DNA of 53,528 bases from a bacterium (lineage in GTDB: Bacteria > Patescibacteriota > Patescibacteriia > JACPHY01). This document shows positions 1-53,528 of the stretch, piece after piece. The notes under the pieces are model-generated. The model saw nothing but the letters and a program-made list of their open reading frames with translations, searched no databases and had not been told where the DNA came from. The position numbers and the translations under genes are program-made. Within the stretch, counting starts at the first letter, position 1. Each line of letters begins with the position of its first letter. The stretch is from positions 1-53,528 of the forward strand of contig JAUSKM010000003.1 of the NCBI GenBank assembly GCA_030646955.1, given 5' to 3'.

Positions 1-75
1 AGCGTCTGCACCATAGGTGTAGCACCTTCACAATTGGTAGCCGGCGGGGTTCATAGCCCTGCCAGAGGAGAGACC

Positions 76-1548
76 ATGGGACGCACCAGAACGGAGGAGC
101 TTCGCGAGAGCATCGCGGCGCTCGATCTGCCGAGGGATTTCAACGACCTCACGCGCCGAGCGCATGCGGCAAAGCATGCGGAGAAGTGCGGGGCGTGCGC
201 CGGTCTGGCGCTTGACGGTAATGTTGTTATCTGTAACCAGCAGACGGACATGCCCTGGTGGCACCAGGCTGTCTACGCGGCAGGTGCGTGCGTAAGCGCA
301 TGCCTTGCTGTCGGCTCGTTCATCATTCTCGACGGTGTTCTCGCGTACATCCCCACATCCGCCTGTCTGCTCGCAGTATTTTTGTGGGGCCGCGCAAAGC
401 GTATTCGTGTGGAACGTACATGGGACGAATCTGGCAATGTCTGGTACGGCACTGTGTATTGCACATTCCACAACCTCTTCGCGCCGTTCTGGCTCGGGCA
501 CCGCCCGGTCGCGCTCCTCGCGCACAAGGTGCGGCGTCACTGGTGGCCGCGGCTCACGGGGTGGTTCGCGCGGAAGTTCCGGCGGTGCCCCTCGTGCGAG
601 CCCTGGCGCGGGAAGCCGTGGATGATGGCACGAGATGTCGTGCAAGGGATGGGATTGTACGGGTCTCTCGGTGCCGCCATGTGGAGCGTCCCTCTCTTTT
701 TTAGCGGCCGCGTAAGGGATCCGGAAGCGGCCTTGTACGTGTTCTTCGGGTCAGCAATAGCTGCAGTAGCAGCTGTCGCGATGGGCGTACATACACTGTT
801 CGGCTACCGACGCGAGCCCATCACGATGCTCCTCTGGCGCCTCGTGCGTACACTCTCCCACCGGCACGATGGCGATCGCGCGGCAGATAGTGCGGACTGC
901 ACACCCGAGCAGCTTCGCGAGCGCGTGATCGCGTACTGCAGGGAGACGTTCGTCACGGATGTGCGTCAGCGCTTCCTGGGCGACGCGAGCGCAATCGAGG
1001 AGCTTCGTCGGGAAACGCAGAGCTTCCTTGACACTGCAGCCCAGCAGCTTACCGAGTACGCCGATCACGAGGAAGATGGCGCACTGCCCGAGTGGCTTCG
1101 CGCTCCGCACGCTGCGGTGCAGGCGTTCCGTGACGAGGTGCAGCGCTGCCGCGCGGAGATCGAGGCATCGCGTAGCGCGATTGCCGCCCAGCTCCAGGAG
1201 TTGGACGATCGCCTCCAAGGAATGGACACGCGCATGCGTCAGCTGGCGCTTGCCGAGCGCTCCGCCGCGCTGGTGCGTGATGGCGCGGACCACGCGGCGT
1301 ACGTGCGTGCAACGCTCGACACGCTGACGGAGGACTTTGCGGCATGCATCGTGCGCGTGGATCGCGTCGTGCGGGACGCGTTTGCGGAAACCAACGACGC
1401 GCTCGCCGGAACCGCGGCAACCGAGGACGACCGTGACGCCTTCGCGCGTATCGAGCGCGCGGTACAGCTCCTCCGAGAAGGGACGCAGCAACACCTTCCC
1501 GCTGCGCAGCACCCCGCCGCCCGCACCGCAACCGCGCAGACGACCTGA
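76..1548 (+). CDS. Orphan membrane protein with Cys motifs and C-terminal coiled coil
   Basis: The start is the ATG at 76, after a good Shine-Dalgarno (AGAGGAGAGACC); a longer in-frame opening at 34 lacks one. The product is 490 aa. A short basic N-terminus carries a CGAC pair near residue 40 and a lone Cys a little later. Two hydrophobic segments follow (about residues 67-105), then a basic stretch with a CPSC pair and another hydrophobic pair (about 195-245). From about residue 290 it is charged and helical with heptad-like patterns. I do not recognise the family. The plan of Cys pair, membrane hairpin and coiled coil recurs in the 9818-11008 product, so the two may be distantly related. 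Seen: topology and motifs. Inferred: inner-membrane location and oligomerisation. Function unknown. Confidence 0.8.
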   Translation: MGRTRTEELRESIAALDLPRDFNDLTRRAHAAKHAEKCGACAGLALDGNVVICNQQTDMPWWHQAVYAAGACVSACLAVGSFIILDGVLAYIPTSACLLAVFLWGRAKRIRVERTWDESGNVWYGTVYCTFHNLFAPFWLGHRPVALLAHKVRRHWWPRLTGWFARKFRRCPSCEPWRGKPWMMARDVVQGMGLYGSLGAAMWSVPLFFSGRVRDPEAALYVFFGSAIAAVAAVAMGVHTLFGYRREPITMLLWRLVRTLSHRHDGDRAADSADCTPEQLRERVIAYCRETFVTDVRQRFLGDASAIEELRRETQSFLDTAAQQLTEYADHEEDGALPEWLRAPHAAVQAFRDEVQRCRAEIEASRSAIAAQLQELDDRLQGMDTRMRQLALAERSAALVRDGADHAAYVRATLDTLTEDFAACIVRVDRVVRDAFAETNDALAGTAATEDDRDAFARIERAVQLLREGTQQHLPAAQHPAARTATAQTT

Positions 1549-1599
1549 TCGCATACTGCAAAAACAGCCAGATGCAGCATCTCGGGCATGACAAGAACG

Positions 1600-1625
1600 C
1601 CCCCGCACCTTGAGTGGTGCGGGGG
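1600..1625. terminator. Bidirectional intrinsic terminator
   Basis: Perfect 10-bp stem CCCCCGCACC / GGTGCGGGGG with loop TTGAGT. It sits between convergent genes ending at 1548 (+) and 1667 (-). A 42-nt copy including the flanks lies at 8361-8402. Confidence 0.85.
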
Positions 1626-1666
1626 TTCTCCTTGCGCGGTCGTGGTGTTATTGCTTTTACCGTCTG

Positions 1667-2836
1667 TTATACAAGCCAGAATATTCCCAGCAACAGGACA
1701 AGTGCGCCACCGGGGATGAGGAGATCAAGGTGTTGGCGGCGAATTTCGATGACGAGATTGGTGACCCACGCGAGAGCAAAGATGATAAAGGCGATAGCGA
1801 ATACAAACTGCGAGGCACGCAGCGTTGGGCCGAACGTTTGTGGGAGGAGGGTTTTTGCCTGCGCGTACTTCATGCCAAACGAGGGGCGAGCCACGAGTGG
1901 TGATGCCCACGGAATAGATTGTTCAACCGTGTTGCCGTCGGCGCTCGTTATAGACAGCGTACCCGGTATGACGACGCGAAAAATGTCTTCGGGAGGCGCA
2001 TCTATGTTTGCGGTGCCCGTGTATATATCCGTAGTTTCAGCGCGCAGGAAGAGCGGAATGTCACTGCCATGTACCTGCGCACGCGCTCCTACAATCGGCC
2101 CTGCTATGTGCGCGATTGCCGTAACCTCGGTTATATTATTATCCGCCCTCGTCCACGTCAGCGTTGTCGATTGTGTTGTGGGTTGTTCAGGTGTCGTAGT
2201 GACTCGCACATTCTCCTCTGGTATCGCGAATGGCGGCTGCGTCACTACAGGAAGCGCAACCATTTTTTTGCCGGACTCGTCGGCTGTCGTATCTATTTCT
2301 ACTTTGTCAGCGACGGCGGCGCTCGCTGATTCTGTTGGAGGTAGTACGATCGCCGTCGTCGCGGTTGTGTTGTGTCGTTCACGACCAAAGTGCTGCGCCA
2401 TGAACACCGTCGGTTCCCCATGAAATGTCCCACCGACGACACTTACTCCGGTATCCTCGTACAGTGCATCGCGTATATTCTGTGCGTGTGTAGGGCTGCG
2501 TTGCCAGGCCGAGACGACTTCATGTGCGGAGACAAACCCCATCGCGAGGTTCTCGCCGATCACGCTGTACGGATAGCCAGCGCGGGCAGCGAACGTGTCG
2601 GGTCCCTCGCCATCCGCATTTGTATGCGCAAAGTACTGTCGCGCTGCCATATCAGCGGATTTCGTGTAGGCGGATTGTGCGAGCCGCGCATCTGCTGTCA
2701 GCGCGTCTGCGCCGCTCGCTACTCGAACGTCATTGACGAGACGGATAAGTTCTTGTTCCTGCATTTGTACGGCTTCTGGTGCGGCGAAGATGCTTGCAGG
2801 CAAGAGCACCACCAAGCCGAGAACGACGATTTTCAT
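1667..2836 (-). CDS. Secreted CAP/SCP-domain (YkwD-like) protein with C-terminal membrane anchor
   Basis: I chose the internal ATG at 2836 because it places a clear signal peptide at the N-terminus (MKIVVLGLVVLLPASIFAAP, cleavage after ...FAA). The open frame continues up to 2965. About residues 25-155 form a CAP domain: an ELIRLVNDVR helix, an HTNADGEGP stretch, GENLAMG, and a late QHFGR. This matches the bacterial YkwD family of extracellular CAP proteins, whose biochemical role is mostly unknown. A beta-rich Thr/Pro-rich middle follows, and two hydrophobic segments close the protein, so it is probably tethered to the outer face of the membrane. No convincing Shine-Dalgarno is present. The next upstream gene on this strand is the secreted subtilisin. 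Confidence 0.85.
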   Translation of the reverse strand: MKIVVLGLVVLLPASIFAAPEAVQMQEQELIRLVNDVRVASGADALTADARLAQSAYTKSADMAARQYFAHTNADGEGPDTFAARAGYPYSVIGENLAMGFVSAHEVVSAWQRSPTHAQNIRDALYEDTGVSVVGGTFHGEPTVFMAQHFGRERHNTTATTAIVLPPTESASAAVADKVEIDTTADESGKKMVALPVVTQPPFAIPEENVRVTTTPEQPTTQSTTLTWTRADNNITEVTAIAHIAGPIVGARAQVHGSDIPLFLRAETTDIYTGTANIDAPPEDIFRVVIPGTLSITSADGNTVEQSIPWASPLVARPSFGMKYAQAKTLLPQTFGPTLRASQFVFAIAFIIFALAWVTNLVIEIRRQHLDLLIPGGALVLLLGIFWLV

Positions 2837-2976
2837 TACGGAAAATGCCGCGATGTACCGCACAGTGCGTTTTGGGTGGAGGATGTGCGGACGATAATCG
2901 TTCTCCGCATGCGGTATAACCGCGAGGCGGCAGAGGTGGTGTGCGTGATCAAGATATGTGCGCATAGCGATGATGC

Positions 2977-3011
2977 AATCGAGCGAGCGCGCGTATGCGG
3001 CTCGCTCGATT
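2977..3011. terminator. 12-bp inverted repeat after the subtilisin gene
   Basis: AATCGAGCGAGC at 2977-2988 pairs perfectly with GCTCGCTCGATT at 3000-3011. It lies just past the stop of the minus-strand protease (3032). There is no T-run, so termination or mRNA 3'-end protection is only probable. Confidence 0.5.
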
Positions 3012-3031
3012 GCGCGACAATGCCGGGTGCG

Positions 3032-6000
3032 TTACGCAACGGGTACGCCGAGGGTATATGCTTCGAGCACGTCCGTATTCACCTCAAAGCGCTCACGATC
3101 GCGATACGCCCAGAGCGCCCCAATGGTCGGTATCTTGCGGAGCTTGCCATCATCAATGAGGTAAATGGTGCCGCCGTTGATGCGGAGCAGGGCGCCGTTG
3201 ACGAACGTGCGTGAACCGAGCACACGCAGCGCATCACGACGCATCGTGAGGACGGAATCACCCACAGTATACCCCAGGATGGCCGTATTGCTCACGTCGA
3301 GACGTTCGTGGTGACGATACCGCCAGAGCGCCTGCACATTCGGCACTTTGTGGAGCTGTCCACCATCCACGAGGTAGATGTCGCGCTCGTTCACGCGGAG
3401 GAGAACGCCGTCTGCAAAGGATCGTGCGCCCAGGACTTGGCCGGACAGCACCGTCGATGAGGTCTGGGCGTTCGGCGTGGTGAGTGTAGCGGCCGGGGTC
3501 GCATCAATAGATCGCGGTGTGACGGACGCCGGTACATTGTAGACCGTCCCAGCGGAACCTCCGCTTCCACCTCCGCCTCCATTCCCGCCGCGCGATGTGA
3601 GCGTGTATACGAACGTTTGCACCTCGGATGGTACACCGCCGGCGTAGCACGCTACCACGTGGACGGTTGTAGTACGATCAATGAGTAGATCACCTGTGAC
3701 ATCCATGGACGATCCGGTGGCACATGAGAGTGATCCCGGCTCTCCGTATGTGTAGTGCATGCTCTCTGCGAGCGGTGCCGTAAAGCGTACGAGCTGCGGC
3801 GCAGTGAGTGTGCCCGATACCGGATTTGCCGTTGGTGGTACTGCCAGCGAGCGGTCCACGAGCCACGTGAATGTCGTCGCTTCATCTTCCGACTGCCAGT
3901 TGCCTGCTGCGTCACGGCCAATCACCGCGAGCGTATGGGTGGCATCCGAGAGGTTGATCAGTGCCAGCGGCTCCGCCACGGGCGTCTCGTTGCTGAATGT
4001 GCCGTTATCCAGCGCGGCGCGGTACGCGACCACGTCCTTGCCACCAACCGTGATGGTTGCGGTCGTCGCAGGTGTCTCGGCGAACGGCAGGCCCGAAAGT
4101 GCTGCGGTTGGCGGCACCGTGTCCACCGTCCACGTCGCAGTTGCCGCGATGCCCTCCGGCATCCAGTTGCCCGCTGCGTCTTTCCCAATCACGCGCAGCG
4201 TATGCGCACCATTCTCCAAGTCATTCAATGTGACAGGAGTTGCCACCGGTGTCTCCGCGCCAAAGTCGCTCGCGTCAAACGCGGAGCGGTACGCGACGAG
4301 GTCATTCCCTGCCACAACCGTGATGGTCGCGCTCGTTGCGTTCGTGAGCGCATCCGGAACGCCGCTCAGCGACAAGCCGGTTGGCGATGTCGTGTCCACC
4401 ACGAACTCGGAGAGCGCGACACTGCCCGTGTTGCCCGCCGCGTCTGTTGCGGTGAGTGTGAGCGTGTAGATGCCATCGGTCAGTGTTGCGAGCTGCACGG
4501 TCTGCGCCTCACCCGTACCCATGTCGCTTGCCAGCACGGTCTCCCCGCGCAGCACCTCCCACATCGCATCGGCTTCCACCTGAACGGTGAGCGACGGCGT
4601 CGTGTCGTTGGTCGGCGTTGCGACGGACTCCACCTCCGCAAGCGTTGGTGCAATCGTGTCCACGGTCCACGAGACGGTTGTCGCGTTCACCTCGGCCTGC
4701 CAGTTGCCCACGTCATCACGGCCGATCACCGCCACGGTGTGCGTACCGTCTGTTAGATTGGTCAACTCGATGGGCGCCGCTACTGGCGCCTCATCTTCAA
4801 ATGCGCCGCCATCCAGTGCGAAACGATACGCAACCACGTCCTCGCCGCCAATCGTAAGTGTTGCCGATGTCTGGTTGGTGAGTGCGTCCGGTGCACCGGA
4901 GATCGTCGGAGCGGCCGCCGAAGTATCTATGACCCAGTTATATGTCGTCGGTTCCTCCTGTACGTTTTCAAGCGCATCAATGCCGGCGACGGAAATCGTG
5001 TGCGGCCCTTCGGCAAGATCAGCAAGTGCAATCGTCTCATCCGCCGAGAACGGCCCTTGCACCTCACCGCCGTCAAGCTGGTAGGTGTACGTCACCACAT
5101 CCTCACCACCAACCACGAACGTCGCACTCGTCTCATTCGTCCGCACGTCCGGCTTCGATGTCAGGAGCGCGGTACCCGGCGTCGTGTCCACGGTCCACGT
5201 GACGGTCGTTGCGTCTGCAATCACTTGCGCATTGCCAACATCATCAATCGCAATCACACGGAGTGTGTGGCTACCGTCCGTCAACCCGGTAATCATGATG
5301 GGTTCCGCAACCGGCGTTGCAGGAGAGAACGCTGCACCATCAAGCGAGTACTGGTACGATACCGCATCGTCGCCACTCACGGTGAACGTCGCGCCAGTGG
5401 CGGCCGTGAGCGCGTCGGGCGTACCGGAAAGCGTTGCTGTCGGCGCGCGGAGATCCACAGAGAATGCCGCACTCACTGCAAACGCCGAGTCCACCGCGCC
5501 ATCATTCGCCTTGAAACGAATCATCACGTCGTCTTGGTCATCACCGCGGAGTCCGGTGAGGTCCGCATGATTCGTATTGAACATGAGGACGTACGCATCA
5601 TCATCCGTGAAATCGGCAACGGTAGTGCGCTCGTCAAGTAAGAATGACCCAATCGCATCGGATGCATCGCCATGCGTCGGCACGCTCCACGTCGTTCCGC
5701 CATCCGTGGAATATCCGAATTCTTTCAATGTAAACGGAAGTCCCGCAATGCCATCCTTCACCCGGAAGTTGAACTTGATCACTTCGCCTTCCAGCGAATG
5801 ACCACCCGCCATGAGCTTGTCGTCTTCCGTGAGGCCTACATGCGGCGCAAAGACATTGAGCGCATTCGCCGCATTCACGCGCTTGCCAGAAACGGTCTTC
5901 CCCGCAAGCGACGTGAGCGCATCGCCGGTCTCCATGACGATCTCCTTGATTTGTGCTGTCGTTGCGTTCTTGTTGAACCCCTTCACCAACGCCGCCACCC

Positions 6001-8086
6001 CCGCCACATGCGGCGCGGCCATGGAGGTGCCTTTCTTGTATTCGTACTGTTCCTTGGAGCCATCACCGATGATCTCGATATCGTCAATGACGCAACCGAG
6101 TCCATCACCAGAATCCGTTCCATTGGTCACCCAACGAAGACGGTACTGGAACGCGTTGGTTCGTAGGGCAGGATCGATGACGAATGCCATCTCAGCAGCC
6201 GGGCTCATGCCCGCACCGCCATCCGCCAACCCGCCAAGACTAACTTCATCCCACAATCCTAGTGCTGTGGATGTTGTCCAGCCATCGCCGCTTACTTCGA
6301 GTGCCACGTAGTCGGTCCAAAAATCGCTATCAAGCTCTGTATCGCAGGCAGTGATCATGGTTATGCCAGCCGTCTTGGTCTGCATGTCACTCAAATCGAT
6401 AACCGGCGACGTTACGGTTGAATTCGCGTTAGCAGCGTAAGGAGAATTCGTATCTGACCGAAGCACGCCTCCCGACACGCCCCAACCACCATTCGCAATG
6501 AACCCACTTGGAATGCCGCCCGCGAAATCTTCTGTTGAGATCGATGACGTGGTACTCAAGATATTCGTTCCCGGCGCACCGACGTCAACGGACTCCGCGC
6601 CGTAGTCGGAGAAGGATGCAAGCTCATCGTCCTGATTTGTTGCCGAGACAACGAGAATGTTGTCAACATCAAATCCATCCGGGTAGCTCACATGTGCGGG
6701 ATCTCCATCATCGTGATCGAATGCTTCGTTTCCAGCGGCCACGATAAAAAGTCCCGGGAAATCTTCGATTGCCTCTTTGAGCGCGATGTCACTCATGGAT
6801 GACCCATCCCCATACGTCCCCCAGCTCGCGTTGATGGCAGTGGCACCATTCACCTTTGCAAAGTTAATTGCACTGATGATTCCATCGAGGGTGAGTTGTG
6901 CCCGCAGAGCCATGACCTGCGCCCTCGGCGCTACACCAACAATCCCGGCGCCATTACTACCGACTGCCCCAATAGTTCCCGCGATGTGCGTGCCATGTGA
7001 ACTCGTGGTTGGAAGCGGGACGAGATCATTATCATCGAAATCAAATCCGTGCTCGCAGCCCCCCACGATCGGAGCATCGTCGAGATCAACTCCAGTGCAG
7101 TTTGTTCCATCCCACATGTTCGCAAGCAGATCGGGATGATTGAATGCAACGCCGGAATCAATGACCGCAACAATCACGCCATCTCCTTCGCTCTTCGTCC
7201 ACGCCTCCGGCGCGTCAATATCGTGATCAGGCGTCGTACTCGCAAGATTGTTTACGATCTGTCCGGTATTCTCCAGTGCCCACAAAGCGCTGAAGAGCGT
7301 GTCGTTTGTGCGCGGTTGATACACGAAGTTCGGCTGCGCGTGCAGCACTCCTGGAATCCAGTGCAGGCGCGCCACCGCGTCCGTGGTGGTCTCGCCATCG
7401 CGCGTTTTGTACACGGCGATGTTGCTTGCGGCGATTACGGACTTGCGGTCGAGGCGTTGTGCATCGGCAAATTGGTCCGCAAATGTTTTGCCGGCGGTAG
7501 TCGTGAGGTCTACGGTCTTCGTCTTGAAACGCACAAGCACCTCGCCCGGGACGTAGGGTTCCGATTGTGTGGTGGCGTCACCTTGCTGTGCATCCTTGAG
7601 TTTTTCCAACAGATCGCGACGCGGTGCGCTTGTTGCATTCGTTGGGATGGTGGACGGTAACTCCACCGTGGGAGCGCCCACGGTGCCCTGATCGTCTATA
7701 TTAGCAACCACGTCAGCACCATCGGCTGCACCCTCTTGCGCCTCCTCCGTTTCCACATCCTCTGCTACCAGTTCTGTTGTCTCGTTGTCCGATGATACAG
7801 CATCGCTTTCGGCGGCATCGTTTACTGATTCCTCCGAGGCGCCTGTCCGCTGCTCATCCGTTGTACCTGCCTCCTCTTCAGAAATAATAACCGCAGCAAC
7901 CACTTCGGGTGCTGCGTCTTCGTCGTTGGTAGTTGCGGTATTGTCGCCCACAACAACACCAGCGCTGTCATCTACACCAGCAGACGGCTGTTGATCAGCT
8001 TCCTGAGCGAGCGCCGCGAGCGGGACGGTCTGCGCGGCAAGCGCGATGATCATGAACACCGAGAAAAAGCGTTGACGTGATCGCAT
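3032..8086 (-). CDS. Giant secreted subtilisin (S8) with Ig-like repeats and C-terminal wall-binding repeats
   Basis: The start at 8086 gives a signal peptide (MRSRQRFFSVFMIIALAAQT..., cleavage near ALAQ) and a 1684-aa product. An acidic low-complexity region (about 30-150) is followed by a propeptide-like VPGEVLVRFK segment at about 179. The S8 catalytic residues are Asp310 (AVIDSGV), His364 (SSHGTHIAG) and Ser688 (GTSMAAPHVAG), with oxyanion Asn453 (AAGNE). About 150 residues with MAM/jelly-roll character interrupt the domain between Asn453 and Ser688. A run of Ig-like repeats follows, each with a YR.ALD..F and THT..VIG.D..GNW pattern. After a Gly-rich linker, two copies of an F..G.LLR...IYLVD.G.L.K.P repeat end the protein; these resemble wall-binding repeats of CPR exoproteins. 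A canonical promoter lies at 8173-8201. It is probably an extracellular, wall-attached protease. Confidence 0.93.
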   Translation of the reverse strand: MRSRQRFFSVFMIIALAAQTVPLAALAQEADQQPSAGVDDSAGVVVGDNTATTNDEDAAPEVVAAVIISEEEAGTTDEQRTGASEESVNDAAESDAVSSDNETTELVAEDVETEEAQEGAADGADVVANIDDQGTVGAPTVELPSTIPTNATSAPRRDLLEKLKDAQQGDATTQSEPYVPGEVLVRFKTKTVDLTTTAGKTFADQFADAQRLDRKSVIAASNIAVYKTRDGETTTDAVARLHWIPGVLHAQPNFVYQPRTNDTLFSALWALENTGQIVNNLASTTPDHDIDAPEAWTKSEGDGVIVAVIDSGVAFNHPDLLANMWDGTNCTGVDLDDAPIVGGCEHGFDFDDNDLVPLPTTSSHGTHIAGTIGAVGSNGAGIVGVAPRAQVMALRAQLTLDGIISAINFAKVNGATAINASWGTYGDGSSMSDIALKEAIEDFPGLFIVAAGNEAFDHDDGDPAHVSYPDGFDVDNILVVSATNQDDELASFSDYGAESVDVGAPGTNILSTTSSISTEDFAGGIPSGFIANGGWGVSGGVLRSDTNSPYAANANSTVTSPVIDLSDMQTKTAGITMITACDTELDSDFWTDYVALEVSGDGWTTSTALGLWDEVSLGGLADGGAGMSPAAEMAFVIDPALRTNAFQYRLRWVTNGTDSGDGLGCVIDDIEIIGDGSKEQYEYKKGTSMAAPHVAGVAALVKGFNKNATTAQIKEIVMETGDALTSLAGKTVSGKRVNAANALNVFAPHVGLTEDDKLMAGGHSLEGEVIKFNFRVKDGIAGLPFTLKEFGYSTDGGTTWSVPTHGDASDAIGSFLLDERTTVADFTDDDAYVLMFNTNHADLTGLRGDDQDDVMIRFKANDGAVDSAFAVSAAFSVDLRAPTATLSGTPDALTAATGATFTVSGDDAVSYQYSLDGAAFSPATPVAEPIMITGLTDGSHTLRVIAIDDVGNAQVIADATTVTWTVDTTPGTALLTSKPDVRTNETSATFVVGGEDVVTYTYQLDGGEVQGPFSADETIALADLAEGPHTISVAGIDALENVQEEPTTYNWVIDTSAAAPTISGAPDALTNQTSATLTIGGEDVVAYRFALDGGAFEDEAPVAAPIELTNLTDGTHTVAVIGRDDVGNWQAEVNATTVSWTVDTIAPTLAEVESVATPTNDTTPSLTVQVEADAMWEVLRGETVLASDMGTGEAQTVQLATLTDGIYTLTLTATDAAGNTGSVALSEFVVDTTSPTGLSLSGVPDALTNATSATITVVAGNDLVAYRSAFDASDFGAETPVATPVTLNDLENGAHTLRVIGKDAAGNWMPEGIAATATWTVDTVPPTAALSGLPFAETPATTATITVGGKDVVAYRAALDNGTFSNETPVAEPLALINLSDATHTLAVIGRDAAGNWQSEDEATTFTWLVDRSLAVPPTANPVSGTLTAPQLVRFTAPLAESMHYTYGEPGSLSCATGSSMDVTGDLLIDRTTTVHVVACYAGGVPSEVQTFVYTLTSRGGNGGGGGSGGSAGTVYNVPASVTPRSIDATPAATLTTPNAQTSSTVLSGQVLGARSFADGVLLRVNERDIYLVDGGQLHKVPNVQALWRYRHHERLDVSNTAILGYTVGDSVLTMRRDALRVLGSRTFVNGALLRINGGTIYLIDDGKLRKIPTIGALWAYRDRERFEVNTDVLEAYTLGVPVA

Positions 8087-8172
8087 AGTGCTACAATATC
8101 GCCGATTCGCGCCGCATCGGTTACAGTTATTGGTGCAAAATTTCTTAGAGTTTCCACACTTCAGTTTCCGAT

Positions 8173-8201
8173 ACCGTAGCAAACTGTCCGCGATTTGTCA
8201 A
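8173..8201 (-). promoter_or_regulatory. Promoter of the subtilisin gene
   Basis: On the minus strand, TTGACA (8201-8196), a 17-bp spacer, then TACGGT (8178-8173). The gene starts about 85 bases downstream. Confidence 0.75.
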
Positions 8202-8494
8202 TGGGCAAAAACAGGTACAAAATGGCACAAAACTGTTGGATAATCGGTGAATATCTTGTGATGGGTCAGAATGTATTTCGCTTAATAAAGCGATACGTCA
8301 TGTTGATGGAAATTGCGAGTCCCCGCATATGCTCGTCATGTCCTTGTGTACAATAAATATGAACGCCCCCGCACCTTGAGTGGTGCGGGGGTTCTCCTTG
8401 CGTGATGCGTCGCGGAGGTCCGGCGAGGGGGTGAGCGTTCATTGCGTTCTCACCGCGCGTCTCATTTCTCCTGATCCTCCCCCTCTCTATGTAC
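8202..8494. other. Gene-free stretch upstream of the subtilisin promoter
   Basis: A relatively AT-rich stretch, then the terminator copy at 8366-8391, then repeat family R1 at 8475-8530. I see no coding frame with a ribosome site. Confidence 0.6.
8366..8391. terminator. Terminator for the small minus-strand genes at 8.5-8.9 kb
   Basis: Same 10-bp stem and TTGAGT loop as at 1600-1625. In the minus direction it is followed by a T/A-rich tail. Confidence 0.8.
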
Positions 8495-8530
8495 TCATGG
8501 GGAGGGGGAGCGAGAGGGGGAGGGGCGGGA
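8475..8530. repeat. Dispersed polypurine/polypyrimidine repeat R1
   Basis: C-rich arm (TCCTCCCCCTCTC) and G-rich arm (GGGGAGGGGGAGCGAGAGG) flanking a short centre. This is one of about ten related copies in the window (11091, 11179, 11251, 12864, 25305, 27168, 32805, 35518, 50655, 53140). The stop codon of the adjacent small gene lies inside it. Confidence 0.7.
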
Positions 8531-8683
8531 GTGCTTCTCCGGCCACTGCACGCTCAAGAAGGACGCGCCGAGTTCCTGCATCCACGCGTCGATGACACGG
8601 CCTGCGTGTTCCAGGGTCTTCATGCCCTGCTTCAGGAACCGCTGCTCTTCCGGGGTGAGCGCGCTTGGGTCAGGTTGCGGCAT
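8495..8683 (-). CDS. Small orphan protein, 62 aa
   Basis: Starts with ATG at 8683, six bases after a strong AAGGAGG. The first ~48 residues look like a helical protein (TPEEQRFLKQGMKTLEHAGR). The last dozen (HSRPSPSRSPSP) are translated from repeat R1, which therefore seems to have replaced or extended the original C-terminus. The start overlaps the 3' end of the upstream gene by 14 bases, which suggests coupled translation. No recognised family. Confidence 0.7.
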   Translation of the reverse strand: MPQPDPSALTPEEQRFLKQGMKTLEHAGRVIDAWMQELGASFLSVQWPEKHSRPSPSRSPSP

Positions 8684-8858
8684 GACGCCTCCTTCGTTTG
8701 AGGGCGCGTTCCGTGGCGGCCAGCTCGAGTTCTTTCATCGGGCCGACGCGCGTTGCGTAGTCGTGGATTTGTTCGTCCATTGCGCGCGTTGCTTCTTCGG
8801 AAAGAACCACCTTCAGCCGTTCCGGCCGTGGCCTGAACCTATCTTTTGCGATGCGCAT
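8670..8858 (-). CDS. Small basic orphan protein, 62 aa
   Basis: The ATG at 8858 follows a strong GAGGAGGT; the longer open frame to 8987 is ignored because it would cross the promoter. The sequence is basic and helical (LKVVLSEEATRAMDEQIHDY) and ends in KRRRRH. It is probably cotranscribed with the overlapping 62-aa gene downstream from the promoter at 8877-8905. The pairing of two tiny overlapping genes recalls toxin-antitoxin or DNA-binding antitoxin modules, but I cannot name a family and offer no function. Confidence 0.7.
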   Translation of the reverse strand: MRIAKDRFRPRPERLKVVLSEEATRAMDEQIHDYATRVGPMKELELAATERALKRRRRHAAT

Positions 8859-8876
8859 GGCATACCTCCTCGTGCC

Positions 8877-8905
8877 ACCGTAGCAGGCGCGCCGCCACGG
8901 AGCAA
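8877..8905 (-). promoter_or_regulatory. Promoter for the paired small genes
   Basis: Minus strand TTGCTC (8905-8900), 17-bp spacer, TACGGT (8882-8877). It is divergent from the promoter at 8909, with only 3 bp between the two -35 boxes. Confidence 0.6.
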
Positions 8906-8908
8906 GGT

Positions 8909-8937
8909 TTGACATCATCGTGTGTTCGTGCCACACT
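8909..8937 (+). promoter_or_regulatory. Promoter of the OPRT-like gene
   Basis: TTGACA (8909-8914), 17-bp spacer, CACACT (8932-8937). Confidence 0.65.
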
Positions 8938-8974
8938 GCGAGCAGTACCTTTGTCTCAATCAAGGAGGGTTGCG

Positions 8975-9625
8975 ATGGACGAGGCACAAGGGCGTGAGAT
9001 GACGCTCCGCGATCGTGTGGCGATGAGCATTCTCGAGCGGTGTTTCATGTGCGATGGTGAGGCGTGTACCGTCGCGATGGGGAACATCGTGGGAAGGCCG
9101 CGGGACCTGCAGATGGTGAGCGCGCTGTTATGGGAGATGCTCCAGCGCCGTGAGCGCGACTGCATCGCGGGTGTCACGCCTGTCGGAACGTGCCTGGCCA
9201 CGGCGCTCGCGCTGGACATGAACACCCCGCAGGTGTTTCCGTTCATCGGGCGCTACAGCACTTCGGGCAAGTGCATCGTTCACGGCTCGGGTAGGCCGGG
9301 TCAGCGCGTGGTGCTTATCAGCCATGACGTGGTGAATGGCGCGAGCATGATCGAAGCGGTGCTCTACCTGCGCGAGGCGGGTTTCATCGTGCAGGATGCG
9401 TTGACGCTGGTGTCCTTCGAGGCGGGTGATGGTGGCGAGGCACTCTCCGACATCGACATCTCGCTCACCGAGTGCTTCCGGTTCCAGGAGCTGCTCGACT
9501 ATTACATCGCGCATCATCGCATCACGCGCCAGCATGCCGATGCGGCGTTCAAGATGGTGCAGGCGGAGGCCATTCGCCGCGTCAATGAGCAGGCCACCTG
9601 CTCCGTGTCCGTTCTTCGCTGCTGA
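8975..9625 (+). CDS. Phosphoribosyltransferase, orotate-PRTase-like
   Basis: The ATG at 8975 follows AAGGAGGG; the product is 216 aa, typical of PyrE-like enzymes. The core motif is VVLISHDVVNGASMIEAVLYLREAGF (cited here in two parts: VVLISHDVVNGAS at about 119-131, then the helix). This aligns with the PRPP-binding loop of type I PRTases, usually hydrophobic-DD-hydrophobic-x-T-x-G-x-S. The first of the paired Asp residues is a His here and the TTG is NGA, so substrate or activity may differ. Family knowledge: OPRT makes OMP from orotate and PRPP. A uracil PRTase lies 1.7 kb downstream, so pyrimidine salvage is a reasonable theme. It stands alone between its own promoter (8909) and terminator (9631). 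Confidence 0.75.
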   Translation: MDEAQGREMTLRDRVAMSILERCFMCDGEACTVAMGNIVGRPRDLQMVSALLWEMLQRRERDCIAGVTPVGTCLATALALDMNTPQVFPFIGRYSTSGKCIVHGSGRPGQRVVLISHDVVNGASMIEAVLYLREAGFIVQDALTLVSFEAGDGGEALSDIDISLTECFRFQELLDYYIAHHRITRQHADAAFKMVQAEAIRRVNEQATCSVSVLRC

Positions 9626-9630
9626 TCTTC

Positions 9631-9659
9631 AGCCCGCCCCCATCATGTGGGGCGGGCTT
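9631..9659 (+). terminator. Intrinsic terminator
   Basis: AGCCCGCCCC / GGGGCGGGCTT stem with an ATCATGT-type loop, immediately after the OPRT-like gene. Its tail overlaps the -35 of the next promoter. Confidence 0.8.
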
Positions 9660-9686
9660 GACTTTGTGGCGGGCGAGGCGCACTAT
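9658..9686 (+). promoter_or_regulatory. Probable promoter of the 9818 gene
   Basis: TTGACT (9658-9663), 17-bp spacer, CACTAT (9681-9686). It implies a leader of about 125 nt that contains the nested hairpins at 9716-9802. Confidence 0.5.
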
Positions 9687-9715
9687 GCAGAGAGTAGAAC
9701 CTTTCCAATTCGTCC

Positions 9716-9802
9716 CAGCCGGATGTGCCCGCATGGTGCGGGATGAGCCGGCTGCGGCACTCGGACCAACGGGAGGCGGGGCCTGCGCCCCGTGAGCCCG
9801 TT
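9716..9802 (+). promoter_or_regulatory. Structured 5' leader: two nested double hairpins
   Basis: Element A: outer stem CAGCCGG (9716-9722) with CCGGCTG (9748-9754), inner stem CCCGCA (9728-9733) with TGCGGG (9737-9742). Element B: outer AACGGG (9768-9773) with CCCGTT (9797-9802), inner GGGGC (9778-9782) with GCCCC (9787-9791). Element B ends five bases before the GGAGG ribosome site. All four stems are perfect. This suggests a cis-acting RNA (ligand, protein or translation control), not matched to a family I know. Confidence 0.6.
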
Positions 9803-9817
9803 GCTCGGAGGTGTGTG

Positions 9818-11008
9818 ATGAGCGATACGAAGCAGTCGGAGCGGGGTGGCCCCGGCAACGACACGACGGTGGACGCCTCGGAGATCCTGGGTGAGCGCAA
9901 GAAGCACTGGTCGGACTGCGCAGCGTGCCGGGAGTTTGAGAAGCGCAAGCGGTCGGCGTGGAACGTCTCCGTGTTCGCGCTCCCCGTGTTTCTCGTCGGG
10001 CTCGTCTGCTTGGCGGGGTGGCTTTGGTGGAGCGGGACGCCTTTGAGCGAGCCGTCGCCCATCGTCTTCCCGATCGTGCTGGCGTTGGTGGGCGTGTGCC
10101 TGCTCATCGTCATCACGGGCGAGGTCATCATCGGCAGCGTCGAGTTCTCCTTCCTGGACAGGAAGGGCTGCATGCACCGCCACCGCGCGATGCCGGAGCG
10201 GCTGCCGTACAAGGAAGCGATGGCAGGGCACTGTATCGCCAACTCGGAGCAGTTCTGGGAGGAGCGCGTGCTCTACGTGCGTTCGGGCATGCGTTTCGGG
10301 TCTCTGGGCGACGGCTTCCTGGTTGCGGGACCCATCCTGCGGCTTCGCAACGGCGGCTTGTTCCGCAAAAACGTCATCATCTGGAACACGGATGGCACGT
10401 CGAAGGACGTGGACGACGCCAAGAAGCGTGCCTGGCGCATCAAGCGGTGCTGGAGGGGGCTTGATGATCTCGAGTTGGAGAGCGTGCCGGACGGCAGCTC
10501 GTCAACGTGCGTTGTGAAGGGACACGGAACGTGCCGAATGCTCCTCGATCTGCTCCACGATCTCCCGGAGACCTCGATGTTCGGGCTTCTCTGTGAGCGC
10601 CTGCGGCTGCAGAGCGAAGCGAAGAAGCTGGAAGAGCGCATTCGTGAGCTCGACAACACCTCCATGGTGAACGTCTACCTCGTCAGGATGCTCGCGGACA
10701 TGTTCGTCGTGCTCACGCGTGCGCGGGAGTCCATCGGCCGCTCGCGTCATGCCAAGCTGCTCCGCGGGATGCTTGCAGCAGCGCTTTCTGGCAGGGGACA
10801 GCCGTGGGCACCCACGGTCATGCGCACCGAGGACTATCAGCGTATGGTGTGCGATGCGATCGAGCACGCGTGCAGCGAGCGGATCGTGCGAAGCGCGGAG
10901 CAGTGCATCGCGGACACGGAAACATGCTTGCGCGAGGTCGATGCGCTCGTCGCTTCCGCGGAGCAGAAGCAGCTGCAGGAGCAAACACCGCCCGCGCCCG
11001 CCGCGTAA
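9818..11008 (+). CDS. Orphan membrane protein with CxxC and coiled coil
   Basis: The ATG at 9818 follows CGGAGG; a longer frame from 9725 would run through the structured leader. The product is 396 aa: a hydrophilic N-terminus with CAAC (about 35-38), two membrane segments (about 50-110), a basic Cys/His-containing loop (CMHRHR), then a long region with an acidic/basic helical segment (LQSEAKKLEERIRELDN) and a Gln/Pro-rich tail. Family not recognised. Its plan is like that of the 76-1548 product. Both ends are well defined, by the structured leader and by the terminator at 11044. Confidence 0.8.
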   Translation: MSDTKQSERGGPGNDTTVDASEILGERKKHWSDCAACREFEKRKRSAWNVSVFALPVFLVGLVCLAGWLWWSGTPLSEPSPIVFPIVLALVGVCLLIVITGEVIIGSVEFSFLDRKGCMHRHRAMPERLPYKEAMAGHCIANSEQFWEERVLYVRSGMRFGSLGDGFLVAGPILRLRNGGLFRKNVIIWNTDGTSKDVDDAKKRAWRIKRCWRGLDDLELESVPDGSSSTCVVKGHGTCRMLLDLLHDLPETSMFGLLCERLRLQSEAKKLEERIRELDNTSMVNVYLVRMLADMFVVLTRARESIGRSRHAKLLRGMLAAALSGRGQPWAPTVMRTEDYQRMVCDAIEHACSERIVRSAEQCIADTETCLREVDALVASAEQKQLQEQTPPAPAA

Positions 11009-11043
11009 TCTCGACGCTCACGCATCGAGCGTGAACCACAAGA

Positions 11044-11069
11044 GACCCCCGCCACACATGGCGGGGGTC
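11044..11069 (+). terminator. Intrinsic terminator
   Basis: GACCCCCGCC / GGCGGGGGTC stem, loop ACACAT, T-rich tail (AATCATTTCTTTC). Confidence 0.9.
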
Positions 11070-11090
11070 AATCATTTCTTTCTTGTTTCT

Positions 11091-11294
11091 CCCCATCCTC
11101 CTAGGGGGGGCTAGAGGGGGGTGGCAGTGTACAAAGATACTACTCTGCATGAACGATGCCCGCCCGCGCATCCTGCCTGATCCCTCCCCTCCCGCTGGGA
11201 GGGGAGGTAAGGAGGGGTGGGGCATGAATCTCACGCTGCCAAATACATAGCCCACCCCCTCTCACTCCCCCTCCCAGCGGGAGGGGGAGGACCA
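11091..11294. repeat. Cluster of R1-type repeats
   Basis: Three related units at about 11091-11126, 11179-11225 and 11251-11294. Each pairs a CCCTCCC-type arm with a GGGAGGGG-type arm around a short centre such as CCCGCTGGG. Confidence 0.65.
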
Positions 11295-11310
11295 TTCAGG
11301 AACAGAACAC

Positions 11311-11332
11311 CACCCCGATGGTGATCGGGGTG
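11311..11332 (-). terminator. Terminator of the UPRT gene
   Basis: CACCCCGAT / ATCGGGGTG stem with a 4-base loop, just beyond the stop at 11343. Confidence 0.8.
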
Positions 11333-11342
11333 GCTGTGCGTA

Positions 11343-12347
11343 TCAGCGGTGCGTGCGCTCCAGAACGATGCGCGCCTGCTCCTCCGTGAGGAGGCCGGTG
11401 GTGATCCAGTGCTTCTGCGCGTACGCCTCGTCCACGCCATCCATGGCCAGATCGCCAAAGTCGCCCAGGCCGACACCGGTGATGTACCCGTCGTGATCGA
11501 TGTGGCTGTCCAGCGCGACGGTGACGATGCGTACCTCGGGGTAGGTGTGGAGGATACGATCCACGCCCTCGGGTGCGGCCACGACGGAGATGATGACGAT
11601 GTTGCCCAGCGGCACGCCGGCGATGCGGAGGCGCTCGATGACGTGCATGAGCGTACCGCCGCTGGCCAACATGGGCTCCATGATGAAGTGCGGCTTCGTG
11701 CGCGTGCTGTCCTTTGCCCGCTCCTCGTAGTATGCAGTGCACGCGAGCGTCTGCTCATCGCGCGCGCAGCCCAGGTGCCAGACATCCTGTACACCCATGC
11801 CCCGGCACACCTCGCCGGCGATGAGTGCGGCGCGCCACGGGAGCACGGCGACGTAGTTGGGCGGGCTGCCCGGCACGCAGATTCGGTGCGCGGGCATCGC
11901 GTGCAGCTCGGCGGTGTACAGGAGGTTGCGCCAGAGGAGCCGTGCGTGCGTGCGGAAGTGCTCGCCCGCGAGGATGGTGTGCCCGGTGACGTAGTTGGCG
12001 CGCAGCGGCGCGAGCAGGCCGGTGAGCGCAGGGTCCGCGTTGCAGTGGACAAATTGTCCGCGCTCCACGCACTGATCGATGGCGCGCTCCAAGAGCGCAA
12101 GCTCCTCCTCCGCAAGCGGTATGAACGCGCCACCCCGTGCGTCCGAGTGCATCGCGCGCGCATCCGTCATGCGGACGCGGAGCCGGTCCAGCGCGTCCGT
12201 GAACATGATCGGGTGCAAGCCCATCGCCAACTTCAGGCGTCGTTCGTGCACGCGATCGCGCGCCATGAGCCGCGCGTATACCATCTCGCGGATGCCGGGA
12301 TTCCAACCGAGTGTCCTCGTTGTTCCGTCGCTCACCACATCGCTCAT
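11343..12347 (-). CDS. upp: Uracil phosphoribosyltransferase with a long N-terminal extension
   Basis: The ATG at 12347 follows AGGAGGA; product 334 aa, against about 208 for typical UPRT. The C-terminal ~210 residues carry the UPRT hallmarks: PRPP-binding MEPMLASGGT, then SVVAAPEGVDRI and the C-terminal uracil-binding YITGVGLGDFGDLAMD. The enzyme makes UMP from uracil and PRPP. The first ~120 residues are a separate helical region with no family I recognise (DRVHERRLKLAMGLHPIMF...). A canonical promoter lies at 12418-12445, giving a leader of about 65 nt. The extension might be regulatory. Confidence 0.85.
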   Translation of the reverse strand: MSDVVSDGTTRTLGWNPGIREMVYARLMARDRVHERRLKLAMGLHPIMFTDALDRLRVRMTDARAMHSDARGGAFIPLAEEELALLERAIDQCVERGQFVHCNADPALTGLLAPLRANYVTGHTILAGEHFRTHARLLWRNLLYTAELHAMPAHRICVPGSPPNYVAVLPWRAALIAGEVCRGMGVQDVWHLGCARDEQTLACTAYYEERAKDSTRTKPHFIMEPMLASGGTLMHVIERLRIAGVPLGNIVIISVVAAPEGVDRILHTYPEVRIVTVALDSHIDHDGYITGVGLGDFGDLAMDGVDEAYAQKHWITTGLLTEEQARIVLERTHR

Positions 12348-12417
12348 CAGTCCTCCTCGTGCTGTTGGTTGCAACCGCGTGTCGCTGCCGCTTCGGAAAG
12401 AACGACACTCCTGCTCG

Positions 12418-12445
12418 AGTGTATCATCCGAGCCGCAACTGTCAA
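12418..12445 (-). promoter_or_regulatory. Promoter of the UPRT gene
   Basis: Minus strand TTGACA (12445-12440), 16-bp spacer, TACACT (12423-12418). Confidence 0.7.
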
Positions 12446-12483
12446 TCATCGTTGCTCAATGAAGCGGAAAAGCGGCGCAATGC

Positions 12484-12512
12484 TTGACATCACAAGCAGT
12501 ATATGGCAATCT
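12484..12512 (+). promoter_or_regulatory. Promoter of the frameshifted small gene
   Basis: TTGACA (12484-12489), 17-bp spacer, CAATCT (12507-12512). The ATG at 12517 falls almost at the predicted transcription start, so a leaderless mRNA is implied. Confidence 0.45.
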
Positions 12513-12516
12513 CTTC

Positions 12517-12775
12517 ATGATCGCGCAGCCAGTGTTCGCGCTGGTATGTCGCGAGGGAGGTCTGTACCGGAGTCGCGCTCTGGCACAAACCTCACTCCCG
12601 GATTGGAGAGCGGCTGTTCTGCTGCATGCAACTGGTTGGATTGTCGTCTTTGCCGTTTTTTGACGGTGACAATCGCCACCCCGGAGCAAGCCCGGCACTT
12701 GATCAGTGCCGCCTGTGCAGACATTATGGCCGAGCAGTTTCTCTGTCCGTGCGAGCAAACGAAGCGCTTGTGTAA
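12517..12775 (+). pseudogene. Small gene split by a +1 shift at TTT-TGA (frameshift or recoding)
   Basis: Frame 1 runs from the ATG at 12517 for 48 codons to TGA at 12661-12663, inside a run of six T (12656-12661). The frame one base later stays open from there to TAA at 12773-12775, seven bases before an intrinsic terminator. Joined, they encode about 85 aa (MIAQPVFALVCREGG... FAVF/DGDN ... CRLCRHYG...). The promoter and terminator enclose exactly this span, so a single product is likely. Explanations are a homopolymer error, a real mutation, or programmed +1 shifting at UUU-UGA-C, which resembles the prfB site CUU-UGA-C. No strong Shine-Dalgarno lies upstream. No family recognised. Confidence 0.45.
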
Positions 12776-12781
12776 CCCTCT

Positions 12782-12810
12782 GATTGCTCCGGAACTTTTC
12801 CGGGGCAATC
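12782..12810 (+). terminator. Intrinsic terminator of the small gene
   Basis: GATTGCTCCGGAA (12782-12794) pairs with TTCCGGGGCAATC (12798-12810) with one T-G pair. Loop CTT, tail TTCTTTTG. Confidence 0.85.
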
Positions 12811-12863
12811 TTCTTTTGTGCCTCATGATTTTTGCGCCTCATGGCGCAGGTGAAGACATGGCC

Positions 12864-12945
12864 TGCCCCTCCCAGCGGGAGGGGATGGATCATGTTCTGG
12901 TCCCCTCACTCCCGTTGGGAGGGGGAGTGAGAGGGGGTGGGTTGG
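12864..12945. repeat. R1 repeat pair
   Basis: CCCCTCCCAGCGGGAGGGG followed by a second unit with the C-rich arm TCCCCTCACTCCC and the G-rich arm GGGAGGGGGAGTGAGAGG. Confidence 0.65.
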
Positions 12946-12979
12946 TATGTGCGGGTGAAAGTTTGAAGCGGCTTTCACC

Positions 12980-13008
12980 TCGACATTTCCCGTCTAAGGC
13001 GCTATGCT
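12980..13008 (+). promoter_or_regulatory. Promoter of the small genes at 13.1-13.3 kb
   Basis: TCGACA (12980-12985), 17-bp spacer, TATGCT (13003-13008). Confidence 0.55.
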
Positions 13009-13062
13009 GCTGATGTGGTGCTCGTCCAAGTAATGCGGGTGCAGCGCCAGAAGAGAGGATGC

Positions 13063-13284
13063 ATGACATATCGAGTTAAGACATGGCCGCTCAAGCCGAT
13101 CCCCGGCATCCAGCGGTTTGGGTTCCGTGTGATTTCGGACGATCATCCAAAGGAGAAACACGATGCGGGAAAGACATCCGCCGATGTCGGAGGAAGATCG
13201 CCAGCGCATGATGGAGGAGGAGACAGCACGAGCAAAGGCGGAGGGCCGCTGCTGTTTCCTGGAGCCGATCGACGAGGTGAGTGA
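13063..13284 (+). CDS. Small orphan protein, 73 aa (tentative)
   Basis: The ATG at 13063 is preceded by a weak AGAGAGGA and lies about 50 bases after a good promoter. The first ~34 residues look natural (MTYRVKTWPLKPIPGIQRFG). The C-terminal Gly-rich half coincides with the gene at 13163 read in another frame and may be only a by-product of that overlap. An alternative is one gene disrupted by a frameshift. Unknown function. Confidence 0.4.
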   Translation: MTYRVKTWPLKPIPGIQRFGFRVISDDHPKEKHDAGKTSADVGGRSPAHDGGGDSTSKGGGPLLFPGADRRGE

Positions 13285-13339
13285 ACTCAAGCGCTACCAC
13301 ATCCACATCGTCCCCCAGGACAATCCGGATGTCCGCTAG
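13163..13339 (+). CDS. Small charged orphan protein, 58 aa
   Basis: The ATG at 13163 follows AAAGGAG with good spacing. The product has an acidic helix (MSEEDRQRMMEEETARAKAE) and a C-terminal YHIHIVPQDNPDVR, natural-looking residue use. It overlaps the 13063 frame by 122 bases in a different frame and is followed 23 bases later by a terminator. Unknown function. Confidence 0.6.
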   Translation: MRERHPPMSEEDRQRMMEEETARAKAEGRCCFLEPIDEVSELKRYHIHIVPQDNPDVR

Positions 13340-13362
13340 GACACCGGGTGCACACGCACAAG

Positions 13363-13386
13363 CGGGCACGCCACAACGCGCGCCCG
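13363..13386 (+). terminator. Probable terminator
   Basis: CGGGCACGC / GCGCGCCCG stem with one mismatch, tail TCTTACTTTTG, downstream of the gene ending at 13339. Confidence 0.6.
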
Positions 13387-13432
13387 TCTTACTTTTGTGC
13401 AACTTCTGCCTTCAATCGCGTCCATTCCCATG

Positions 13433-13505
13433 AGGGTCCGATACCCCGCAGCTCTGCTGCGCTCCCTCTGTTGTAGGGGCGGCGCTTTATGCCCGCCCGT
13501 CCGGT
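13433..13505. repeat. Dispersed repeat R3
   Basis: ATGAGGGTCCGATACCCCGC ... GGGCGGCGCTTTATGCCCGCCC, whose end folds as GGGCGG/CCGCCC. Nearly the same text recurs at 18913-18986, and the GGGCGG...CCGCCC part again at 19034-19062. Confidence 0.75.
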
Positions 13506-13620
13506 CTCGATGCGGACCGTCATGTGCTGTACGAACGACTTCGGGAAGGTTCCGGCGAGCGTTTTTGGAGTGCCGATCAGCAAGGATGGATGGCGTGCCG
13601 CGGTGGAGCAATCGTCGTGA
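13489..13620 (+). CDS. Very small orphan reading frame, 43 aa (tentative)
   Basis: The possible start at 13489 lies in the hairpin end of repeat R3; a second ATG at 13510 gives 36 aa. The remainder reads naturally (CCTNDFGKVPASVFGVPISK) and ends 34 bases before the bidirectional terminator at 13655. There is no clear Shine-Dalgarno or promoter. It may be the surviving 3' end of a gene cut by the repeat. Confidence 0.3.
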   Translation: MPARPVSMRTVMCCTNDFGKVPASVFGVPISKDGWRAAVEQSS

Positions 13621-13654
13621 GCGATGGTTCTGGATCAAAGTTGTGACAGCGCTA

Positions 13655-13681
13655 TGCCCCCGACAAAAATTGTCGGGGGCA
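13655..13681. terminator. Bidirectional terminator
   Basis: TGCCCCCGACA / TGTCGGGGGCA stem around an A/T loop, just beyond the minus-strand gene stop at 13707. Confidence 0.85.
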
Positions 13682-13706
13682 TGTTTCTGGGTGCGTACGC
13701 GGTGCG

Positions 13707-15476
13707 TTAGCGCTCATCCGCTCCGATGTCCGGCGGATTTGCGCGCGTGGCACGATCAATATCGGTGGGTGTGTTTGACGCAGATGTGCCGCTGTCCGTG
13801 ATGCCCGCGATAGCGCGCGTGAGCCGGAGGTTTCCCGCCGCAACATTCGCAAACCACTCTGCAGCGGCATTCGTTGCATTGGTGGTGAGCGTCGCGGTGC
13901 CGCCGTCGCGTGCCGTGATGCGTTTGTTCGTGAGATTGTTTGCGATGGTCGCGCGCGTTCCGCCAAAGCGATATTCGATCGCGTTTTGGTAATTGTTGTT
14001 GAAGAAGATCGTGTTGTGCAACACGTGAACATCCGCGGCGTTCTCCAATCCGATGCCGACATCGCCGTAGGATGCATCGTGGAAAATCATGTTGTTGCGA
14101 ATGATGCCGCCTGCGTGCCCACGATCGCCCAGACCAAAGCCGATGCCGCGATCGCTGTTCACGATGATGTTGCGCTCCACGATGGTATTTTTCGAATCAG
14201 ACCAGAAGTGCACCGCGTGCTCCGCCCAGTTGCCGCGTCCATCGTCCGCGGTTTCCGGGCTGCGAATGTTTCGGAATGTGTTGTCGCGGACGATCCATCC
14301 CACGGAGCGGTGTGCATCGATGCCGCCGATGTACCAGCTGGGGCCGATGCCTGCGGTGTACTCGAACAGCGAGCACTCCACGATGCCGTCGTCGGACATC
14401 GCTGTTTTAAAATCCGTGGAGACCTTCAGGAGCTGCTGACCCCCGTCTGCGATACGGAGGTTGCGCACGCGTAGGCGGTCCACATCCTGTTCGCCAAACA
14501 CCTGGATGGGGTGGTGCTTCACCCAACCAATGGTCATGTCCGCAAGCGTCACGTCGTCCGCGGCAATCCAGAACACATGCGTCGTGCCGCCCGTCATGCC
14601 GCCGCCGCGGATCGTGACCGCATCGCGCGTGCCGGATTGCCCGCGGATGGTGAGGCCCGGCACGTCAATCCAAAATCCCTGCTGGCCGGTGAGGTCGTAC
14701 GTGCCATCTGTCAAAAAGATGGTAGTTGTCTGCGGCAGGCGTGTGCGCGCGTCGGTGATTGCGGTACGCAGCCCGCCAACATTTGTAACATACGAGACGT
14801 ACATATCCGCCCCCGGCTGCGCCAACGCTTCCGCGCACGTCACCGTAATGTCATTGCGAGTCTGCGAAGCAATCTCACCCGATACATCCACTGGAGGAGG
14901 GGGCAATTGTTGCGCGCCAGCACTGCTCGTCCCCGTCCCCTCGCGTTCCGCAATGCGTTGCAAATACACATCGATCGTTGGCACGACATCACTCGATCCC
15001 GCAGGATCGTAATCCGCAGCAGACGCAATAGGATCGCCGATCGTGTAGTGCGCAAAGAAGGCGGCGGGCAGATCGTCCACCATACTCGTCCACTGCGCTC
15101 CGTAAAGCTGTTGCGCAATTGTTTCCGTGGTCACCCAGCGCAACTTTCCGTAGCTCCCCACTGCGTACACCTTGGGGTCACTCTCCACCTTCACCAGCCG
15201 CACGCCCGGCCGGTATCGCACCACACCACCCAGCGGCAGCGCAGCAAGCGCGTCGTCCGTAATCCGCTGCACGCTCGAGAAATCCGCGTACCATGTGCGA
15301 TATGTTTTTTCATTCGGGAATCCGTACCGGTTGCCGTCGGCTGCAACGTAGTACACCGCCGCCTGCGTTCCGCGGACCAACGCCCCCGCCGTCGGCGCTG
15401 CCATGACTGGCCGCACAGCACCTGCAAGCATGACGATGCTGACCATCCATACAACAATGCGTGCGAATCGAAGCAT
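13707..15476 (-). CDS. Secreted parallel beta-helix (pectate-lyase-like) protein with wall-binding repeats
   Basis: The start at 15476 places a signal peptide first (MLRFARIVVWMVSIVMLAGA...VMAAP); product 589 aa. Residues about 35-150 contain the repeats DGNRYGFPNEKTYRTW and VESDPKVYAVGSYGKLRWV, a putative wall-binding module common in CPR exoproteins. From about residue 200 the protein is a right-handed beta-helix: GLRTAITDAR, TIFLTDGTYDL, then rungs rich in NNMI, LHNTIFFNNN and VRDNTFRNI. This is the fold of pectate lyases and related polysaccharide-active proteins. I see no certain lyase active-site set, so the substrate is open. It has its own promoter (15509-15537) and terminator. Confidence 0.87.
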   Translation of the reverse strand: MLRFARIVVWMVSIVMLAGAVRPVMAAPTAGALVRGTQAAVYYVAADGNRYGFPNEKTYRTWYADFSSVQRITDDALAALPLGGVVRYRPGVRLVKVESDPKVYAVGSYGKLRWVTTETIAQQLYGAQWTSMVDDLPAAFFAHYTIGDPIASAADYDPAGSSDVVPTIDVYLQRIAEREGTGTSSAGAQQLPPPPVDVSGEIASQTRNDITVTCAEALAQPGADMYVSYVTNVGGLRTAITDARTRLPQTTTIFLTDGTYDLTGQQGFWIDVPGLTIRGQSGTRDAVTIRGGGMTGGTTHVFWIAADDVTLADMTIGWVKHHPIQVFGEQDVDRLRVRNLRIADGGQQLLKVSTDFKTAMSDDGIVECSLFEYTAGIGPSWYIGGIDAHRSVGWIVRDNTFRNIRSPETADDGRGNWAEHAVHFWSDSKNTIVERNIIVNSDRGIGFGLGDRGHAGGIIRNNMIFHDASYGDVGIGLENAADVHVLHNTIFFNNNYQNAIEYRFGGTRATIANNLTNKRITARDGGTATLTTNATNAAAEWFANVAAGNLRLTRAIAGITDSGTSASNTPTDIDRATRANPPDIGADER

Positions 15477-15508
15477 AGAGGTGGATGTGCGCCCCGACTG
15501 ATGCTGCG

Positions 15509-15537
15509 ACTGTGCCACGGCACCATATGGACGTCAA
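15509..15537 (-). promoter_or_regulatory. Promoter of the beta-helix gene
   Basis: Minus strand TTGACG (15537-15532), 17-bp spacer, CACAGT (15514-15509). Confidence 0.65.
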
Positions 15538-15557
15538 GTGCGGTGGCAGCAATGGAG

Positions 15558-15583
15558 AACCCCCGGAACAGTGTCCGGGGGTT
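15558..15583 (-). terminator. Terminator of the sigma-like gene
   Basis: AACCCCCGGA / TCCGGGGGTT stem, loop ACAGTG, beyond the stop at 15613. Confidence 0.85.
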
Positions 15584-15612
15584 ACGATGGCGGCGTGCTT
15601 GCCGACTCCGCG

Positions 15613-16554
15613 TTACGGCAACGGGAGCGTCGGTGCGTGCTCTGCGGAGAACTCGGAGCGGAATCGCTGCTTGCTCCGCGCGTGCGTCACCAGATCCGTG
15701 CTGTGCAGCTGGAGCGACTGCTTCAGGCGGTGATAGCTGCCGACGCCAGTTGATGGATGGCGCAGTTTGCGAAGCGCTCGCTGCGTGATCGCGCCCGCGC
15801 GCGACGGTGTACATCCGAGCGCGTTTCCGATCTCCGGGAACGTGTGCGTGCGTGTTTCGGTGCCGACGCCGTACCGTAGATTGATCGCCAGGCGATCGCG
15901 CGGCGGAAGGTGTGTGATGGCCAGCTCGAGGTCCTGGAACACCTGCTCCGGCCAGGGAAGCATCACGTTGGGACGCCACAGATCGATCTGCTTGATGAGC
16001 TCGTTGTAGATTGCATCGCGCGTGGTGGGCACCGCGCCGCTCCGCGAGATGTAGCGGAGCAGGTCATGCCACGTGAGCCTCGCCATTTCCCGTCGATCGG
16101 CCGCGTTGAAGAGCGTGCGTTGCGAGTGCGTGTTGAACAGATCGTCCAGGAGCTGGATGGTGCGTTCGTGGCCAGCCGGGCAGCCCGGTTGCGTGAGGTG
16201 CTCGTGCGTCAGCCCGATCCCCTGGATGAGCCCGATGATCTCGTCCACGCGGAGCCATGCCCCGATGAGGGGACGCAGCGCATCGCGGATGGGTTCCGCG
16301 TACTGCTCGTGCGCGCATCCCGCCGGCTCGACGAGCCACGCGTAATGCATCAACATGGCTTCGAAGGCCTTGACCCGAAACGAGCGGCTGAGCGGCACGG
16401 TCCTCCGCAGGCGCCGCACATCGGCAGCGATGATTGCCTCGCTGCAGTGCATGAGCCCGCTCATCTCGCCGATGGTGAGCCCGTTCATGAAGAGCTCCAG
16501 CATCAGCTGCTGGCGCAGATCTTCATGACCGGAGTACGATTGCGTGCGTCGCAC
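15613..16554 (-). CDS. Sigma-70 region-4-like transcription regulator
   Basis: The start is a GTG at 16554, set by the strong AAAGGAGGG just upstream; the ATG-initiated frame to 16623 would cross the promoter. The product is 313 aa. The N-terminus holds a helix-turn-helix-like segment (FMNGLTIGEMSGLMHCSEAI). Residues about 205-270 match sigma region 4: LELAITHLPPRDRLAINLRY, then TFPEIGNALGCTPSRAGAIT and ALRKLRHP. A recognisable region 2 (core binding and -10 melting) is absent. It is therefore more likely a specialised regulator than a complete housekeeping sigma. The middle is helical and orphan. Confidence 0.75.
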   Translation of the reverse strand: MRRTQSYSGHEDLRQQLMLELFMNGLTIGEMSGLMHCSEAIIAADVRRLRRTVPLSRSFRVKAFEAMLMHYAWLVEPAGCAHEQYAEPIRDALRPLIGAWLRVDEIIGLIQGIGLTHEHLTQPGCPAGHERTIQLLDDLFNTHSQRTLFNAADRREMARLTWHDLLRYISRSGAVPTTRDAIYNELIKQIDLWRPNVMLPWPEQVFQDLELAITHLPPRDRLAINLRYGVGTETRTHTFPEIGNALGCTPSRAGAITQRALRKLRHPSTGVGSYHRLKQSLQLHSTDLVTHARSKQRFRSEFSAEHAPTLPLP

Positions 16555-16613
16555 GATACACCCTCCTTTGCCCAATATGCGGGCAGTTGAAAGAACGGCG
16601 CTACTACGGGCAA

Positions 16614-16642
16614 ACAGTAGCAACGCGTGATCGGCGTGTCAA
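16614..16642 (-). promoter_or_regulatory. Promoter of the sigma-like gene
   Basis: Minus strand TTGACA (16642-16637), 17-bp spacer, TACTGT (16619-16614). Confidence 0.7.
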
Positions 16643-16667
16643 GCGCACCGCTGCGTTCGGAAACGAT

Positions 16668-16692
16668 AAGGCCCTCGAGTATCGAGGGCCTT
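16668..16692 (-). terminator. Terminator of the zinc-ribbon gene
   Basis: AAGGCCCTCGA / TCGAGGGCCTT, loop GTA, just beyond the stop at 16702. Confidence 0.8.
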
Positions 16693-16701
16693 GCGCTACG
16701 G

Positions 16702-17085
16702 CTACGCAGCGTGGCGAAGGTGCTGGTGTCGCGGTGTTTTCCTTCCAGAAACATCGGGATCCTTGCTGCGTCGGTGTTTTCGGTAGCACCAGCGACAGAG
16801 CGGACCCTGCGCGGTCCGGCTTTCCGTTGGGCGGTTGCGATTACAATCAGCACACCGCTCGCGTCGCTGGATGTGGCGTCGATAGCACGATCCGCACACG
16901 GGACCCGCGGGTGTCCGCGCGTTCACGCGTCGCTGCTTCTTGCAGAAGATACACGGTTCACGACGTTCTGCGATTCGAGGTCGTATCCGCCTCCTGCAAT
17001 GACTGCATCGAGGCGGGTCGCCTGGGGGACGATCGCGCCGCAACCGGCGGCTATTGCCGCAATCCGAACAGCGGTATCGAGCCAT
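16702..17085 (-). CDS. Small tandem zinc-ribbon protein
   Basis: The promoter at 17121-17149 excludes the ATG at 17121, so I take the ATG at 17085 (G-rich GTGGGGGGCGCA before it); 127 aa. Three Cys4 units follow in tandem: CSDC...CSHC, CIFC...CGSC and CADC...CRWC, each with about 18 residues between pairs and a basic YRRH/YRKH ending. The protein is very basic overall (C-terminus KHRRSKDPDVSGRKTPRH). Zinc binding is a safe inference, nucleic-acid binding a likely one. No named family. Confidence 0.75.
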   Translation of the reverse strand: MARYRCSDCGNSRRLRRDRPPGDPPRCSHCRRRIRPRIAERREPCIFCKKQRRVNARTPAGPVCGSCYRRHIQRRERCADCNRNRPTESRTAQGPLCRWCYRKHRRSKDPDVSGRKTPRHQHLRHAA

Positions 17086-17120
17086 TGCGCCCCCCACTTG
17101 GAATGCACTAATGTACCCCA

Positions 17121-17149
17121 ACCGTATCGTTGTAATGTGGTACTGTCAA
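17121..17149 (-). promoter_or_regulatory. Promoter of the zinc-ribbon gene
   Basis: Minus strand TTGACA (17149-17144), 17-bp spacer, TACGGT (17126-17121). Confidence 0.75.
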
Positions 17150-17274
17150 CCAACAAACAAAGCACAATAGCGTATACAAATACACCGAGAAATGATGTGC
17201 GCAACCCGGATCCTCCGCGCTCGTTCGTGTGAGCGCGCGGATTCGTCTGCTCGTCCTCGTTGAGACGCAGCGGA

Positions 17275-17308
17275 GAACCAGGGACCTCTCGCGTGTGAAG
17301 CGAACGCT
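17275..17308 (-). repeat. 34-nt duplicated fragment of tRNA-Val
   Basis: Identical to 17456-17489, the part of the tRNA-Val gene from the anticodon stem through the 5' side of the T-arm. It sits about 180 bases from the intact gene. A CACAAGGGG/CCCCTTGTG hairpin lies at 17318-17338 beside it. Confidence 0.8.
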
Positions 17309-17438
17309 TCTGCTTTTCACAAGGGGATGCCCCTTGTGCGATCCCCACCTCGTCGCTGCGCAGGGGTCGGGCAAAGCCCTTCCACCCCTGCTTGCACTCG
17401 GCAGAGCGTTCGGTTCTTCTAGTGTAAAACTCCTCAAA

Positions 17439-17512
17439 TGCGCGCACCTGGATTCGAACCAGGGACCTCTCGCGTGTGAAGCGAACGCTCTAACCAGCTG
17501 AGCTATGCGCGC
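17439..17512 (-). tRNA. tRNA-Val(CAC)
   Basis: Cloverleaf: acceptor GCGCGCA/TGCGCGC, D-arm GCTC...GAGC, anticodon loop TTCACAC (CAC, reads GTG), T-arm CCTGG TTCGAAT CCAGG, discriminator A. CCA is not encoded. Confidence 0.95.
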
Positions 17513-17585
17513 ATGCTAGTACCATTCTAACGGGATTTTCGGCTTTGGGCAAGTGGCGATAGGAGACCGTCGGAAATATGAATCC

Positions 17586-17672
17586 GTGTCATTGCGATAA
17601 GTGAGTCCTCGAGGGACGAAGCAATTCCGGTCAACTGAGCGACAGTATTGTTTCGCTGCGCCCGCAATGGCA
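17586..17672. repeat. Dispersed repeat R2 (TCATTGCGA...CGCAATGAC family), degenerate copy
   Basis: Begins TCATTGCGATAAG and ends CCCGCAATGGCAGG, with CGAAGCAATTCCGG inside. It occupies much of the gene-free 17513-17889 gap. The rest of the gap is AT-rich with no gene visible. Confidence 0.7.
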
Positions 17673-17889
17673 GGGAGTGAAATTTGCAGAGGTGCCCGAA
17701 CGATATTGTCGGTCATGATACACTTGCAATACTTGGTACGTGTCGTGGAACAACAGGTTTTGCACCGCTGTTGCACATACTCCAAGAAAAAATACACAGA
17801 AATTCCTCAAGAAACGCACAAGCAAAAAAAGCATTTTAAGCACGTTAGTGTTATCAAATTGAGCGCGTTTAGATTGTCTGTGTATATTT

Positions 17890-17961
17890 GCCCCTGTAGT
17901 TCAATGGATAGAACGAGGGTTTCCTAAACCCTAAATCTAGGTTCGATTCCTGGCGGGGGCA
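17890..17961 (+). tRNA. tRNA-Arg(CCT)
   Basis: Acceptor GCCCCTG/CGGGGGC, anticodon stem AGGGT/ACCCT with loop TTCCTAA (CCT, reads AGG), T-loop TTCGATT. CCA is not encoded. Confidence 0.93.
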
Positions 17962-18511
17962 TGTACGTTTTGCTGGATCTGCAATGCAATTTGCCCTGTT
18001 GGTGGTTTTGGAGGATAATCTCAAATAGACGCCTTCGTGGCGCCTGTTGTCGTTGGAGGTTGATAGAATGTTTTATCAGCGTCTTGTGGCTTGTTTCTTG
18101 TTCGGGTCGGGTGCAGATAAAATTCTTGGTGATGAAGTTTTGAGTTGCATGCTCTGGTGTAGGCATATCTTCTCTCGGTCGATAGTGTGCGTTCGGGCTT
18201 TGCAACCGGCATACATGTTCGATCGTTGGTGCTTTTCCGAGTCGTTCACGCATCGGGCAAGTATTTTCGATGACTTGATTCTGGCGAATCTCGCTCGGAA
18301 ACACGCGAGAACGCGGACGTCCTCACGCGTCGCTCACTCGTCGGTCCGGTATCTTCTCGGAATTGATACTCGCCGTCCTCGTTCGGTCTCGAGCATGCGG
18401 ACGCGCTCGGACTCTCACTCGTCGGGCCAGTATCTTCGCGGACTTGATTCTGACGGATCTCGCTCGAAAACATGTGAGAACGCGGACGTCCTCACGCGTC
18501 GCTCGCTCGAT
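17962..18511. other. Gene-free spacer before tRNA-Ala(CGC)
   Basis: 550 bases with no credible gene. The second half is made of two diverged direct repeats (18272-18340 and 18441-18509). Confidence 0.65.
18272..18509 (+). repeat. Pair of ~69-nt direct repeats upstream of tRNA-Ala(CGC)
   Basis: 18272-18340 and 18441-18509 differ at about six positions and share GAACGCGGACGTCCTCACGC. Each is followed by a text like the tRNA start: GGTCCGGTATCTT after the first, and GGGCCAGTAGCTC (the real tRNA) after the second. A related CGCTCACTCGTCGGGCC also precedes tRNA-Ala(GGC) at about 20380. Confidence 0.7.
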
Positions 18512-18583
18512 GGGCCAGTAGCTCAGTGGTAGAGCACTGCATTCGCATTGCAGGGGTCGTGGGTTCAACTCCCATCTGGTCCA
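18512..18583 (+). tRNA. tRNA-Ala(CGC)
   Basis: Acceptor GGGCCAG/CTGGTCC, anticodon stem CTGCA/TGCAG with loop TTCGCAT (CGC, reads GCG), T-arm GTGGG TTCAACT CCCAT. CCA is not encoded. Confidence 0.93.
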
Positions 18584-18584
18584 T

Positions 18585-18622
18585 ATCAAATCGCCCCAGC
18601 TTACAGCTGGAGCGATTTGATT
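18585..18622 (+). terminator. Terminator after tRNA-Ala(CGC)
   Basis: ATCAAATCGC..CAGC pairs with GCTG.AGCGATTTGAT, followed by TTTTG. Confidence 0.8.
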
Positions 18623-18623
18623 T

Positions 18624-18639
18624 TGTGCCACGTGGCACA
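18624..18639. promoter_or_regulatory. parS-like 16-bp palindrome, copy 1
   Basis: TGTGCCACGTGGCACA, a perfect palindrome centred on CACGTG. Known parS sites for chromosomal ParB are TGTTTCACGTGAAACA; 12 of 16 positions agree. A second identical copy is at 19566. Confidence 0.5.
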
Positions 18640-18912
18640 GCTGAAAACATTTTGGTGACCTCTGCAGAAGTCGTATCACTGCGAGTTGAGTCCGCTGGGC
18701 GCGGCAATCTGACCGCCTGCGGTCATCCCGATGGCAGCGAGGGACCCCGTACGGCTGTTCCATGGATCCTTCGGCTGCCATTAGGACGACACTTCGTGTC
18801 GGATTGCGGAGTATTTCCAGAGTTCTAGAAGATCCGCGTGTGAGGACTCTTCGCAATGACGCAGGAGCGTGTTTTGCATAGGTCTTTTTGATTTTTATTC
18901 TAGATTCATTTC

Positions 18913-19062
18913 CATGAGGGTCCGATACCCCGCAGCTCTGCTGCGCTTCCTCTGTTGCAGGGGCGGCGCTTTATGCCCGCCCGTCCGTCCGGATGGAGGG
19001 GATGAACCCATCCCCTACGGCTCCCCCTGTTGTAGGGGCGGTGCTTTATGCCCGCCCGTCCG
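18913..19062. repeat. Repeat R3, extended copy
   Basis: 18913-18986 matches 13433-13505 closely. The GGGCGG.GCTTTATGCCCGCCC hairpin module is repeated at 19034-19062. Confidence 0.75.
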
Positions 19063-19349
19063 GATGGGAGGTGGTAAACCCCTCCCCGACGACTTTGACG
19101 GGCGAGACCGAGCACGTCCGCGTGCTCATGGCCGAGCCATGATGGGGCGTATCGAGTCCATGAAGATACGCAGGCCCGGGATACCCCGTCAGCTTGCTGC
19201 GGGGCAGGTCATCCTTTTGGTCAGTAAGTGATGGGTAATTTGCACGTAGATGGTATTTTTTGTCGTATTCGAATAGAAGCAAACCAGCAGTCGCGTAACA
19301 TCGCGATGCGGCTGATGGTATTGAGATTCTATACTTTTCTCTTTTCCGT

Positions 19350-19423
19350 CATTGCGAGCCCGCGAAGCAATCTCACGTGGTTAAGCAGACTGGTGATGTT
19401 ACTTCGCTGGCCCGCAATGACGA
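19350..19423. repeat. Repeat R2, complete copy
   Basis: TCATTGCGAGCCCGCGAAGC at the left, GGCCCGCAATGACGAAG at the right, with outer TCATTGCG/CGCAATGA inverted ends. Confidence 0.75.
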
Positions 19424-19502
19424 AGTACTGGGCGATTTTCTTCACTTTTTCTGCATTCCATTGTTACCCGAGCGAGCAAGTACATAGCCGCTCTCTTGTT
19501 GT

Positions 19503-19543
19503 TTGATACATTTTGCGTGAGATTTGATCCATTTTGCGTGAGA
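19503..19543 (+). repeat. Two tandem 20-nt direct repeats
   Basis: TTGATACATTTTGCGTGAGA (19503-19522) and TTGATCCATTTTGCGTGAGA (19524-19543), a 21-nt period, about two DNA helix turns. They lie 23 bases before the second parS-like palindrome. Confidence 0.65.
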
Positions 19544-19565
19544 AGAGTGTAGTTTTTCCGATTTG

Positions 19566-19581
19566 TGTGCCACGTGGCACA
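19566..19581. promoter_or_regulatory. parS-like 16-bp palindrome, copy 2
   Basis: TGTGCCACGTGGCACA, identical to 18624-18639. The flanks differ, so the conservation is limited to the palindrome itself. Confidence 0.5.
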
Positions 19582-19974
19582 TGGCGCTCTCTTGAAATAG
19601 ACGAGCAGATAAAAAGAGATGAGCGCAGAAGATTGCTACGATCATGTGTTTGGTGGGGCGGCCGAGAGCGGGGCGCAACCCGCTTCCGGTCCAGCGGGAC
19701 GGTCCCGACTCGGAAACCATGAGGCGTGCGGTGTGCAACCTCAGCACACAGTATCAGTCCCGCAAGTTTGCCGTCCCAACGCTGCCACGCGGTAGATATG
19801 ATGCCACGAAGGCGAGCCGGGGAACCAGTGAACAGGATTCGATTTAGGTACGCCAAATCACCGATTGATTAGTTATTTTGATTCATTACGTCATCATTCA
19901 TTGAGATCACAGCTGTCTGAAAGCGATACTTTTAAAGGAATTACTCGTGTGGCTTCTGCAAAATTCACTACAGT

Positions 19975-20060
19975 GTCATTGCGAGGAGTCTTCGACGAAG
20001 CAATCCTGGTCGATTAAGTGTCGGGATTGCAACGCCTCAATTGCTCGGCTCGCAATGACG
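19975..20060. repeat. Repeat R2, complete copy
   Basis: TCATTGCGAGGAGTCTTCGA ... GCTCGCAATGACGCGG, with CGAAGCAATCC inside. Confidence 0.75.
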
Positions 20061-20100
20061 CGGTTTTTGCATGGGTCGCTCGTCTATTCTTTGCTCGATT

Positions 20101-20290
20101 ATTGAACGTACGCACAGTGACATTTCAACAGTAAGTATTTTGATAACGATATAGTTATATTCTTATGTATTTTTCGCTTAACAAAAATAAGTTACATCAA
20201 AGCATTTTTATAAAGATATCGTTATATTTTTTGCTATTCTACATGTGATATTTTGCGTGATTTCACAGAAAATCAACATGTTGATACACT
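20101..20290. other. AT-rich island with inverted repeats
   Basis: Strongly A+T-rich compared with the rest of the window. ATAACGATAT (20143-20152) pairs with ATATCGTTAT (20216-20225). No gene or clear DnaA box is visible. Confidence 0.5.
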
Positions 20291-20392
20291 AAGAAAGAAG
20301 TGATGGGCACGCATCTTCGCCGACTCGATACGTGCCATCCTCGCTCGGAAATGCTCGTGAGTGATGCGCTCCCGGAATTTCGCTCACTCGTC

Positions 20393-20468
20393 GGGCCCTT
20401 AGCTCAGCTGGTAGAGCGCTTCCATGGCATGGAAGAGGTCAGCGGTTCGATCCCGCTAGGGTCCACCA
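20393..20468 (+). tRNA. tRNA-Ala(GGC)
   Basis: Acceptor GGGCCCT/AGGGTCC, anticodon stem CTTCC/GGAAG with loop ATGGCAT (GGC, reads GCC), T-arm AGCGG TTCGATC CCGCT. Unlike the other four tRNAs here, its 3' CCA is encoded. Confidence 0.93.
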
Positions 20469-20513
20469 TTTTTGTTTTGTTGAGCGGTTTTCTAGAATTT
20501 TGTGCAACATGAT

Positions 20514-20542
20514 ACGCCCCGCACCTTGATGGTGCGGGGCGT
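20514..20542. terminator. Bidirectional terminator
   Basis: ACGCCCCGCACC / GGTGCGGGGCGT, loop TTGAT, beyond the minus-strand stop at 20554. Confidence 0.9.
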
Positions 20543-20553
20543 TGTGTTTGCGG

Positions 20554-21195
20554 CTAGGCCGCGGTGGGATCCGGATCGAAGGGAAAGCCGGCGGCGCGCA
20601 GCTCGTCGTCCGTGAAGGGGCGAGCGGAGCTGGCATCGGCCTGCAGCGCGACGGCGTGCTTGGTGAGGAGCTGAAAGATCTCGGCGTCCAGCGTGTGCTG
20701 GAACTTGAACGTGCGGTGCGTGATGTCGGCGAGACCATCGGAGGCGATGGTGCGGAGGGAGTCGATGTGCCGGCGGGGGGACTGGTCCGGCGGCTGTTCG
20801 AGCGGGTGCTGCTCCGCCAGGCGCACGAAATCGTGATGCATCGTTCGCAGTGCGATACGGATGTTGAAGAGATCGCGCAGCGTGCGTGCAGCGTACTCCG
20901 TCGTTTCGGTGGTGGAAGGGTGGCTGAGGTCGACGGCGAGGGCGTTGAGCGTCTTGAGGCCGCTGGAGCTGCGGAAATCCACCGGGTGCGGTTGCGGGAT
21001 GATCGTGTGTCGTTCGAGATGCGCACGCGTCGCTACGAGCAGTATCTGCGAAGCCGTCTCATCCCAGTCGCGATTGCTGATGCACGCGAGGAACGCTTTG
21101 ATGATGCGCCGCTCGATGTCTGGAACCTCTCGATACGCGCCGGTGAGCGCGTCGAGGAAGGTCTCGATGGTTGGTGGAATGGACTTGATGGTCAC
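20554..21195 (-). CDS. Orphan helical protein, 213 aa
   Basis: The start is GTG at 21195 after AAAGGAGT. The protein is soluble-looking and mostly helical, with no membrane segment or signal peptide; motifs include AYREVPDIERRIIKAFL and RIALRTMHHDF. It ends in a Pro/Asp-rich tail. Single-gene unit with promoter (21242) and terminator (20514). No family recognised. Confidence 0.75.
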   Translation of the reverse strand: MTIKSIPPTIETFLDALTGAYREVPDIERRIIKAFLACISNRDWDETASQILLVATRAHLERHTIIPQPHPVDFRSSSGLKTLNALAVDLSHPSTTETTEYAARTLRDLFNIRIALRTMHHDFVRLAEQHPLEQPPDQSPRRHIDSLRTIASDGLADITHRTFKFQHTLDAEIFQLLTKHAVALQADASSARPFTDDELRAAGFPFDPDPTAA

Positions 21196-21241
21196 GGCTA
21201 CTCCTTTTTGCTGTCAAAGGACACAAAAACAAACTACGGTC

Positions 21242-21270
21242 AGCATAGCAGGGAAGAGGAAGAATGTCAA
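21242..21270 (-). promoter_or_regulatory. Promoter of the 213-aa gene
   Basis: Minus strand TTGACA (21270-21265), 17-bp spacer, TATGCT (21247-21242). Confidence 0.75.
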
Positions 21271-21433
21271 GCGGATGCGTGATCGTGGTACGGGCGTGCA
21301 TGCGCAACGTGAGATGCGTTGAGGAATGTGTTGTGTCGTCTCCAGGGTGTCCGGCCGCGGCACGTGATCTGGTCCGCGGTGCAGTGAGTAGGGTAACGTG
21401 CTATTTGTGCTCTTGTACAAAGATCAAGTAATG

Positions 21434-21457
21434 CCCCGCCACTCGTGTGTGGCGGGG
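21434..21457 (-). terminator. Terminator of the Nudix gene
   Basis: CCCCGCCAC / GTGGCGGGG with a 6-base loop, beyond the stop at 21474. Confidence 0.85.
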
Positions 21458-21473
21458 TGTTCTGTGCTCCTTG

Positions 21474-22001
21474 CTAGAGGAGACCAAGATGATCGAGCGC
21501 GAGGTAGCCGACCTCGACATCCGTGCATTGTCCCGAGCGCAGGAGCGCACGGAATGCATCGAGCGGCATGAGTGTCACCTCGATGAATTCGTTGGTGTCC
21601 GGCGATGGGTCTGCAATGCGTTCGCAGTCCTCGATGACAAAGACCTCGCGGAGTCCGGTGGAGTATCCGCAATCAAGACATTGCGTGACGTGCTGCACAC
21701 GGCCTGCGTAGCCCGTCTCCTCCAGTAGCTCGCGCGCCGCGGCGTCATCGGGATGTTCACCATCTTCAATGCCGCCGCCCGGAAGCTCGTGGAGTACCGT
21801 CTCCGGACCGGGACGATACTGCGTTGCAAGAATGACTTGTCGATTTTTTGTGAGAGCGAGCACGCAGACCGTGCGACCCTCATGCTTCACGTCGTAGTGC
21901 TCCGTGCGTCCATCAGGAAGCCGGAATGTTCTGCGGAGGAGTTTCCGGAACGCGCCGTTCGCGATGGGTTCCTCGCGCAATTTGTTCCACGTGAGTTGCA
22001 T
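21474..22001 (-). CDS. Nudix hydrolase, ADP-ribose pyrophosphatase-like
   Basis: The ATG at 22001 follows GAGAGGTACGT; the frame extends to a GTG at 22034. The 175-aa product has a complete Nudix box at about 76-98: G-x5-E82-x7-R90-E91-L-L-E94-E95-T-G-Y, the magnesium-binding catalytic motif. The preceding QYRPGPE and HELPGG fit the ADP-ribose/NDP-sugar hydrolase subgroup. These enzymes clear nucleoside diphosphate derivatives in the cytoplasm. The M16 peptidase gene lies 93 bases upstream on the same strand, with a weak hairpin between, so cotranscription is possible. Confidence 0.9.
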   Translation of the reverse strand: MQLTWNKLREEPIANGAFRKLLRRTFRLPDGRTEHYDVKHEGRTVCVLALTKNRQVILATQYRPGPETVLHELPGGGIEDGEHPDDAAARELLEETGYAGRVQHVTQCLDCGYSTGLREVFVIEDCERIADPSPDTNEFIEVTLMPLDAFRALLRSGQCTDVEVGYLALDHLGLL

Positions 22002-22094
22002 ACGTACCTCTCTGCGCGCATCGTATCGCAGCACCGCGCGCGAGCAAGGAGCGCCCCGCCGGCGTCATTGCCAGCGGGGTATGTGTTCGTGGTT

Positions 22095-23348
22095 CTACGG
22101 TCGTTTGATGAGCGTCCAACGGCGTTCGGGACGAAGGTGCGCAAGTGCGGCGCGGATGTCGTCCATCGTGATGCGCGCAAGCTCGTCGTGGATTTCCGTG
22201 TACAGGATGATGCGTTGATGGAACGCGAGATCGTCAACGGTTGCGTCGCAAACTGTTCTGGCGGTCATGTCCGTCATGGGCAAGGCGACTATCGCGCGGC
22301 GCTGTGCTTCAGCGAATGCGTCTTCGCGGTCTACGAGTGATGCGATGCACTGCTCCACGACCTCCTCGATTTTGTCGAGCGCGTGGAGCGACAGCGCATC
22401 GCAGCCGATGGCGAATTCCCACACGTGTCCAAGGTGGCGCCGGGAGCAGTCGATGTCATACGACCACGCACGCTGCTCGCGTACCGCCTCCCAGAGCGCC
22501 TCGCTTAGCATCGTATCCAGGATGCGCAGCGTTGGCATGGAAATGCTGCGGGGAATTGCGGCGATGCTACGGTACGCGCCGACCGATATGGGCGCGGTGA
22601 TGTGCTGTGCGAGATGGCAGATATGCCGCGTTTCCGACGGCGGTGCGTATGTCATCGCGGGCGTGGCGAGCGGCGTTCGCATGCCAGGTTTCTCCACGGC
22701 GAACGGGCTTGCAGAGAGCAGCCGCACGAGCGTCGGAAGCTCAATGCCGCCGACCGCGACGATGCTCATGTTCGCGGGTGTATAGTGCGCATCGTAATGC
22801 GTTTGGAGATCGTGCTGCGTGATGAGCGCTATGGAATTGGGAGCGCCAAGCGGCCGAGCGGATCGCTCCGGCCAAAATCCGGCGTGGAGCGCACGGCGTT
22901 CGTAGAGCGCAAGCTCGTGCAGGAATGGCAGCGGGAATCTCTGACGGAACTCGCCGTGGATTACCTCGCGCTCGCGCTCGACGCAATGCTGTAGTCTCGC
23001 CGTGAGCAGCATGCTGCCGAATGCATCGAAGACGCGCGCGATCACGTGCGGGTCTGTTGGAACGAAACATCCGTAGTGCGTATCAAAGTACCCCGTTGCG
23101 CCAAGGTGCACGCCGCCCCCGCAGTCCAGAAAGAGCGCTTCGAGCTCTTTCTTGGGTATGGGTGCGTTCTCCGAGACGAGGTGCTCAATGAAATGCGCAA
23201 GGCCTTCCAGTCCCACCGGATCCTGCGCGCCACCGGTGTGCACTAAGAACCCCATGCGTACCCACGGCCGATTTGGCCAGTGCGCCGCGTGCACCGTCAG
23301 GCCGTTGTCCAGCGTGGCAGTTTGAAATTCAGCATACGGATCCCACAT
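22095..23348 (-). CDS. M16-family zinc metallopeptidase
   Basis: The ATG at 23348 follows TGGAGG; 417 aa, the usual size of a single-chain bacterial M16 protein. The inverted zinc motif HFIEH is at 52-56 (His52, Glu55, His56), and the acidic helix EREREVIHGEF near 124-134 supplies the third ligand. The C-terminal half contains the R/Y-containing substrate-binding segment (REQRAWSYDID). No signal peptide, so probably cytoplasmic. Promoter at 23384-23412. Confidence 0.9.
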   Translation of the reverse strand: MWDPYAEFQTATLDNGLTVHAAHWPNRPWVRMGFLVHTGGAQDPVGLEGLAHFIEHLVSENAPIPKKELEALFLDCGGGVHLGATGYFDTHYGCFVPTDPHVIARVFDAFGSMLLTARLQHCVEREREVIHGEFRQRFPLPFLHELALYERRALHAGFWPERSARPLGAPNSIALITQHDLQTHYDAHYTPANMSIVAVGGIELPTLVRLLSASPFAVEKPGMRTPLATPAMTYAPPSETRHICHLAQHITAPISVGAYRSIAAIPRSISMPTLRILDTMLSEALWEAVREQRAWSYDIDCSRRHLGHVWEFAIGCDALSLHALDKIEEVVEQCIASLVDREDAFAEAQRRAIVALPMTDMTARTVCDATVDDLAFHQRIILYTEIHDELARITMDDIRAALAHLRPERRWTLIKRP

Positions 23349-23383
23349 CGCCAGCGTCCTCCAAGTGTGAATGTGCTGCGGAA

Positions 23384-23412
23384 AGTGTATCGTAAGCGAA
23401 TGCGGACGTCAA
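23384..23412 (-). promoter_or_regulatory. Promoter of the M16 peptidase gene
   Basis: Minus strand TTGACG (23412-23407), 17-bp spacer, TACACT (23389-23384). Confidence 0.7.
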
Positions 23413-23479
23413 TTATTATCGCCATGCGCGTAGAGAGGGGCTAGGGTGTAAGCATTGGTGGGAGCGGCGCATTATCTCT

Positions 23480-23986
23480 ATGTCCGGCAATCACATGAAC
23501 GGAGTAACGCACAACCAAGCCAGCGAGCGTGTTGCAGCGCTGTGGGACATGTACACGCCAAAGCTGTATGGCTTTTTAGTTGCGTCCCTGCGCAATACGG
23601 CGCTGGCAGAGGACATGCTGCAGCGTACGTGGATGCAGGCGCTTCCGGCATTGATGCGTGGTGAAGAGCGGGGCAAGGGATTTGGCGCGTACCTGTTTAC
23701 CATCGCGCGCAATGAGTGTCGGCAGCACTGGCGCAAGGTGGGGCGCGAGGTGGAACTTGCGCACGCAGAGGCGGTTCCCGCGCCGTCCGTGAATCGCGAC
23801 GATGTATTGGAAGTGGAGCGCATCCTCGCGCACTTGGATGACGGTGATCGCGAGCTGTTGCGATTGCGGTACATCGCAGATCTCGCGGTGAAAGATATCG
23901 CGCGCGCACTGGGCATCTCGGCAACTGCAGCAAGTGTGCGGCTGCACCGCGCGATCAAGCGTGCACGGAAGTTTGCGGAAGGATAA
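23480..23986 (+). CDS. ECF-type RNA polymerase sigma factor
   Basis: 168 aa. Region 2 spans about 20-95 (MYTPKLYGFLVASLRNTALAEDMLQ is the region 2.1-2.2 type helix pair, cited by position 24-48), with FTIARNECRQHWR near 73-85. Region 4 spans about 110-165 (LRLRYIADLAVKDIARALGI and RLHRAIKRARK). ECF sigmas direct RNA polymerase to stress or envelope regulons. The start is unsure: ATG at 23480 or 23495, neither with a good Shine-Dalgarno. The downstream membrane protein could be its anti-sigma or target; an R2 repeat separates the two. Confidence 0.88.
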   Translation: MSGNHMNGVTHNQASERVAALWDMYTPKLYGFLVASLRNTALAEDMLQRTWMQALPALMRGEERGKGFGAYLFTIARNECRQHWRKVGREVELAHAEAVPAPSVNRDDVLEVERILAHLDDGDRELLRLRYIADLAVKDIARALGISATAASVRLHRAIKRARKFAEG

Positions 23987-23999
23987 ATGCCCCGTGCTT

Positions 24000-24079
24000 G
24001 TCATTGCAGGTACTCGAAGCAATCCCAGCTGTTCACTGTGGCGCTGCGCGTGCGATTGCTTTACGGGCTCGCAATGACG
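24000..24079. repeat. Repeat R2 between the ECF sigma gene and its neighbour
   Basis: TTGTCATTGCAGGTACTCGA ... GGGCTCGCAATGACGGGAGG. Its right edge supplies the GGGAGG used by the next gene. Confidence 0.75.
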
Positions 24080-24096
24080 GGAGGCGAGAAATATAT

Positions 24097-25275
24097 ATGA
24101 AGCGTCTGCATCAACGACTGAAGCAATGGGGCGAGCAGCAGCGGCGTGTGCCGGAGCGCAACGATGCGCTGCAGGCGCAGGTGTTGGCGCGGGGAGCGCG
24201 CGAGCAGGTTGTGCCCGATGTGGTGCGGGCATCGCGCGTGCCGTGGCTCTCCTTTGCGCTGGTTGGTGCAGCGGTGTTGGTGATTGTCATTGCGCCGCGC
24301 ACGTCCATGCTCCGCACGGAGCAGTCGGATACTGCTGGTTCCATGGGGCTGAGTGCTGGTAGCTCTGCGCCATCGGTGGCGCGTGAGGCGCCGCTGATGC
24401 CAGAGACGGCGATGCCGAAAAGTGGACTTGACACGGTTTTTTACGGCGCACCGGAGCCCATGCTGAAAGGCGGTGCATATCCACTGCAACGCGATGTACC
24501 GATCACGGATACGCGTGAGTATTTGCAGATCGGCTATGCGGCGACGATGCGTGTGCGTGATGTCTTGGGAATCGGGCAGCGGGTGCAGACGGTGGTGCGT
24601 GGGCACGGCGGCCGCATTGATACGCTCTCGCTCAATGAGCAGTATGGTTCGGTGTCGTTCGCGCTCCCCGAGGATGAATTGGAGGCGCTGCGTAACGAGC
24701 TGCGCATGTTGGTGCGCACGCCGTTCTTGCTGGAGACATTCCGCATGGAGAACCTGCTCCCGCAACAGCAATTCTTGGAGGAGCGGGCGACAGGTATGAA
24801 GGAATCGTTGGAGGAGCTTGTTGCAAAGCTGGGCGAGCTGACCGCGGCGCACGACCGCGCGATTGGGTCGCTCTCCGCGCAGCTCCAGCAGACGCGCGCC
24901 ACGCTTGCCGCTGCGCGTGCGGAGGAGCCGCGGACCACGGAAGGTGTTGTTGCCAAGCAAGAGCGCGTCAAGCAGTTGGAGCGCGAGGAGCGACGCCTGC
25001 GGGATACGATGACGTCCGAGAACCGCACGTACGATGCACAGCGTAGTGATATGGAGCGCCGCAAAGCGGCACAAGAGCAGTCGCTTACGGAAAATACAGA
25101 GCAGCAGCAGGATGTTGTGGATCAGGTTGCGACGGTGCGGGCAACCATCGCGCTTCGCCACATCTCCGCGTTCGGCGTGATGACAACGTATCTCGCGCAG
25201 TACTGGATTGCGGTGGCACTCGGCCTCTTCGCGCTTGCTGCGTTGGCATGGTATCGGTGGCGCGCGCATCGGTAA
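24097..25275 (+). CDS. DUF4349-like membrane protein with coiled coil
   Basis: The ATG at 24097 follows GGGAGGCGAG at the edge of the R2 repeat; 392 aa. One membrane segment lies at about 47-66, preceded by a cytoplasmic basic N-terminus. A Ser/Ala/Pro linker leads to a folded region (about 145-220: YLQIGYAATMRVRDV, VQTVVRGHGGRIDTL, SFALPEDELEALRNEL) that resembles DUF4349. A long charged coiled coil (about 230-350) and a C-terminal membrane segment with RWRAHR complete it. DUF4349 proteins often accompany ECF sigma genes, so a role as sensor/anti-sigma partner of the 23480 product is plausible but unproven. Confidence 0.75.
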   Translation: MKRLHQRLKQWGEQQRRVPERNDALQAQVLARGAREQVVPDVVRASRVPWLSFALVGAAVLVIVIAPRTSMLRTEQSDTAGSMGLSAGSSAPSVAREAPLMPETAMPKSGLDTVFYGAPEPMLKGGAYPLQRDVPITDTREYLQIGYAATMRVRDVLGIGQRVQTVVRGHGGRIDTLSLNEQYGSVSFALPEDELEALRNELRMLVRTPFLLETFRMENLLPQQQFLEERATGMKESLEELVAKLGELTAAHDRAIGSLSAQLQQTRATLAAARAEEPRTTEGVVAKQERVKQLEREERRLRDTMTSENRTYDAQRSDMERRKAAQEQSLTENTEQQQDVVDQVATVRATIALRHISAFGVMTTYLAQYWIAVALGLFALAALAWYRWRAHR

Positions 25276-25304
25276 GTTCACATGAGCTTTCTCCCCCGCT
25301 CCGC

Positions 25305-25376
25305 TGTACCCATACCACCTCTCCCTCCCTTCCCCTCCCTCCCCCCGAGGACGCGGGGAGGGAGGGGATAAGGAGG
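25305..25376. repeat. R1 repeat
   Basis: ACCTCTCCCTCCC ... CCCGAGGACGCGGGG ... GGGAGGGGATAAGGAGG. Confidence 0.65.
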
Positions 25377-25425
25377 AACGTTTCGAGATGTACAAAAGGT
25401 TCCGAATGCTCACGCAATAATGAAC

Positions 25426-25452
25426 GGACCCCCGAGGTGTACTCGGGGGTCC
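25426..25452. terminator. Bidirectional terminator
   Basis: GGACCCCCGAG / CTCGGGGGTCC with loop GTGTA, between convergent genes ending at 25275 (+) and 25525 (-). Confidence 0.88.
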
Positions 25453-25524
25453 TGATGTTGTGTCGCGCACGTCCGGGGTGTTTTGGCGCCGGATCAGAGC
25501 GCGATCAGCAGCGGTGGCGCTTGG

Positions 25525-27087
25525 TTATGCCGCCTGCTCCAGGAGATCATGCTCGCGGAGCATCTGCTCGAGAGGGTAGAGCGCCTTGCGGTAGGTGCGC
25601 GCTCTGGCACTTCGCACATGGCTTGCTGTGCGGTGCAGATGCGTTGCGCGGGTGATGTCCTGTGCCGGGAGTTGCTGGATACGCTCTGCGAGGAGATCGA
25701 GATACTTGCAGCGGCGTTCTTCCTCTTCGCGTTCCTCGATGAGCGCATGGGCGCGTGCCTCATTGCCTGCATCCAGCGCTGCGCGTACCGCAGGTGCGAT
25801 GTGCAGCTCGGAAGCGCGGGCGATCGTCGCGTTGCGCTTCGCTTGGGCAATGGTCGTCTGCTCTGCATGAACTTCTGCCTCGGCGATGCGGGTCCGTAGG
25901 AGTGGCAGGGCGTTCTCTCGTAGGAGCGCTTGGGTGACGTGGTTCGGAAGGCCAACATTGCTCGCGCGCTGCGCGAGGGCGTGGTGCGCTGCAGCGCGTT
26001 CCGCGCTCCGCGTTTCGTTGCGCGTGAATGTGTGCTCATCGATGCCGGAGAAGTACGCATGCCATGATGTTCGCATGCGTCGTTGTCGCGTGCCGTACGC
26101 GTTCCGGTAGAACGACGTCCACATGATGAGCGTGAGGAGTACGCCGAACATCGTCGTGGTGGAATACCACGGCCGCGTGATGTCCTTGGCCCACATGGCT
26201 TTCGCCGTGCCCGCAACCTGCGATGCGTACCTTGCGCGCGTATCGATGTCCGCGTCGGTGATGCCAAAGAGCGTGAGCGCCTCTGCATCGTATGCTGCGT
26301 CTGCCTCTGTCTCCTCCCACGCCGTCATGGTCGCGCCGCAGAAGCCGGAGTCCGGATCAAATGCTTCTTGGTACGTGCATGCGGCGCTACGCCACCCCCA
26401 CCCCGCAAGCTGTGTCCGTGCGAGCGATGCGAGCGTGTCGTCCAGGAAATCGCGCGTCGTTGTGAGGAGTTCGTCATTCGAGAGTCGCCATGCGTGGAGG
26501 GATGTATCGTGTGACGAGATTCTGAAGCAGGTCCCGCCAAGAATTTCTACTGGTGAGTGCGAACGCGGCGTGCGTCCGTATGCAGGAGCGATGAGCGCGT
26601 TGTGTACCGCGGCGGAACGAGTGTTTGGTGCGGCGATCGCGGCCGTGAAGCACGCGGAGCCACTGCGCGGATCGTAGGTGCGCATGACATGGGTTGCGGT
26701 CTGGAACGACGGCAGCGCGTCCTCATTGATGGGCGCGGGGACAAGGTATGTCTGATGACCGATCGGCGATCTTGTGCGCCACGCAGGGAGTGTATCATCG
26801 CTCTTGATGAGCTGCGTCTCCCGGTAATCATCGGGGATGGCGATGGCGACCGCATCGAGCATGAGCGTGATTTCGTTGTTGTCCGGCACGAACGGCGCGA
26901 TGTACCGCGACCCGAGCGGAGCCCAGAGCCCGATGGGTGCGCAGCAAGCCGCAGCGATGATACCGATGCGGACCACCTTGCACTGCATGCGCGTCCTGGT
27001 GACGGCGAACGCGGCGGCGATCATGAGCGCGGCGATCCCGATGCTCCCCATCAGTTGCAGGGTGAGCATGAGCGTGGACGATGGCAT
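25525..27087 (-). CDS. Orphan membrane protein, 520 aa
   Basis: The ATG at 27087 follows AGGAGGA. Two membrane segments at the N-terminus (about 5-55) are followed by a ~230-residue domain, probably extracytoplasmic, with several Cys (SACFTAA, GTCFRIS, SAACTY, SGFCGAT) that could form disulfides. A third membrane segment (about 310-330) leads to a long Ala/Arg/Glu-rich helical C-terminus. It may be the sensor or scaffold of a local membrane complex. Genes on both sides also encode orphan membrane/coiled-coil proteins. Family not recognised. Confidence 0.75.
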   Translation of the reverse strand: MPSSTLMLTLQLMGSIGIAALMIAAAFAVTRTRMQCKVVRIGIIAAACCAPIGLWAPLGSRYIAPFVPDNNEITLMLDAVAIAIPDDYRETQLIKSDDTLPAWRTRSPIGHQTYLVPAPINEDALPSFQTATHVMRTYDPRSGSACFTAAIAAPNTRSAAVHNALIAPAYGRTPRSHSPVEILGGTCFRISSHDTSLHAWRLSNDELLTTTRDFLDDTLASLARTQLAGWGWRSAACTYQEAFDPDSGFCGATMTAWEETEADAAYDAEALTLFGITDADIDTRARYASQVAGTAKAMWAKDITRPWYSTTTMFGVLLTLIMWTSFYRNAYGTRQRRMRTSWHAYFSGIDEHTFTRNETRSAERAAAHHALAQRASNVGLPNHVTQALLRENALPLLRTRIAEAEVHAEQTTIAQAKRNATIARASELHIAPAVRAALDAGNEARAHALIEEREEEERRCKYLDLLAERIQQLPAQDITRATHLHRTASHVRSARARTYRKALYPLEQMLREHDLLEQAA

Positions 27088-27136
27088 GACCACTCCTCCT
27101 GTGCGCGCTTGGTTGTGAAGGTGCGCATCACGTGGC

Positions 27137-27166
27137 TATGGTCCCAGATTCCACGAGGGATGTCAA
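27137..27166 (-). promoter_or_regulatory. Possible promoter of the 520-aa gene
   Basis: Minus strand TTGACA (27166-27161) with ACCATA at an 18-bp spacer. The -10 is poor, but the same ACCATA-at-18 arrangement is seen at 30386-30415. Confidence 0.35.
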
Positions 27167-27167
27167 G

Positions 27168-27265
27168 ATTCCATTCCCCTCCCTCTCCGCTTCCAGGGGA
27201 GAGGGAGGGTTGGGAGGGAGAGGTGGGTTGCCCCCGCTCCACGGACACGGGGAGGGAGCGGATCG
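27168..27265. repeat. R1 repeat, double unit
   Basis: CCCCTCCCTCTCCGCTTCCA ... GGGAGAGGGAGGG followed by CCCCCGCTCCACGGACACGG. Confidence 0.65.
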
Positions 27266-27277
27266 GAAAAAAAGAAT

Positions 27278-27304
27278 ACAGCCCCGAGGGTGTCTCGGGG
27301 CTGT
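27278..27304 (-). terminator. Intrinsic terminator
   Basis: ACAGCCCCGAG / CTCGGGGCTGT. In the minus direction it is followed by ATTCTTTTTTTCC, an excellent T-run. Confidence 0.9.
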
Positions 27305-27343
27305 TGTGCGGTACATCCGGCGCATGTGAGCGCATTGCGCGTT

Positions 27344-27952
27344 CTATCTGCAGATCGCACGAATCGAAAGGATGCGGAATGCGTGTCCGTTGCTCGTGGC
27401 GAGCTTCTGTAGCTCATCGTGCATTGCTTGTAGATGAGTGTGGTACCAGCAGCTGCTCCCGAGCTCGTTGGCATGTGCAGCGGCGTATTGTTTCCAGAGC
27501 ATGCCGAGATCGCCATTGACGCGTTGCTGGATAAGTTTCTTAGAAACTGGTGAGGCAACATTCATGATTTTGCGATGTCGTCGCACGAGCGCAACGGCGT
27601 CCATTGGTTGGATGGTCACTTCCCATAGGTCAGGCGAGGACGAATACCGGAGCCAAGAAGTCATCTCGTTCGGCACTTGCACGCAGCCATCTGGACACCA
27701 GCCAACGATGCCGAGTGGCGTCAACGTGTCGTCCTCCACATGAACGATCGTGCCAAGAGCAGAATACGCGGCATCGGAAGTCGTGACTGCATCCTCGAAC
27801 ACAACTGGTGCGCCGAGGGATGCGGCGATGAGTGGGAAGCGCCAGAGCGCTGCGAATGCCGAGGGGCGCTTTCCTCGATTTACGGCCAATGTTTGGAAGA
27901 GCGATGAGACGACAAAGACGGCGCCAAGACAGGACAGGAGCAGGAGGATCAT
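27344..27952 (-). CDS. Orphan protein with N-terminal membrane segment, 202 aa
   Basis: Starts at ATG 27952, overlapping the stop of the upstream gene as ATGA (27949-27952), so translation is coupled. One hydrophobic N-terminal segment (MILLLLSCLGAVFVVSSLFQ) is followed by a basic patch and a second moderately hydrophobic segment. The rest is soluble, with several Cys (GWCPDGC, SSCW, AICR). The coupling implies a stoichiometric partner of the 27949-28845 product. No family recognised. Confidence 0.75.
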   Translation of the reverse strand: MILLLLSCLGAVFVVSSLFQTLAVNRGKRPSAFAALWRFPLIAASLGAPVVFEDAVTTSDAAYSALGTIVHVEDDTLTPLGIVGWCPDGCVQVPNEMTSWLRYSSSPDLWEVTIQPMDAVALVRRHRKIMNVASPVSKKLIQQRVNGDLGMLWKQYAAAHANELGSSCWYHTHLQAMHDELQKLATSNGHAFRILSIRAICR

Positions 27953-28845
27953 GGGGCACCTCCCTGGAGCAGCTTGGTGAAATCGATAGCACGCGCTCCT
28001 TCGAGGTACGCGCCCACTACGGCGTCCACCTGCTGGAAGTCCGCAAGTCCGTCGCCGACCGACGGCAGCGCGCCCGCTGCAGCAACGCCCGTTTGCGCGA
28101 TGAGTTCCTGCAGTTCGTGCTGTGCTACAGTGAGCGTTTGAGCGATGAGGGTGACGTTGTCGGCGATGATGCGGTCCGCCTCGGCTGTACTCTCGGCAAC
28201 GCCCGTCCGCAAGCGCGCAAGCCGCACCTCGAGTGCCGCAGGCGCGTCATCGCGCAGGAGGTCCGCGATCTGCTGGCGTACCGCTGCAAAGAATTGTCGG
28301 GCCGCATCGCGGTGCGCGCGCAGCTCGTCCAGTTTTGCGGTGATGCGCTCATGCAGCGCCTTCGCCTCGTCGAGCTTGGTTGCGATGTTGCGGTCGGTGA
28401 ACGCGGTCACGAGCACCATCGCTTCCTGCTGTTGTGCTTCGAGTCGTGCGAGGACGTTGTACATGGGCGCGCCTTCGCCGACGATAGCCCGCTCGGCGCT
28501 ATCGATGCGATCGTTCAAGTAGCCAACGATGAGGTCCATGTCGCCCGCAAATTTCTGCGGAACGTAACGGCGTATCCGGTAGATGCGATCCACGACAGGA
28601 ATCACCATGCCGCCACAGACGCTCGCGGCGCCAAGCGCTGCAGCAACAAGTGCGTACTTCCATCCGCCCAGCACAAAGACGCACAATGCTGCGCCAAGCA
28701 ATCCGTAGCTTCCCAAGTACCCCAAGGTTCCGCCGAGCGACCACTCCGCCGTGTCGTGCTTCGCGCGGCCGGATGCCCAGCGCCGCGCAGTGCCCAACAT
28801 GGCGGTGAGCCGCTGGTCCGTGTTTCCCAGTTTTTGGAGCACCAT
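27949..28845 (-). CDS. Orphan membrane protein with long coiled coil
   Basis: The ATG at 28845 follows AGGAGGTGCA; the frame open to 29076 crosses the promoter and an R2 repeat and is not used. 298 aa: a short basic N-terminus, a Gly-rich two-helix membrane hairpin (about 42-90, SYGLLGAALCVFVLGGWKYA then ALGAASVCGGMVIPVV), then a ~200-residue charged helix region typical of a coiled coil (LDELRAHRDAARQFFAAVRQ). Topologically it resembles the 41527-42300 product of the PspA-containing cluster. Function unknown; coupled to the 202-aa gene. Confidence 0.78.
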   Translation of the reverse strand: MVLQKLGNTDQRLTAMLGTARRWASGRAKHDTAEWSLGGTLGYLGSYGLLGAALCVFVLGGWKYALVAAALGAASVCGGMVIPVVDRIYRIRRYVPQKFAGDMDLIVGYLNDRIDSAERAIVGEGAPMYNVLARLEAQQQEAMVLVTAFTDRNIATKLDEAKALHERITAKLDELRAHRDAARQFFAAVRQQIADLLRDDAPAALEVRLARLRTGVAESTAEADRIIADNVTLIAQTLTVAQHELQELIAQTGVAAAGALPSVGDGLADFQQVDAVVGAYLEGARAIDFTKLLQGGAP

Positions 28846-28914
28846 TGCACCTCCTGGTGTTTGCATTGTGAATGAGCGTTGATCAGCCCTGCGCATCGTG
28901 CAGCCGATGTCCTT

Positions 28915-28943
28915 GGTGTAGCACGGTGCATATCCGGCGTCAA
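28915..28943 (-). promoter_or_regulatory. Promoter of the coupled membrane-protein genes
   Basis: Minus strand TTGACG (28943-28938), 17-bp spacer, TACACC (28920-28915). Confidence 0.65.
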
Positions 28944-28989
28944 GCGATAAGATGACGGACGTCTCGCGCTGCTTCGGTCTCATGTGTTC

Positions 28990-29067
28990 CGTCATTACGA
29001 GGAGTCCACGACGTGGCAATTTGATCGGGATTGCCTCGTCGCTCGCGGACGTACTCCTCGCAATGAC
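28990..29067. repeat. Repeat R2
   Basis: GTCATTACGAGGAGTCCACG ... GTACTCCTCGCAATGACGCA, with outer inverted ends. Confidence 0.75.
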
Positions 29068-29080
29068 GCAGTACATAGAG

Positions 29081-29110
29081 AACCCCCGGCACCGTAGTGG
29101 TGCTGGGGGT
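29081..29110 (-). terminator. Terminator of the NYN-domain gene
   Basis: AACCCCCGGCACC / GGTGCTGGGGGT with one wobble pair, beyond the stop at 29122. Confidence 0.8.
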
Positions 29111-29121
29111 GGTGTGCGCTG

Positions 29122-30345
29122 TCATGGTTCGTTGGTGGAGAGCGCGGGTACATGCGCGTCTTGGGCCTTTGCTTCTTGTCCTGCGTGTGTGGCCGCTGCC
29201 TTCCTGCGACTGCTGCCCCCTGCGCGCTCGGCGGGGATATCCGCGATGGCGGCGGCGCAGAATGGGTGGTCCCAGTTGGGTCCGTAGCTGCGCTTGGTGC
29301 CACGCTCGGCCGGCTGCTCGATGGTGCGGAACGCTCCGGTCGTGATGACCGCATCCAGGAACTCGTGCAGGATCTCGTTGGTGATCGCGTCGCGGTCCAC
29401 GTTGCGGATGTGGCGCATCGCGCGGGACAACAGGAAAAGGAAGCCGTACGTCTGTTCCCGTCCAAAGTTCACAAAGTACCATCGCACAAATGAGCGGAGG
29501 AATCGATACGGCAGGGTGACGCGCGTTCGTATGGCCCGCATCCGTGCGCGGTGATCGCGTTCATCGGTTGCGATGGTCAACGCGTGCAAATCGTCCAGGA
29601 ATTGTCCTGGCTCCCAGAGCGCAGCTTCCGCTCCAGCGGGCTGTGCGTCGCCCGCAAGCGAAATGCGGATGACTTCACCGATGCTATCGAGGACGCTCTC
29701 GTGGCGGTAGGAGACGCGCACCATGCGCTTGCCGCTATCGATGACGGCGTGCATGGTGGGCGCAAATCCTCGGTCGTCCGTCACCAGGATGATGCCATCC
29801 ATCGCGTTCAGCTCCAAGAGACGGCGGATGAGGTCTTGCAGGTATTCATCCGTGACGTTTTTGCCGCCCTCGGCTCCGTTGGGGAGCGTGATGCAATCGA
29901 TGGTGTGAAATCCCGCGAGCAGCAAATCCTCGCGCGTCCTGCGTGAGAGCGCCTCGACCGTCGCGTACGCAAACCGCAGCACGATGCGCCCCCCGATATC
30001 GCGCACGGCATCGTTGATGTGGCGAGCGGTAAATGGTTCGCCGAATTGCTCGCAACTTCGCGCGGCATTTTCCGCGTCGAGGATGAGTACGTACCGCGGA
30101 TAGGTTGGGAGTGCAACCGGCACGACCGGCTGCACGATGGTATCGCGCACGATCGCAAACGTAAGGCCACCTTTCCCCTGGAGGTACCCTTGCGCAACCA
30201 GGGGGGCGACCAGTGTCTGGTCAAGCGTTGCTGATGTGAGCAGCGCCCATGGATTCCGAACAATGCGGAATTCCGTTCCGTTCACCTGCGCATGTGCGAC
30301 GCAGACCGCAAGCGCGCGGGCAAGGTCTTCGATGGTGTGTGACAA
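29122..30345 (-). CDS. NYN (LabA/DUF88-like) domain protein, putative ribonuclease
   Basis: The start is a TTG at 30345, set by AAAGGAGGATCGA just upstream. 407 aa. Residues about 84-235 match the NYN/PIN-like nuclease fold: RYVLILDAEN (Asp90), NVTDEYLQDL (Asp166) and GIILVTDDRGF (Asp190, Asp191), the usual acidic set that binds metal in this family. The ~80-residue N-terminus may be a winged-helix-like module (TLDQTLVAPLVAQGYLQGKG). The helical C-terminal third is orphan and ends in a basic, Ala-rich tail. NYN proteins act on RNA. Genes on both sides give no pathway. Confidence 0.82.
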   Translation of the reverse strand: MSHTIEDLARALAVCVAHAQVNGTEFRIVRNPWALLTSATLDQTLVAPLVAQGYLQGKGGLTFAIVRDTIVQPVVPVALPTYPRYVLILDAENAARSCEQFGEPFTARHINDAVRDIGGRIVLRFAYATVEALSRRTREDLLLAGFHTIDCITLPNGAEGGKNVTDEYLQDLIRRLLELNAMDGIILVTDDRGFAPTMHAVIDSGKRMVRVSYRHESVLDSIGEVIRISLAGDAQPAGAEAALWEPGQFLDDLHALTIATDERDHRARMRAIRTRVTLPYRFLRSFVRWYFVNFGREQTYGFLFLLSRAMRHIRNVDRDAITNEILHEFLDAVITTGAFRTIEQPAERGTKRSYGPNWDHPFCAAAIADIPAERAGGSSRRKAAATHAGQEAKAQDAHVPALSTNEP

Positions 30346-30385
30346 TCGATCCTCCTTTTCTTGTGGTTGGAATGAGCAGTGCCTT

Positions 30386-30415
30386 TATGGTGTGCGATTG
30401 TTGTATGGATGTCAA
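30386..30415 (-). promoter_or_regulatory. Possible promoter of the NYN gene
   Basis: Minus strand TTGACA (30415-30410) with ACCATA at an 18-bp spacer. It is divergent from the promoter at 30445. Confidence 0.4.
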
Positions 30416-30444
30416 GCGCGCAGCGCAGGAGAGGTGTCATCTGC

Positions 30445-30473
30445 TTGACAGCGACGCGGTTTTTGGAAATAAT
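30445..30473 (+). promoter_or_regulatory. Promoter of the methyltransferase gene
   Basis: TTGACA (30445-30450), 17-bp spacer, AATAAT (30468-30473). Leader of about 30 nt. Confidence 0.75.
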
Positions 30474-30508
30474 GCACGGGTACCATGTGCAATGTGGAGG
30501 ATGGCGCA

Positions 30509-31210
30509 ATGAGCGAGTTCTTTTTTGACGAGCAAGGTGACCGCCGCATGGAGCAGCAAAATCGCGAGCACTGGAAGGCGCTGGCGGAGTTGATTGCTCA
30601 AGCAATCCGTCAGGATCGACTGCCGCACACGCTCGATGTGCTGGACATCGGCTGCCACGCGGGCGGGTTGTTGCTGCAGCTGTTCGAGCGGCTCCGTGCC
30701 AACAACAAGCACGAGATCGCGCGCGTTGCCGGTGTCGAGCCGATCGCGGATGTCCGTCGCCGTGCGGCGGAGTGTTTTGGAGAAGCCCAGTTCTTTCCAA
30801 CGTTGCAGGACGTTCCGGACCAGTACGCGCATCTTGTCGTGAGCCATGAGTCACTGTACCTGGTGCCGGATCTCGCCGAGTGGGTGCGGCAGCTCAAGCG
30901 CGTGCTTCGCCCTAAGGGCAGAGCGTTCATCGCGCTGGGGTGTCACGGCGAGAATACCGCGTGGCTCCGGTGGCGTGTGCCGCTCGTCAAGCTCTACGGG
31001 CACCATTCATACGTGCACCATCCCATGGAGATTCTTCAGGCGGGCGCGGATGCGGGGTTTGCGATGGAGTTGCACCGGCTCTACCCGCAGCCCAAGCAGT
31101 CCATGCGGTACTCGCCGCCCGAGGATGGGTGGGGCGAGTTCATCTCCGCCCAGGAGATGCTGGAGCACGCGCGGCAGAAGTACGTCTTCGTGTTCTCCCT
31201 GCGGGAGTAG
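30509..31210 (+). CDS. SAM-dependent methyltransferase (class I)
   Basis: The ATG at 30509 follows GGAGG; 233 aa. Motif I DVLDIGCHAGG (about 43-53) binds S-adenosylmethionine. Motif II/III spacing is normal (GVEPIADVRRRA), and LVVSHESLYLVPDLAEWVRQ with LKRVLRPKGRAFI are the post-I segments of the Methyltransf_11/12 type. The substrate cannot be read from sequence. Single-gene unit with its own promoter and a shared terminator. Confidence 0.85.
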   Translation: MSEFFFDEQGDRRMEQQNREHWKALAELIAQAIRQDRLPHTLDVLDIGCHAGGLLLQLFERLRANNKHEIARVAGVEPIADVRRRAAECFGEAQFFPTLQDVPDQYAHLVVSHESLYLVPDLAEWVRQLKRVLRPKGRAFIALGCHGENTAWLRWRVPLVKLYGHHSYVHHPMEILQAGADAGFAMELHRLYPQPKQSMRYSPPEDGWGEFISAQEMLEHARQKYVFVFSLRE

Positions 31211-31225
31211 TGGGTGCAGCATGCC

Positions 31226-31257
31226 AGCGCGGCAGTGTCGTTATGACCTGCCGCGCT
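31226..31257. terminator. Bidirectional terminator
   Basis: AGCGCGGCAG / CTGCCGCGCT with a 12-base loop and a TTACTATTT tail. The minus-strand stop at 31241 lies within it. Confidence 0.75.
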
Positions 31258-31669
31258 TTACTATTTCCGTGATGGCTCGTTTCATGTCCTTCGTGAGCAC
31301 GTAGTGATAGGTATCATCTGCTGCATCAGCACCGGCAACCACGCTTCCTGCGTGATAGGTGCGTTGGGCCATGGCATCCTGCGGATGATTGACGACGGGG
31401 AACGGATTGCCGCCTACGACCTGCGGCACACCGATGCCAATGACGATGGTATCCGGCGGCGCAAACTGCAAGCGATCCGCACCGCGGCTGTGCCCCACCC
31501 AGCAATCCGCCGCCGGCGGAACCGTCTGCGGCGCACCTGCATCGAGCGTGACGGTAAAACCCAGCGCCTCCAGCAATGCCGCAAGTTCGGCATACAATAT
31601 TTCCGCACGCGAGTTGTTCGTAATGAGTGCCGGGTTGCCGGTAATGATGATCGCGGTGCGATGCGGCAT
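31241..31669 (-). CDS. Small alpha/beta-hydrolase-like protein
   Basis: Start taken at ATG 31669 (MPHRTAIIITGNP); the frame extends to 31720 without a ribosome site. 142 aa. A first strand IIITGNP and a nucleophile-elbow-like GHSRGA (G-x-S-x-G, Ser about 74) followed by the strand TIVIGIG suggest a compact RBBP9/YdeN-type serine hydrolase. It is shorter than that family (about 180 aa) and I cannot place the catalytic Asp/His with confidence. TATGAT about 30 bases upstream is a possible -10. Confidence 0.6.
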   Translation of the reverse strand: MPHRTAIIITGNPALITNNSRAEILYAELAALLEALGFTVTLDAGAPQTVPPAADCWVGHSRGADRLQFAPPDTIVIGIGVPQVVGGNPFPVVNHPQDAMAQRTYHAGSVVAGADAADDTYHYVLTKDMKRAITEIVKRGRS

Positions 31670-31729
31670 AGGGTGAAGCGATATCTTGTACAGTATCATA
31701 ACGCATCTCGTGTGAGGCATTGGTCATGA

Positions 31730-31758
31730 TTGACAGCGCTCCTTTGCCCTGCTACGGT
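31730..31758 (+). promoter_or_regulatory. Promoter of the serpin-like gene
   Basis: TTGACA (31730-31735), 17-bp spacer, TACGGT (31753-31758). Confidence 0.8.
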
Positions 31759-31818
31759 GCGCGTGGCGGGGCACACGCCCCGGGTCGTTGATCGTTGCAA
31801 CAAGAAGAAGGAGTCATC

Positions 31819-32694
31819 GTGAGCAAAACGCAAACGCTCATTCCCGTCGTCAGCGCACTGGTCGCGGCCGAGACGTTCCTGGGCCGGTCGCGCGCTTGGC
31901 GCGCCGGAAATTCCCTGCAGACACACTTCCTGGGCCGGGTGTTCGAGCCCATGCGCGCGCAGGTGCCAAAGCTCCCGGAGCTTTCGTCCTGCGCGTCGCA
32001 TAGCGCGGACGACATCAACCGCTTCCTGGCCGAGCGCAAGTTCGCCTTCCGGCTGGTGGACCCGTTCCCGTTCCCCGGCGACTTTGGCACCGCGAGCGTG
32101 CTGGACGTGCTGGCGCAGTGGCACGAGGCCGGCACGCCGCATCCGGTGTGGCACCGCGGCAAGCAGTACGACGGCGTGCGCATCGCGGGCGACGGCGTCG
32201 TGGTGTTCCATAGCACGTACTTCCCCAACCCCATCGCGTCTCTGCGCACGCGTACCGACGACGTGGTGTGCCTCACGGCCACCGAAGTCGATGCGGTGGG
32301 CAATCTCATCATCGGCACTGGCGTCACGCCGTACCTCAACACGAGCGTCATGACGTCGGCGGGCATGTTCGGCGGCGTCGTGTTCCCGATGGTTTCGCTG
32401 GATTGCCGCGAGGACATCGGCTGGCTCCTGGGCATGTACACCCACGATGACGACGGCCTGCTCGCCATCGTCCGGCAGGCGCTGCAGCAGACGCGCTTCC
32501 GCATGAACGAGCACGGCGCGCGCGCCGAGAGCGCCGCCGCGATGGGCATGACGCGCAGCATGAGCATGCAGAAGGACGACCTGGTCATCGACCAGCCGTT
32601 CCTCTGCTGGATCCAGCGGCCGGGCCTGCCGGTGCCGCTGTTCCTGGCGCACATCACGCCCCAGGACTGGAAGAACCCCGGCGCGCTGGCATAG
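31819..32694 (+). CDS. Serpin-like protein, probable serine protease inhibitor
   Basis: The start is GTG at 31819, six bases after AAGAAGGAG; 291 aa, against about 370 for a usual serpin. The C-terminal third is diagnostic. RFRMNEHGARAESAAAM (about 227-242) matches the serpin hinge (E-x-G-T-x-A-x-A-A). LVIDQPFLCWI (255-265) fits the PROSITE serpin signature at every position, and PVPLFLAHITP matches the last strand. In the reactive loop the scissile bond would fall near MTR-SM (Arg246-Ser247). The N-terminal half is strongly diverged or shortened and lacks an evident signal peptide. Family knowledge: inhibitory serpins trap serine or cysteine proteases by loop insertion. The gene is very C-ending-codon rich, with promoter and terminator of its own. 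Confidence 0.7.
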   Translation: MSKTQTLIPVVSALVAAETFLGRSRAWRAGNSLQTHFLGRVFEPMRAQVPKLPELSSCASHSADDINRFLAERKFAFRLVDPFPFPGDFGTASVLDVLAQWHEAGTPHPVWHRGKQYDGVRIAGDGVVVFHSTYFPNPIASLRTRTDDVVCLTATEVDAVGNLIIGTGVTPYLNTSVMTSAGMFGGVVFPMVSLDCREDIGWLLGMYTHDDDGLLAIVRQALQQTRFRMNEHGARAESAAAMGMTRSMSMQKDDLVIDQPFLCWIQRPGLPVPLFLAHITPQDWKNPGALA

Positions 32695-32704
32695 CGCCGC
32701 AACC

Positions 32705-32734
32705 ATGCCCCACCTTCCTGCGAAGGTGGGGCAT
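32705..32734 (+). terminator. Intrinsic terminator
   Basis: ATGCCCCACCTTC / GAAGGTGGGGCAT, loop CTGC, tail ATCTTTT. Confidence 0.93.
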
Positions 32735-32804
32735 ATCTTTTGCGCCTCACGGCGCAGGGGTGAGAAAGGTATTTGAGAGCGGAGGAGTGTGCCTGCTCTT
32801 TTTA

Positions 32805-32890
32805 TCCTCCCCCTCTCCGCGTCCGCGGGGAGAGGGGGAGCAAGAGGGGGAGAGGTGGAAATGCGTGTGGAAGCGGAGAGGGAGGGGAAA
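32805..32890. repeat. R1 repeat
   Basis: TCCTCCCCCTCTCCGCGTCC then GCGGGGAGAGGGGGAG, followed by CAAGAGGGGGAGAGGTGG. Confidence 0.7.
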
Positions 32891-32899
32891 TAGAGAGAG

Positions 32900-32936
32900 G
32901 ATCGCACGTCGGCATCGCTGGCGAAAGCGTGCGATC
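32900..32936. promoter_or_regulatory. Inverted repeat upstream of ychF
   Basis: GATCGCACG (32900-32908) pairs with CGTGCGATC (32928-32936) across 19 bases, 35 bases before the ychF -35 box. Operator or weak terminator. Confidence 0.35.
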
Positions 32937-32970
32937 GTATGAAAGATTTGGCGATCGAGTATGCGTTGCG

Positions 32971-32999
32971 TTGCCGTAATCGGCGCGCAGTGCTACGCT
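32971..32999 (+). promoter_or_regulatory. Promoter of ychF
   Basis: TTGCCG (32971-32976), 17-bp spacer, TACGCT (32994-32999). Confidence 0.6.
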
Positions 33000-33031
33000 G
33001 CACATGCACTGTTCTCGAACGCAAGCATGCT

Positions 33032-34117
33032 ATGGCACTCCACATTGGCATTGTCGGACTCCCGAACGTCGGCAAATCAACGCTGTTCAACGCACTGACG
33101 AAAGCGGGCGCTGCTGCGGCGAATTTTCCATTTTGTACGATTGATCCTAACGTGGGATGCGTGGCGGTTCCGGATGAGCGTCTGGCCGCGCTTGCGGAGC
33201 GTTCGGCATCGGTGAAGGTGATTCCCGCGTCCGTGGAGTTTGTGGACATTGCGGGCTTGGTCGCCGGCGCGCACAAGGGCGAGGGACTGGGGAATCAATT
33301 TTTGAGCCACATCCGCCAGGTGGACGCAATCGCGCACGTCGTCCGCGCATTCTTGGGCGAGACCATCCACGTTGCCGGCAACGTGGATCCGTCGCGCGAT
33401 GTGGACATCATTGATTTGGAGCTGGCCATGGCGGACCTCACGACGGTGCGCAAGCGTAAAGATAAAACGGAGGGCAAGGCGCGCACCGGCGATGCGACGG
33501 CGCGCGAGGAGCTGGAGGTGCTTCAGCAATTGGAGGCGCACCTCGCCAGCGGCAAACCCGTTCGTCATCTGTCGCTCGCGACGGTTGGCGTAGAGATGGT
33601 GAGCGAATTGGCGCTCCTGACTGCAAAGCCACTCCTCTACGTGCTCAACGTGGATGAGCGCGAAGCACTGGATGTGCCCATGGAGGCGTGGCGTGAGCGG
33701 TACACATTCCTGGGCGAAACGCCGTTCATCGTGCTCTCCGCAAAAATCGAGGCAGAGCTTTCGGAGCTTTCGGATGATGAGGCAACGGCCATGCGTGCAG
33801 ATCTCGGCATGACAGAGCGCGGACTCGATCGGCTCATTCGTGCGGCGTACGCGCTCCTTGGCCTCATCACCTTCTTCACCTCTGGACCAACCGAGACGCG
33901 TGCGTGGACGGTGCGGTGTGGCGCCAGTGCGCCTGAGGCCGCAGGTGTCATCCACACGGACTTTGCAAAAACATTCATTCGCGTGGAGGTCATCAACTGG
34001 AAGGACTTTGCGGAATTGGGTGAGCAAGGCGCAAAGAGCCAGGGCAAGATGCGGCTCGAGGGAAAAGAGTACGAGATGCGCGATGGGGATACGGTGTATT
34101 TCCGTGTCGGTGCATAG
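33032..34117 (+). CDS. ychF: Redox-regulated ATPase/GTPase YchF
   Basis: The ATG at 33032 gives 361 aa, the normal YchF length; the frame open from 32939 crosses the promoter. P-loop GLPNVGKS at 8-15, followed by TLFNALTKAG. DIAGLVAGAHKGEGLGNQFL is the family-specific switch II/G3 region. A helical insertion (about 135-175) and a C-terminal TGS domain (about 275-361, ending KEYEMRDGDTVYFRVG) complete the Obg-family architecture. YchF (Ola1) prefers ATP, binds ribosomes and modulates stress responses. No Shine-Dalgarno is visible. Confidence 0.97.
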   Translation: MALHIGIVGLPNVGKSTLFNALTKAGAAAANFPFCTIDPNVGCVAVPDERLAALAERSASVKVIPASVEFVDIAGLVAGAHKGEGLGNQFLSHIRQVDAIAHVVRAFLGETIHVAGNVDPSRDVDIIDLELAMADLTTVRKRKDKTEGKARTGDATAREELEVLQQLEAHLASGKPVRHLSLATVGVEMVSELALLTAKPLLYVLNVDEREALDVPMEAWRERYTFLGETPFIVLSAKIEAELSELSDDEATAMRADLGMTERGLDRLIRAAYALLGLITFFTSGPTETRAWTVRCGASAPEAAGVIHTDFAKTFIRVEVINWKDFAELGEQGAKSQGKMRLEGKEYEMRDGDTVYFRVGA

Positions 34118-34146
34118 CGCGAATTTTTTGCTCGGGTACCTGTTAG

Positions 34147-34175
34147 TTGCATACACAGCGCAGGGTTGATACGGT
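34147..34175 (+). promoter_or_regulatory. Promoter of the 34201 gene
   Basis: TTGCAT (34147-34152), 17-bp spacer, TACGGT (34170-34175). Confidence 0.6.
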
Positions 34176-34200
34176 TACCACAGCAACCGGGAGGTGTTCT

Positions 34201-34623
34201 TTGTCAGCAGCAATGCAACAAGAGCAGAGAGCGATACCCATCGTGCAGTGGACGCGGGAAGCGTTCCAGGTTACGGTCTCGGGCGTCGGCATCATGTTCT
34301 TCTACCAGTGCATCCCCAACGGGGCGTATCCTGGAGAGGAGCGTCATGCCGATTTGAACGACGTGCTCGCGCGTATCTATCGCGGAGCACCGCTGTTTTC
34401 GCTCTCCAAGCACGGGTACACCGTCGCATGGGATCAGGTGTCCGGGACCCTGACGCTCATCGTGCCGGAATACGACCTGTGTGCCGTCCGCGAGCTTGCG
34501 GATGTGGCGCGCGTCATGACCGATCCCAGGAATCTCGCGCGCAACCCGCTCTATCTTCCGCTCGCGTTCGCGCGGAAGAACAGGCACATGCTCCAAGTCA
34601 CCTTCCCTGCATGGCAGGAGTGA
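34201..34623 (+). CDS. Orphan protein, 140 aa
   Basis: The start is a TTG at 34201, seven bases after GGGAGG; the ATG at 34213 would be too far from it. The protein is soluble-looking with a beta-rich N-terminal half (AFQVTVSGVGIMFFYQCIPN) and a basic C-terminus. Single-gene unit with promoter and terminator. No family recognised. Confidence 0.7.
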   Translation: MSAAMQQEQRAIPIVQWTREAFQVTVSGVGIMFFYQCIPNGAYPGEERHADLNDVLARIYRGAPLFSLSKHGYTVAWDQVSGTLTLIVPEYDLCAVRELADVARVMTDPRNLARNPLYLPLAFARKNRHMLQVTFPAWQE

Positions 34624-34631
34624 CCAACGCA

Positions 34632-34662
34632 CACCCCCTCCGGCAATACGCCGGAGGGGGTG
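34632..34662. terminator. Bidirectional terminator
   Basis: CACCCCCTCCGGC / GCCGGAGGGGGTG, loop AATAC, between convergent genes. Confidence 0.9.
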
Positions 34663-34677
34663 AACTTATGTCGATTG

Positions 34678-35046
34678 TTAGGCGGCGCGGTCGGCGTCAG
34701 GGCGCTGTGCATCGGTGTTTGCGGCACCATCTGCGCCCATATCGCCCAGCTCCTGGGAGAGGTCAAACGTCGGCACCTCAACGTCGCCGCGACGTCGCGC
34801 CAGTTCTTGTTCCAATCGATCCTGCATTGCGGCGTACTTTTTCTGGCTCTCCACTGCTTCCTCAAGAATTTTTTGGAGCGTTGCCGCTGATGCCATTTCA
34901 AATGCATCCTTCGACACATCATGTACCGGCGTCTCTGCCTGGTGCTCTTCCCCTGCTTCCACTTTGGCCTTGCGCATCTCGCGCTTTAATTCTTGTTCCT
35001 CATCGTACCAGCTCTTTTTGCCGATGATTTCGGTGGATGCGCCCAT
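34678..35046 (-). CDS. Small acidic coiled-coil protein
   Basis: Start taken at ATG 35046 (MGASTEIIGKKSW), since the promoter at 35084-35112 puts transcription start near 35077; no Shine-Dalgarno. 122 aa, soluble and highly charged, with two helical segments (EEQELKREMRKAKVEAGEE and LQKILEEAVESQKKYAAMQD) and a disordered acidic tail. Probably an oligomeric accessory protein. Family not recognised. Its promoter is inside the 3' end of the RNA-methylase-like gene. Confidence 0.7.
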   Translation of the reverse strand: MGASTEIIGKKSWYDEEQELKREMRKAKVEAGEEHQAETPVHDVSKDAFEMASAATLQKILEEAVESQKKYAAMQDRLEQELARRRGDVEVPTFDLSQELGDMGADGAANTDAQRPDADRAA

Positions 35047-35083
35047 AGAAATGTGTGCGATTGACGATGCGTAATACACAAAC

Positions 35084-35112
35084 AGTATAGCGCGATTTCT
35101 TCATATTGTCAA
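35084..35112 (-). promoter_or_regulatory. Near-consensus promoter
   Basis: Minus strand TTGACA (35112-35107), 17-bp spacer, TATACT (35089-35084). Confidence 0.8.
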
Positions 35113-36387
35113 ACGGAGCACGAGGATATTGCGCCCCACGCGCTGGCCCTCGCGGGCGTAGGGGAGGTGTTGGTTGTTGCGGAGGACGGGATGGTTGCAC
35201 AGCGGTTGGGGGAGCGTGTTCACGTGCGTAAACCCGAGTGGTGCGAGCGCGGCGCAGAAGCGTGCGGGTGCAAGTTCGGGCACATGCGTTGTTTGGAACG
35301 TGGGGAGCACGAAGACGACGGTTCCGCCGGGGCGAAGCACGCGGGCGAATTGCGCGAACGCGGCGAGATAGAGATTCAGCAGTTCGCGCTGCACGGTGGC
35401 GGTGTTGGCGCGTTGTTGCGGCGGGCCAAGGGAGGGCTCGGTGACGATGGCATCCACGGGTTCCGTGATGCATTGCGTGAGTGCGCGGACGTCGCAGGGG
35501 CGGATCGAGATATTCGCACCCCCTCCAGCTCCCCCTCTTGAAGCGGGGGAGGGTGCATTGCGTAGCCATGCGATGTTCTCGCGTGCGTCCGCGATGGCAT
35601 CCTCGCTCGCGTCGGTACCGATGATGTGTGGGACGCCGAGGAGCGCTGCTTCCATGAGGACGGTGCCGGAGCCGCAGAAGGGATCGAGGATCATTGTCGA
35701 TTGTCGATTTTCGATTGTCGATTGCAGGGCGAGGTTCACCATCATGTGCGCTAGTTTTGGCGGGAGCATGCCGGAGCGCGCGTCGCGGCGGGGGCGGCCG
35801 TAGTCGCGGCGGCTCCACGATTCAAATGGCTGCACGGCGAGCGTGCGCGCGAGGAGGATACGATCGCGCGTGACGAGTGCCAGCACCTCGATACCGTTAT
35901 GCTCGGGCAAGAGCTTCTGTTTGGTGACGGTGACGGACGAGAGCGTCGCGTCGTTCGAGGTGACATGACGCGTGGTGCGGCCGGCTTCCTCGATCTGCGT
36001 CTTGATCTCCCGCGCATTCCGTTGGAGCGCAGCGCGTGCGCGATCAATACCGCGCGTCCCGCCGCCCAGATCGTACACGGAAAAACCAAAGCGCACGCGT
36101 TGATCTGCGTTGGTGCTCTGGAGCGTGTACGCAATCACGGCGCGGGCGATGTCGTTTGGCGATGCAAGCGGCACGGATCCCCAGACCGTACCGATTTTTT
36201 GCGTGCCAGCAAGACGATCCATGAGTGCTGGCGCTTCCGCATCGCGTATCGGCAGCGTCAGCACCTCGCGCGACAATTCGGCGTGCTGCCAGTCCGCGCC
36301 ATCGCCAAGCACCGCCGCGATCTCTGTAACGGAGAGATGCGGCTCGCGCCCCAGGATGAATACCCATGGTTGCGTGTCGGCAGTCAT
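35101..36387 (-). CDS. RNA methylase-like (UPF0020/TRM11-type) protein
   Basis: The ATG at 36387 is preferred; the one at 36402 overlaps the predicted -10. 428 aa. The N-terminal half resembles the THUMP-containing part of TRM11/TrmN-type enzymes (GIDRARAALQRN, LARTLAVQPFESWSRRDYGR). The SAM-binding motif I is ILDPFCGSGTVLMEAALLG. Motif IV reads TEPSLGPP instead of the usual N/D-PPY/F, as in TRM11-like proteins. The family methylates guanosine in tRNA. Two repeat-derived insertions lie in frame: a GATTGTC/GATTTTC tract at about 35693-35727 (STIENRQST), and an R1 unit at 35518-35553 (PSPASRGGAGGGA). Both flank conserved motifs without breaking them. Confidence 0.8.
   Translation of the reverse strand: MTADTQPWVFILGREPHLSVTEIAAVLGDGADWQHAELSREVLTLPIRDAEAPALMDRLAGTQKIGTVWGSVPLASPNDIARAVIAYTLQSTNADQRVRFGFSVYDLGGGTRGIDRARAALQRNAREIKTQIEEAGRTTRHVTSNDATLSSVTVTKQKLLPEHNGIEVLALVTRDRILLARTLAVQPFESWSRRDYGRPRRDARSGMLPPKLAHMMVNLALQSTIENRQSTMILDPFCGSGTVLMEAALLGVPHIIGTDASEDAIADARENIAWLRNAPSPASRGGAGGGANISIRPCDVRALTQCITEPVDAIVTEPSLGPPQQRANTATVQRELLNLYLAAFAQFARVLRPGGTVVFVLPTFQTTHVPELAPARFCAALAPLGFTHVNTLPQPLCNHPVLRNNQHLPYAREGQRVGRNILVLRLTI
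35518..35553. repeat. R1 repeat unit inside a coding sequence
   Basis: CACCCCCTCCAGCTCCCCCT then TTGAAGCGGGGGAGGG. It encodes an in-frame Pro/Ser/Gly-rich insertion in the RNA-methylase-like protein. Confidence 0.7.
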
Positions 36388-36400
36388 ACGGTGTAGAGCC

Positions 36401-36428
36401 ATCGTACCAAGTTGTTGCGGCGCGACAA
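36401..36428 (-). promoter_or_regulatory. Promoter of the RNA-methylase-like gene
   Basis: Minus strand TTGTCG (36428-36423), 16-bp spacer, TACGAT (36406-36401). Predicts an almost leaderless transcript. Confidence 0.5.
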
Positions 36429-36443
36429 CACGAGGCGTACGCT
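36415..36443 (+). promoter_or_regulatory. Promoter of the small Cys-rich gene
   Basis: TTGCGG (36415-36420), 17-bp spacer, TACGCT (36438-36443). It overlaps the divergent promoter. Confidence 0.5.
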
Positions 36444-36490
36444 CGAGTGGGACTGTTCACAGAATCGTTCTTTACTCGTGAGGAGGATCC

Positions 36491-36706
36491 ATGGCCAAGA
36501 AAGGCGCTATCGTCGCGGAATGCACGCATGTGTGCACCTGTCGGTGTCATACCGGAGATACGACCGTTCGTCACAACAACGGATCGTGCTGCTTCGGGCA
36601 GCCATGTGCTCTGTGCGGACAGCACATCCGCGGATGGATGGAGCACCAGCGCGAGTGCCATCACGGCAACACCATTAGCCATGCATCGCGTACCTACCTC
36701 GCCTGA
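36491..36706 (+). CDS. Small Cys/His-rich protein, 71 aa
   Basis: The ATG at 36491 follows GAGGAGG. Nine Cys and many His: CTHVCTCRCH, CCFGQPCALC and HQRECHH. The spacing of CALC...H...C..H looks like a zinc-finger or treble-clef site with a second Cys cluster. Soluble, no signal peptide. Probably a zinc-binding small protein. Flanked by its own promoter and a strong terminator. Confidence 0.75.
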   Translation: MAKKGAIVAECTHVCTCRCHTGDTTVRHNNGSCCFGQPCALCGQHIRGWMEHQRECHHGNTISHASRTYLA

Positions 36707-36720
36707 TTCGCTTCCCCGAG

Positions 36721-36749
36721 AAGCGCCCCGCTCATCAAGCGGGGCGCTT
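36721..36749 (+). terminator. Intrinsic terminator
   Basis: AAGCGCCCCGCT / AGCGGGGCGCTT, loop CATCA, tail TCTTTTTTC. Confidence 0.95.
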
Positions 36750-36827
36750 TCTTTTTTCATCATTGAGCGAAAAAAGAGCAAGGGAATGTCAGAAGTGTTT
36801 ATGAGGGGACAGTTATTGCGTATTCGC

Positions 36828-36856
36828 TTGACAATTCTTGTCAGATTTGTTACGTT
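36828..36856 (+). promoter_or_regulatory. Promoter of the envelope-system cluster
   Basis: TTGACA (36828-36833), 17-bp spacer, TACGTT (36851-36856). Leader of about 120 nt before the first gene. Confidence 0.75.
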
Positions 36857-36983
36857 TTTGAATCAGGAACGCGAGGAGGGCGCGTAATCGTGCCCTCTTT
36901 GTGCGCCTGATGGTGCACATTTTCAATGGAATCAGTCGTGCGAATAGAATAGACAGGGAAGAACCAACCGAAGGGAGATCGAG

Positions 36984-38804
36984 ATGCGATTGGTACGATG
37001 GTACGCCGCGGTGCTCGCGGCATTTCTGGTGATCAGCAGCAGCGCGCACGCCAAGACGTTCGCGGAGCTCGTGGGCGACGTGCCCGTGGGCAACGTGAGC
37101 GCCGACGGCAGCTACGAGCTGCCGTACATCCTGTGGGGCGGCGAGGCCGCCACGTTCCATGCCAACGGGCTCGCGCTCAAGACGAAGGGCGGAAGCATCT
37201 TCAGCCAGCAGGGCCTGGAGCTCACGCTCGTGCCCGGTGACAACTTCGTCCAGCAGGTGCGCAACTACCTCTCCGGCAAGACGCCGTTCCTGCGCGCGAC
37301 CGCGCACATGATCGGCTTGGCCGCGGAGGTGCTGGGGCGCGACCCGCGCACGCAACCGGTGGAAGTCGTGCAGCTCACGTGGAGCCGCGGTGACCACGTC
37401 GTGGGGCGCGAGGGCATCCGGTCCGTCGCGGACATCTGCGGCAAGACCGGCGTCATGCAGCGCGTGGGTCCGCATGAGGGCATGCACTACGACGTCGTGA
37501 AGACGGCGGCATGCAAGACGCTGCCGCGCATCATCTACGTGGATGACATCACGGGCCCCAAGGGGCCGGCGGAGAAGTTCCGTGCGGATCGTTCCGTGGA
37601 CTTCGCGTACGTCGTGACGCCGGACATGATCGGACTCACGGGCGGTGCGGGGCAGACCGGCAGCGGCGCCGAGGGCACGGTGAAGGATGCACACATCGTC
37701 GTCTCCACGCAGGAGCTCACGCGCTCCATCGCGGACGTCTACGTGGTCCGCAAGGACTTCTCCGATGCGCACGGGGACCAGGTGGCAAAGTTCGTCGCCG
37801 GGTACCTCAAGGGCGCGGAGGAAGTAGTGGAGCTGCGCAAGGCCAAGAGCGGCGTGTACAAGAACCTGCTCGCCTTCATGGTGAAGACGTGGGGCACGGG
37901 CGCGCTGCCCAACGCGGACGAGGCCGACGGCCTCATCGCGGACTGCGCCTTCGTCGGCCACGCTGGCAATGTGGAGTTCTTCGAGGACGACGCGAGCCCG
38001 ACGGGCTTCAAGGCGTTCCGCGATGCGTCTCAGGACCTGGCGGTCTCGTGGGGCTACGCCAAGAAGCCGGCGGCGATCCTCAGGCCCACGTGGGACTGGG
38101 ACGGGAAGCCCTTTGCGGGCTACCTCCAGCAGATGGGCGCCAAGCGTACCTCCAAGTTCAACGCCGAGGCGACGCTGGCCGATCTGGAAGCGCTCCAGGC
38201 CGGCGGCTCCATCAACGACGCGACGATCTTCTCGTTCAGCGTGCCGTTCGTGCCCAATGAGACGACGTTCACGGTGACGCCGGAGCTCAAGAAGAAGTTC
38301 GACGAGGCCATCCAGCTTGCCGCCAAGTACGGCGGCGCCGCGTTGGCGGTCCGCGGGCACGCGGATCCCACGAAGGTGCTGGGGGATATGGTGAAGGCCG
38401 GTCTGGAAACCGGCGTCCTCGAGCGGCGCGGCGAAGGCGCGGCGAAGCGCTACTTCGTCAGCGGTCGCGAGCTGGCGCTGACGTCCACTGCGGATGTCGT
38501 GGCGACGATCCAGCGCGGGACCTTCGACAAGGCGAAGAGCGCGAAGCCGCGTGAGCTGATGCTGGCCGCGAGGAACCTCTCGCAGCAGCGGGCGGACGAG
38601 GTGCGTAGCGCGATCGTCGCGCACGCAAGCAAGAGCGGCAAGCACCTGGATGCCAACCAGATCCAGGCGCAGGGCGTGGGCGTGCTGGAGCCGTTGGTGC
38701 CGGTGCCGCGCTCCATGGACGATGTGACGCAGAACACGCGCGTCGAGTTCGCGCTGGTGCGCGTCTCGGCAGAGGCCACCACGTCCGCGGACTTCGAGTA
38801 CTAG
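36984..38804 (+). CDS. Secreted substrate-binding protein fused to an OmpA-like domain
   Basis: The ATG at 36984 follows AAGGGAGATCGAG; 606 aa. Signal peptide at 1-23 (...ISSSAHA). Residues about 45-410 resemble the NMT1/SsuA-type periplasmic-binding fold of ABC importers (ILWGGEAATFHANG, DHVVGREGIRSVADICGK, VDFAYVVTPDMIGL). Residues about 415-600 form an OmpA/MotB-type domain: FSVPFVPNETTFT, LAVRGHADP, then LSQQRADEVRSAIV, GVGVLEPLVP and NTRVEFALV. About 65 extra residues sit between GHADP and LSQQRA. OmpA-type domains bind peptidoglycan, so this receptor-like protein is probably held on the wall. First gene of the cluster, 9 bases before the vWA gene. Codons are strongly C-ending, which suggests high expression. 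Confidence 0.82.
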   Translation: MRLVRWYAAVLAAFLVISSSAHAKTFAELVGDVPVGNVSADGSYELPYILWGGEAATFHANGLALKTKGGSIFSQQGLELTLVPGDNFVQQVRNYLSGKTPFLRATAHMIGLAAEVLGRDPRTQPVEVVQLTWSRGDHVVGREGIRSVADICGKTGVMQRVGPHEGMHYDVVKTAACKTLPRIIYVDDITGPKGPAEKFRADRSVDFAYVVTPDMIGLTGGAGQTGSGAEGTVKDAHIVVSTQELTRSIADVYVVRKDFSDAHGDQVAKFVAGYLKGAEEVVELRKAKSGVYKNLLAFMVKTWGTGALPNADEADGLIADCAFVGHAGNVEFFEDDASPTGFKAFRDASQDLAVSWGYAKKPAAILRPTWDWDGKPFAGYLQQMGAKRTSKFNAEATLADLEALQAGGSINDATIFSFSVPFVPNETTFTVTPELKKKFDEAIQLAAKYGGAALAVRGHADPTKVLGDMVKAGLETGVLERRGEGAAKRYFVSGRELALTSTADVVATIQRGTFDKAKSAKPRELMLAARNLSQQRADEVRSAIVAHASKSGKHLDANQIQAQGVGVLEPLVPVPRSMDDVTQNTRVEFALVRVSAEATTSADFEY

Positions 38805-38813
38805 GAGGTTGCT

Positions 38814-39740
38814 ATGCACGCATACGCACACTGGATGATTCTCCTCGCACTCGCAGCGCCCGCAACCGCCTTGGCCGATTCGGCCGCCTACCACGATGCC
38901 GTGGTCATCGTGCTCGACGGGTCCGGCTCCATGGACGGGAGCATGCGCGACGGCACGAAGAAGATGAACGCCGCCAAGCAGGCGCTCAAGCAGGTCCTGG
39001 CCCAGGTGCCGGAGACCACGCACGTGGGGCTCCTGGCGTTCTCGGGGAACGTGAACGGGTGGGCCTACGAGCTGGGTCCGCTGCAGAAGCAACGCCTCCT
39101 CGGTGCCATCGACGGCATCCGGGAGAATGGCGGGACGCCGTTGGGCGACTACGTGAAGCTGGGCGCGGACCGTCTCCTCGAGGAGCGCGGGAAGCAGTTT
39201 GGCTACGGCACGTATCGGCTCCTCGTGGTTACCGACGGCGAGGAGACGGGGAGTTCGTGGGTCGTCAACGATGTTGCACCGCAGGTGACCGCGCGCGGCG
39301 TCACGTTGGATGTCATCGGCGTCGCCATGGATAGCGATCACTCGCTCAAGCAGCACGCAACCGCGTACCGTTCGGCGGATGATCCGGCATCGCTCCAGCG
39401 CGCCGTCGCACAGACGTTCGCCGAGGTTTCGGCAACGGGTGACGGCAGTGCGCCTGCCGATGCGGTGTTCGCAGACCTTGAGGGTCTGGAACCCGAAGCG
39501 GCCAGTGCGATGATCTCGGCGTTCGCCGCGGTGAACAACGCCAACTGGCCCATCGGCGAGGCCCCGCCCGAGCCCGCGCCCGATACCGGCAGCACCTTCC
39601 AGCCCATCCAGGGCGTAGGCGGTGTCGGGATCGACGCCGGGTGCGGTGGGTGCCAGAGCAGCGGGAGACCGGTCGGGGTGCTCATCTCCATCGGCATGAT
39701 GCTCTTCGGGTTCGCGCTCATGCGTCGTTCGCGCAACTGA
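38814..39740 (+). CDS. Exported von Willebrand factor A protein with C-terminal membrane anchor
   Basis: The ATG at 38814 follows AGGAGGTTGCT; 308 aa. Signal peptide at 1-21 (...ATALA). The vWA domain (about 27-215) has an intact metal-ion-dependent adhesion site: DGSGSM at 35-40, Thr108 in GGTPLGD and Asp141 in VVTDGEE. A helical linker leads to a Pro-rich stretch, a GCGGC pair, one membrane segment and a basic end (MRRSRN). The GCGGC-TM-RR arrangement resembles MYXO-CTERM-type processing signals. vWA domains mediate metal-dependent protein contacts and often partner AAA ATPases; one is encoded 7 kb downstream in this cluster. Confidence 0.87.
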   Translation: MHAYAHWMILLALAAPATALADSAAYHDAVVIVLDGSGSMDGSMRDGTKKMNAAKQALKQVLAQVPETTHVGLLAFSGNVNGWAYELGPLQKQRLLGAIDGIRENGGTPLGDYVKLGADRLLEERGKQFGYGTYRLLVVTDGEETGSSWVVNDVAPQVTARGVTLDVIGVAMDSDHSLKQHATAYRSADDPASLQRAVAQTFAEVSATGDGSAPADAVFADLEGLEPEAASAMISAFAAVNNANWPIGEAPPEPAPDTGSTFQPIQGVGGVGIDAGCGGCQSSGRPVGVLISIGMMLFGFALMRRSRN

Positions 39741-39750
39741 TTCCACTTCG

Positions 39751-39822
39751 CCAGGAACCCACCGGGTTCCTGGCCTCACTTCGGGGATGGACCCTCCTCC
39801 AATATCCATCCCCGAAGTGAGG
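39751..39822 (+). terminator. Two strong intercistronic hairpins
   Basis: CCAGGAACCC/GGGTTCCTGG (39751-39773), immediately followed by an 18-bp perfect stem, CCTCACTTCGGGGATGGA (39774-39791) with its complement at 39805-39822. There is no T-run, so they are more likely attenuation or RNA-processing/stability elements than complete terminators. Confidence 0.7.
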
Positions 39823-39900
39823 AGATATCCTCGGCGGGACTCCTCGGAGTTCCTTCACAATCGGACCCAAAACGCTCGAAAGAAAGGAAAGGTACAAGCA

Positions 39901-41487
39901 ATGGACCAAGATCGTCGCGCGGGGAAGATTCTCATCACGCTTGGCATCTGGATCGCGATCGTCGGCATCGGCGCTCTCGCGTGGGTGTACGTCATCCAAC
40001 CGCGGATGAGCAACCAGCTGGTGGCAGCAACCAGTTCGGATTCCGCATATGCGCACACGCTTGCGTGTGCGGCAGACGGCTTCTCGGGCTACGCGTTCCT
40101 GCGCAGTCCCGCGATGACCAAGACGCTCAAGGATGCCGGCATTAAGCTGGACATCCGTGACGACAAGGCGGACTACGCCGGGCGCATGCAAGCCATGGCG
40201 AAGGGCGATGTGGACCTCGCGGTTTTCACCATCGATTCCTTCATCAAGGCGGGCGTGAAGCTGGGCTACACGCGGTACGAGGACTTCCCGGGCACCATCG
40301 TTCTCGTCGTCGACCAGACGGTTGGCGGTGATGCGATGGTTGCGTACGAGGAGGCCGTGCCGACGATGGAGGCGTTGAATCACCCCGAGGGGCGGTTCAT
40401 GTTCACGCCAGATTCGCCGTCCGAATTCCTCGGCCGTGTCGCGTACGCCACGTTCTCGTATCCGCTCGTTCCCGAGCAGTGGTATGAGGAAGCGGATGGC
40501 GCCGCGGACGTGCTGAAGAAGTTGAAGGCCGCGGATCCCAAGGCGAAGCGGATCTACGTGCTCTGGGAGCCGTACCTGTCCGAGGCGCTGAAGATCAAGG
40601 GCGTGAAGAAGCTCTTGGGCTCGGACAAGTGTACGGACTGCATCGTTGACGTGCTCGTCTTCGGGCGCGCGTTCGCTGCGGAGCATCCCGAGCTTGTCGA
40701 GCAGGTGACGCGCGCGTACTTGAGCGCCGCACACAGCTATCAGCAGACGCAAGACACGCTGCACGCGTTGCTCATCGCGGATGCGGAAGCGGGGGGCGAG
40801 AAGCTCTCTGCGTACGCAGCCGCGGCGATCGCGGACGGCATCCAGTGGAAGCGGGTGCGGGAGAACTACATCCACTTCGGACTGGAAGAGGACCCCCAGG
40901 GGAAGATCAAGCCCCTGGAAGACCTGGTCGTGTACGTCGTGGGCATGCTGGAGAAGACCGGCGCGTTCCCCAAGGGCACGCTCACCGGCAGTCCGACGGC
41001 GCTGTACTTCAGCGGCACCATGCGCGCATTGCAGGCCAGCAACTACCATCCGGGCAAGAAGGCGGAGATCATCGCCGATCTGGGACCGGGGGCAGCGGAC
41101 TTGGAAGCAGCGCGCGCGGCGGCGGACCTTCCGGCGCTGGATGATGCCGGCTGGGCAAAGCTGGCGCACGTGGGATCGGCGCGCGTGGAGCCCATCAGCT
41201 TCAAGCGTGGCACCGCGGAGATCAGCGAGTACAGCCAGGCAGACCTGGACGCGTTGGCAGGTAACGTGAGCCGGTGGTCCACGTACTACGTGCGCATCGT
41301 CGGCAGTTCGCAGGCAGTGGGCGATGCAAAAGCGAATGCGGCGCTTGCCGCCGCACGCGCGACTGCGGTGCGTGATGCGCTGGTTGCAGCGGGCATTGCG
41401 GAAACGCGAGTGCGTACCGCCAGCGTCGCGCCCAGTGCCGATGGACGTTCCGAGGTGCGGTTCGAGTTCTTGCAGCAGCAGTACTGA
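39901..41487 (+). CDS. Membrane-anchored substrate-binding protein fused to an OmpA-like domain
   Basis: The ATG at 39901 follows AAAGGAAAGG; 528 aa. One membrane segment at about 11-32 (LITLGIWIAIVGIGALAWVY), with no signal-peptide cleavage motif, so it is a signal anchor. Residues about 45-400 form a binding-protein-like region (CAADGFSGYAFLRS, GDVDLAVFTIDSF, YVLWEPYLSEALKIKG). An OmpA-like C-terminus follows (about 415-525: EPISFKRGTAEISEYSQ, YYVRIVGSS, ARATAVRDALVAAGI, SEVRFEFL). Same architecture as the 36984 product, except that it is tethered in the membrane. It may link the membrane to the wall and present a ligand to the permease. Confidence 0.82.
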   Translation: MDQDRRAGKILITLGIWIAIVGIGALAWVYVIQPRMSNQLVAATSSDSAYAHTLACAADGFSGYAFLRSPAMTKTLKDAGIKLDIRDDKADYAGRMQAMAKGDVDLAVFTIDSFIKAGVKLGYTRYEDFPGTIVLVVDQTVGGDAMVAYEEAVPTMEALNHPEGRFMFTPDSPSEFLGRVAYATFSYPLVPEQWYEEADGAADVLKKLKAADPKAKRIYVLWEPYLSEALKIKGVKKLLGSDKCTDCIVDVLVFGRAFAAEHPELVEQVTRAYLSAAHSYQQTQDTLHALLIADAEAGGEKLSAYAAAAIADGIQWKRVRENYIHFGLEEDPQGKIKPLEDLVVYVVGMLEKTGAFPKGTLTGSPTALYFSGTMRALQASNYHPGKKAEIIADLGPGAADLEAARAAADLPALDDAGWAKLAHVGSARVEPISFKRGTAEISEYSQADLDALAGNVSRWSTYYVRIVGSSQAVGDAKANAALAAARATAVRDALVAAGIAETRVRTASVAPSADGRSEVRFEFLQQQY

Positions 41488-41526
41488 CGGTCAGGACCGC
41501 GCGCTCTGCGCGCAGAAAGGAGTGTC

Positions 41527-42300
41527 ATGCTGGACCGAAAGCGTTTCGCACGGGCGTACGCGCTTCGCCTCGCCTCGCGCATGACGACGGTCCTACCGGT
41601 GGGGATCGGCGCAGGCGCGCTCGTCATCGGCGGTTTCATCCTGGGAGAACCCATGGCCGCGTTCTTGGGGATCCTGGGGATCCTGGGCGGCATCGGCATG
41701 TTCTGTACGCGCCTCGTCGCAAAGGACGAAGCGCTGGTGGCCGCAGTGGCCGCCGATCTGCAGGAAGCCGCAGCAGCAGATGCGCGCGCGGCTTTGGATG
41801 CACTGGCGCGCGAGCTTGCAGCGTTCGACGATCCGCAGCCGGCGGAGCTCCTTCGGGAGCTGCGGGAGCTGCTGGCCGCGTTTGCGAGGAACGATGTGTG
41901 GGCAACCCGCATCAACGATGTATCGGCGGCGGAGATCACCAGCGGTGTGCGGGAGCTTGGTGCGCAGGCAATCGAGCAGCTTCGCGCGACGCTGCAGCTC
42001 TCTCGCACGATGCAGGATCTTCCGCGCAGCGCGTGTGGACCATTGACGACGGCACGCACACAGCTCATCGGAGAAGTGCGCGCCAGCGTCGGTGCACTGA
42101 CTACCATGCTTGCAGAGGTGGTGCACCTCGGCAGCAGTAATGATGCCGTAGGCGATGTCGCGACGGTGCGCCAACAGTTGCAGCAATCGCTGGACATCGC
42201 GCGACGGGTGGATGCAGCAATGCAAGGAGAATCCGAAACCGTGCGTCGTGCGCGGCAACGGGGACAACAGTTGCGAAGCAGCGAAGGTAGGAGGGAGTGA
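41527..42300 (+). CDS. Membrane hairpin plus coiled-coil protein
   Basis: The ATG at 41527 follows AAAGGAGTGTC; 257 aa. Two closely spaced membrane segments (about 20-60: TVLPVGIGAGALVIGGFIL, MAAFLGILGILGGIGMF) are followed by about 190 residues of Ala/Leu/Glu-rich helices with coiled-coil character. It ends a few bases before the PspA gene, whose start overlaps its own Shine-Dalgarno region. By position it could be the membrane partner of PspA, a role filled by PspB/PspC or other small membrane proteins elsewhere, though sequence similarity is not apparent. The 27949-28845 product has the same topology. Confidence 0.78.
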   Translation: MLDRKRFARAYALRLASRMTTVLPVGIGAGALVIGGFILGEPMAAFLGILGILGGIGMFCTRLVAKDEALVAAVAADLQEAAAADARAALDALARELAAFDDPQPAELLRELRELLAAFARNDVWATRINDVSAAEITSGVRELGAQAIEQLRATLQLSRTMQDLPRSACGPLTTARTQLIGEVRASVGALTTMLAEVVHLGSSNDAVGDVATVRQQLQQSLDIARRVDAAMQGESETVRRARQRGQQLRSSEGRRE

Positions 42301-42302
42301 CG

Positions 42303-43145
42303 ATGGGACGTTTCTTCAGAGGATTGTGGTACTTCGTGAGCGGGCAGTTCATCTGGGGTGCGAAGCAGTTGGAGCGCAATCCCGCGGTCATCGAGGCGGA
42401 GTTCGACAGCGCCATCGGCAAGCTCAAGCGCCGGTTCACGGCGGCCAAGGAAGCGGTGGGCAACCTCATTGCCATGCGCGAGAAGCGCAAGCGCGATCTG
42501 GAGACGCTCACCGAGACGCTCGAGACGCATCGCGAGACCATGGACGGGAGCAAGGCGCTCCTCCAGGAGGTCGTCGCCGGGCTGCGTAGCCAGGGACTGG
42601 ACGATGCCGCTATCCAGCAGCACGCCGACTACCTTCAGTACGCCAGTGCGTTCCAGGACGCGCAGTCGTCCGCAGATGCGGTGGAGGCGGATATCGCGCG
42701 CTGCGAGGAGGACATCAAGCACCTCGAGCAGCAGGCCAGCGACTACAAGATCCAGCTGCAGGAGATGCAGCGCGAGATCGAGAAGATCAAGACCGAGAAG
42801 CATGCCACGATCGCCGACATCTCCTTCGCCACGCAGGTGCAGCAGATGAACGACGCGCTGGCGGGCATCGGTTCCGACGGCGTGTCGGAGACGCTGGCCA
42901 GCCTGCGCGAGCGGCGCGATCAGGCCAAGGCGCAGGCGACGCTGTCGCGTGAGTTGTCCGGTGCGGACGCGCGCGTGCAGGCCGCCAAGATCCGGACGGC
43001 AGCGCGCCGTTCGCGTGCGAACACGGAGCTCGCGGCCCAGCTGGGCCTGGGCGCCAAGCCGGTCGTGGAGACCGCGACCAAGGCAGCGGTGGCCGAGGCC
43101 GTGGGCGACAGCGGCAGTTCCAAGCCCGGCGCGTTGCCGGGTTGA
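42303..43145 (+). CDS. PspA/IM30 (Vipp1) family protein
   Basis: The ATG at 42303 follows AGGAGG with 8-base spacing; the GTG at 42297 is too close. 280 aa: an amphipathic N-terminal helix (GRFFRGLWYFVSGQFIWGAK), then a nearly continuous helical coiled coil with the PspA-like start (NPAVIEAEFDSAIGKLKRRF) and LHREM-type heptads, ending in an Ala/Gly-rich tail. PspA/IM30 proteins are ESCRT-III relatives that assemble on damaged membranes and preserve the ion barrier. Here the gene lies between a membrane hairpin protein and an ABC system. It ends at a strong terminator-like hairpin (43158). Confidence 0.82.
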   Translation: MGRFFRGLWYFVSGQFIWGAKQLERNPAVIEAEFDSAIGKLKRRFTAAKEAVGNLIAMREKRKRDLETLTETLETHRETMDGSKALLQEVVAGLRSQGLDDAAIQQHADYLQYASAFQDAQSSADAVEADIARCEEDIKHLEQQASDYKIQLQEMQREIEKIKTEKHATIADISFATQVQQMNDALAGIGSDGVSETLASLRERRDQAKAQATLSRELSGADARVQAAKIRTAARRSRANTELAAQLGLGAKPVVETATKAAVAEAVGDSGSSKPGALPG

Positions 43146-43157
43146 TGGTGTGACGGA

Positions 43158-43188
43158 GGAAGCGCCCCGCATGGGGCGGGGCGCTTCC
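43158..43188 (+). terminator. Hairpin after the PspA gene
   Basis: GGAAGCGCCCCGC / GCGGGGCGCTTCC. Tail ATCCTTTCCTTG is only modestly T-rich, so partial read-through into the ABC genes is likely. Confidence 0.75.
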
Positions 43189-43238
43189 ATCCTTTCCTTG
43201 CAGTACCAACCCAAGTAAGAAAGAAGAAGGAGTGTCCC

Positions 43239-44492
43239 GTGATCCAGAAGATTTTGATGGTGGGCATCGCCGCGCTCGTGCTGGGCGCGTGCAACGGCGA
43301 GCAGGAGCAGGTGCCTTCGCCGGAGGCGGTTTCGGTTTCCACGGCGCAGCAGGAAGACGCGCTGCCGGTGAAGATCAAGAACCCGCCGCTGACGAACGTC
43401 ACGCCGGCCGAGCCGCTCACGCTCGCGCCGCTCATCGATACCGCGGGCATCGCGCCCTGCGCGTACTCGTCCGGCACGCTCGCGTACAGCGAGTACGCCA
43501 GCTGGTCCACGTACGACGTGGCCGAGATGCAGGGCTACGTCTCCGGTCAGGAGGGGCGCTGCGGGCCGGTGGAGCGCAAGTACGGGGTGGACGTGGTGCT
43601 CAAGTTCATGGAGTATGACCCCAGCATCGGCGCGTTCGCGGCGCGGCAGGTGGACGCCGTGACCATCACGAACGGCGACACGCTGGGCGTGGCCACCGCG
43701 TCCGATCAGCCCGTGGTGGCCGTCCACGCGACGTCCACCAGTTACGGCGCCGATCGCATCCTGGTTCCGAAGTCGGTGACCGGTTTCGCCGGTCTCAAGG
43801 CGCTCAAGTGTCGCGGGCTGGAGGCGACGGTGAGCCACTACAACGTCGAGGAGGTTTCCCGCGCGAACGGCGTGGACCCGACGGGCTACACGTACGCCAT
43901 GATGGATCCGGGCGCCGCGGCCGCCGCGATGAAGACCAACGATCCCGAGGCGCAGTGCATCTCCGTGTGGGAGCCCTTCGCGCAGGACACGCTGGCGGCA
44001 CGCAGCGACGTGCACGTGCTGGCGGACTCCACGGCCATCCCGGCCGAGATCCTGGACCTCGTCGTCGTGCACCAGGCGGTGCTCGATCGGCCGCACGGCA
44101 AGGCGTTCGTGCTGGCGCTCATCGAGGCGTACTACCGCGTGGTGGCAGACCTGGAAGGGCCGGATAGCGACAACGCGCATCGGCGCCTGGGAAAGAAGGT
44201 GACCGATCTCTCGGCGGAGCAGATGCGGGACGTGCTGACGCGCTCTGTGCTCTACCGCCGGCCGCAGTGGGTGGTCTCGCTCTTCACGGACGGACAGACG
44301 TTCCCGTTCCCCGAAGGCGTCACCTCGCCGCCGCTCTCCAAGATCATGGAGAAGAACGTCGCCTGGGCGAAGGCGCACGGCGTCACGAAGGGCGCCGATG
44401 TGACCGTCGGGTACGGGGCGAAGGACGCGGCGACCAACGCTAGCTTCCGATTCGACCCCACGTACGTGCAGGCGTTCATGGCGCAGCAGTAG
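43239..44492 (+). CDS. Substrate-binding lipoprotein (NMT1/SsuA-like)
   Basis: The start is GTG at 43239 after AAGAAGGAGTGTCCC; 417 aa. Lipobox LVLGAC puts the lipidated Cys at 18, so the mature protein is anchored on the outer leaflet. The binding-protein region follows a Pro/Thr linker: PCAYSSGTLAYSEYASWSTY, QVDAVTITNGDTLGVATA, ALKCRGLEATVSHYNVEEV, CISVWEPFAQDTL. This is the pattern of taurine/sulfonate/thiamine-precursor receptors. It is the most orthodox receptor for the permease/ATPase pair that follows. The ligand cannot be told from sequence. Confidence 0.85.
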   Translation: MIQKILMVGIAALVLGACNGEQEQVPSPEAVSVSTAQQEDALPVKIKNPPLTNVTPAEPLTLAPLIDTAGIAPCAYSSGTLAYSEYASWSTYDVAEMQGYVSGQEGRCGPVERKYGVDVVLKFMEYDPSIGAFAARQVDAVTITNGDTLGVATASDQPVVAVHATSTSYGADRILVPKSVTGFAGLKALKCRGLEATVSHYNVEEVSRANGVDPTGYTYAMMDPGAAAAAMKTNDPEAQCISVWEPFAQDTLAARSDVHVLADSTAIPAEILDLVVVHQAVLDRPHGKAFVLALIEAYYRVVADLEGPDSDNAHRRLGKKVTDLSAEQMRDVLTRSVLYRRPQWVVSLFTDGQTFPFPEGVTSPPLSKIMEKNVAWAKAHGVTKGADVTVGYGAKDAATNASFRFDPTYVQAFMAQQ

Positions 44493-44519
44493 CTGCACGG
44501 GGTCCGATGGAACCAATAA

Positions 44520-44545
44520 CCGGGAGGAGGTGTTCCTCCTCCCGG
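44520..44545 (+). terminator. Intercistronic hairpin before the permease gene
   Basis: CCGGGAGGAGG / CCTCCTCCCGG with loop TGTT, followed by a smaller AATGGC/GCCATT hairpin. No T-run. Likely differential-expression element. Confidence 0.6.
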
Positions 44546-44635
44546 CTTCACGCTCGAGGCGAATGGCATAGCCATTGGCCGCAAACGTGAGGTCTTTCCC
44601 AACTAAAGAATGACAGCAACGAAAGGAGAAGATGC

Positions 44636-45448
44636 ATGATTCGCGCTCCCATCAGTGATCGCCAGCGTATCGCGCTGGGCGTTGCGGCAGTCGCCGCGAT
44701 CCTCGTGGCGTACACGGTCGTCGCGCACGTCCGCCATCTCGATAACGCGGCGGACCGTATCGTTCCGACGTGGACGCAGCTCTGGGCCGGCATCGTGCGC
44801 ATCACGACGCTGGATCCGGACGACCATGTCCGCTACATCGTGGCGGACAGTTCGGCAACCGGCCTTCGGTTCCTCCTGGGGTTTGGCATCAGCGTCATTG
44901 CGAGCTTTGTGATCGGCGTGGCCATGGGCTGCTTCCGGCGAGTCCGGGCGCTCCTCTTGCCTGCGCTCTCCGCGCTCGCGCGCATTCCGCCAACGGCAGT
45001 GACCGCGGTCATCATGGCGATGGTGGGCACGGGCATGACGTTCTTCCAGTTCGCCATCGCCTTCGGGGTCTTCCCGATTCTGGCCGAGAGCATTTGCCTG
45101 GCCGTGGACGACGTACCGGATGAGCTGATCCAGAAATCGTATACGCTAGGTGCATCGCAGGGAGAAGTCATCGGCAACGTGATCGTTCCGCAGATTCTTC
45201 CCAAGGTGCTGGATGCAATCCGGCTGCAGATCGGACCCGCGTTGGTCTACCTCATCTCGGCAGAGCTCTTGGCTGCCGATATGGGGTTTGGGTACCGCAT
45301 CCGCCGCTTCGGGCGCCTGGCGCAGATGGACATCGTGTTCCCGTACCTGGCCGCGCTTGCCGTCTTTGGCCTGGTGGTCACGGCGGCGTTCGCATGGATC
45401 CGCGTGAAGCGTTGTCCATGGTATCAACCGACAAAGGAGGGTGCGTGA
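44636..45448 (+). CDS. ABC transporter permease (SsuC/TauC-like)
   Basis: The ATG at 44636 follows AAAGGAGAAGATGC; 270 aa with about six membrane helices. The EAA-type coupling loop is SYTLGASQGEVIGNVIVPQI (about 165-184), followed by LPKVLDAIRLQIG. This is the layout of the BPD_transp_1 permeases of sulfonate/taurine/nitrate importers. Its stop shares one base with the ATPase start (TGATG at 45446-45450), so translation is coupled. Substrate unknown. Confidence 0.93.
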   Translation: MIRAPISDRQRIALGVAAVAAILVAYTVVAHVRHLDNAADRIVPTWTQLWAGIVRITTLDPDDHVRYIVADSSATGLRFLLGFGISVIASFVIGVAMGCFRRVRALLLPALSALARIPPTAVTAVIMAMVGTGMTFFQFAIAFGVFPILAESICLAVDDVPDELIQKSYTLGASQGEVIGNVIVPQILPKVLDAIRLQIGPALVYLISAELLAADMGFGYRIRRFGRLAQMDIVFPYLAALAVFGLVVTAAFAWIRVKRCPWYQPTKEGA

Positions 45449-46386
45449 TGACCGAGCGCTCCATCATGGTCAGCATGCAGCACGTGCACAAACGCTTCGG
45501 CCCGAAGCATGTGTTGTTCGATGTGAACCTGCGGTTCGAGCGCGGGGGATTTGTCAGCTTGGTCGGACCGTCCGGCTGCGGCAAGTCCACGCTCCTCTAC
45601 ATGATCCTCGGTACGCTCAAGCCCACCGCGGGCGTCGTGCTCGTGGGCGGCGCGCTGGTGCAGGGCTTGTCGCGGAACCGCGGAATCGTGTACCAGCACT
45701 ACTCGCTCTTCCCGCACCTTACCGTGTTGGAGAATGTTGCGTTCGGGCGCATGCTTGATGCAACCTCCATCCCGTTCCGCGTATTGCGGCCGTTCGCGTG
45801 GCGCGCGCTGCGCAAGCGGCATCTGGATGAGGCTCGCGATCTGCTCACGCACGTGGGTCTTGGCGATCCGCAGACGCTCCAGTGCTACCCGCACCAGCTC
45901 TCCGGCGGCATGCGACAGCGCGTGGCCATCGCGCAGGCGATGATCATGAAGCCGTCCGTGCTCCTCCTGGATGAGCCGTTTGGCGCGCTGGATCAGGCAA
46001 CGCGGGAGTCATTGCAGCGCATGATCCTCCAGTTGCATGCGGACAACGAGCGCGCACGAGCAGAGGGACGCCAGGACGATATCGTCACCGTCGTGCTCGT
46101 CACGCACGAGATCGACGAAGCGATCCTTCTGGCGGACAAGGTGGTTGGCGTCTCGCAGTACTGGAACTGGCGCGAGCAGGGGTACGATAGGTGCCCCGGT
46201 GCCACGGTGGTGTACAGCAAGCCCGCGCCGATCTTCAAGCCGGATCACGAAGCGCAACATAGCGCGTTCGTGGAACAGCGTCAGGAGATCATTCGCGCGG
46301 CCATGGACGAAACAGTACTCCAGCCGCCCGAGATGTATCGGACGTTCTGGAAGGGTGATGCACCCACTGCGCGAGGTGCGGCATGA
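45448..46386 (+). CDS. ABC transporter ATP-binding protein (SsuB/TauB-like)
   Basis: The ATG at 45448 follows AAAGGAGGGTGCG and overlaps the permease stop; 312 aa. Walker [10 protein letters not shown] at 40-48, Q-loop [10 protein letters not shown], signature LSGGMRQR, Walker [15 protein letters not shown] and H-loop [10 protein letters not shown]. The ~60 residues after the core (YNWREQGY-type stretch to the RTFWKGD end) exceed the usual ~250-aa length and could be a regulatory tail. It overlaps the AAA ATPase gene as ATGA (46383-46386). Confidence 0.95.
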
Positions 46387-48200
46387 GCGCAACGACCGAG
46401 TACGGATTCATGCAGGCGTTGGGACGCGCGGTGAAGGCGGGCACATCTCGCGTCATCGCGCTCACCGGCAACGTGTCAGATCTCTTCGCGCTCCCGAGGG
46501 AGGGCGAGGTGCCGCTGGATGTGCCGCTCTTGGACTACCTGGCCAAGCGGTTCGACGTTGGCACGTGGGTGCCCGTGGTCTACAGCCTCAACGATGCGAT
46601 TCGCTTCGTGCAGAAGGATGATCAGCAGCGCTTCACCGAGGCGTGGGTGCGATTCCAGACCGGACGTACCACGAACGAGCTGGCGATCCAGCGGTTCCTT
46701 CGCGCCCATGCGGAGAGCGAGGACGCAGCGGACCTGGTGGCAACTGCGGAGGAGTTTACCAAGGCACTGGAAGAGGCCAAGGGCAACGCGACGCTCGCGT
46801 TGGAGCTTCTCCGGTGGATGTGCGTCGCGTCGCGCGCAACGGTGGGCGGCACGCGCATCTTCTCGGGTAACCTGGTCATCATCATCGAGGACGCGGATCT
46901 CCTCACTCCCGCGGCCGACCCGGCGCACCTTTCGGAGGGCAACCTCCGGCGCATCGCGATCTGTCGTGATTGGTTTGGGGATCTGGGGTTCATGGAGGGG
47001 CCGGATACGGTTATCCTCCTGACGGAATCGCGATCGGCGCTGAACGAGCGCATCGCAAAGCTCCCGCAGCTTCTGGATATCGCCATCCCTGCGCCCTCGG
47101 CAGTGGAGCGGCAGGCGTACATCGAGCGGTTCATCGCCGCGCGGCCGGTGCAGCTTTGGGAGAATGTCCCTGCGCTTGCGCATGCAACCGCGGGGCTCAC
47201 GATCCACGCGCTTCGGCAGCTTCTGGTGGACGCCGCGTACGACAACGCGATGCTCACCCTGCAGCTCGTCACGCGGCAGGTGGAGCGGTTCATCATCGGC
47301 CAGCTGGGCGAAGGGACCGTGGAGTTCTCACGGCCGGAGCACACGCTGGCGGATCTCGTTGGCAACCAGGCGCTCATCGCGTTCATCCAGGAGAAATTGG
47401 TCCCGCGCCTGCGGCGGACGGATCGGTATGCGCTTCCGGGCGCGGCCATCCCCGGTTCCATCGGCGCGGGCAAGACGTATATCTTTGAGGCGGTCGCTGG
47501 GGAGATTGGCTGCCCGGTGCTGCTGCTCAAGAACCTCCGCAGCAAGTGGTACGGCGGAACGGACATCATCTTCGAACGGCTTCGCCGCGTCGTGGAGGCG
47601 CTTGCGAAGGTCGTCGTGTTTGTGGACGAGGCCGACACGCAGTTCGGCGGCGTCGGCGCGGACACGCATGAGACGGAGCGGCGCCTCACCGGCAAACTCC
47701 AGGCCATGATGTCCGATACCAAGCTGCGCGGGAAGGTGCACTGGATGCTCATGACGGCGCGCATCCACCTCCTCTCCGCCGACATCCGGCGGCCGGGGCG
47801 CGTGGGTAACCTCATCATCCCGGTGTTCGATCCCGCGGGCGACGATTTCGAGGCGTTCCTTCGGTGGGCGATCAGCATCGCGTGCACGCCGGAGCAACTG
47901 TCTTCCGCGACGCGGGAGAAGCTGCGTGCCGCGGTTTCCGGATACTCGGCAGCGGCGTTCGCGGCACTCCGTGAGGAGCTTGCGGCCGTGGCGCATGGCG
48001 GCACATTGTCCGCGGAGCAGATCCTTGCGATCGTCAGCGACATCGTGCCGGCCAACATCGGGAGCGAACGGCGGTACCAGGAGCTCCACGCGGTGCTCAA
48101 CTGCACGCGCAAATCGCTCTGGCCTGCGTGGTACACCGATGCCAATCGCGAGGAGTGTCTGCACGAGCTGCGCATGCTGGAGGCAAGCGGGATTCGGTAG
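46383..48200 (+). CDS. Two-domain AAA ATPase with a degenerate first domain
   Basis: The ATG at 46383 overlaps the ABC ATPase stop by 4 bases; 605 aa. Domain 1 (about 1-310) keeps an AAA-like fold (VIALTGNVSDLF, LVIIIEDADLLTP) but has no P-loop lysine, so it is probably inactive. Domain 2 (about 320-560) is intact: Walker A GSIGAGKT at 358-365, Walker B VVFVDEADTQ at 411-420, a pore/helix segment LRSKWYGGTDIIFERLRR, and candidate arginine fingers at IRRPGR (469-473). This is the classical AAA type that remodels proteins through a hexamer. Coupled translation with an ABC ATPase and co-location with PspA and vWA proteins suggest a membrane-complex remodeller. No closer family assigned. Confidence 0.85.
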   Translation: MSATTEYGFMQALGRAVKAGTSRVIALTGNVSDLFALPREGEVPLDVPLLDYLAKRFDVGTWVPVVYSLNDAIRFVQKDDQQRFTEAWVRFQTGRTTNELAIQRFLRAHAESEDAADLVATAEEFTKALEEAKGNATLALELLRWMCVASRATVGGTRIFSGNLVIIIEDADLLTPAADPAHLSEGNLRRIAICRDWFGDLGFMEGPDTVILLTESRSALNERIAKLPQLLDIAIPAPSAVERQAYIERFIAARPVQLWENVPALAHATAGLTIHALRQLLVDAAYDNAMLTLQLVTRQVERFIIGQLGEGTVEFSRPEHTLADLVGNQALIAFIQEKLVPRLRRTDRYALPGAAIPGSIGAGKTYIFEAVAGEIGCPVLLLKNLRSKWYGGTDIIFERLRRVVEALAKVVVFVDEADTQFGGVGADTHETERRLTGKLQAMMSDTKLRGKVHWMLMTARIHLLSADIRRPGRVGNLIIPVFDPAGDDFEAFLRWAISIACTPEQLSSATREKLRAAVSGYSAAAFAALREELAAVAHGGTLSAEQILAIVSDIVPANIGSERRYQELHAVLNCTRKSLWPAWYTDANREECLHELRMLEASGIR

Positions 48201-48266
48201 GGGCGGTTCCCGCAATAGTGCGGGTGCGTGCCATGGGAACTACGAAGCAGATAAAGGAGTGCGGGT

Positions 48267-48749
48267 ATGCGATGGGGAGTGATAGCATGCGTGGTTATGC
48301 TTGCGGGCAGCGCGAGTGCGCAGGACTGGGGCCTCAACGTGGCGGGTTCGGAATCGCTTGGGCTGGACGACGGCGTCGAGCATCTGGGCTTCTACCCGTG
48401 CGTGGTGGTTTCCTACACGTTCAAGATGGGCGAGGTTGCGATTTCGCCGGGCCTGGGCGTCGAGTGGGCTGCGGGCGGGGACTTCTGGGGGTTCATGGCG
48501 ACCGTTGCCGCGGACTACCCCATCACCGAATCTTTCGGTGTGGACGGTATCGTGGCGTTCGTCCACGATCAGCGGCGTGGCGACTGGGCGCACGCGGGCT
48601 ACTACGCGGGCCTAGGGCCCGGCGTCTCATGGTTTGTGACCAGCCGCGTCACAGTCACTCCCAATGTGTTGCTCTTTCGCGGCCTCAATGACGATGCCGC
48701 AGCCTGGGCGCTTGGCCCCGGTGTCAACATCTGGGTCCTGCTCAACTGA
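48267..48749 (+). CDS. Small secreted beta-rich protein
   Basis: The ATG at 48267 follows AAAGGAGTGCGGGT; 160 aa. Signal peptide at 1-19 (MRWGVIACVVMLAGSASA). The mature part alternates hydrophobic/polar strands with Gly turns and aromatic ends (YTFKMGEVAISPGLGVEWA, WFVTSRVTVTPNVLLF, GPGVNIWVLLN). This is the look of a small beta-barrel or outer-surface protein. Such a barrel would be surprising in a lineage thought to lack an outer membrane. It is the last gene of the cluster and precedes a strong terminator. Confidence 0.72.
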   Translation: MRWGVIACVVMLAGSASAQDWGLNVAGSESLGLDDGVEHLGFYPCVVVSYTFKMGEVAISPGLGVEWAAGGDFWGFMATVAADYPITESFGVDGIVAFVHDQRRGDWAHAGYYAGLGPGVSWFVTSRVTVTPNVLLFRGLNDDAAAWALGPGVNIWVLLN

Positions 48750-48757
48750 AATGCTAC

Positions 48758-48788
48758 AACCCCCACCCGGAAAGAACGGGTGGGGGTT
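48758..48788 (+). terminator. Terminator of the envelope-system cluster
   Basis: AACCCCCACCCG / CGGGTGGGGGTT with loop GAAAGAA. A second imperfect hairpin (CCCCCGCCGGAC...GGTCGGGCGGGG) lies at about 48803-48832. Confidence 0.88.
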
Positions 48789-48851
48789 TCATGTGAAAAG
48801 CAACCCCCGCCGGACGCGATGGTCGGGCGGGGGGCAGGTGTACGGTGCGTG

Positions 48852-48880
48852 TTGACGATTGCTGCGGGCAGTGGTATGCT
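48852..48880 (+). promoter_or_regulatory. Promoter of the 60-aa gene
   Basis: TTGACG (48852-48857), 17-bp spacer, TATGCT (48875-48880). Confidence 0.7.
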
Positions 48881-48922
48881 GCGCGCAGGTCGTTACGTCA
48901 TGGTCACACAAGGAGGATACGC

Positions 48923-49105
48923 ATGATCCCGATGTCGGATTCCAATCCGTTGTTTTCTGGGTTCGGTGCTAGCGCAAGTGCGCATGAGGATGCGACACTG
49001 CCACGGGAGCGGCGGCCGCACGAGCGGAAGGGGAGGGAACAGAGGCTCCCGGACGATCCGGAGCGGCCCAACGATCCGCCGGACGAGCAGCCGCTCTACG
49101 GCTGA
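48923..49105 (+). CDS. Small disordered orphan protein, 60 aa
   Basis: The ATG at 48923 follows AAGGAGG. After MIPMSDSNPLFSGFG the sequence is Arg/Glu/Pro-rich and probably disordered (RPHERKGREQRLPDDPERPN). Its last 10 bases overlap the 3' end of the convergent gene. Unknown function. Confidence 0.65.
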   Translation: MIPMSDSNPLFSGFGASASAHEDATLPRERRPHERKGREQRLPDDPERPNDPPDEQPLYG

Positions 49106-49323
49106 GGAGCCGGACGGCCGCTCACACGGCGCGGGCACGGCTGCGGCGCGAGCGGTGCGCTGCCCAGCTCATCGAAGAACGCGCGGAGGAGCTCGAAATC
49201 GTTCCATCGCGTTGCGTCGAGAGGCACGTCATCTGCGAGGAGCTGCATGGTGTTCATGAGGCCACTGAGCAGGTCCTTGGCGGTGGCCTGCAGTGCGATG
49301 CTGTCCGTCACGCGCAGGAACAT
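49096..49323 (-). CDS. Small orphan protein, 75 aa
   Basis: The start may be ATG 49323 or GTG 49344 (82 aa); neither has a strong ribosome site. A TTGACA lies about 35 bases before the GTG. The sequence is soluble and helical (TAKDLLSGLMNTMQLLADDV, WNDFELLRAFFDELG) with a Pro-rich tail. It converges on and overlaps the 48923 gene by 10 bases. Unknown function. Confidence 0.5.
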   Translation of the reverse strand: MFLRVTDSIALQATAKDLLSGLMNTMQLLADDVPLDATRWNDFELLRAFFDELGSAPLAPQPCPRRVSGRPAPQP

Positions 49324-49375
49324 CGAGAGCGCCAGGCGGCGCACCTGCCGCGCGTGTCAAGATGTGGATGAAGTG

Positions 49376-49403
49376 ACCCCGCCCTCGTGATGAGGGCGGG
49401 GTT
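49376..49403. terminator. Intrinsic terminator of the dehydrogenase gene
   Basis: ACCCCGCCCTC / GAGGGCGGGGTT, loop GTGAT, with a TCATGTTTTTCTG flank on the plus side. Confidence 0.8.
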
Positions 49404-49424
49404 CATGTTTTTCTGTGGCAGTGT

Positions 49425-50576
49425 TCAGGCGCTGCCGGTCATCCGCTCCACCACGGCCTGTGCCATCTCCATGGTGGTGGCGGGCGCGATGGGGGGTGGG
49501 TTCTTGAAGTGCTGTCTGCTGTACTGGCCCTGAAGCCGCGGGTAATCCCAGATGTCCGGCGTGACGTGACTTCCGCTCGCGATGACCGTCATGAGCGCGA
49601 TACGGATACGCGTCGCCTGCTCCGGCAACCCCAAGTGATCCAGCATCATGCACGCGGAGAGCAGGAGCGCGGTGGGGTTTGCCTTGCCCTGGCCGGCGAT
49701 GTCCGGCGCGGTGCCGTGCGTCGCCTCGAAGATTGCCGTTTCCGTGCCGATGTTTGCTCCGGGCGCCACGCCCAGGCCGCCGGTCAGGCCAGCGCCCAGG
49801 TCCGAGAGGATGTCACCGTAGAGGTTGGGCGCCACCAGCACGTCGAACCGTTCCGGGCGCAGCACCAGCTGCTGGGCCGCGTTGTCCACCAGGATGTCGT
49901 CCGCGACGATGTCGTCGTACTCCCGCGCGATTCCCTGGAACACCCGTAGGAACAGCCCGTCCGTCTCCTTGAGGATGTTGCTCTTGTGCACGCACGTCAC
50001 CCGCTTGCGTTTGTGCGTGCGCGCGTACTCGAAGGCGTAGCGGATGGTGCGCTCGCAGGCCTGCGGCGTGACCACGCTCAACGTGAGCGCGGCGCCGCGC
50101 AGGTTGCGACCCTTGAAGTGCTGGGTGCCGAAAGTCATCGAGAGTTGTTGTATCGCGTCGAGCACGTCGTTGGTCTCCGGAAGCTGCGTGCCGATGCCAG
50201 CATAGAGGCCCTCCAGGTTCTCGCGCACGATGACCAGGTTGACATCCTGGAATCGCGAGGCGATGCCCGGTATGGAGCGGCACGGCCGCACGCACACGAA
50301 GGTCTCGAGGCGCTCCCGCAGCCGCACGTTCATGCTGCGCCAGCCGCCACCGGACGGCGTGTTCGTCGGCCCCTTGAGTACGATGCCGCCTCTTACGCGG
50401 ATGTGTTCGATGAGTATCCGGCTGTTCTCGTGTCGAAACAGGTCCACCTCGTCCTGCGGCGCGACATAGAACCACAGTGCGTCGCCGCAGCAGCTCCGCA
50501 GTACATGCAGCGTCGCCTGCGTGACCTCCGGCCCGATGCCGTCGCCCTCGATGACCGTGATGCCCATTGCTCCCAT
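49425..50576 (-). CDS. Isocitrate/isopropylmalate-dehydrogenase family enzyme, IDH-like
   Basis: The ATG at 50576 follows AAAGGAGGATTGCA; 383 aa. The family N-terminus is ITVIEGDGIGPEVT. The substrate loop is SGGGWRSMNVRLRERL (the S-x-N-x3-R pattern), followed by FVCVRPCRSIPGI, VIVRENLEGLYAGI, metal-ligand LVAPNLYGDILSDLGAGL and the cofactor region EATHGTAPDIAGQGKANPTA. VRENLEGLYAG and the Ser/Asn loop favour isocitrate dehydrogenase over IPMDH; homoisocitrate dehydrogenase is an alternative. NAD or NADP preference not assigned. The gene is isolated from other TCA genes, with its own promoter and terminator. Confidence 0.88.
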   Translation of the reverse strand: MGAMGITVIEGDGIGPEVTQATLHVLRSCCGDALWFYVAPQDEVDLFRHENSRILIEHIRVRGGIVLKGPTNTPSGGGWRSMNVRLRERLETFVCVRPCRSIPGIASRFQDVNLVIVRENLEGLYAGIGTQLPETNDVLDAIQQLSMTFGTQHFKGRNLRGAALTLSVVTPQACERTIRYAFEYARTHKRKRVTCVHKSNILKETDGLFLRVFQGIAREYDDIVADDILVDNAAQQLVLRPERFDVLVAPNLYGDILSDLGAGLTGGLGVAPGANIGTETAIFEATHGTAPDIAGQGKANPTALLLSACMMLDHLGLPEQATRIRIALMTVIASGSHVTPDIWDYPRLQGQYSRQHFKNPPPIAPATTMEMAQAVVERMTGSA

Positions 50577-50614
50577 TGCAATCCTCCTTTTCCGATGTGC
50601 AAGGTACTGTGCGC

Positions 50615-50643
50615 ACCGTAGCACGCTTCCAGGAACAAGGCAA
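50615..50643 (-). promoter_or_regulatory. Promoter of the dehydrogenase gene
   Basis: Minus strand TTGCCT (50643-50638), 17-bp spacer, TACGGT (50620-50615). Confidence 0.65.
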
Positions 50644-50699
50644 GGCATTATGCTGATCCCTCCCCTCCACGATGGAAGGGGAGAAAAAAGAAAAAGTAT

Positions 50700-50728
50700 G
50701 CGCCCTGTCCCGGAGTGGGACAGGGCGC
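50700..50728 (-). terminator. Terminator of the TPR/receiver genes
   Basis: GCGCCCTGTCCC / GGGACAGGGCGC. In the minus direction it is followed by CATACTTTTTCTTTTTT. Confidence 0.93.
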
Positions 50729-50738
50729 GTGTACATGC

Positions 50739-51362
50739 TCACTCCTTCGTCCGATCATCGCGGATGAGGAGTGGCGCGAGGTGGTGGCCAAGCGCGCGTT
50801 CCGCATTGCTGAAGCCATCCGAGCAGCCGGTGAGTGCCGCAGGCGGCGATGGGTGTTGGGTGCGCATCTGGTCGCGCTCCGCAAGCGCCCACGCATTCGT
50901 GGGGTCCATCTCGAGCATGGTATCCAGCACGGCCAGATACTGCTCGATCTCCCCGGCCGCGTGGTGGTGTTCCGCGAGCGTGCGGTACTCGATGATCGCG
51001 TTCGGGGACAGGCCAAGCTGCCTGGAGAGGTTCGCGACGGTTTTCCACGTCGTTGTGTTCTGGGGGTCCAGCGTGAGCGAGTGCTTGTACAACGCAAGGC
51101 CCTTCAGGTAGAAGCCATGCTCGCAGTAGTAGTGCGCGACCTCCAGGTATCCGGCGATCGCCGCATCGCGATCCCCGGTTTGCAGGTGCAGATCGGCCAT
51201 CAAGATACGCCCGTAGACGTGCGTGGGGTTCCGCGTCAGCACGGCGTCCAGCGCGCGCCGCGCGATGGTGAAGTTGCCGAGCTTTTTGGCGCGCCTCGCA
51301 ATGTCCAGGAAATGCTCGCACAAATTGCGCGTTGCTTCATCCGTTGTATCAGTATCCAACAT
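50739..51362 (-). CDS. TPR-repeat protein
   Basis: The ATG at 51362 follows AAGGAGGGACC; 207 aa. At least four TPR-like helix pairs: AKKLGNFTIARRALDAVL, GRILMADLHLQTGDRDAAIA, GFYLKGLALYKHSLTLDP, and IEQYLAVLDTMLEMDPTNAW. Soluble, no export signal. TPRs are protein-interaction scaffolds. It starts 9 bases after the stop of the receiver-like gene, so the two form an operon. Confidence 0.85.
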   Translation of the reverse strand: MLDTDTTDEATRNLCEHFLDIARRAKKLGNFTIARRALDAVLTRNPTHVYGRILMADLHLQTGDRDAAIAGYLEVAHYYCEHGFYLKGLALYKHSLTLDPQNTTTWKTVANLSRQLGLSPNAIIEYRTLAEHHHAAGEIEQYLAVLDTMLEMDPTNAWALAERDQMRTQHPSPPAALTGCSDGFSNAERALGHHLAPLLIRDDRTKE

Positions 51363-51371
51363 GGTCCCTCC

Positions 51372-51803
51372 TTAGCGTGCAGTTTCCAGCGCCACCGCGG
51401 CGGATCGTTGGCTGTCCAGGACACGACGTAGGAACATGACGAGGTTGAGGTAGTCGTTGTGCGAATAGCGTCTGACCCCGCCCCACAGCCCGTGGCTCGG
51501 GAAGTCGCCTGGCTGTGTCGTGCGCGTGATGGCGATGATGATGGGAGGAACGTCCGCGCCCCAGATACGGATCGCATCGGCAAGCCGTTGGTCCCATGTG
51601 GGACTGTGCTTGGGGCTGTCGTAGTCAAAGATGACGCAGAACGGCGGGTCCGTTCGCAGCATCCCCGGCCGGGTCTTGCTGGTCGCCGCGACACAACTGC
51701 ATTGCAGCTCGTTCGCCAGCGCGCTCGCAAGTAGTCCTGCCAAGTTCGGCCGCCTGCCATCCGTGAAGATAACGAGCGTCGGTCTCCTGCGGTTCGTTTT
51801 CAT
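51372..51803 (-). CDS. Receiver-like domain protein
   Basis: The ATG at 51803 follows AAGGAGAACCG; 143 aa. The alternation PTLVIFTDGRRPNLAGLLAS, then FCVIFDYDSP, then VPPIIIAITRTTQ, resembles a CheY-like alpha/beta fold. The Asp-rich turn DYDSP occupies the place of the phospho-acceptor, but the full acidic pocket and Lys are not clear, so it may be an atypical receiver. Two-gene unit with the TPR protein; no histidine kinase nearby. Confidence 0.6.
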   Translation of the reverse strand: MKTNRRRPTLVIFTDGRRPNLAGLLASALANELQCSCVAATSKTRPGMLRTDPPFCVIFDYDSPKHSPTWDQRLADAIRIWGADVPPIIIAITRTTQPGDFPSHGLWGGVRRYSHNDYLNLVMFLRRVLDSQRSAAVALETAR

Positions 51804-51841
51804 CGGTTCTCCTTCATTGGGAAGGTGCTTCAGACGCTGTC

Positions 51842-51870
51842 ACTGTGCCACGGGCACCCCGTGCTGTCAA
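51842..51870 (-). promoter_or_regulatory. Promoter of the receiver/TPR operon
   Basis: Minus strand TTGACA (51870-51865), 17-bp spacer, CACAGT (51847-51842). Confidence 0.7.
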
Positions 51871-51936
51871 GCGTATCCATCCGTGATGGATGGTGCGCCA
51901 ACTTTCTGTTATGCTCACCGTAATGATGGTCCGTCG

Positions 51937-52019
51937 GCCCGGGTGGTGGAACGGTATACACGCGGCGCTTAAACCGCTGCGCCCGAAAGGGCTTGTGGGT
52001 TCGACTCCCACCCCGGGCA
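51937..52019 (+). tRNA. tRNA-Leu(TAA)
   Basis: Acceptor GCCCGGG/CCCGGGC, anticodon loop CTTAAAC (TAA, reads TTA), long variable arm GCCCGAAAGGGC, T-arm GTGGG TTCGACT CCCAC, discriminator A. CCA is not encoded. Confidence 0.95.
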
Positions 52020-52100
52020 GGGTAGTTCCTAGCTCCTAGTTCCTAGCTTCGGGCCTCATGTCCGTCGCTAGTATCTCGCAGCGAGAAGCGAGCATCTCGT

Positions 52101-53117
52101 ATGTCCGATCGCACGGTCACCACGGAAGAACAGCACGATGACGCAGTGCTTGACGTGACGCTGCGGCCGCAGCGTTTTGCGGAGTACGTGGGGCAAACAA
52201 AAGTGAAGGCGACATTGGCGATCGCCATCCAAGCCGCAGCGCGGCGTAAGGAGACGATTGAGCACGTGCTGCTCCACGGCGCGCCGGGACTGGGCAAGAC
52301 AACACTTGCACACATCATCGCCAAGGAACTGGGCGCCAACATCCGCGTGACGTCCGGTCCGGCACTGGAGCGTGCGGGCGACTTGGCCGCAATCCTCTCC
52401 AATCTCCAGAATGGCGACGTCTTATTTATTGATGAGATCCATCGGCTCCCCAAAACCATCGAGGAGGTGCTCTATCCGGCCATGGAGGATTTTGCGTTGG
52501 ACCTCGTGCTGGGGCAGGGCCCGGCGGCGCGGACGGTACGGTTGGATCTTCCAAAGTTTACGATTGTTGCAGCCACCACGCGCATTGCACTTCTCTCCGC
52601 GCCCATGCGCGACCGGTTTGGACATCAGTTTCATCTGGAGCCATACACGACCGATGAGATTACGGCGATCCTCACGCGGTCTGCGCGCATCTTTAGCATC
52701 CATCTGGCGGATGACGCGCGGGACACCATCGCGCAGCGCGCACGCAGGACGCCGCGCGTTGCCAACCGGCTCCTCAAACGCGTGCGTGACTATGCAGAGG
52801 TGAAAGGCGACGGTCGCATCTTGCGCCCCCTGGCCATCGAGGCGCTTGCGCAATTGGAGGTGGACGCACTGGGGCTTGATGCACTGGACCGCACCATCCT
52901 CACCACCATCATCGAGAAATTTCGTGGCGGTCCCGTGGGTCTCACCACCATTGCCGCGGCCACCAACCAAGAGGCGGCAACGATCGAGGAAGTATACGAG
53001 CCATTCCTACTCCAGCTCGGATTCCTGGAGCGCACCCCCCGCGGCCGCTGCGCAACCCCCCGCGCGTATGAACACCTCGGCCTGCAGGTTGCGAAGGATG
53101 GGACATTGTTTTCGTAA
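52101..53117 (+). CDS. ruvB: Holliday junction branch-migration ATPase RuvB
   Basis: 338 aa, full family length. [12 protein letters not shown] is the RuvB N-terminal hallmark. Walker [11 protein letters not shown] (59-68), Walker [12 protein letters not shown], sensor 1 AATTR and the arginine-finger segment [13 protein letters not shown]. The C-terminal winged helix contains [13 protein letters not shown] and [10 protein letters not shown]. RuvB hexamers drive branch migration at junctions bound by RuvA. No ruvA or ruvC is next to it here. No Shine-Dalgarno at the ATG 52101. Confidence 0.98.
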
Positions 53118-53139
53118 AAGGGGCAGCGTACAAAAGGAG

Positions 53140-53283
53140 TTTCTCCCTCTCTCCGCTGTACGCAGGGGAGAGAGGGAGCGAGAGGGGGAGAGGTGGTTTT
53201 GTGTGCAATGGAGCGCAAGGCATACCACCCCTCCCTCCCTTACCCTCCCTCTCCCCGAGGACACGGGGAGAGGGAGGGGATAA
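53140..53283. repeat. R1 repeat, double unit
   Basis: TCTCCCTCTCTCCGCTGTAC ... GCGAGAGGGGGAGAGGTGG, then CCACCCCTCCCTCCCTTACC ... GGGAGAGGGAGGGGATAAG. Confidence 0.7.
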
Positions 53284-53284
53284 G

Positions 53285-53528
53285 ATGGAGTATCCTGCAA
53301 TGTCAGTAACGATCGCGATTCTCGCATCTATGACCTTCACCCTCGGCAGCGTGCTGTATCTCTTTTGGGGTTTTCTTGCCTGCTTCACCATCCTGGCGCT
53401 CATGGCCATCTGGCACATGGTGAAGTACGGCACATACGGCGGACGGAACTATGGTGCGCTGTTCCTGTTCCTCGCCGGCACCGCAGTCGTACTGTGGGGC
53501 ACGTTTACATTGCTCGATGGCACCAACT
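53285..53528 (+). CDS. Membrane protein, N-terminal part (runs off the window)
   Basis: Open from ATG 53285 (or 53300) to the window end, 81 codons without a stop. Two or three membrane segments are visible (VTIAILASMTFTLGSVLYLF, FLACFTILALMAIWHMV, LFLFLAGTAVVLWGTFTLL). GGATAAG from the preceding R1 repeat stands where the ribosome site should be. No family can be assigned from this fragment. Confidence 0.6.
   Translation, partial: MEYPAMSVTIAILASMTFTLGSVLYLFWGFLACFTILALMAIWHMVKYGTYGGRNYGALFLFLAGTAVVLWGTFTLLDGTN

Follow-up and report, generated by a model that had tools for sequence, protein, structure and literature searches.

The nine consecutive genes g1 to g9 link a divergent PspA protein and a two-domain AAA protein to an ABC importer of the NitT/TauT class, a von Willebrand factor A (vWA) protein and receptors with OmpA-type ends. 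The nine-gene order is found across phyla far beyond what chance would give and, by this sequence comparison, g1 to g9 are a real conserved module. The module is an enlarged variant of one already described in outline. It lies in the window, the whole stretch of 53,528 nucleotides that we analysed from a Patescibacteriota genome.

Gene content and transcription signals

Ten plus-strand genes (g1 to g10) occupy positions 36984-48749 and are tightly spaced or overlapping, the gaps between them running from -4 to 160 bases. All ten genes, of the families that the first-pass annotation had named, are present. The features of the locus are as follows.

36828..36862, + strand: candidate promoter (TTGACA, spacer, weak -10; read directly)
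36984..38804, + strand: g1, secreted solute-binding protein (NMT1/SsuA-like) with a C-terminal OmpA-type domain; weak Pfam matches
38814..39740, + strand: g2, vWA protein (VWA E=7.8e-16) with a signal peptide and complete MIDAS
39751..39822, + strand: two strong hairpins in the g2/g3 gap (MFE -54.6 kcal/mol, z -9.6)
39901..41487, + strand: g3, inner-membrane-anchored solute-binding protein with an OmpA-type end (OmpA E=1.7e-10)
41527..42300, + strand: g4, N-terminal membrane hairpin, then a helical coiled coil; no Pfam family
42297..43145, + strand: g5, divergent PspA/IM30 (ESCRT-III superfamily) of alpha0-alpha4 topology, from the relatives' profile and the predicted fold
43239..44492, + strand: g6, lipoprotein solute-binding protein of the SsuA/TauA/TIGR03427 class (TIGR03427 E=8.6e-30; lipobox LGAC)
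44636..45448, + strand: g7, ABC permease, TauC/SaoP-like (BPD_transp_1 E=2e-13)
45448..46386, + strand: g8, ABC ATPase with a C-terminal extension (ABC_tran E=6.9e-33; all catalytic motifs)
46383..48200, + strand: g9, AAA protein with an AAA-like N-terminal domain that lacks Walker A and a CDC48-type C-terminal domain
48267..48749, + strand: g10, small secreted beta-rich protein; no family match
48760..48790, + strand: GC-rich terminator-like hairpin with a short U run, after g10

The run had been described as lying between one good promoter and a strong terminator, and each signal bears this out in part. The -35 element at 36828 (TTGACA) is perfect, but the -10 element (TACGTT) is weak, which is why the promoter scan did not report it. 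Downstream of g10 there is indeed a GC-rich hairpin at 48760, but its U run is short, and hairpins of the same strength lie within the run: in the g2/g3 gap, where one of the two is an 18-bp perfect inverted repeat, in the g5/g6 gap (43157-43190, z -2.9) and in the g6/g7 gap (44520-44545, z -3.8). Because of these internal hairpins, a single transcript for the run is no more than plausible, and expression may be split at the three gaps.

OmpA-type ends had been assigned to two receptors, and we find them on g1 and g3. The Pfam matches of g1 are weak (OmpA E=0.0013, under the cut-off; NMT1 E=0.0026), and the protein is 47-48% identical to its Verrucomicrobia counterparts. It keeps the peptidoglycan-site Asp (in GHAD) and Arg (in NLSQQRA), as do all four relatives aligned. 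The g3 domain keeps the Arg but has lost the peptidoglycan-binding Asp, which is absent alike from the window, Verrucomicrobia and Poribacteria. This difference suggests that g1 probably binds the wall and that g3 is probably held by its own N-terminal membrane anchor. In g2, the MIDAS motif is intact (DGSGS, GTPLGD and VVTDG), and the C-terminus carries a CxxC-TM-RR tail resembling MYXO-CTERM. The proteins nearest to g6 are sulfonate/taurine-binding proteins (E=4e-12). By their matches, g6, g7 and g8 are the binding protein, permease and ATPase of a NitT/TauT-class importer, with the ATPase motifs intact.

Two genes match no family. The structure prediction for g4 was of low confidence (pLDDT 67) and gave no meaningful fold match, and no homology to PspA was detectable (hhalign 0.3%). 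A profile match of g4 to hairpin proteins of other loci scored 99% at first, but we discarded it because both alignments held the same sequence; once this was removed the match fell to 13%, and the proposed homology was dropped. The other gene, g10, had been counted as part of the system. No counterpart of it was found in the other loci; it is probably a lineage-specific gene outside the system. We also rejected a reading of the locus as a defence system, for which PADLOC returned coiled-coil matches to g5, a weak AAA match and nothing else.

The PspA and AAA proteins

When g5 is compared alone to Pfam PspA, the match is marginal (E=0.017, under the Pfam cut-off), and a search for the g5 family across the window's own genome found no match at the search threshold. 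Its identity was settled by its operon relatives, which match PspA clearly: 24 of 26 and 15 of 15 members match PspA_IM30, with a best E of about 8e-34. A PDB search with the g5 profile reaches Vipp1/PspA chains at E=5e-28. An AlphaFold model (pLDDT 76) has helices alpha0 to alpha4 with a long alpha1/alpha2 hairpin, and the top nine PDB matches to this model in Foldseek are Vipp1/PspA (best E 2.7e-4), at modest global TM-scores of 0.3-0.6. Profile and predicted topology thus place g5 in PspA/IM30, with polymerisation on membranes a predicted property.

The g9 protein matches Pfam AAA at E=1.2e-13, and its nearest solved relatives by profile are CDC48/VCP-like (CDC48/p97-like) ATPases. Its C-terminal domain has Walker A and B, an SKWYG pore loop and RPGR Arg fingers, and across 30 AAA members (19-49% identical to the window protein) the C-terminal Walker A, Walker B and RPGR arginines are invariant or nearly so. 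The usual sensor-1 Asn is absent. The N-terminal half aligns by profile with the protein's own C-terminal AAA domain (probability 95%) but lacks a Walker A motif; no match to an MIT domain was found in g9, this half being AAA-like instead. Judged by these motifs, g9 is the two-domain form with an inactive N-terminal domain described by Ravi et al.

The AAA family is rare in the phylum. Among the genomes searched, real members occur only in G000, G288 and G350, and in G350 the context is unrelated. Matches elsewhere in the phylum (E about 1e-5 to 1e-9) proved FtsH-like by profile search and were set aside. Relatives on Paenibacillus and Brevibacillus plasmids have no PspA or importer alongside, and no phage relatives were found. 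The AAA loci without PspA include L031, L037, L045, L049 and L081, the Bacillales plasmids and G350, indicating that the family has other substrates or contexts.

Conservation of the module across phyla

We gathered relatives by scanning genome contigs with the AAA alignment. These came from Verrucomicrobia (48% identity), Poribacteria, Planctomycetota, Acidobacteria, Riflebacteria, Myxococcota and others. The first-pass annotation was to be refuted if the genes never co-occurred in relatives, and this check came out in its favour: in two Verrucomicrobia loci (L022 and L027), g1 to g9 stand in exactly the order of the window, at 28-51% identity. In L020, L021, L023 and L026, the order agrees with the window up to the contig ends. 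The composition of the module differs between phyla. In Poribacteria (L028/L029), PspA, binding proteins, permease, ATPase and AAA lie together, with g1 and g2 about 5 kb further away; in Riflebacteria (L056), the AAA gene is adjoined by PspA, three binding-protein-like genes, vWA, permease and ATPase.

We counted neighbours in 32 AAA loci whose contigs extend 6 kb or more to either side of the AAA gene; the counts are not independent, because every locus was collected by its AAA gene and several loci are relatives of one another. PspA, its identity checked by Pfam, is the commonest neighbour (27 of 32). The whole importer module of binding protein, permease and ATPase is present in 20 of the 32, every one of which (20/20) also has PspA, and vWA is found in six (6/32). 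The PspA and AAA genes often lie side by side, including in L043, L063, L070 and L074, where no importer was found. Eight distant AAA relatives (plasmids, archaea, Caballeronia and G350) served as control loci. None of the eight has PspA, a binding protein or the importer module; in one of them an ABC gene gives a weak permease-profile match.

Another genome of the same genus, G288, carries the genes in a different order: PspA, an OmpA-ended membrane-anchored receptor, permease, ATPase, hairpin protein and AAA. This is the order of the Acidobacterial locus L052. In the G288 receptor the peptidoglycan-site motif is a canonical GHTD, and the OmpA match is strong (E=5e-19). The module adjoins a homologue of the window's methyltransferase gene (35101-36402) that is 56% identical to it; a module of the same kind beside this flanking gene in a second genome of the genus also argues against contamination of the contig. 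Between G288 and the window, AAA is 25% identical and the ATPase 30%, there is no convincing permease match, and the best matches of the G288 module are in other phyla. Given the 56% identity of the flanking gene, vertical descent alone is unlikely for the G288 copy. A tree groups the window AAA as Verrucomicrobia-like (support 100/100). The simplest reading of these comparisons is that one chromosomal site has held different module subtypes, the window's being Verrucomicrobia-like. The G288 AAA forms a very long branch, so it may also have diverged fast.

The first-pass annotation had called this assembly around an ABC importer unfamiliar. In fact, Ravi et al. 2024 (mSystems, PMC11237479) describe operons with a core of PspA, two-domain AAA, ABC ATPase/permease and PBPB-OmpA (for example OGG56892.1) and reached the same interpretation from other genomes. 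The operons of their main text and the window share PspA, a two-domain AAA with an inactive N-terminal domain, an ABC ATPase, a permease, a solute-binding protein fused to OmpA, a further protein with membrane segments and the proposed role. Beyond the operons as described there, the window has the MIDAS vWA, a lipoprotein receptor and a second receptor with an OmpA-type end. The further membrane protein of those operons is a Snf7 homologue with a TM segment, whereas g4 starts with a membrane hairpin, continues as a coiled coil and shows no detectable PspA homology. The main text of that paper mentions no vWA, extra receptors, nine-gene order or two subtypes in one genus. The enlarged subtype with vWA and three binding proteins, the range of phyla and the exchange of subtypes at one locus may therefore be new here, and part of this is possibly in that paper's supplement.

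Proposed mechanism and alternatives

The best-supported reading is the one first proposed, a wall-tethered receptor and importer with PspA and an AAA remodeller. We favour a specific form of it, to which we give slightly less than an even chance: genes 1-9 form one module in which the AAA ring takes PspA polymers apart at the importer. The nine proteins would work as one unit of inner membrane and cell wall. The NitT/TauT-type importer of g7 and g8 would take up a small anionic solute handed over by the lipoprotein g6, while wall-binding g1, membrane-anchored g3 and g2, a C-terminally anchored vWA adhesion protein, would keep receptors in the wall zone above it. PspA (g5) would polymerise on the cytoplasmic face of the membrane around the importer. 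In this scheme g9 would be a Vps4-like unfoldase of PspA, its inactive N-terminal domain serving as a scaffold or substrate-binding platform and its active C-terminal ring drawing PspA subunits through the aromatic pore loop. The membrane hairpin of g4 may anchor the ATPase or PspA at the site.

The same proteins could instead form a sensor, in which wall-bound receptors and the ABC pair signal wall or membrane damage, PspA and AAA are the repair output, and there is little or no uptake. That a single permease has three receptors, two of them with wall-binding-type domains and accompanied by a vWA adhesion protein, is consistent with this, as are the role of PspA systems in stress and the loci that have PspA-AAA without an importer. 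However, g8 has all catalytic motifs, and the binding proteins and permease are of an ordinary NitT/TauT import class. We consider a sensor unlikely, though it is a serious contender. It is also conceivable that the AAA client is the importer, the binding proteins or something else, with g9 an unfoldase for assembly or quality control and PspA merely guarding the membrane from proton leak through the importer. CDC48-type rings are general unfoldases, and AAA relatives occur without PspA (L031, L037, L045, L130 and plasmids); but the predominance of PspA among AAA neighbours, often directly adjacent even where no importer was found, makes another client rather improbable. That the genes are independent units merely clustered, as the internal hairpins that could divide transcripts and the differing composition between phyla might suggest, is very improbable and largely refuted by the conservation of nine-gene order between phyla at 28-51% identity and by two module subtypes at one locus within one genus.

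The favoured reading, in which the AAA ring acts on PspA at the importer, may be set beside known systems. NitT/TauT importers (SsuABC, TauABC, SaoABP) have a permease, ATPase and binding proteins of the same class, but the window's binding proteins have OmpA ends, and PspA, AAA and vWA are added. The classical Psp systems (pspFABC, liaIH) share the PspA family protein, but among the ten window genes no PspB, PspC, PspF, LiaI/LiaF or Toastrack was identified, and the ATPase paired with PspA is of another type than the NtrC activators. The ESCRT-III/Vps4 (Cdv) systems of archaea and eukaryotes likewise link an ESCRT-III polymer, here PspA, to a classical AAA with an aromatic pore loop. Vps4 has an N-terminal MIT domain and a single AAA domain with a pore-loop Trp and Arg fingers, whereas the window protein, with its SKWYG pore loop and RPGR, has two AAA-type domains in a CDC48-like arrangement, the first of them inactive, and gives no MIT match. 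A 2024 survey states that ESCRT systems with vps4 are confined to archaea and eukaryotes (PMC10936438). We offer only tentatively, as doubtful on balance, the wider proposal of a bacterial ESCRT-III/Vps4 counterpart, in which a dedicated CDC48-like AAA ring remodels PspA around a wall-tethered ABC importer and alternative subtypes have been exchanged between phyla at a single site of the chromosome, in a Patescibacterium-like lineage with a minimal genome.

Whether any ATPase serves PspA or Vipp1 as Vps4 serves ESCRT-III was stated to be unclear by Liu et al. 2021 (PMC8281802), and for this reason the AAA-PspA pair is of interest. A motif-complete AAA protein, operon-linked to PspA in several bacterial phyla, is a defined pair for testing polymer disassembly. 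A wall-tethered importer would also link membrane remodelling to solute uptake, which is unusual for a one-megabase genome.

Relatives of the module and of its AAA gene

The locus recruited from a same-genus genome (G288) carries a module of a different subtype from that of the window, and both adjoin the same methyltransferase gene. Members of the AAA family were also found in a same-class genome (G350) and on two large Bacillales plasmids.

L019 (G288:C28) 2842-11068, PspA-AAA-importer module, counterpart of window 36984-48200
L130 (G350) 9095-10813 (-), AAA protein of the window's family
L017 9716-11332, AAA of the same two-domain family, plasmid
L018 9683-11314, AAA of the same two-domain family, plasmid

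No PspA or importer gene lies near the AAA gene of L130, which adjoins a gene resembling, by sequence, a radical-SAM activase. Likewise, neither PspA nor a transporter was found near the plasmid AAA genes. DUF262 genes lie close to the AAA gene on both plasmids.

The small secreted protein and tRNA genes

Window 48267-48749, g10, small secreted beta-rich protein
Window 17439-20465, four tRNA genes within ~3 kb
Window 51937, fifth tRNA gene

The g10 protein has no relatives in the compared loci. It resembles an outer-membrane-type barrel, which would be odd if the organism lacks an outer membrane.

Hairpins inside the gene run

Window 39751-39822, two adjacent, very stable hairpins between the vWA gene (g2) and g3

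This pair has an MFE of -54.6 kcal/mol (z -9.6), and one of the two hairpins is an 18-bp perfect inverted repeat. Strong hairpins also occupy the g5/g6 and g6/g7 gaps. The hairpins in these three gaps could set separate expression levels for segments of the operon.
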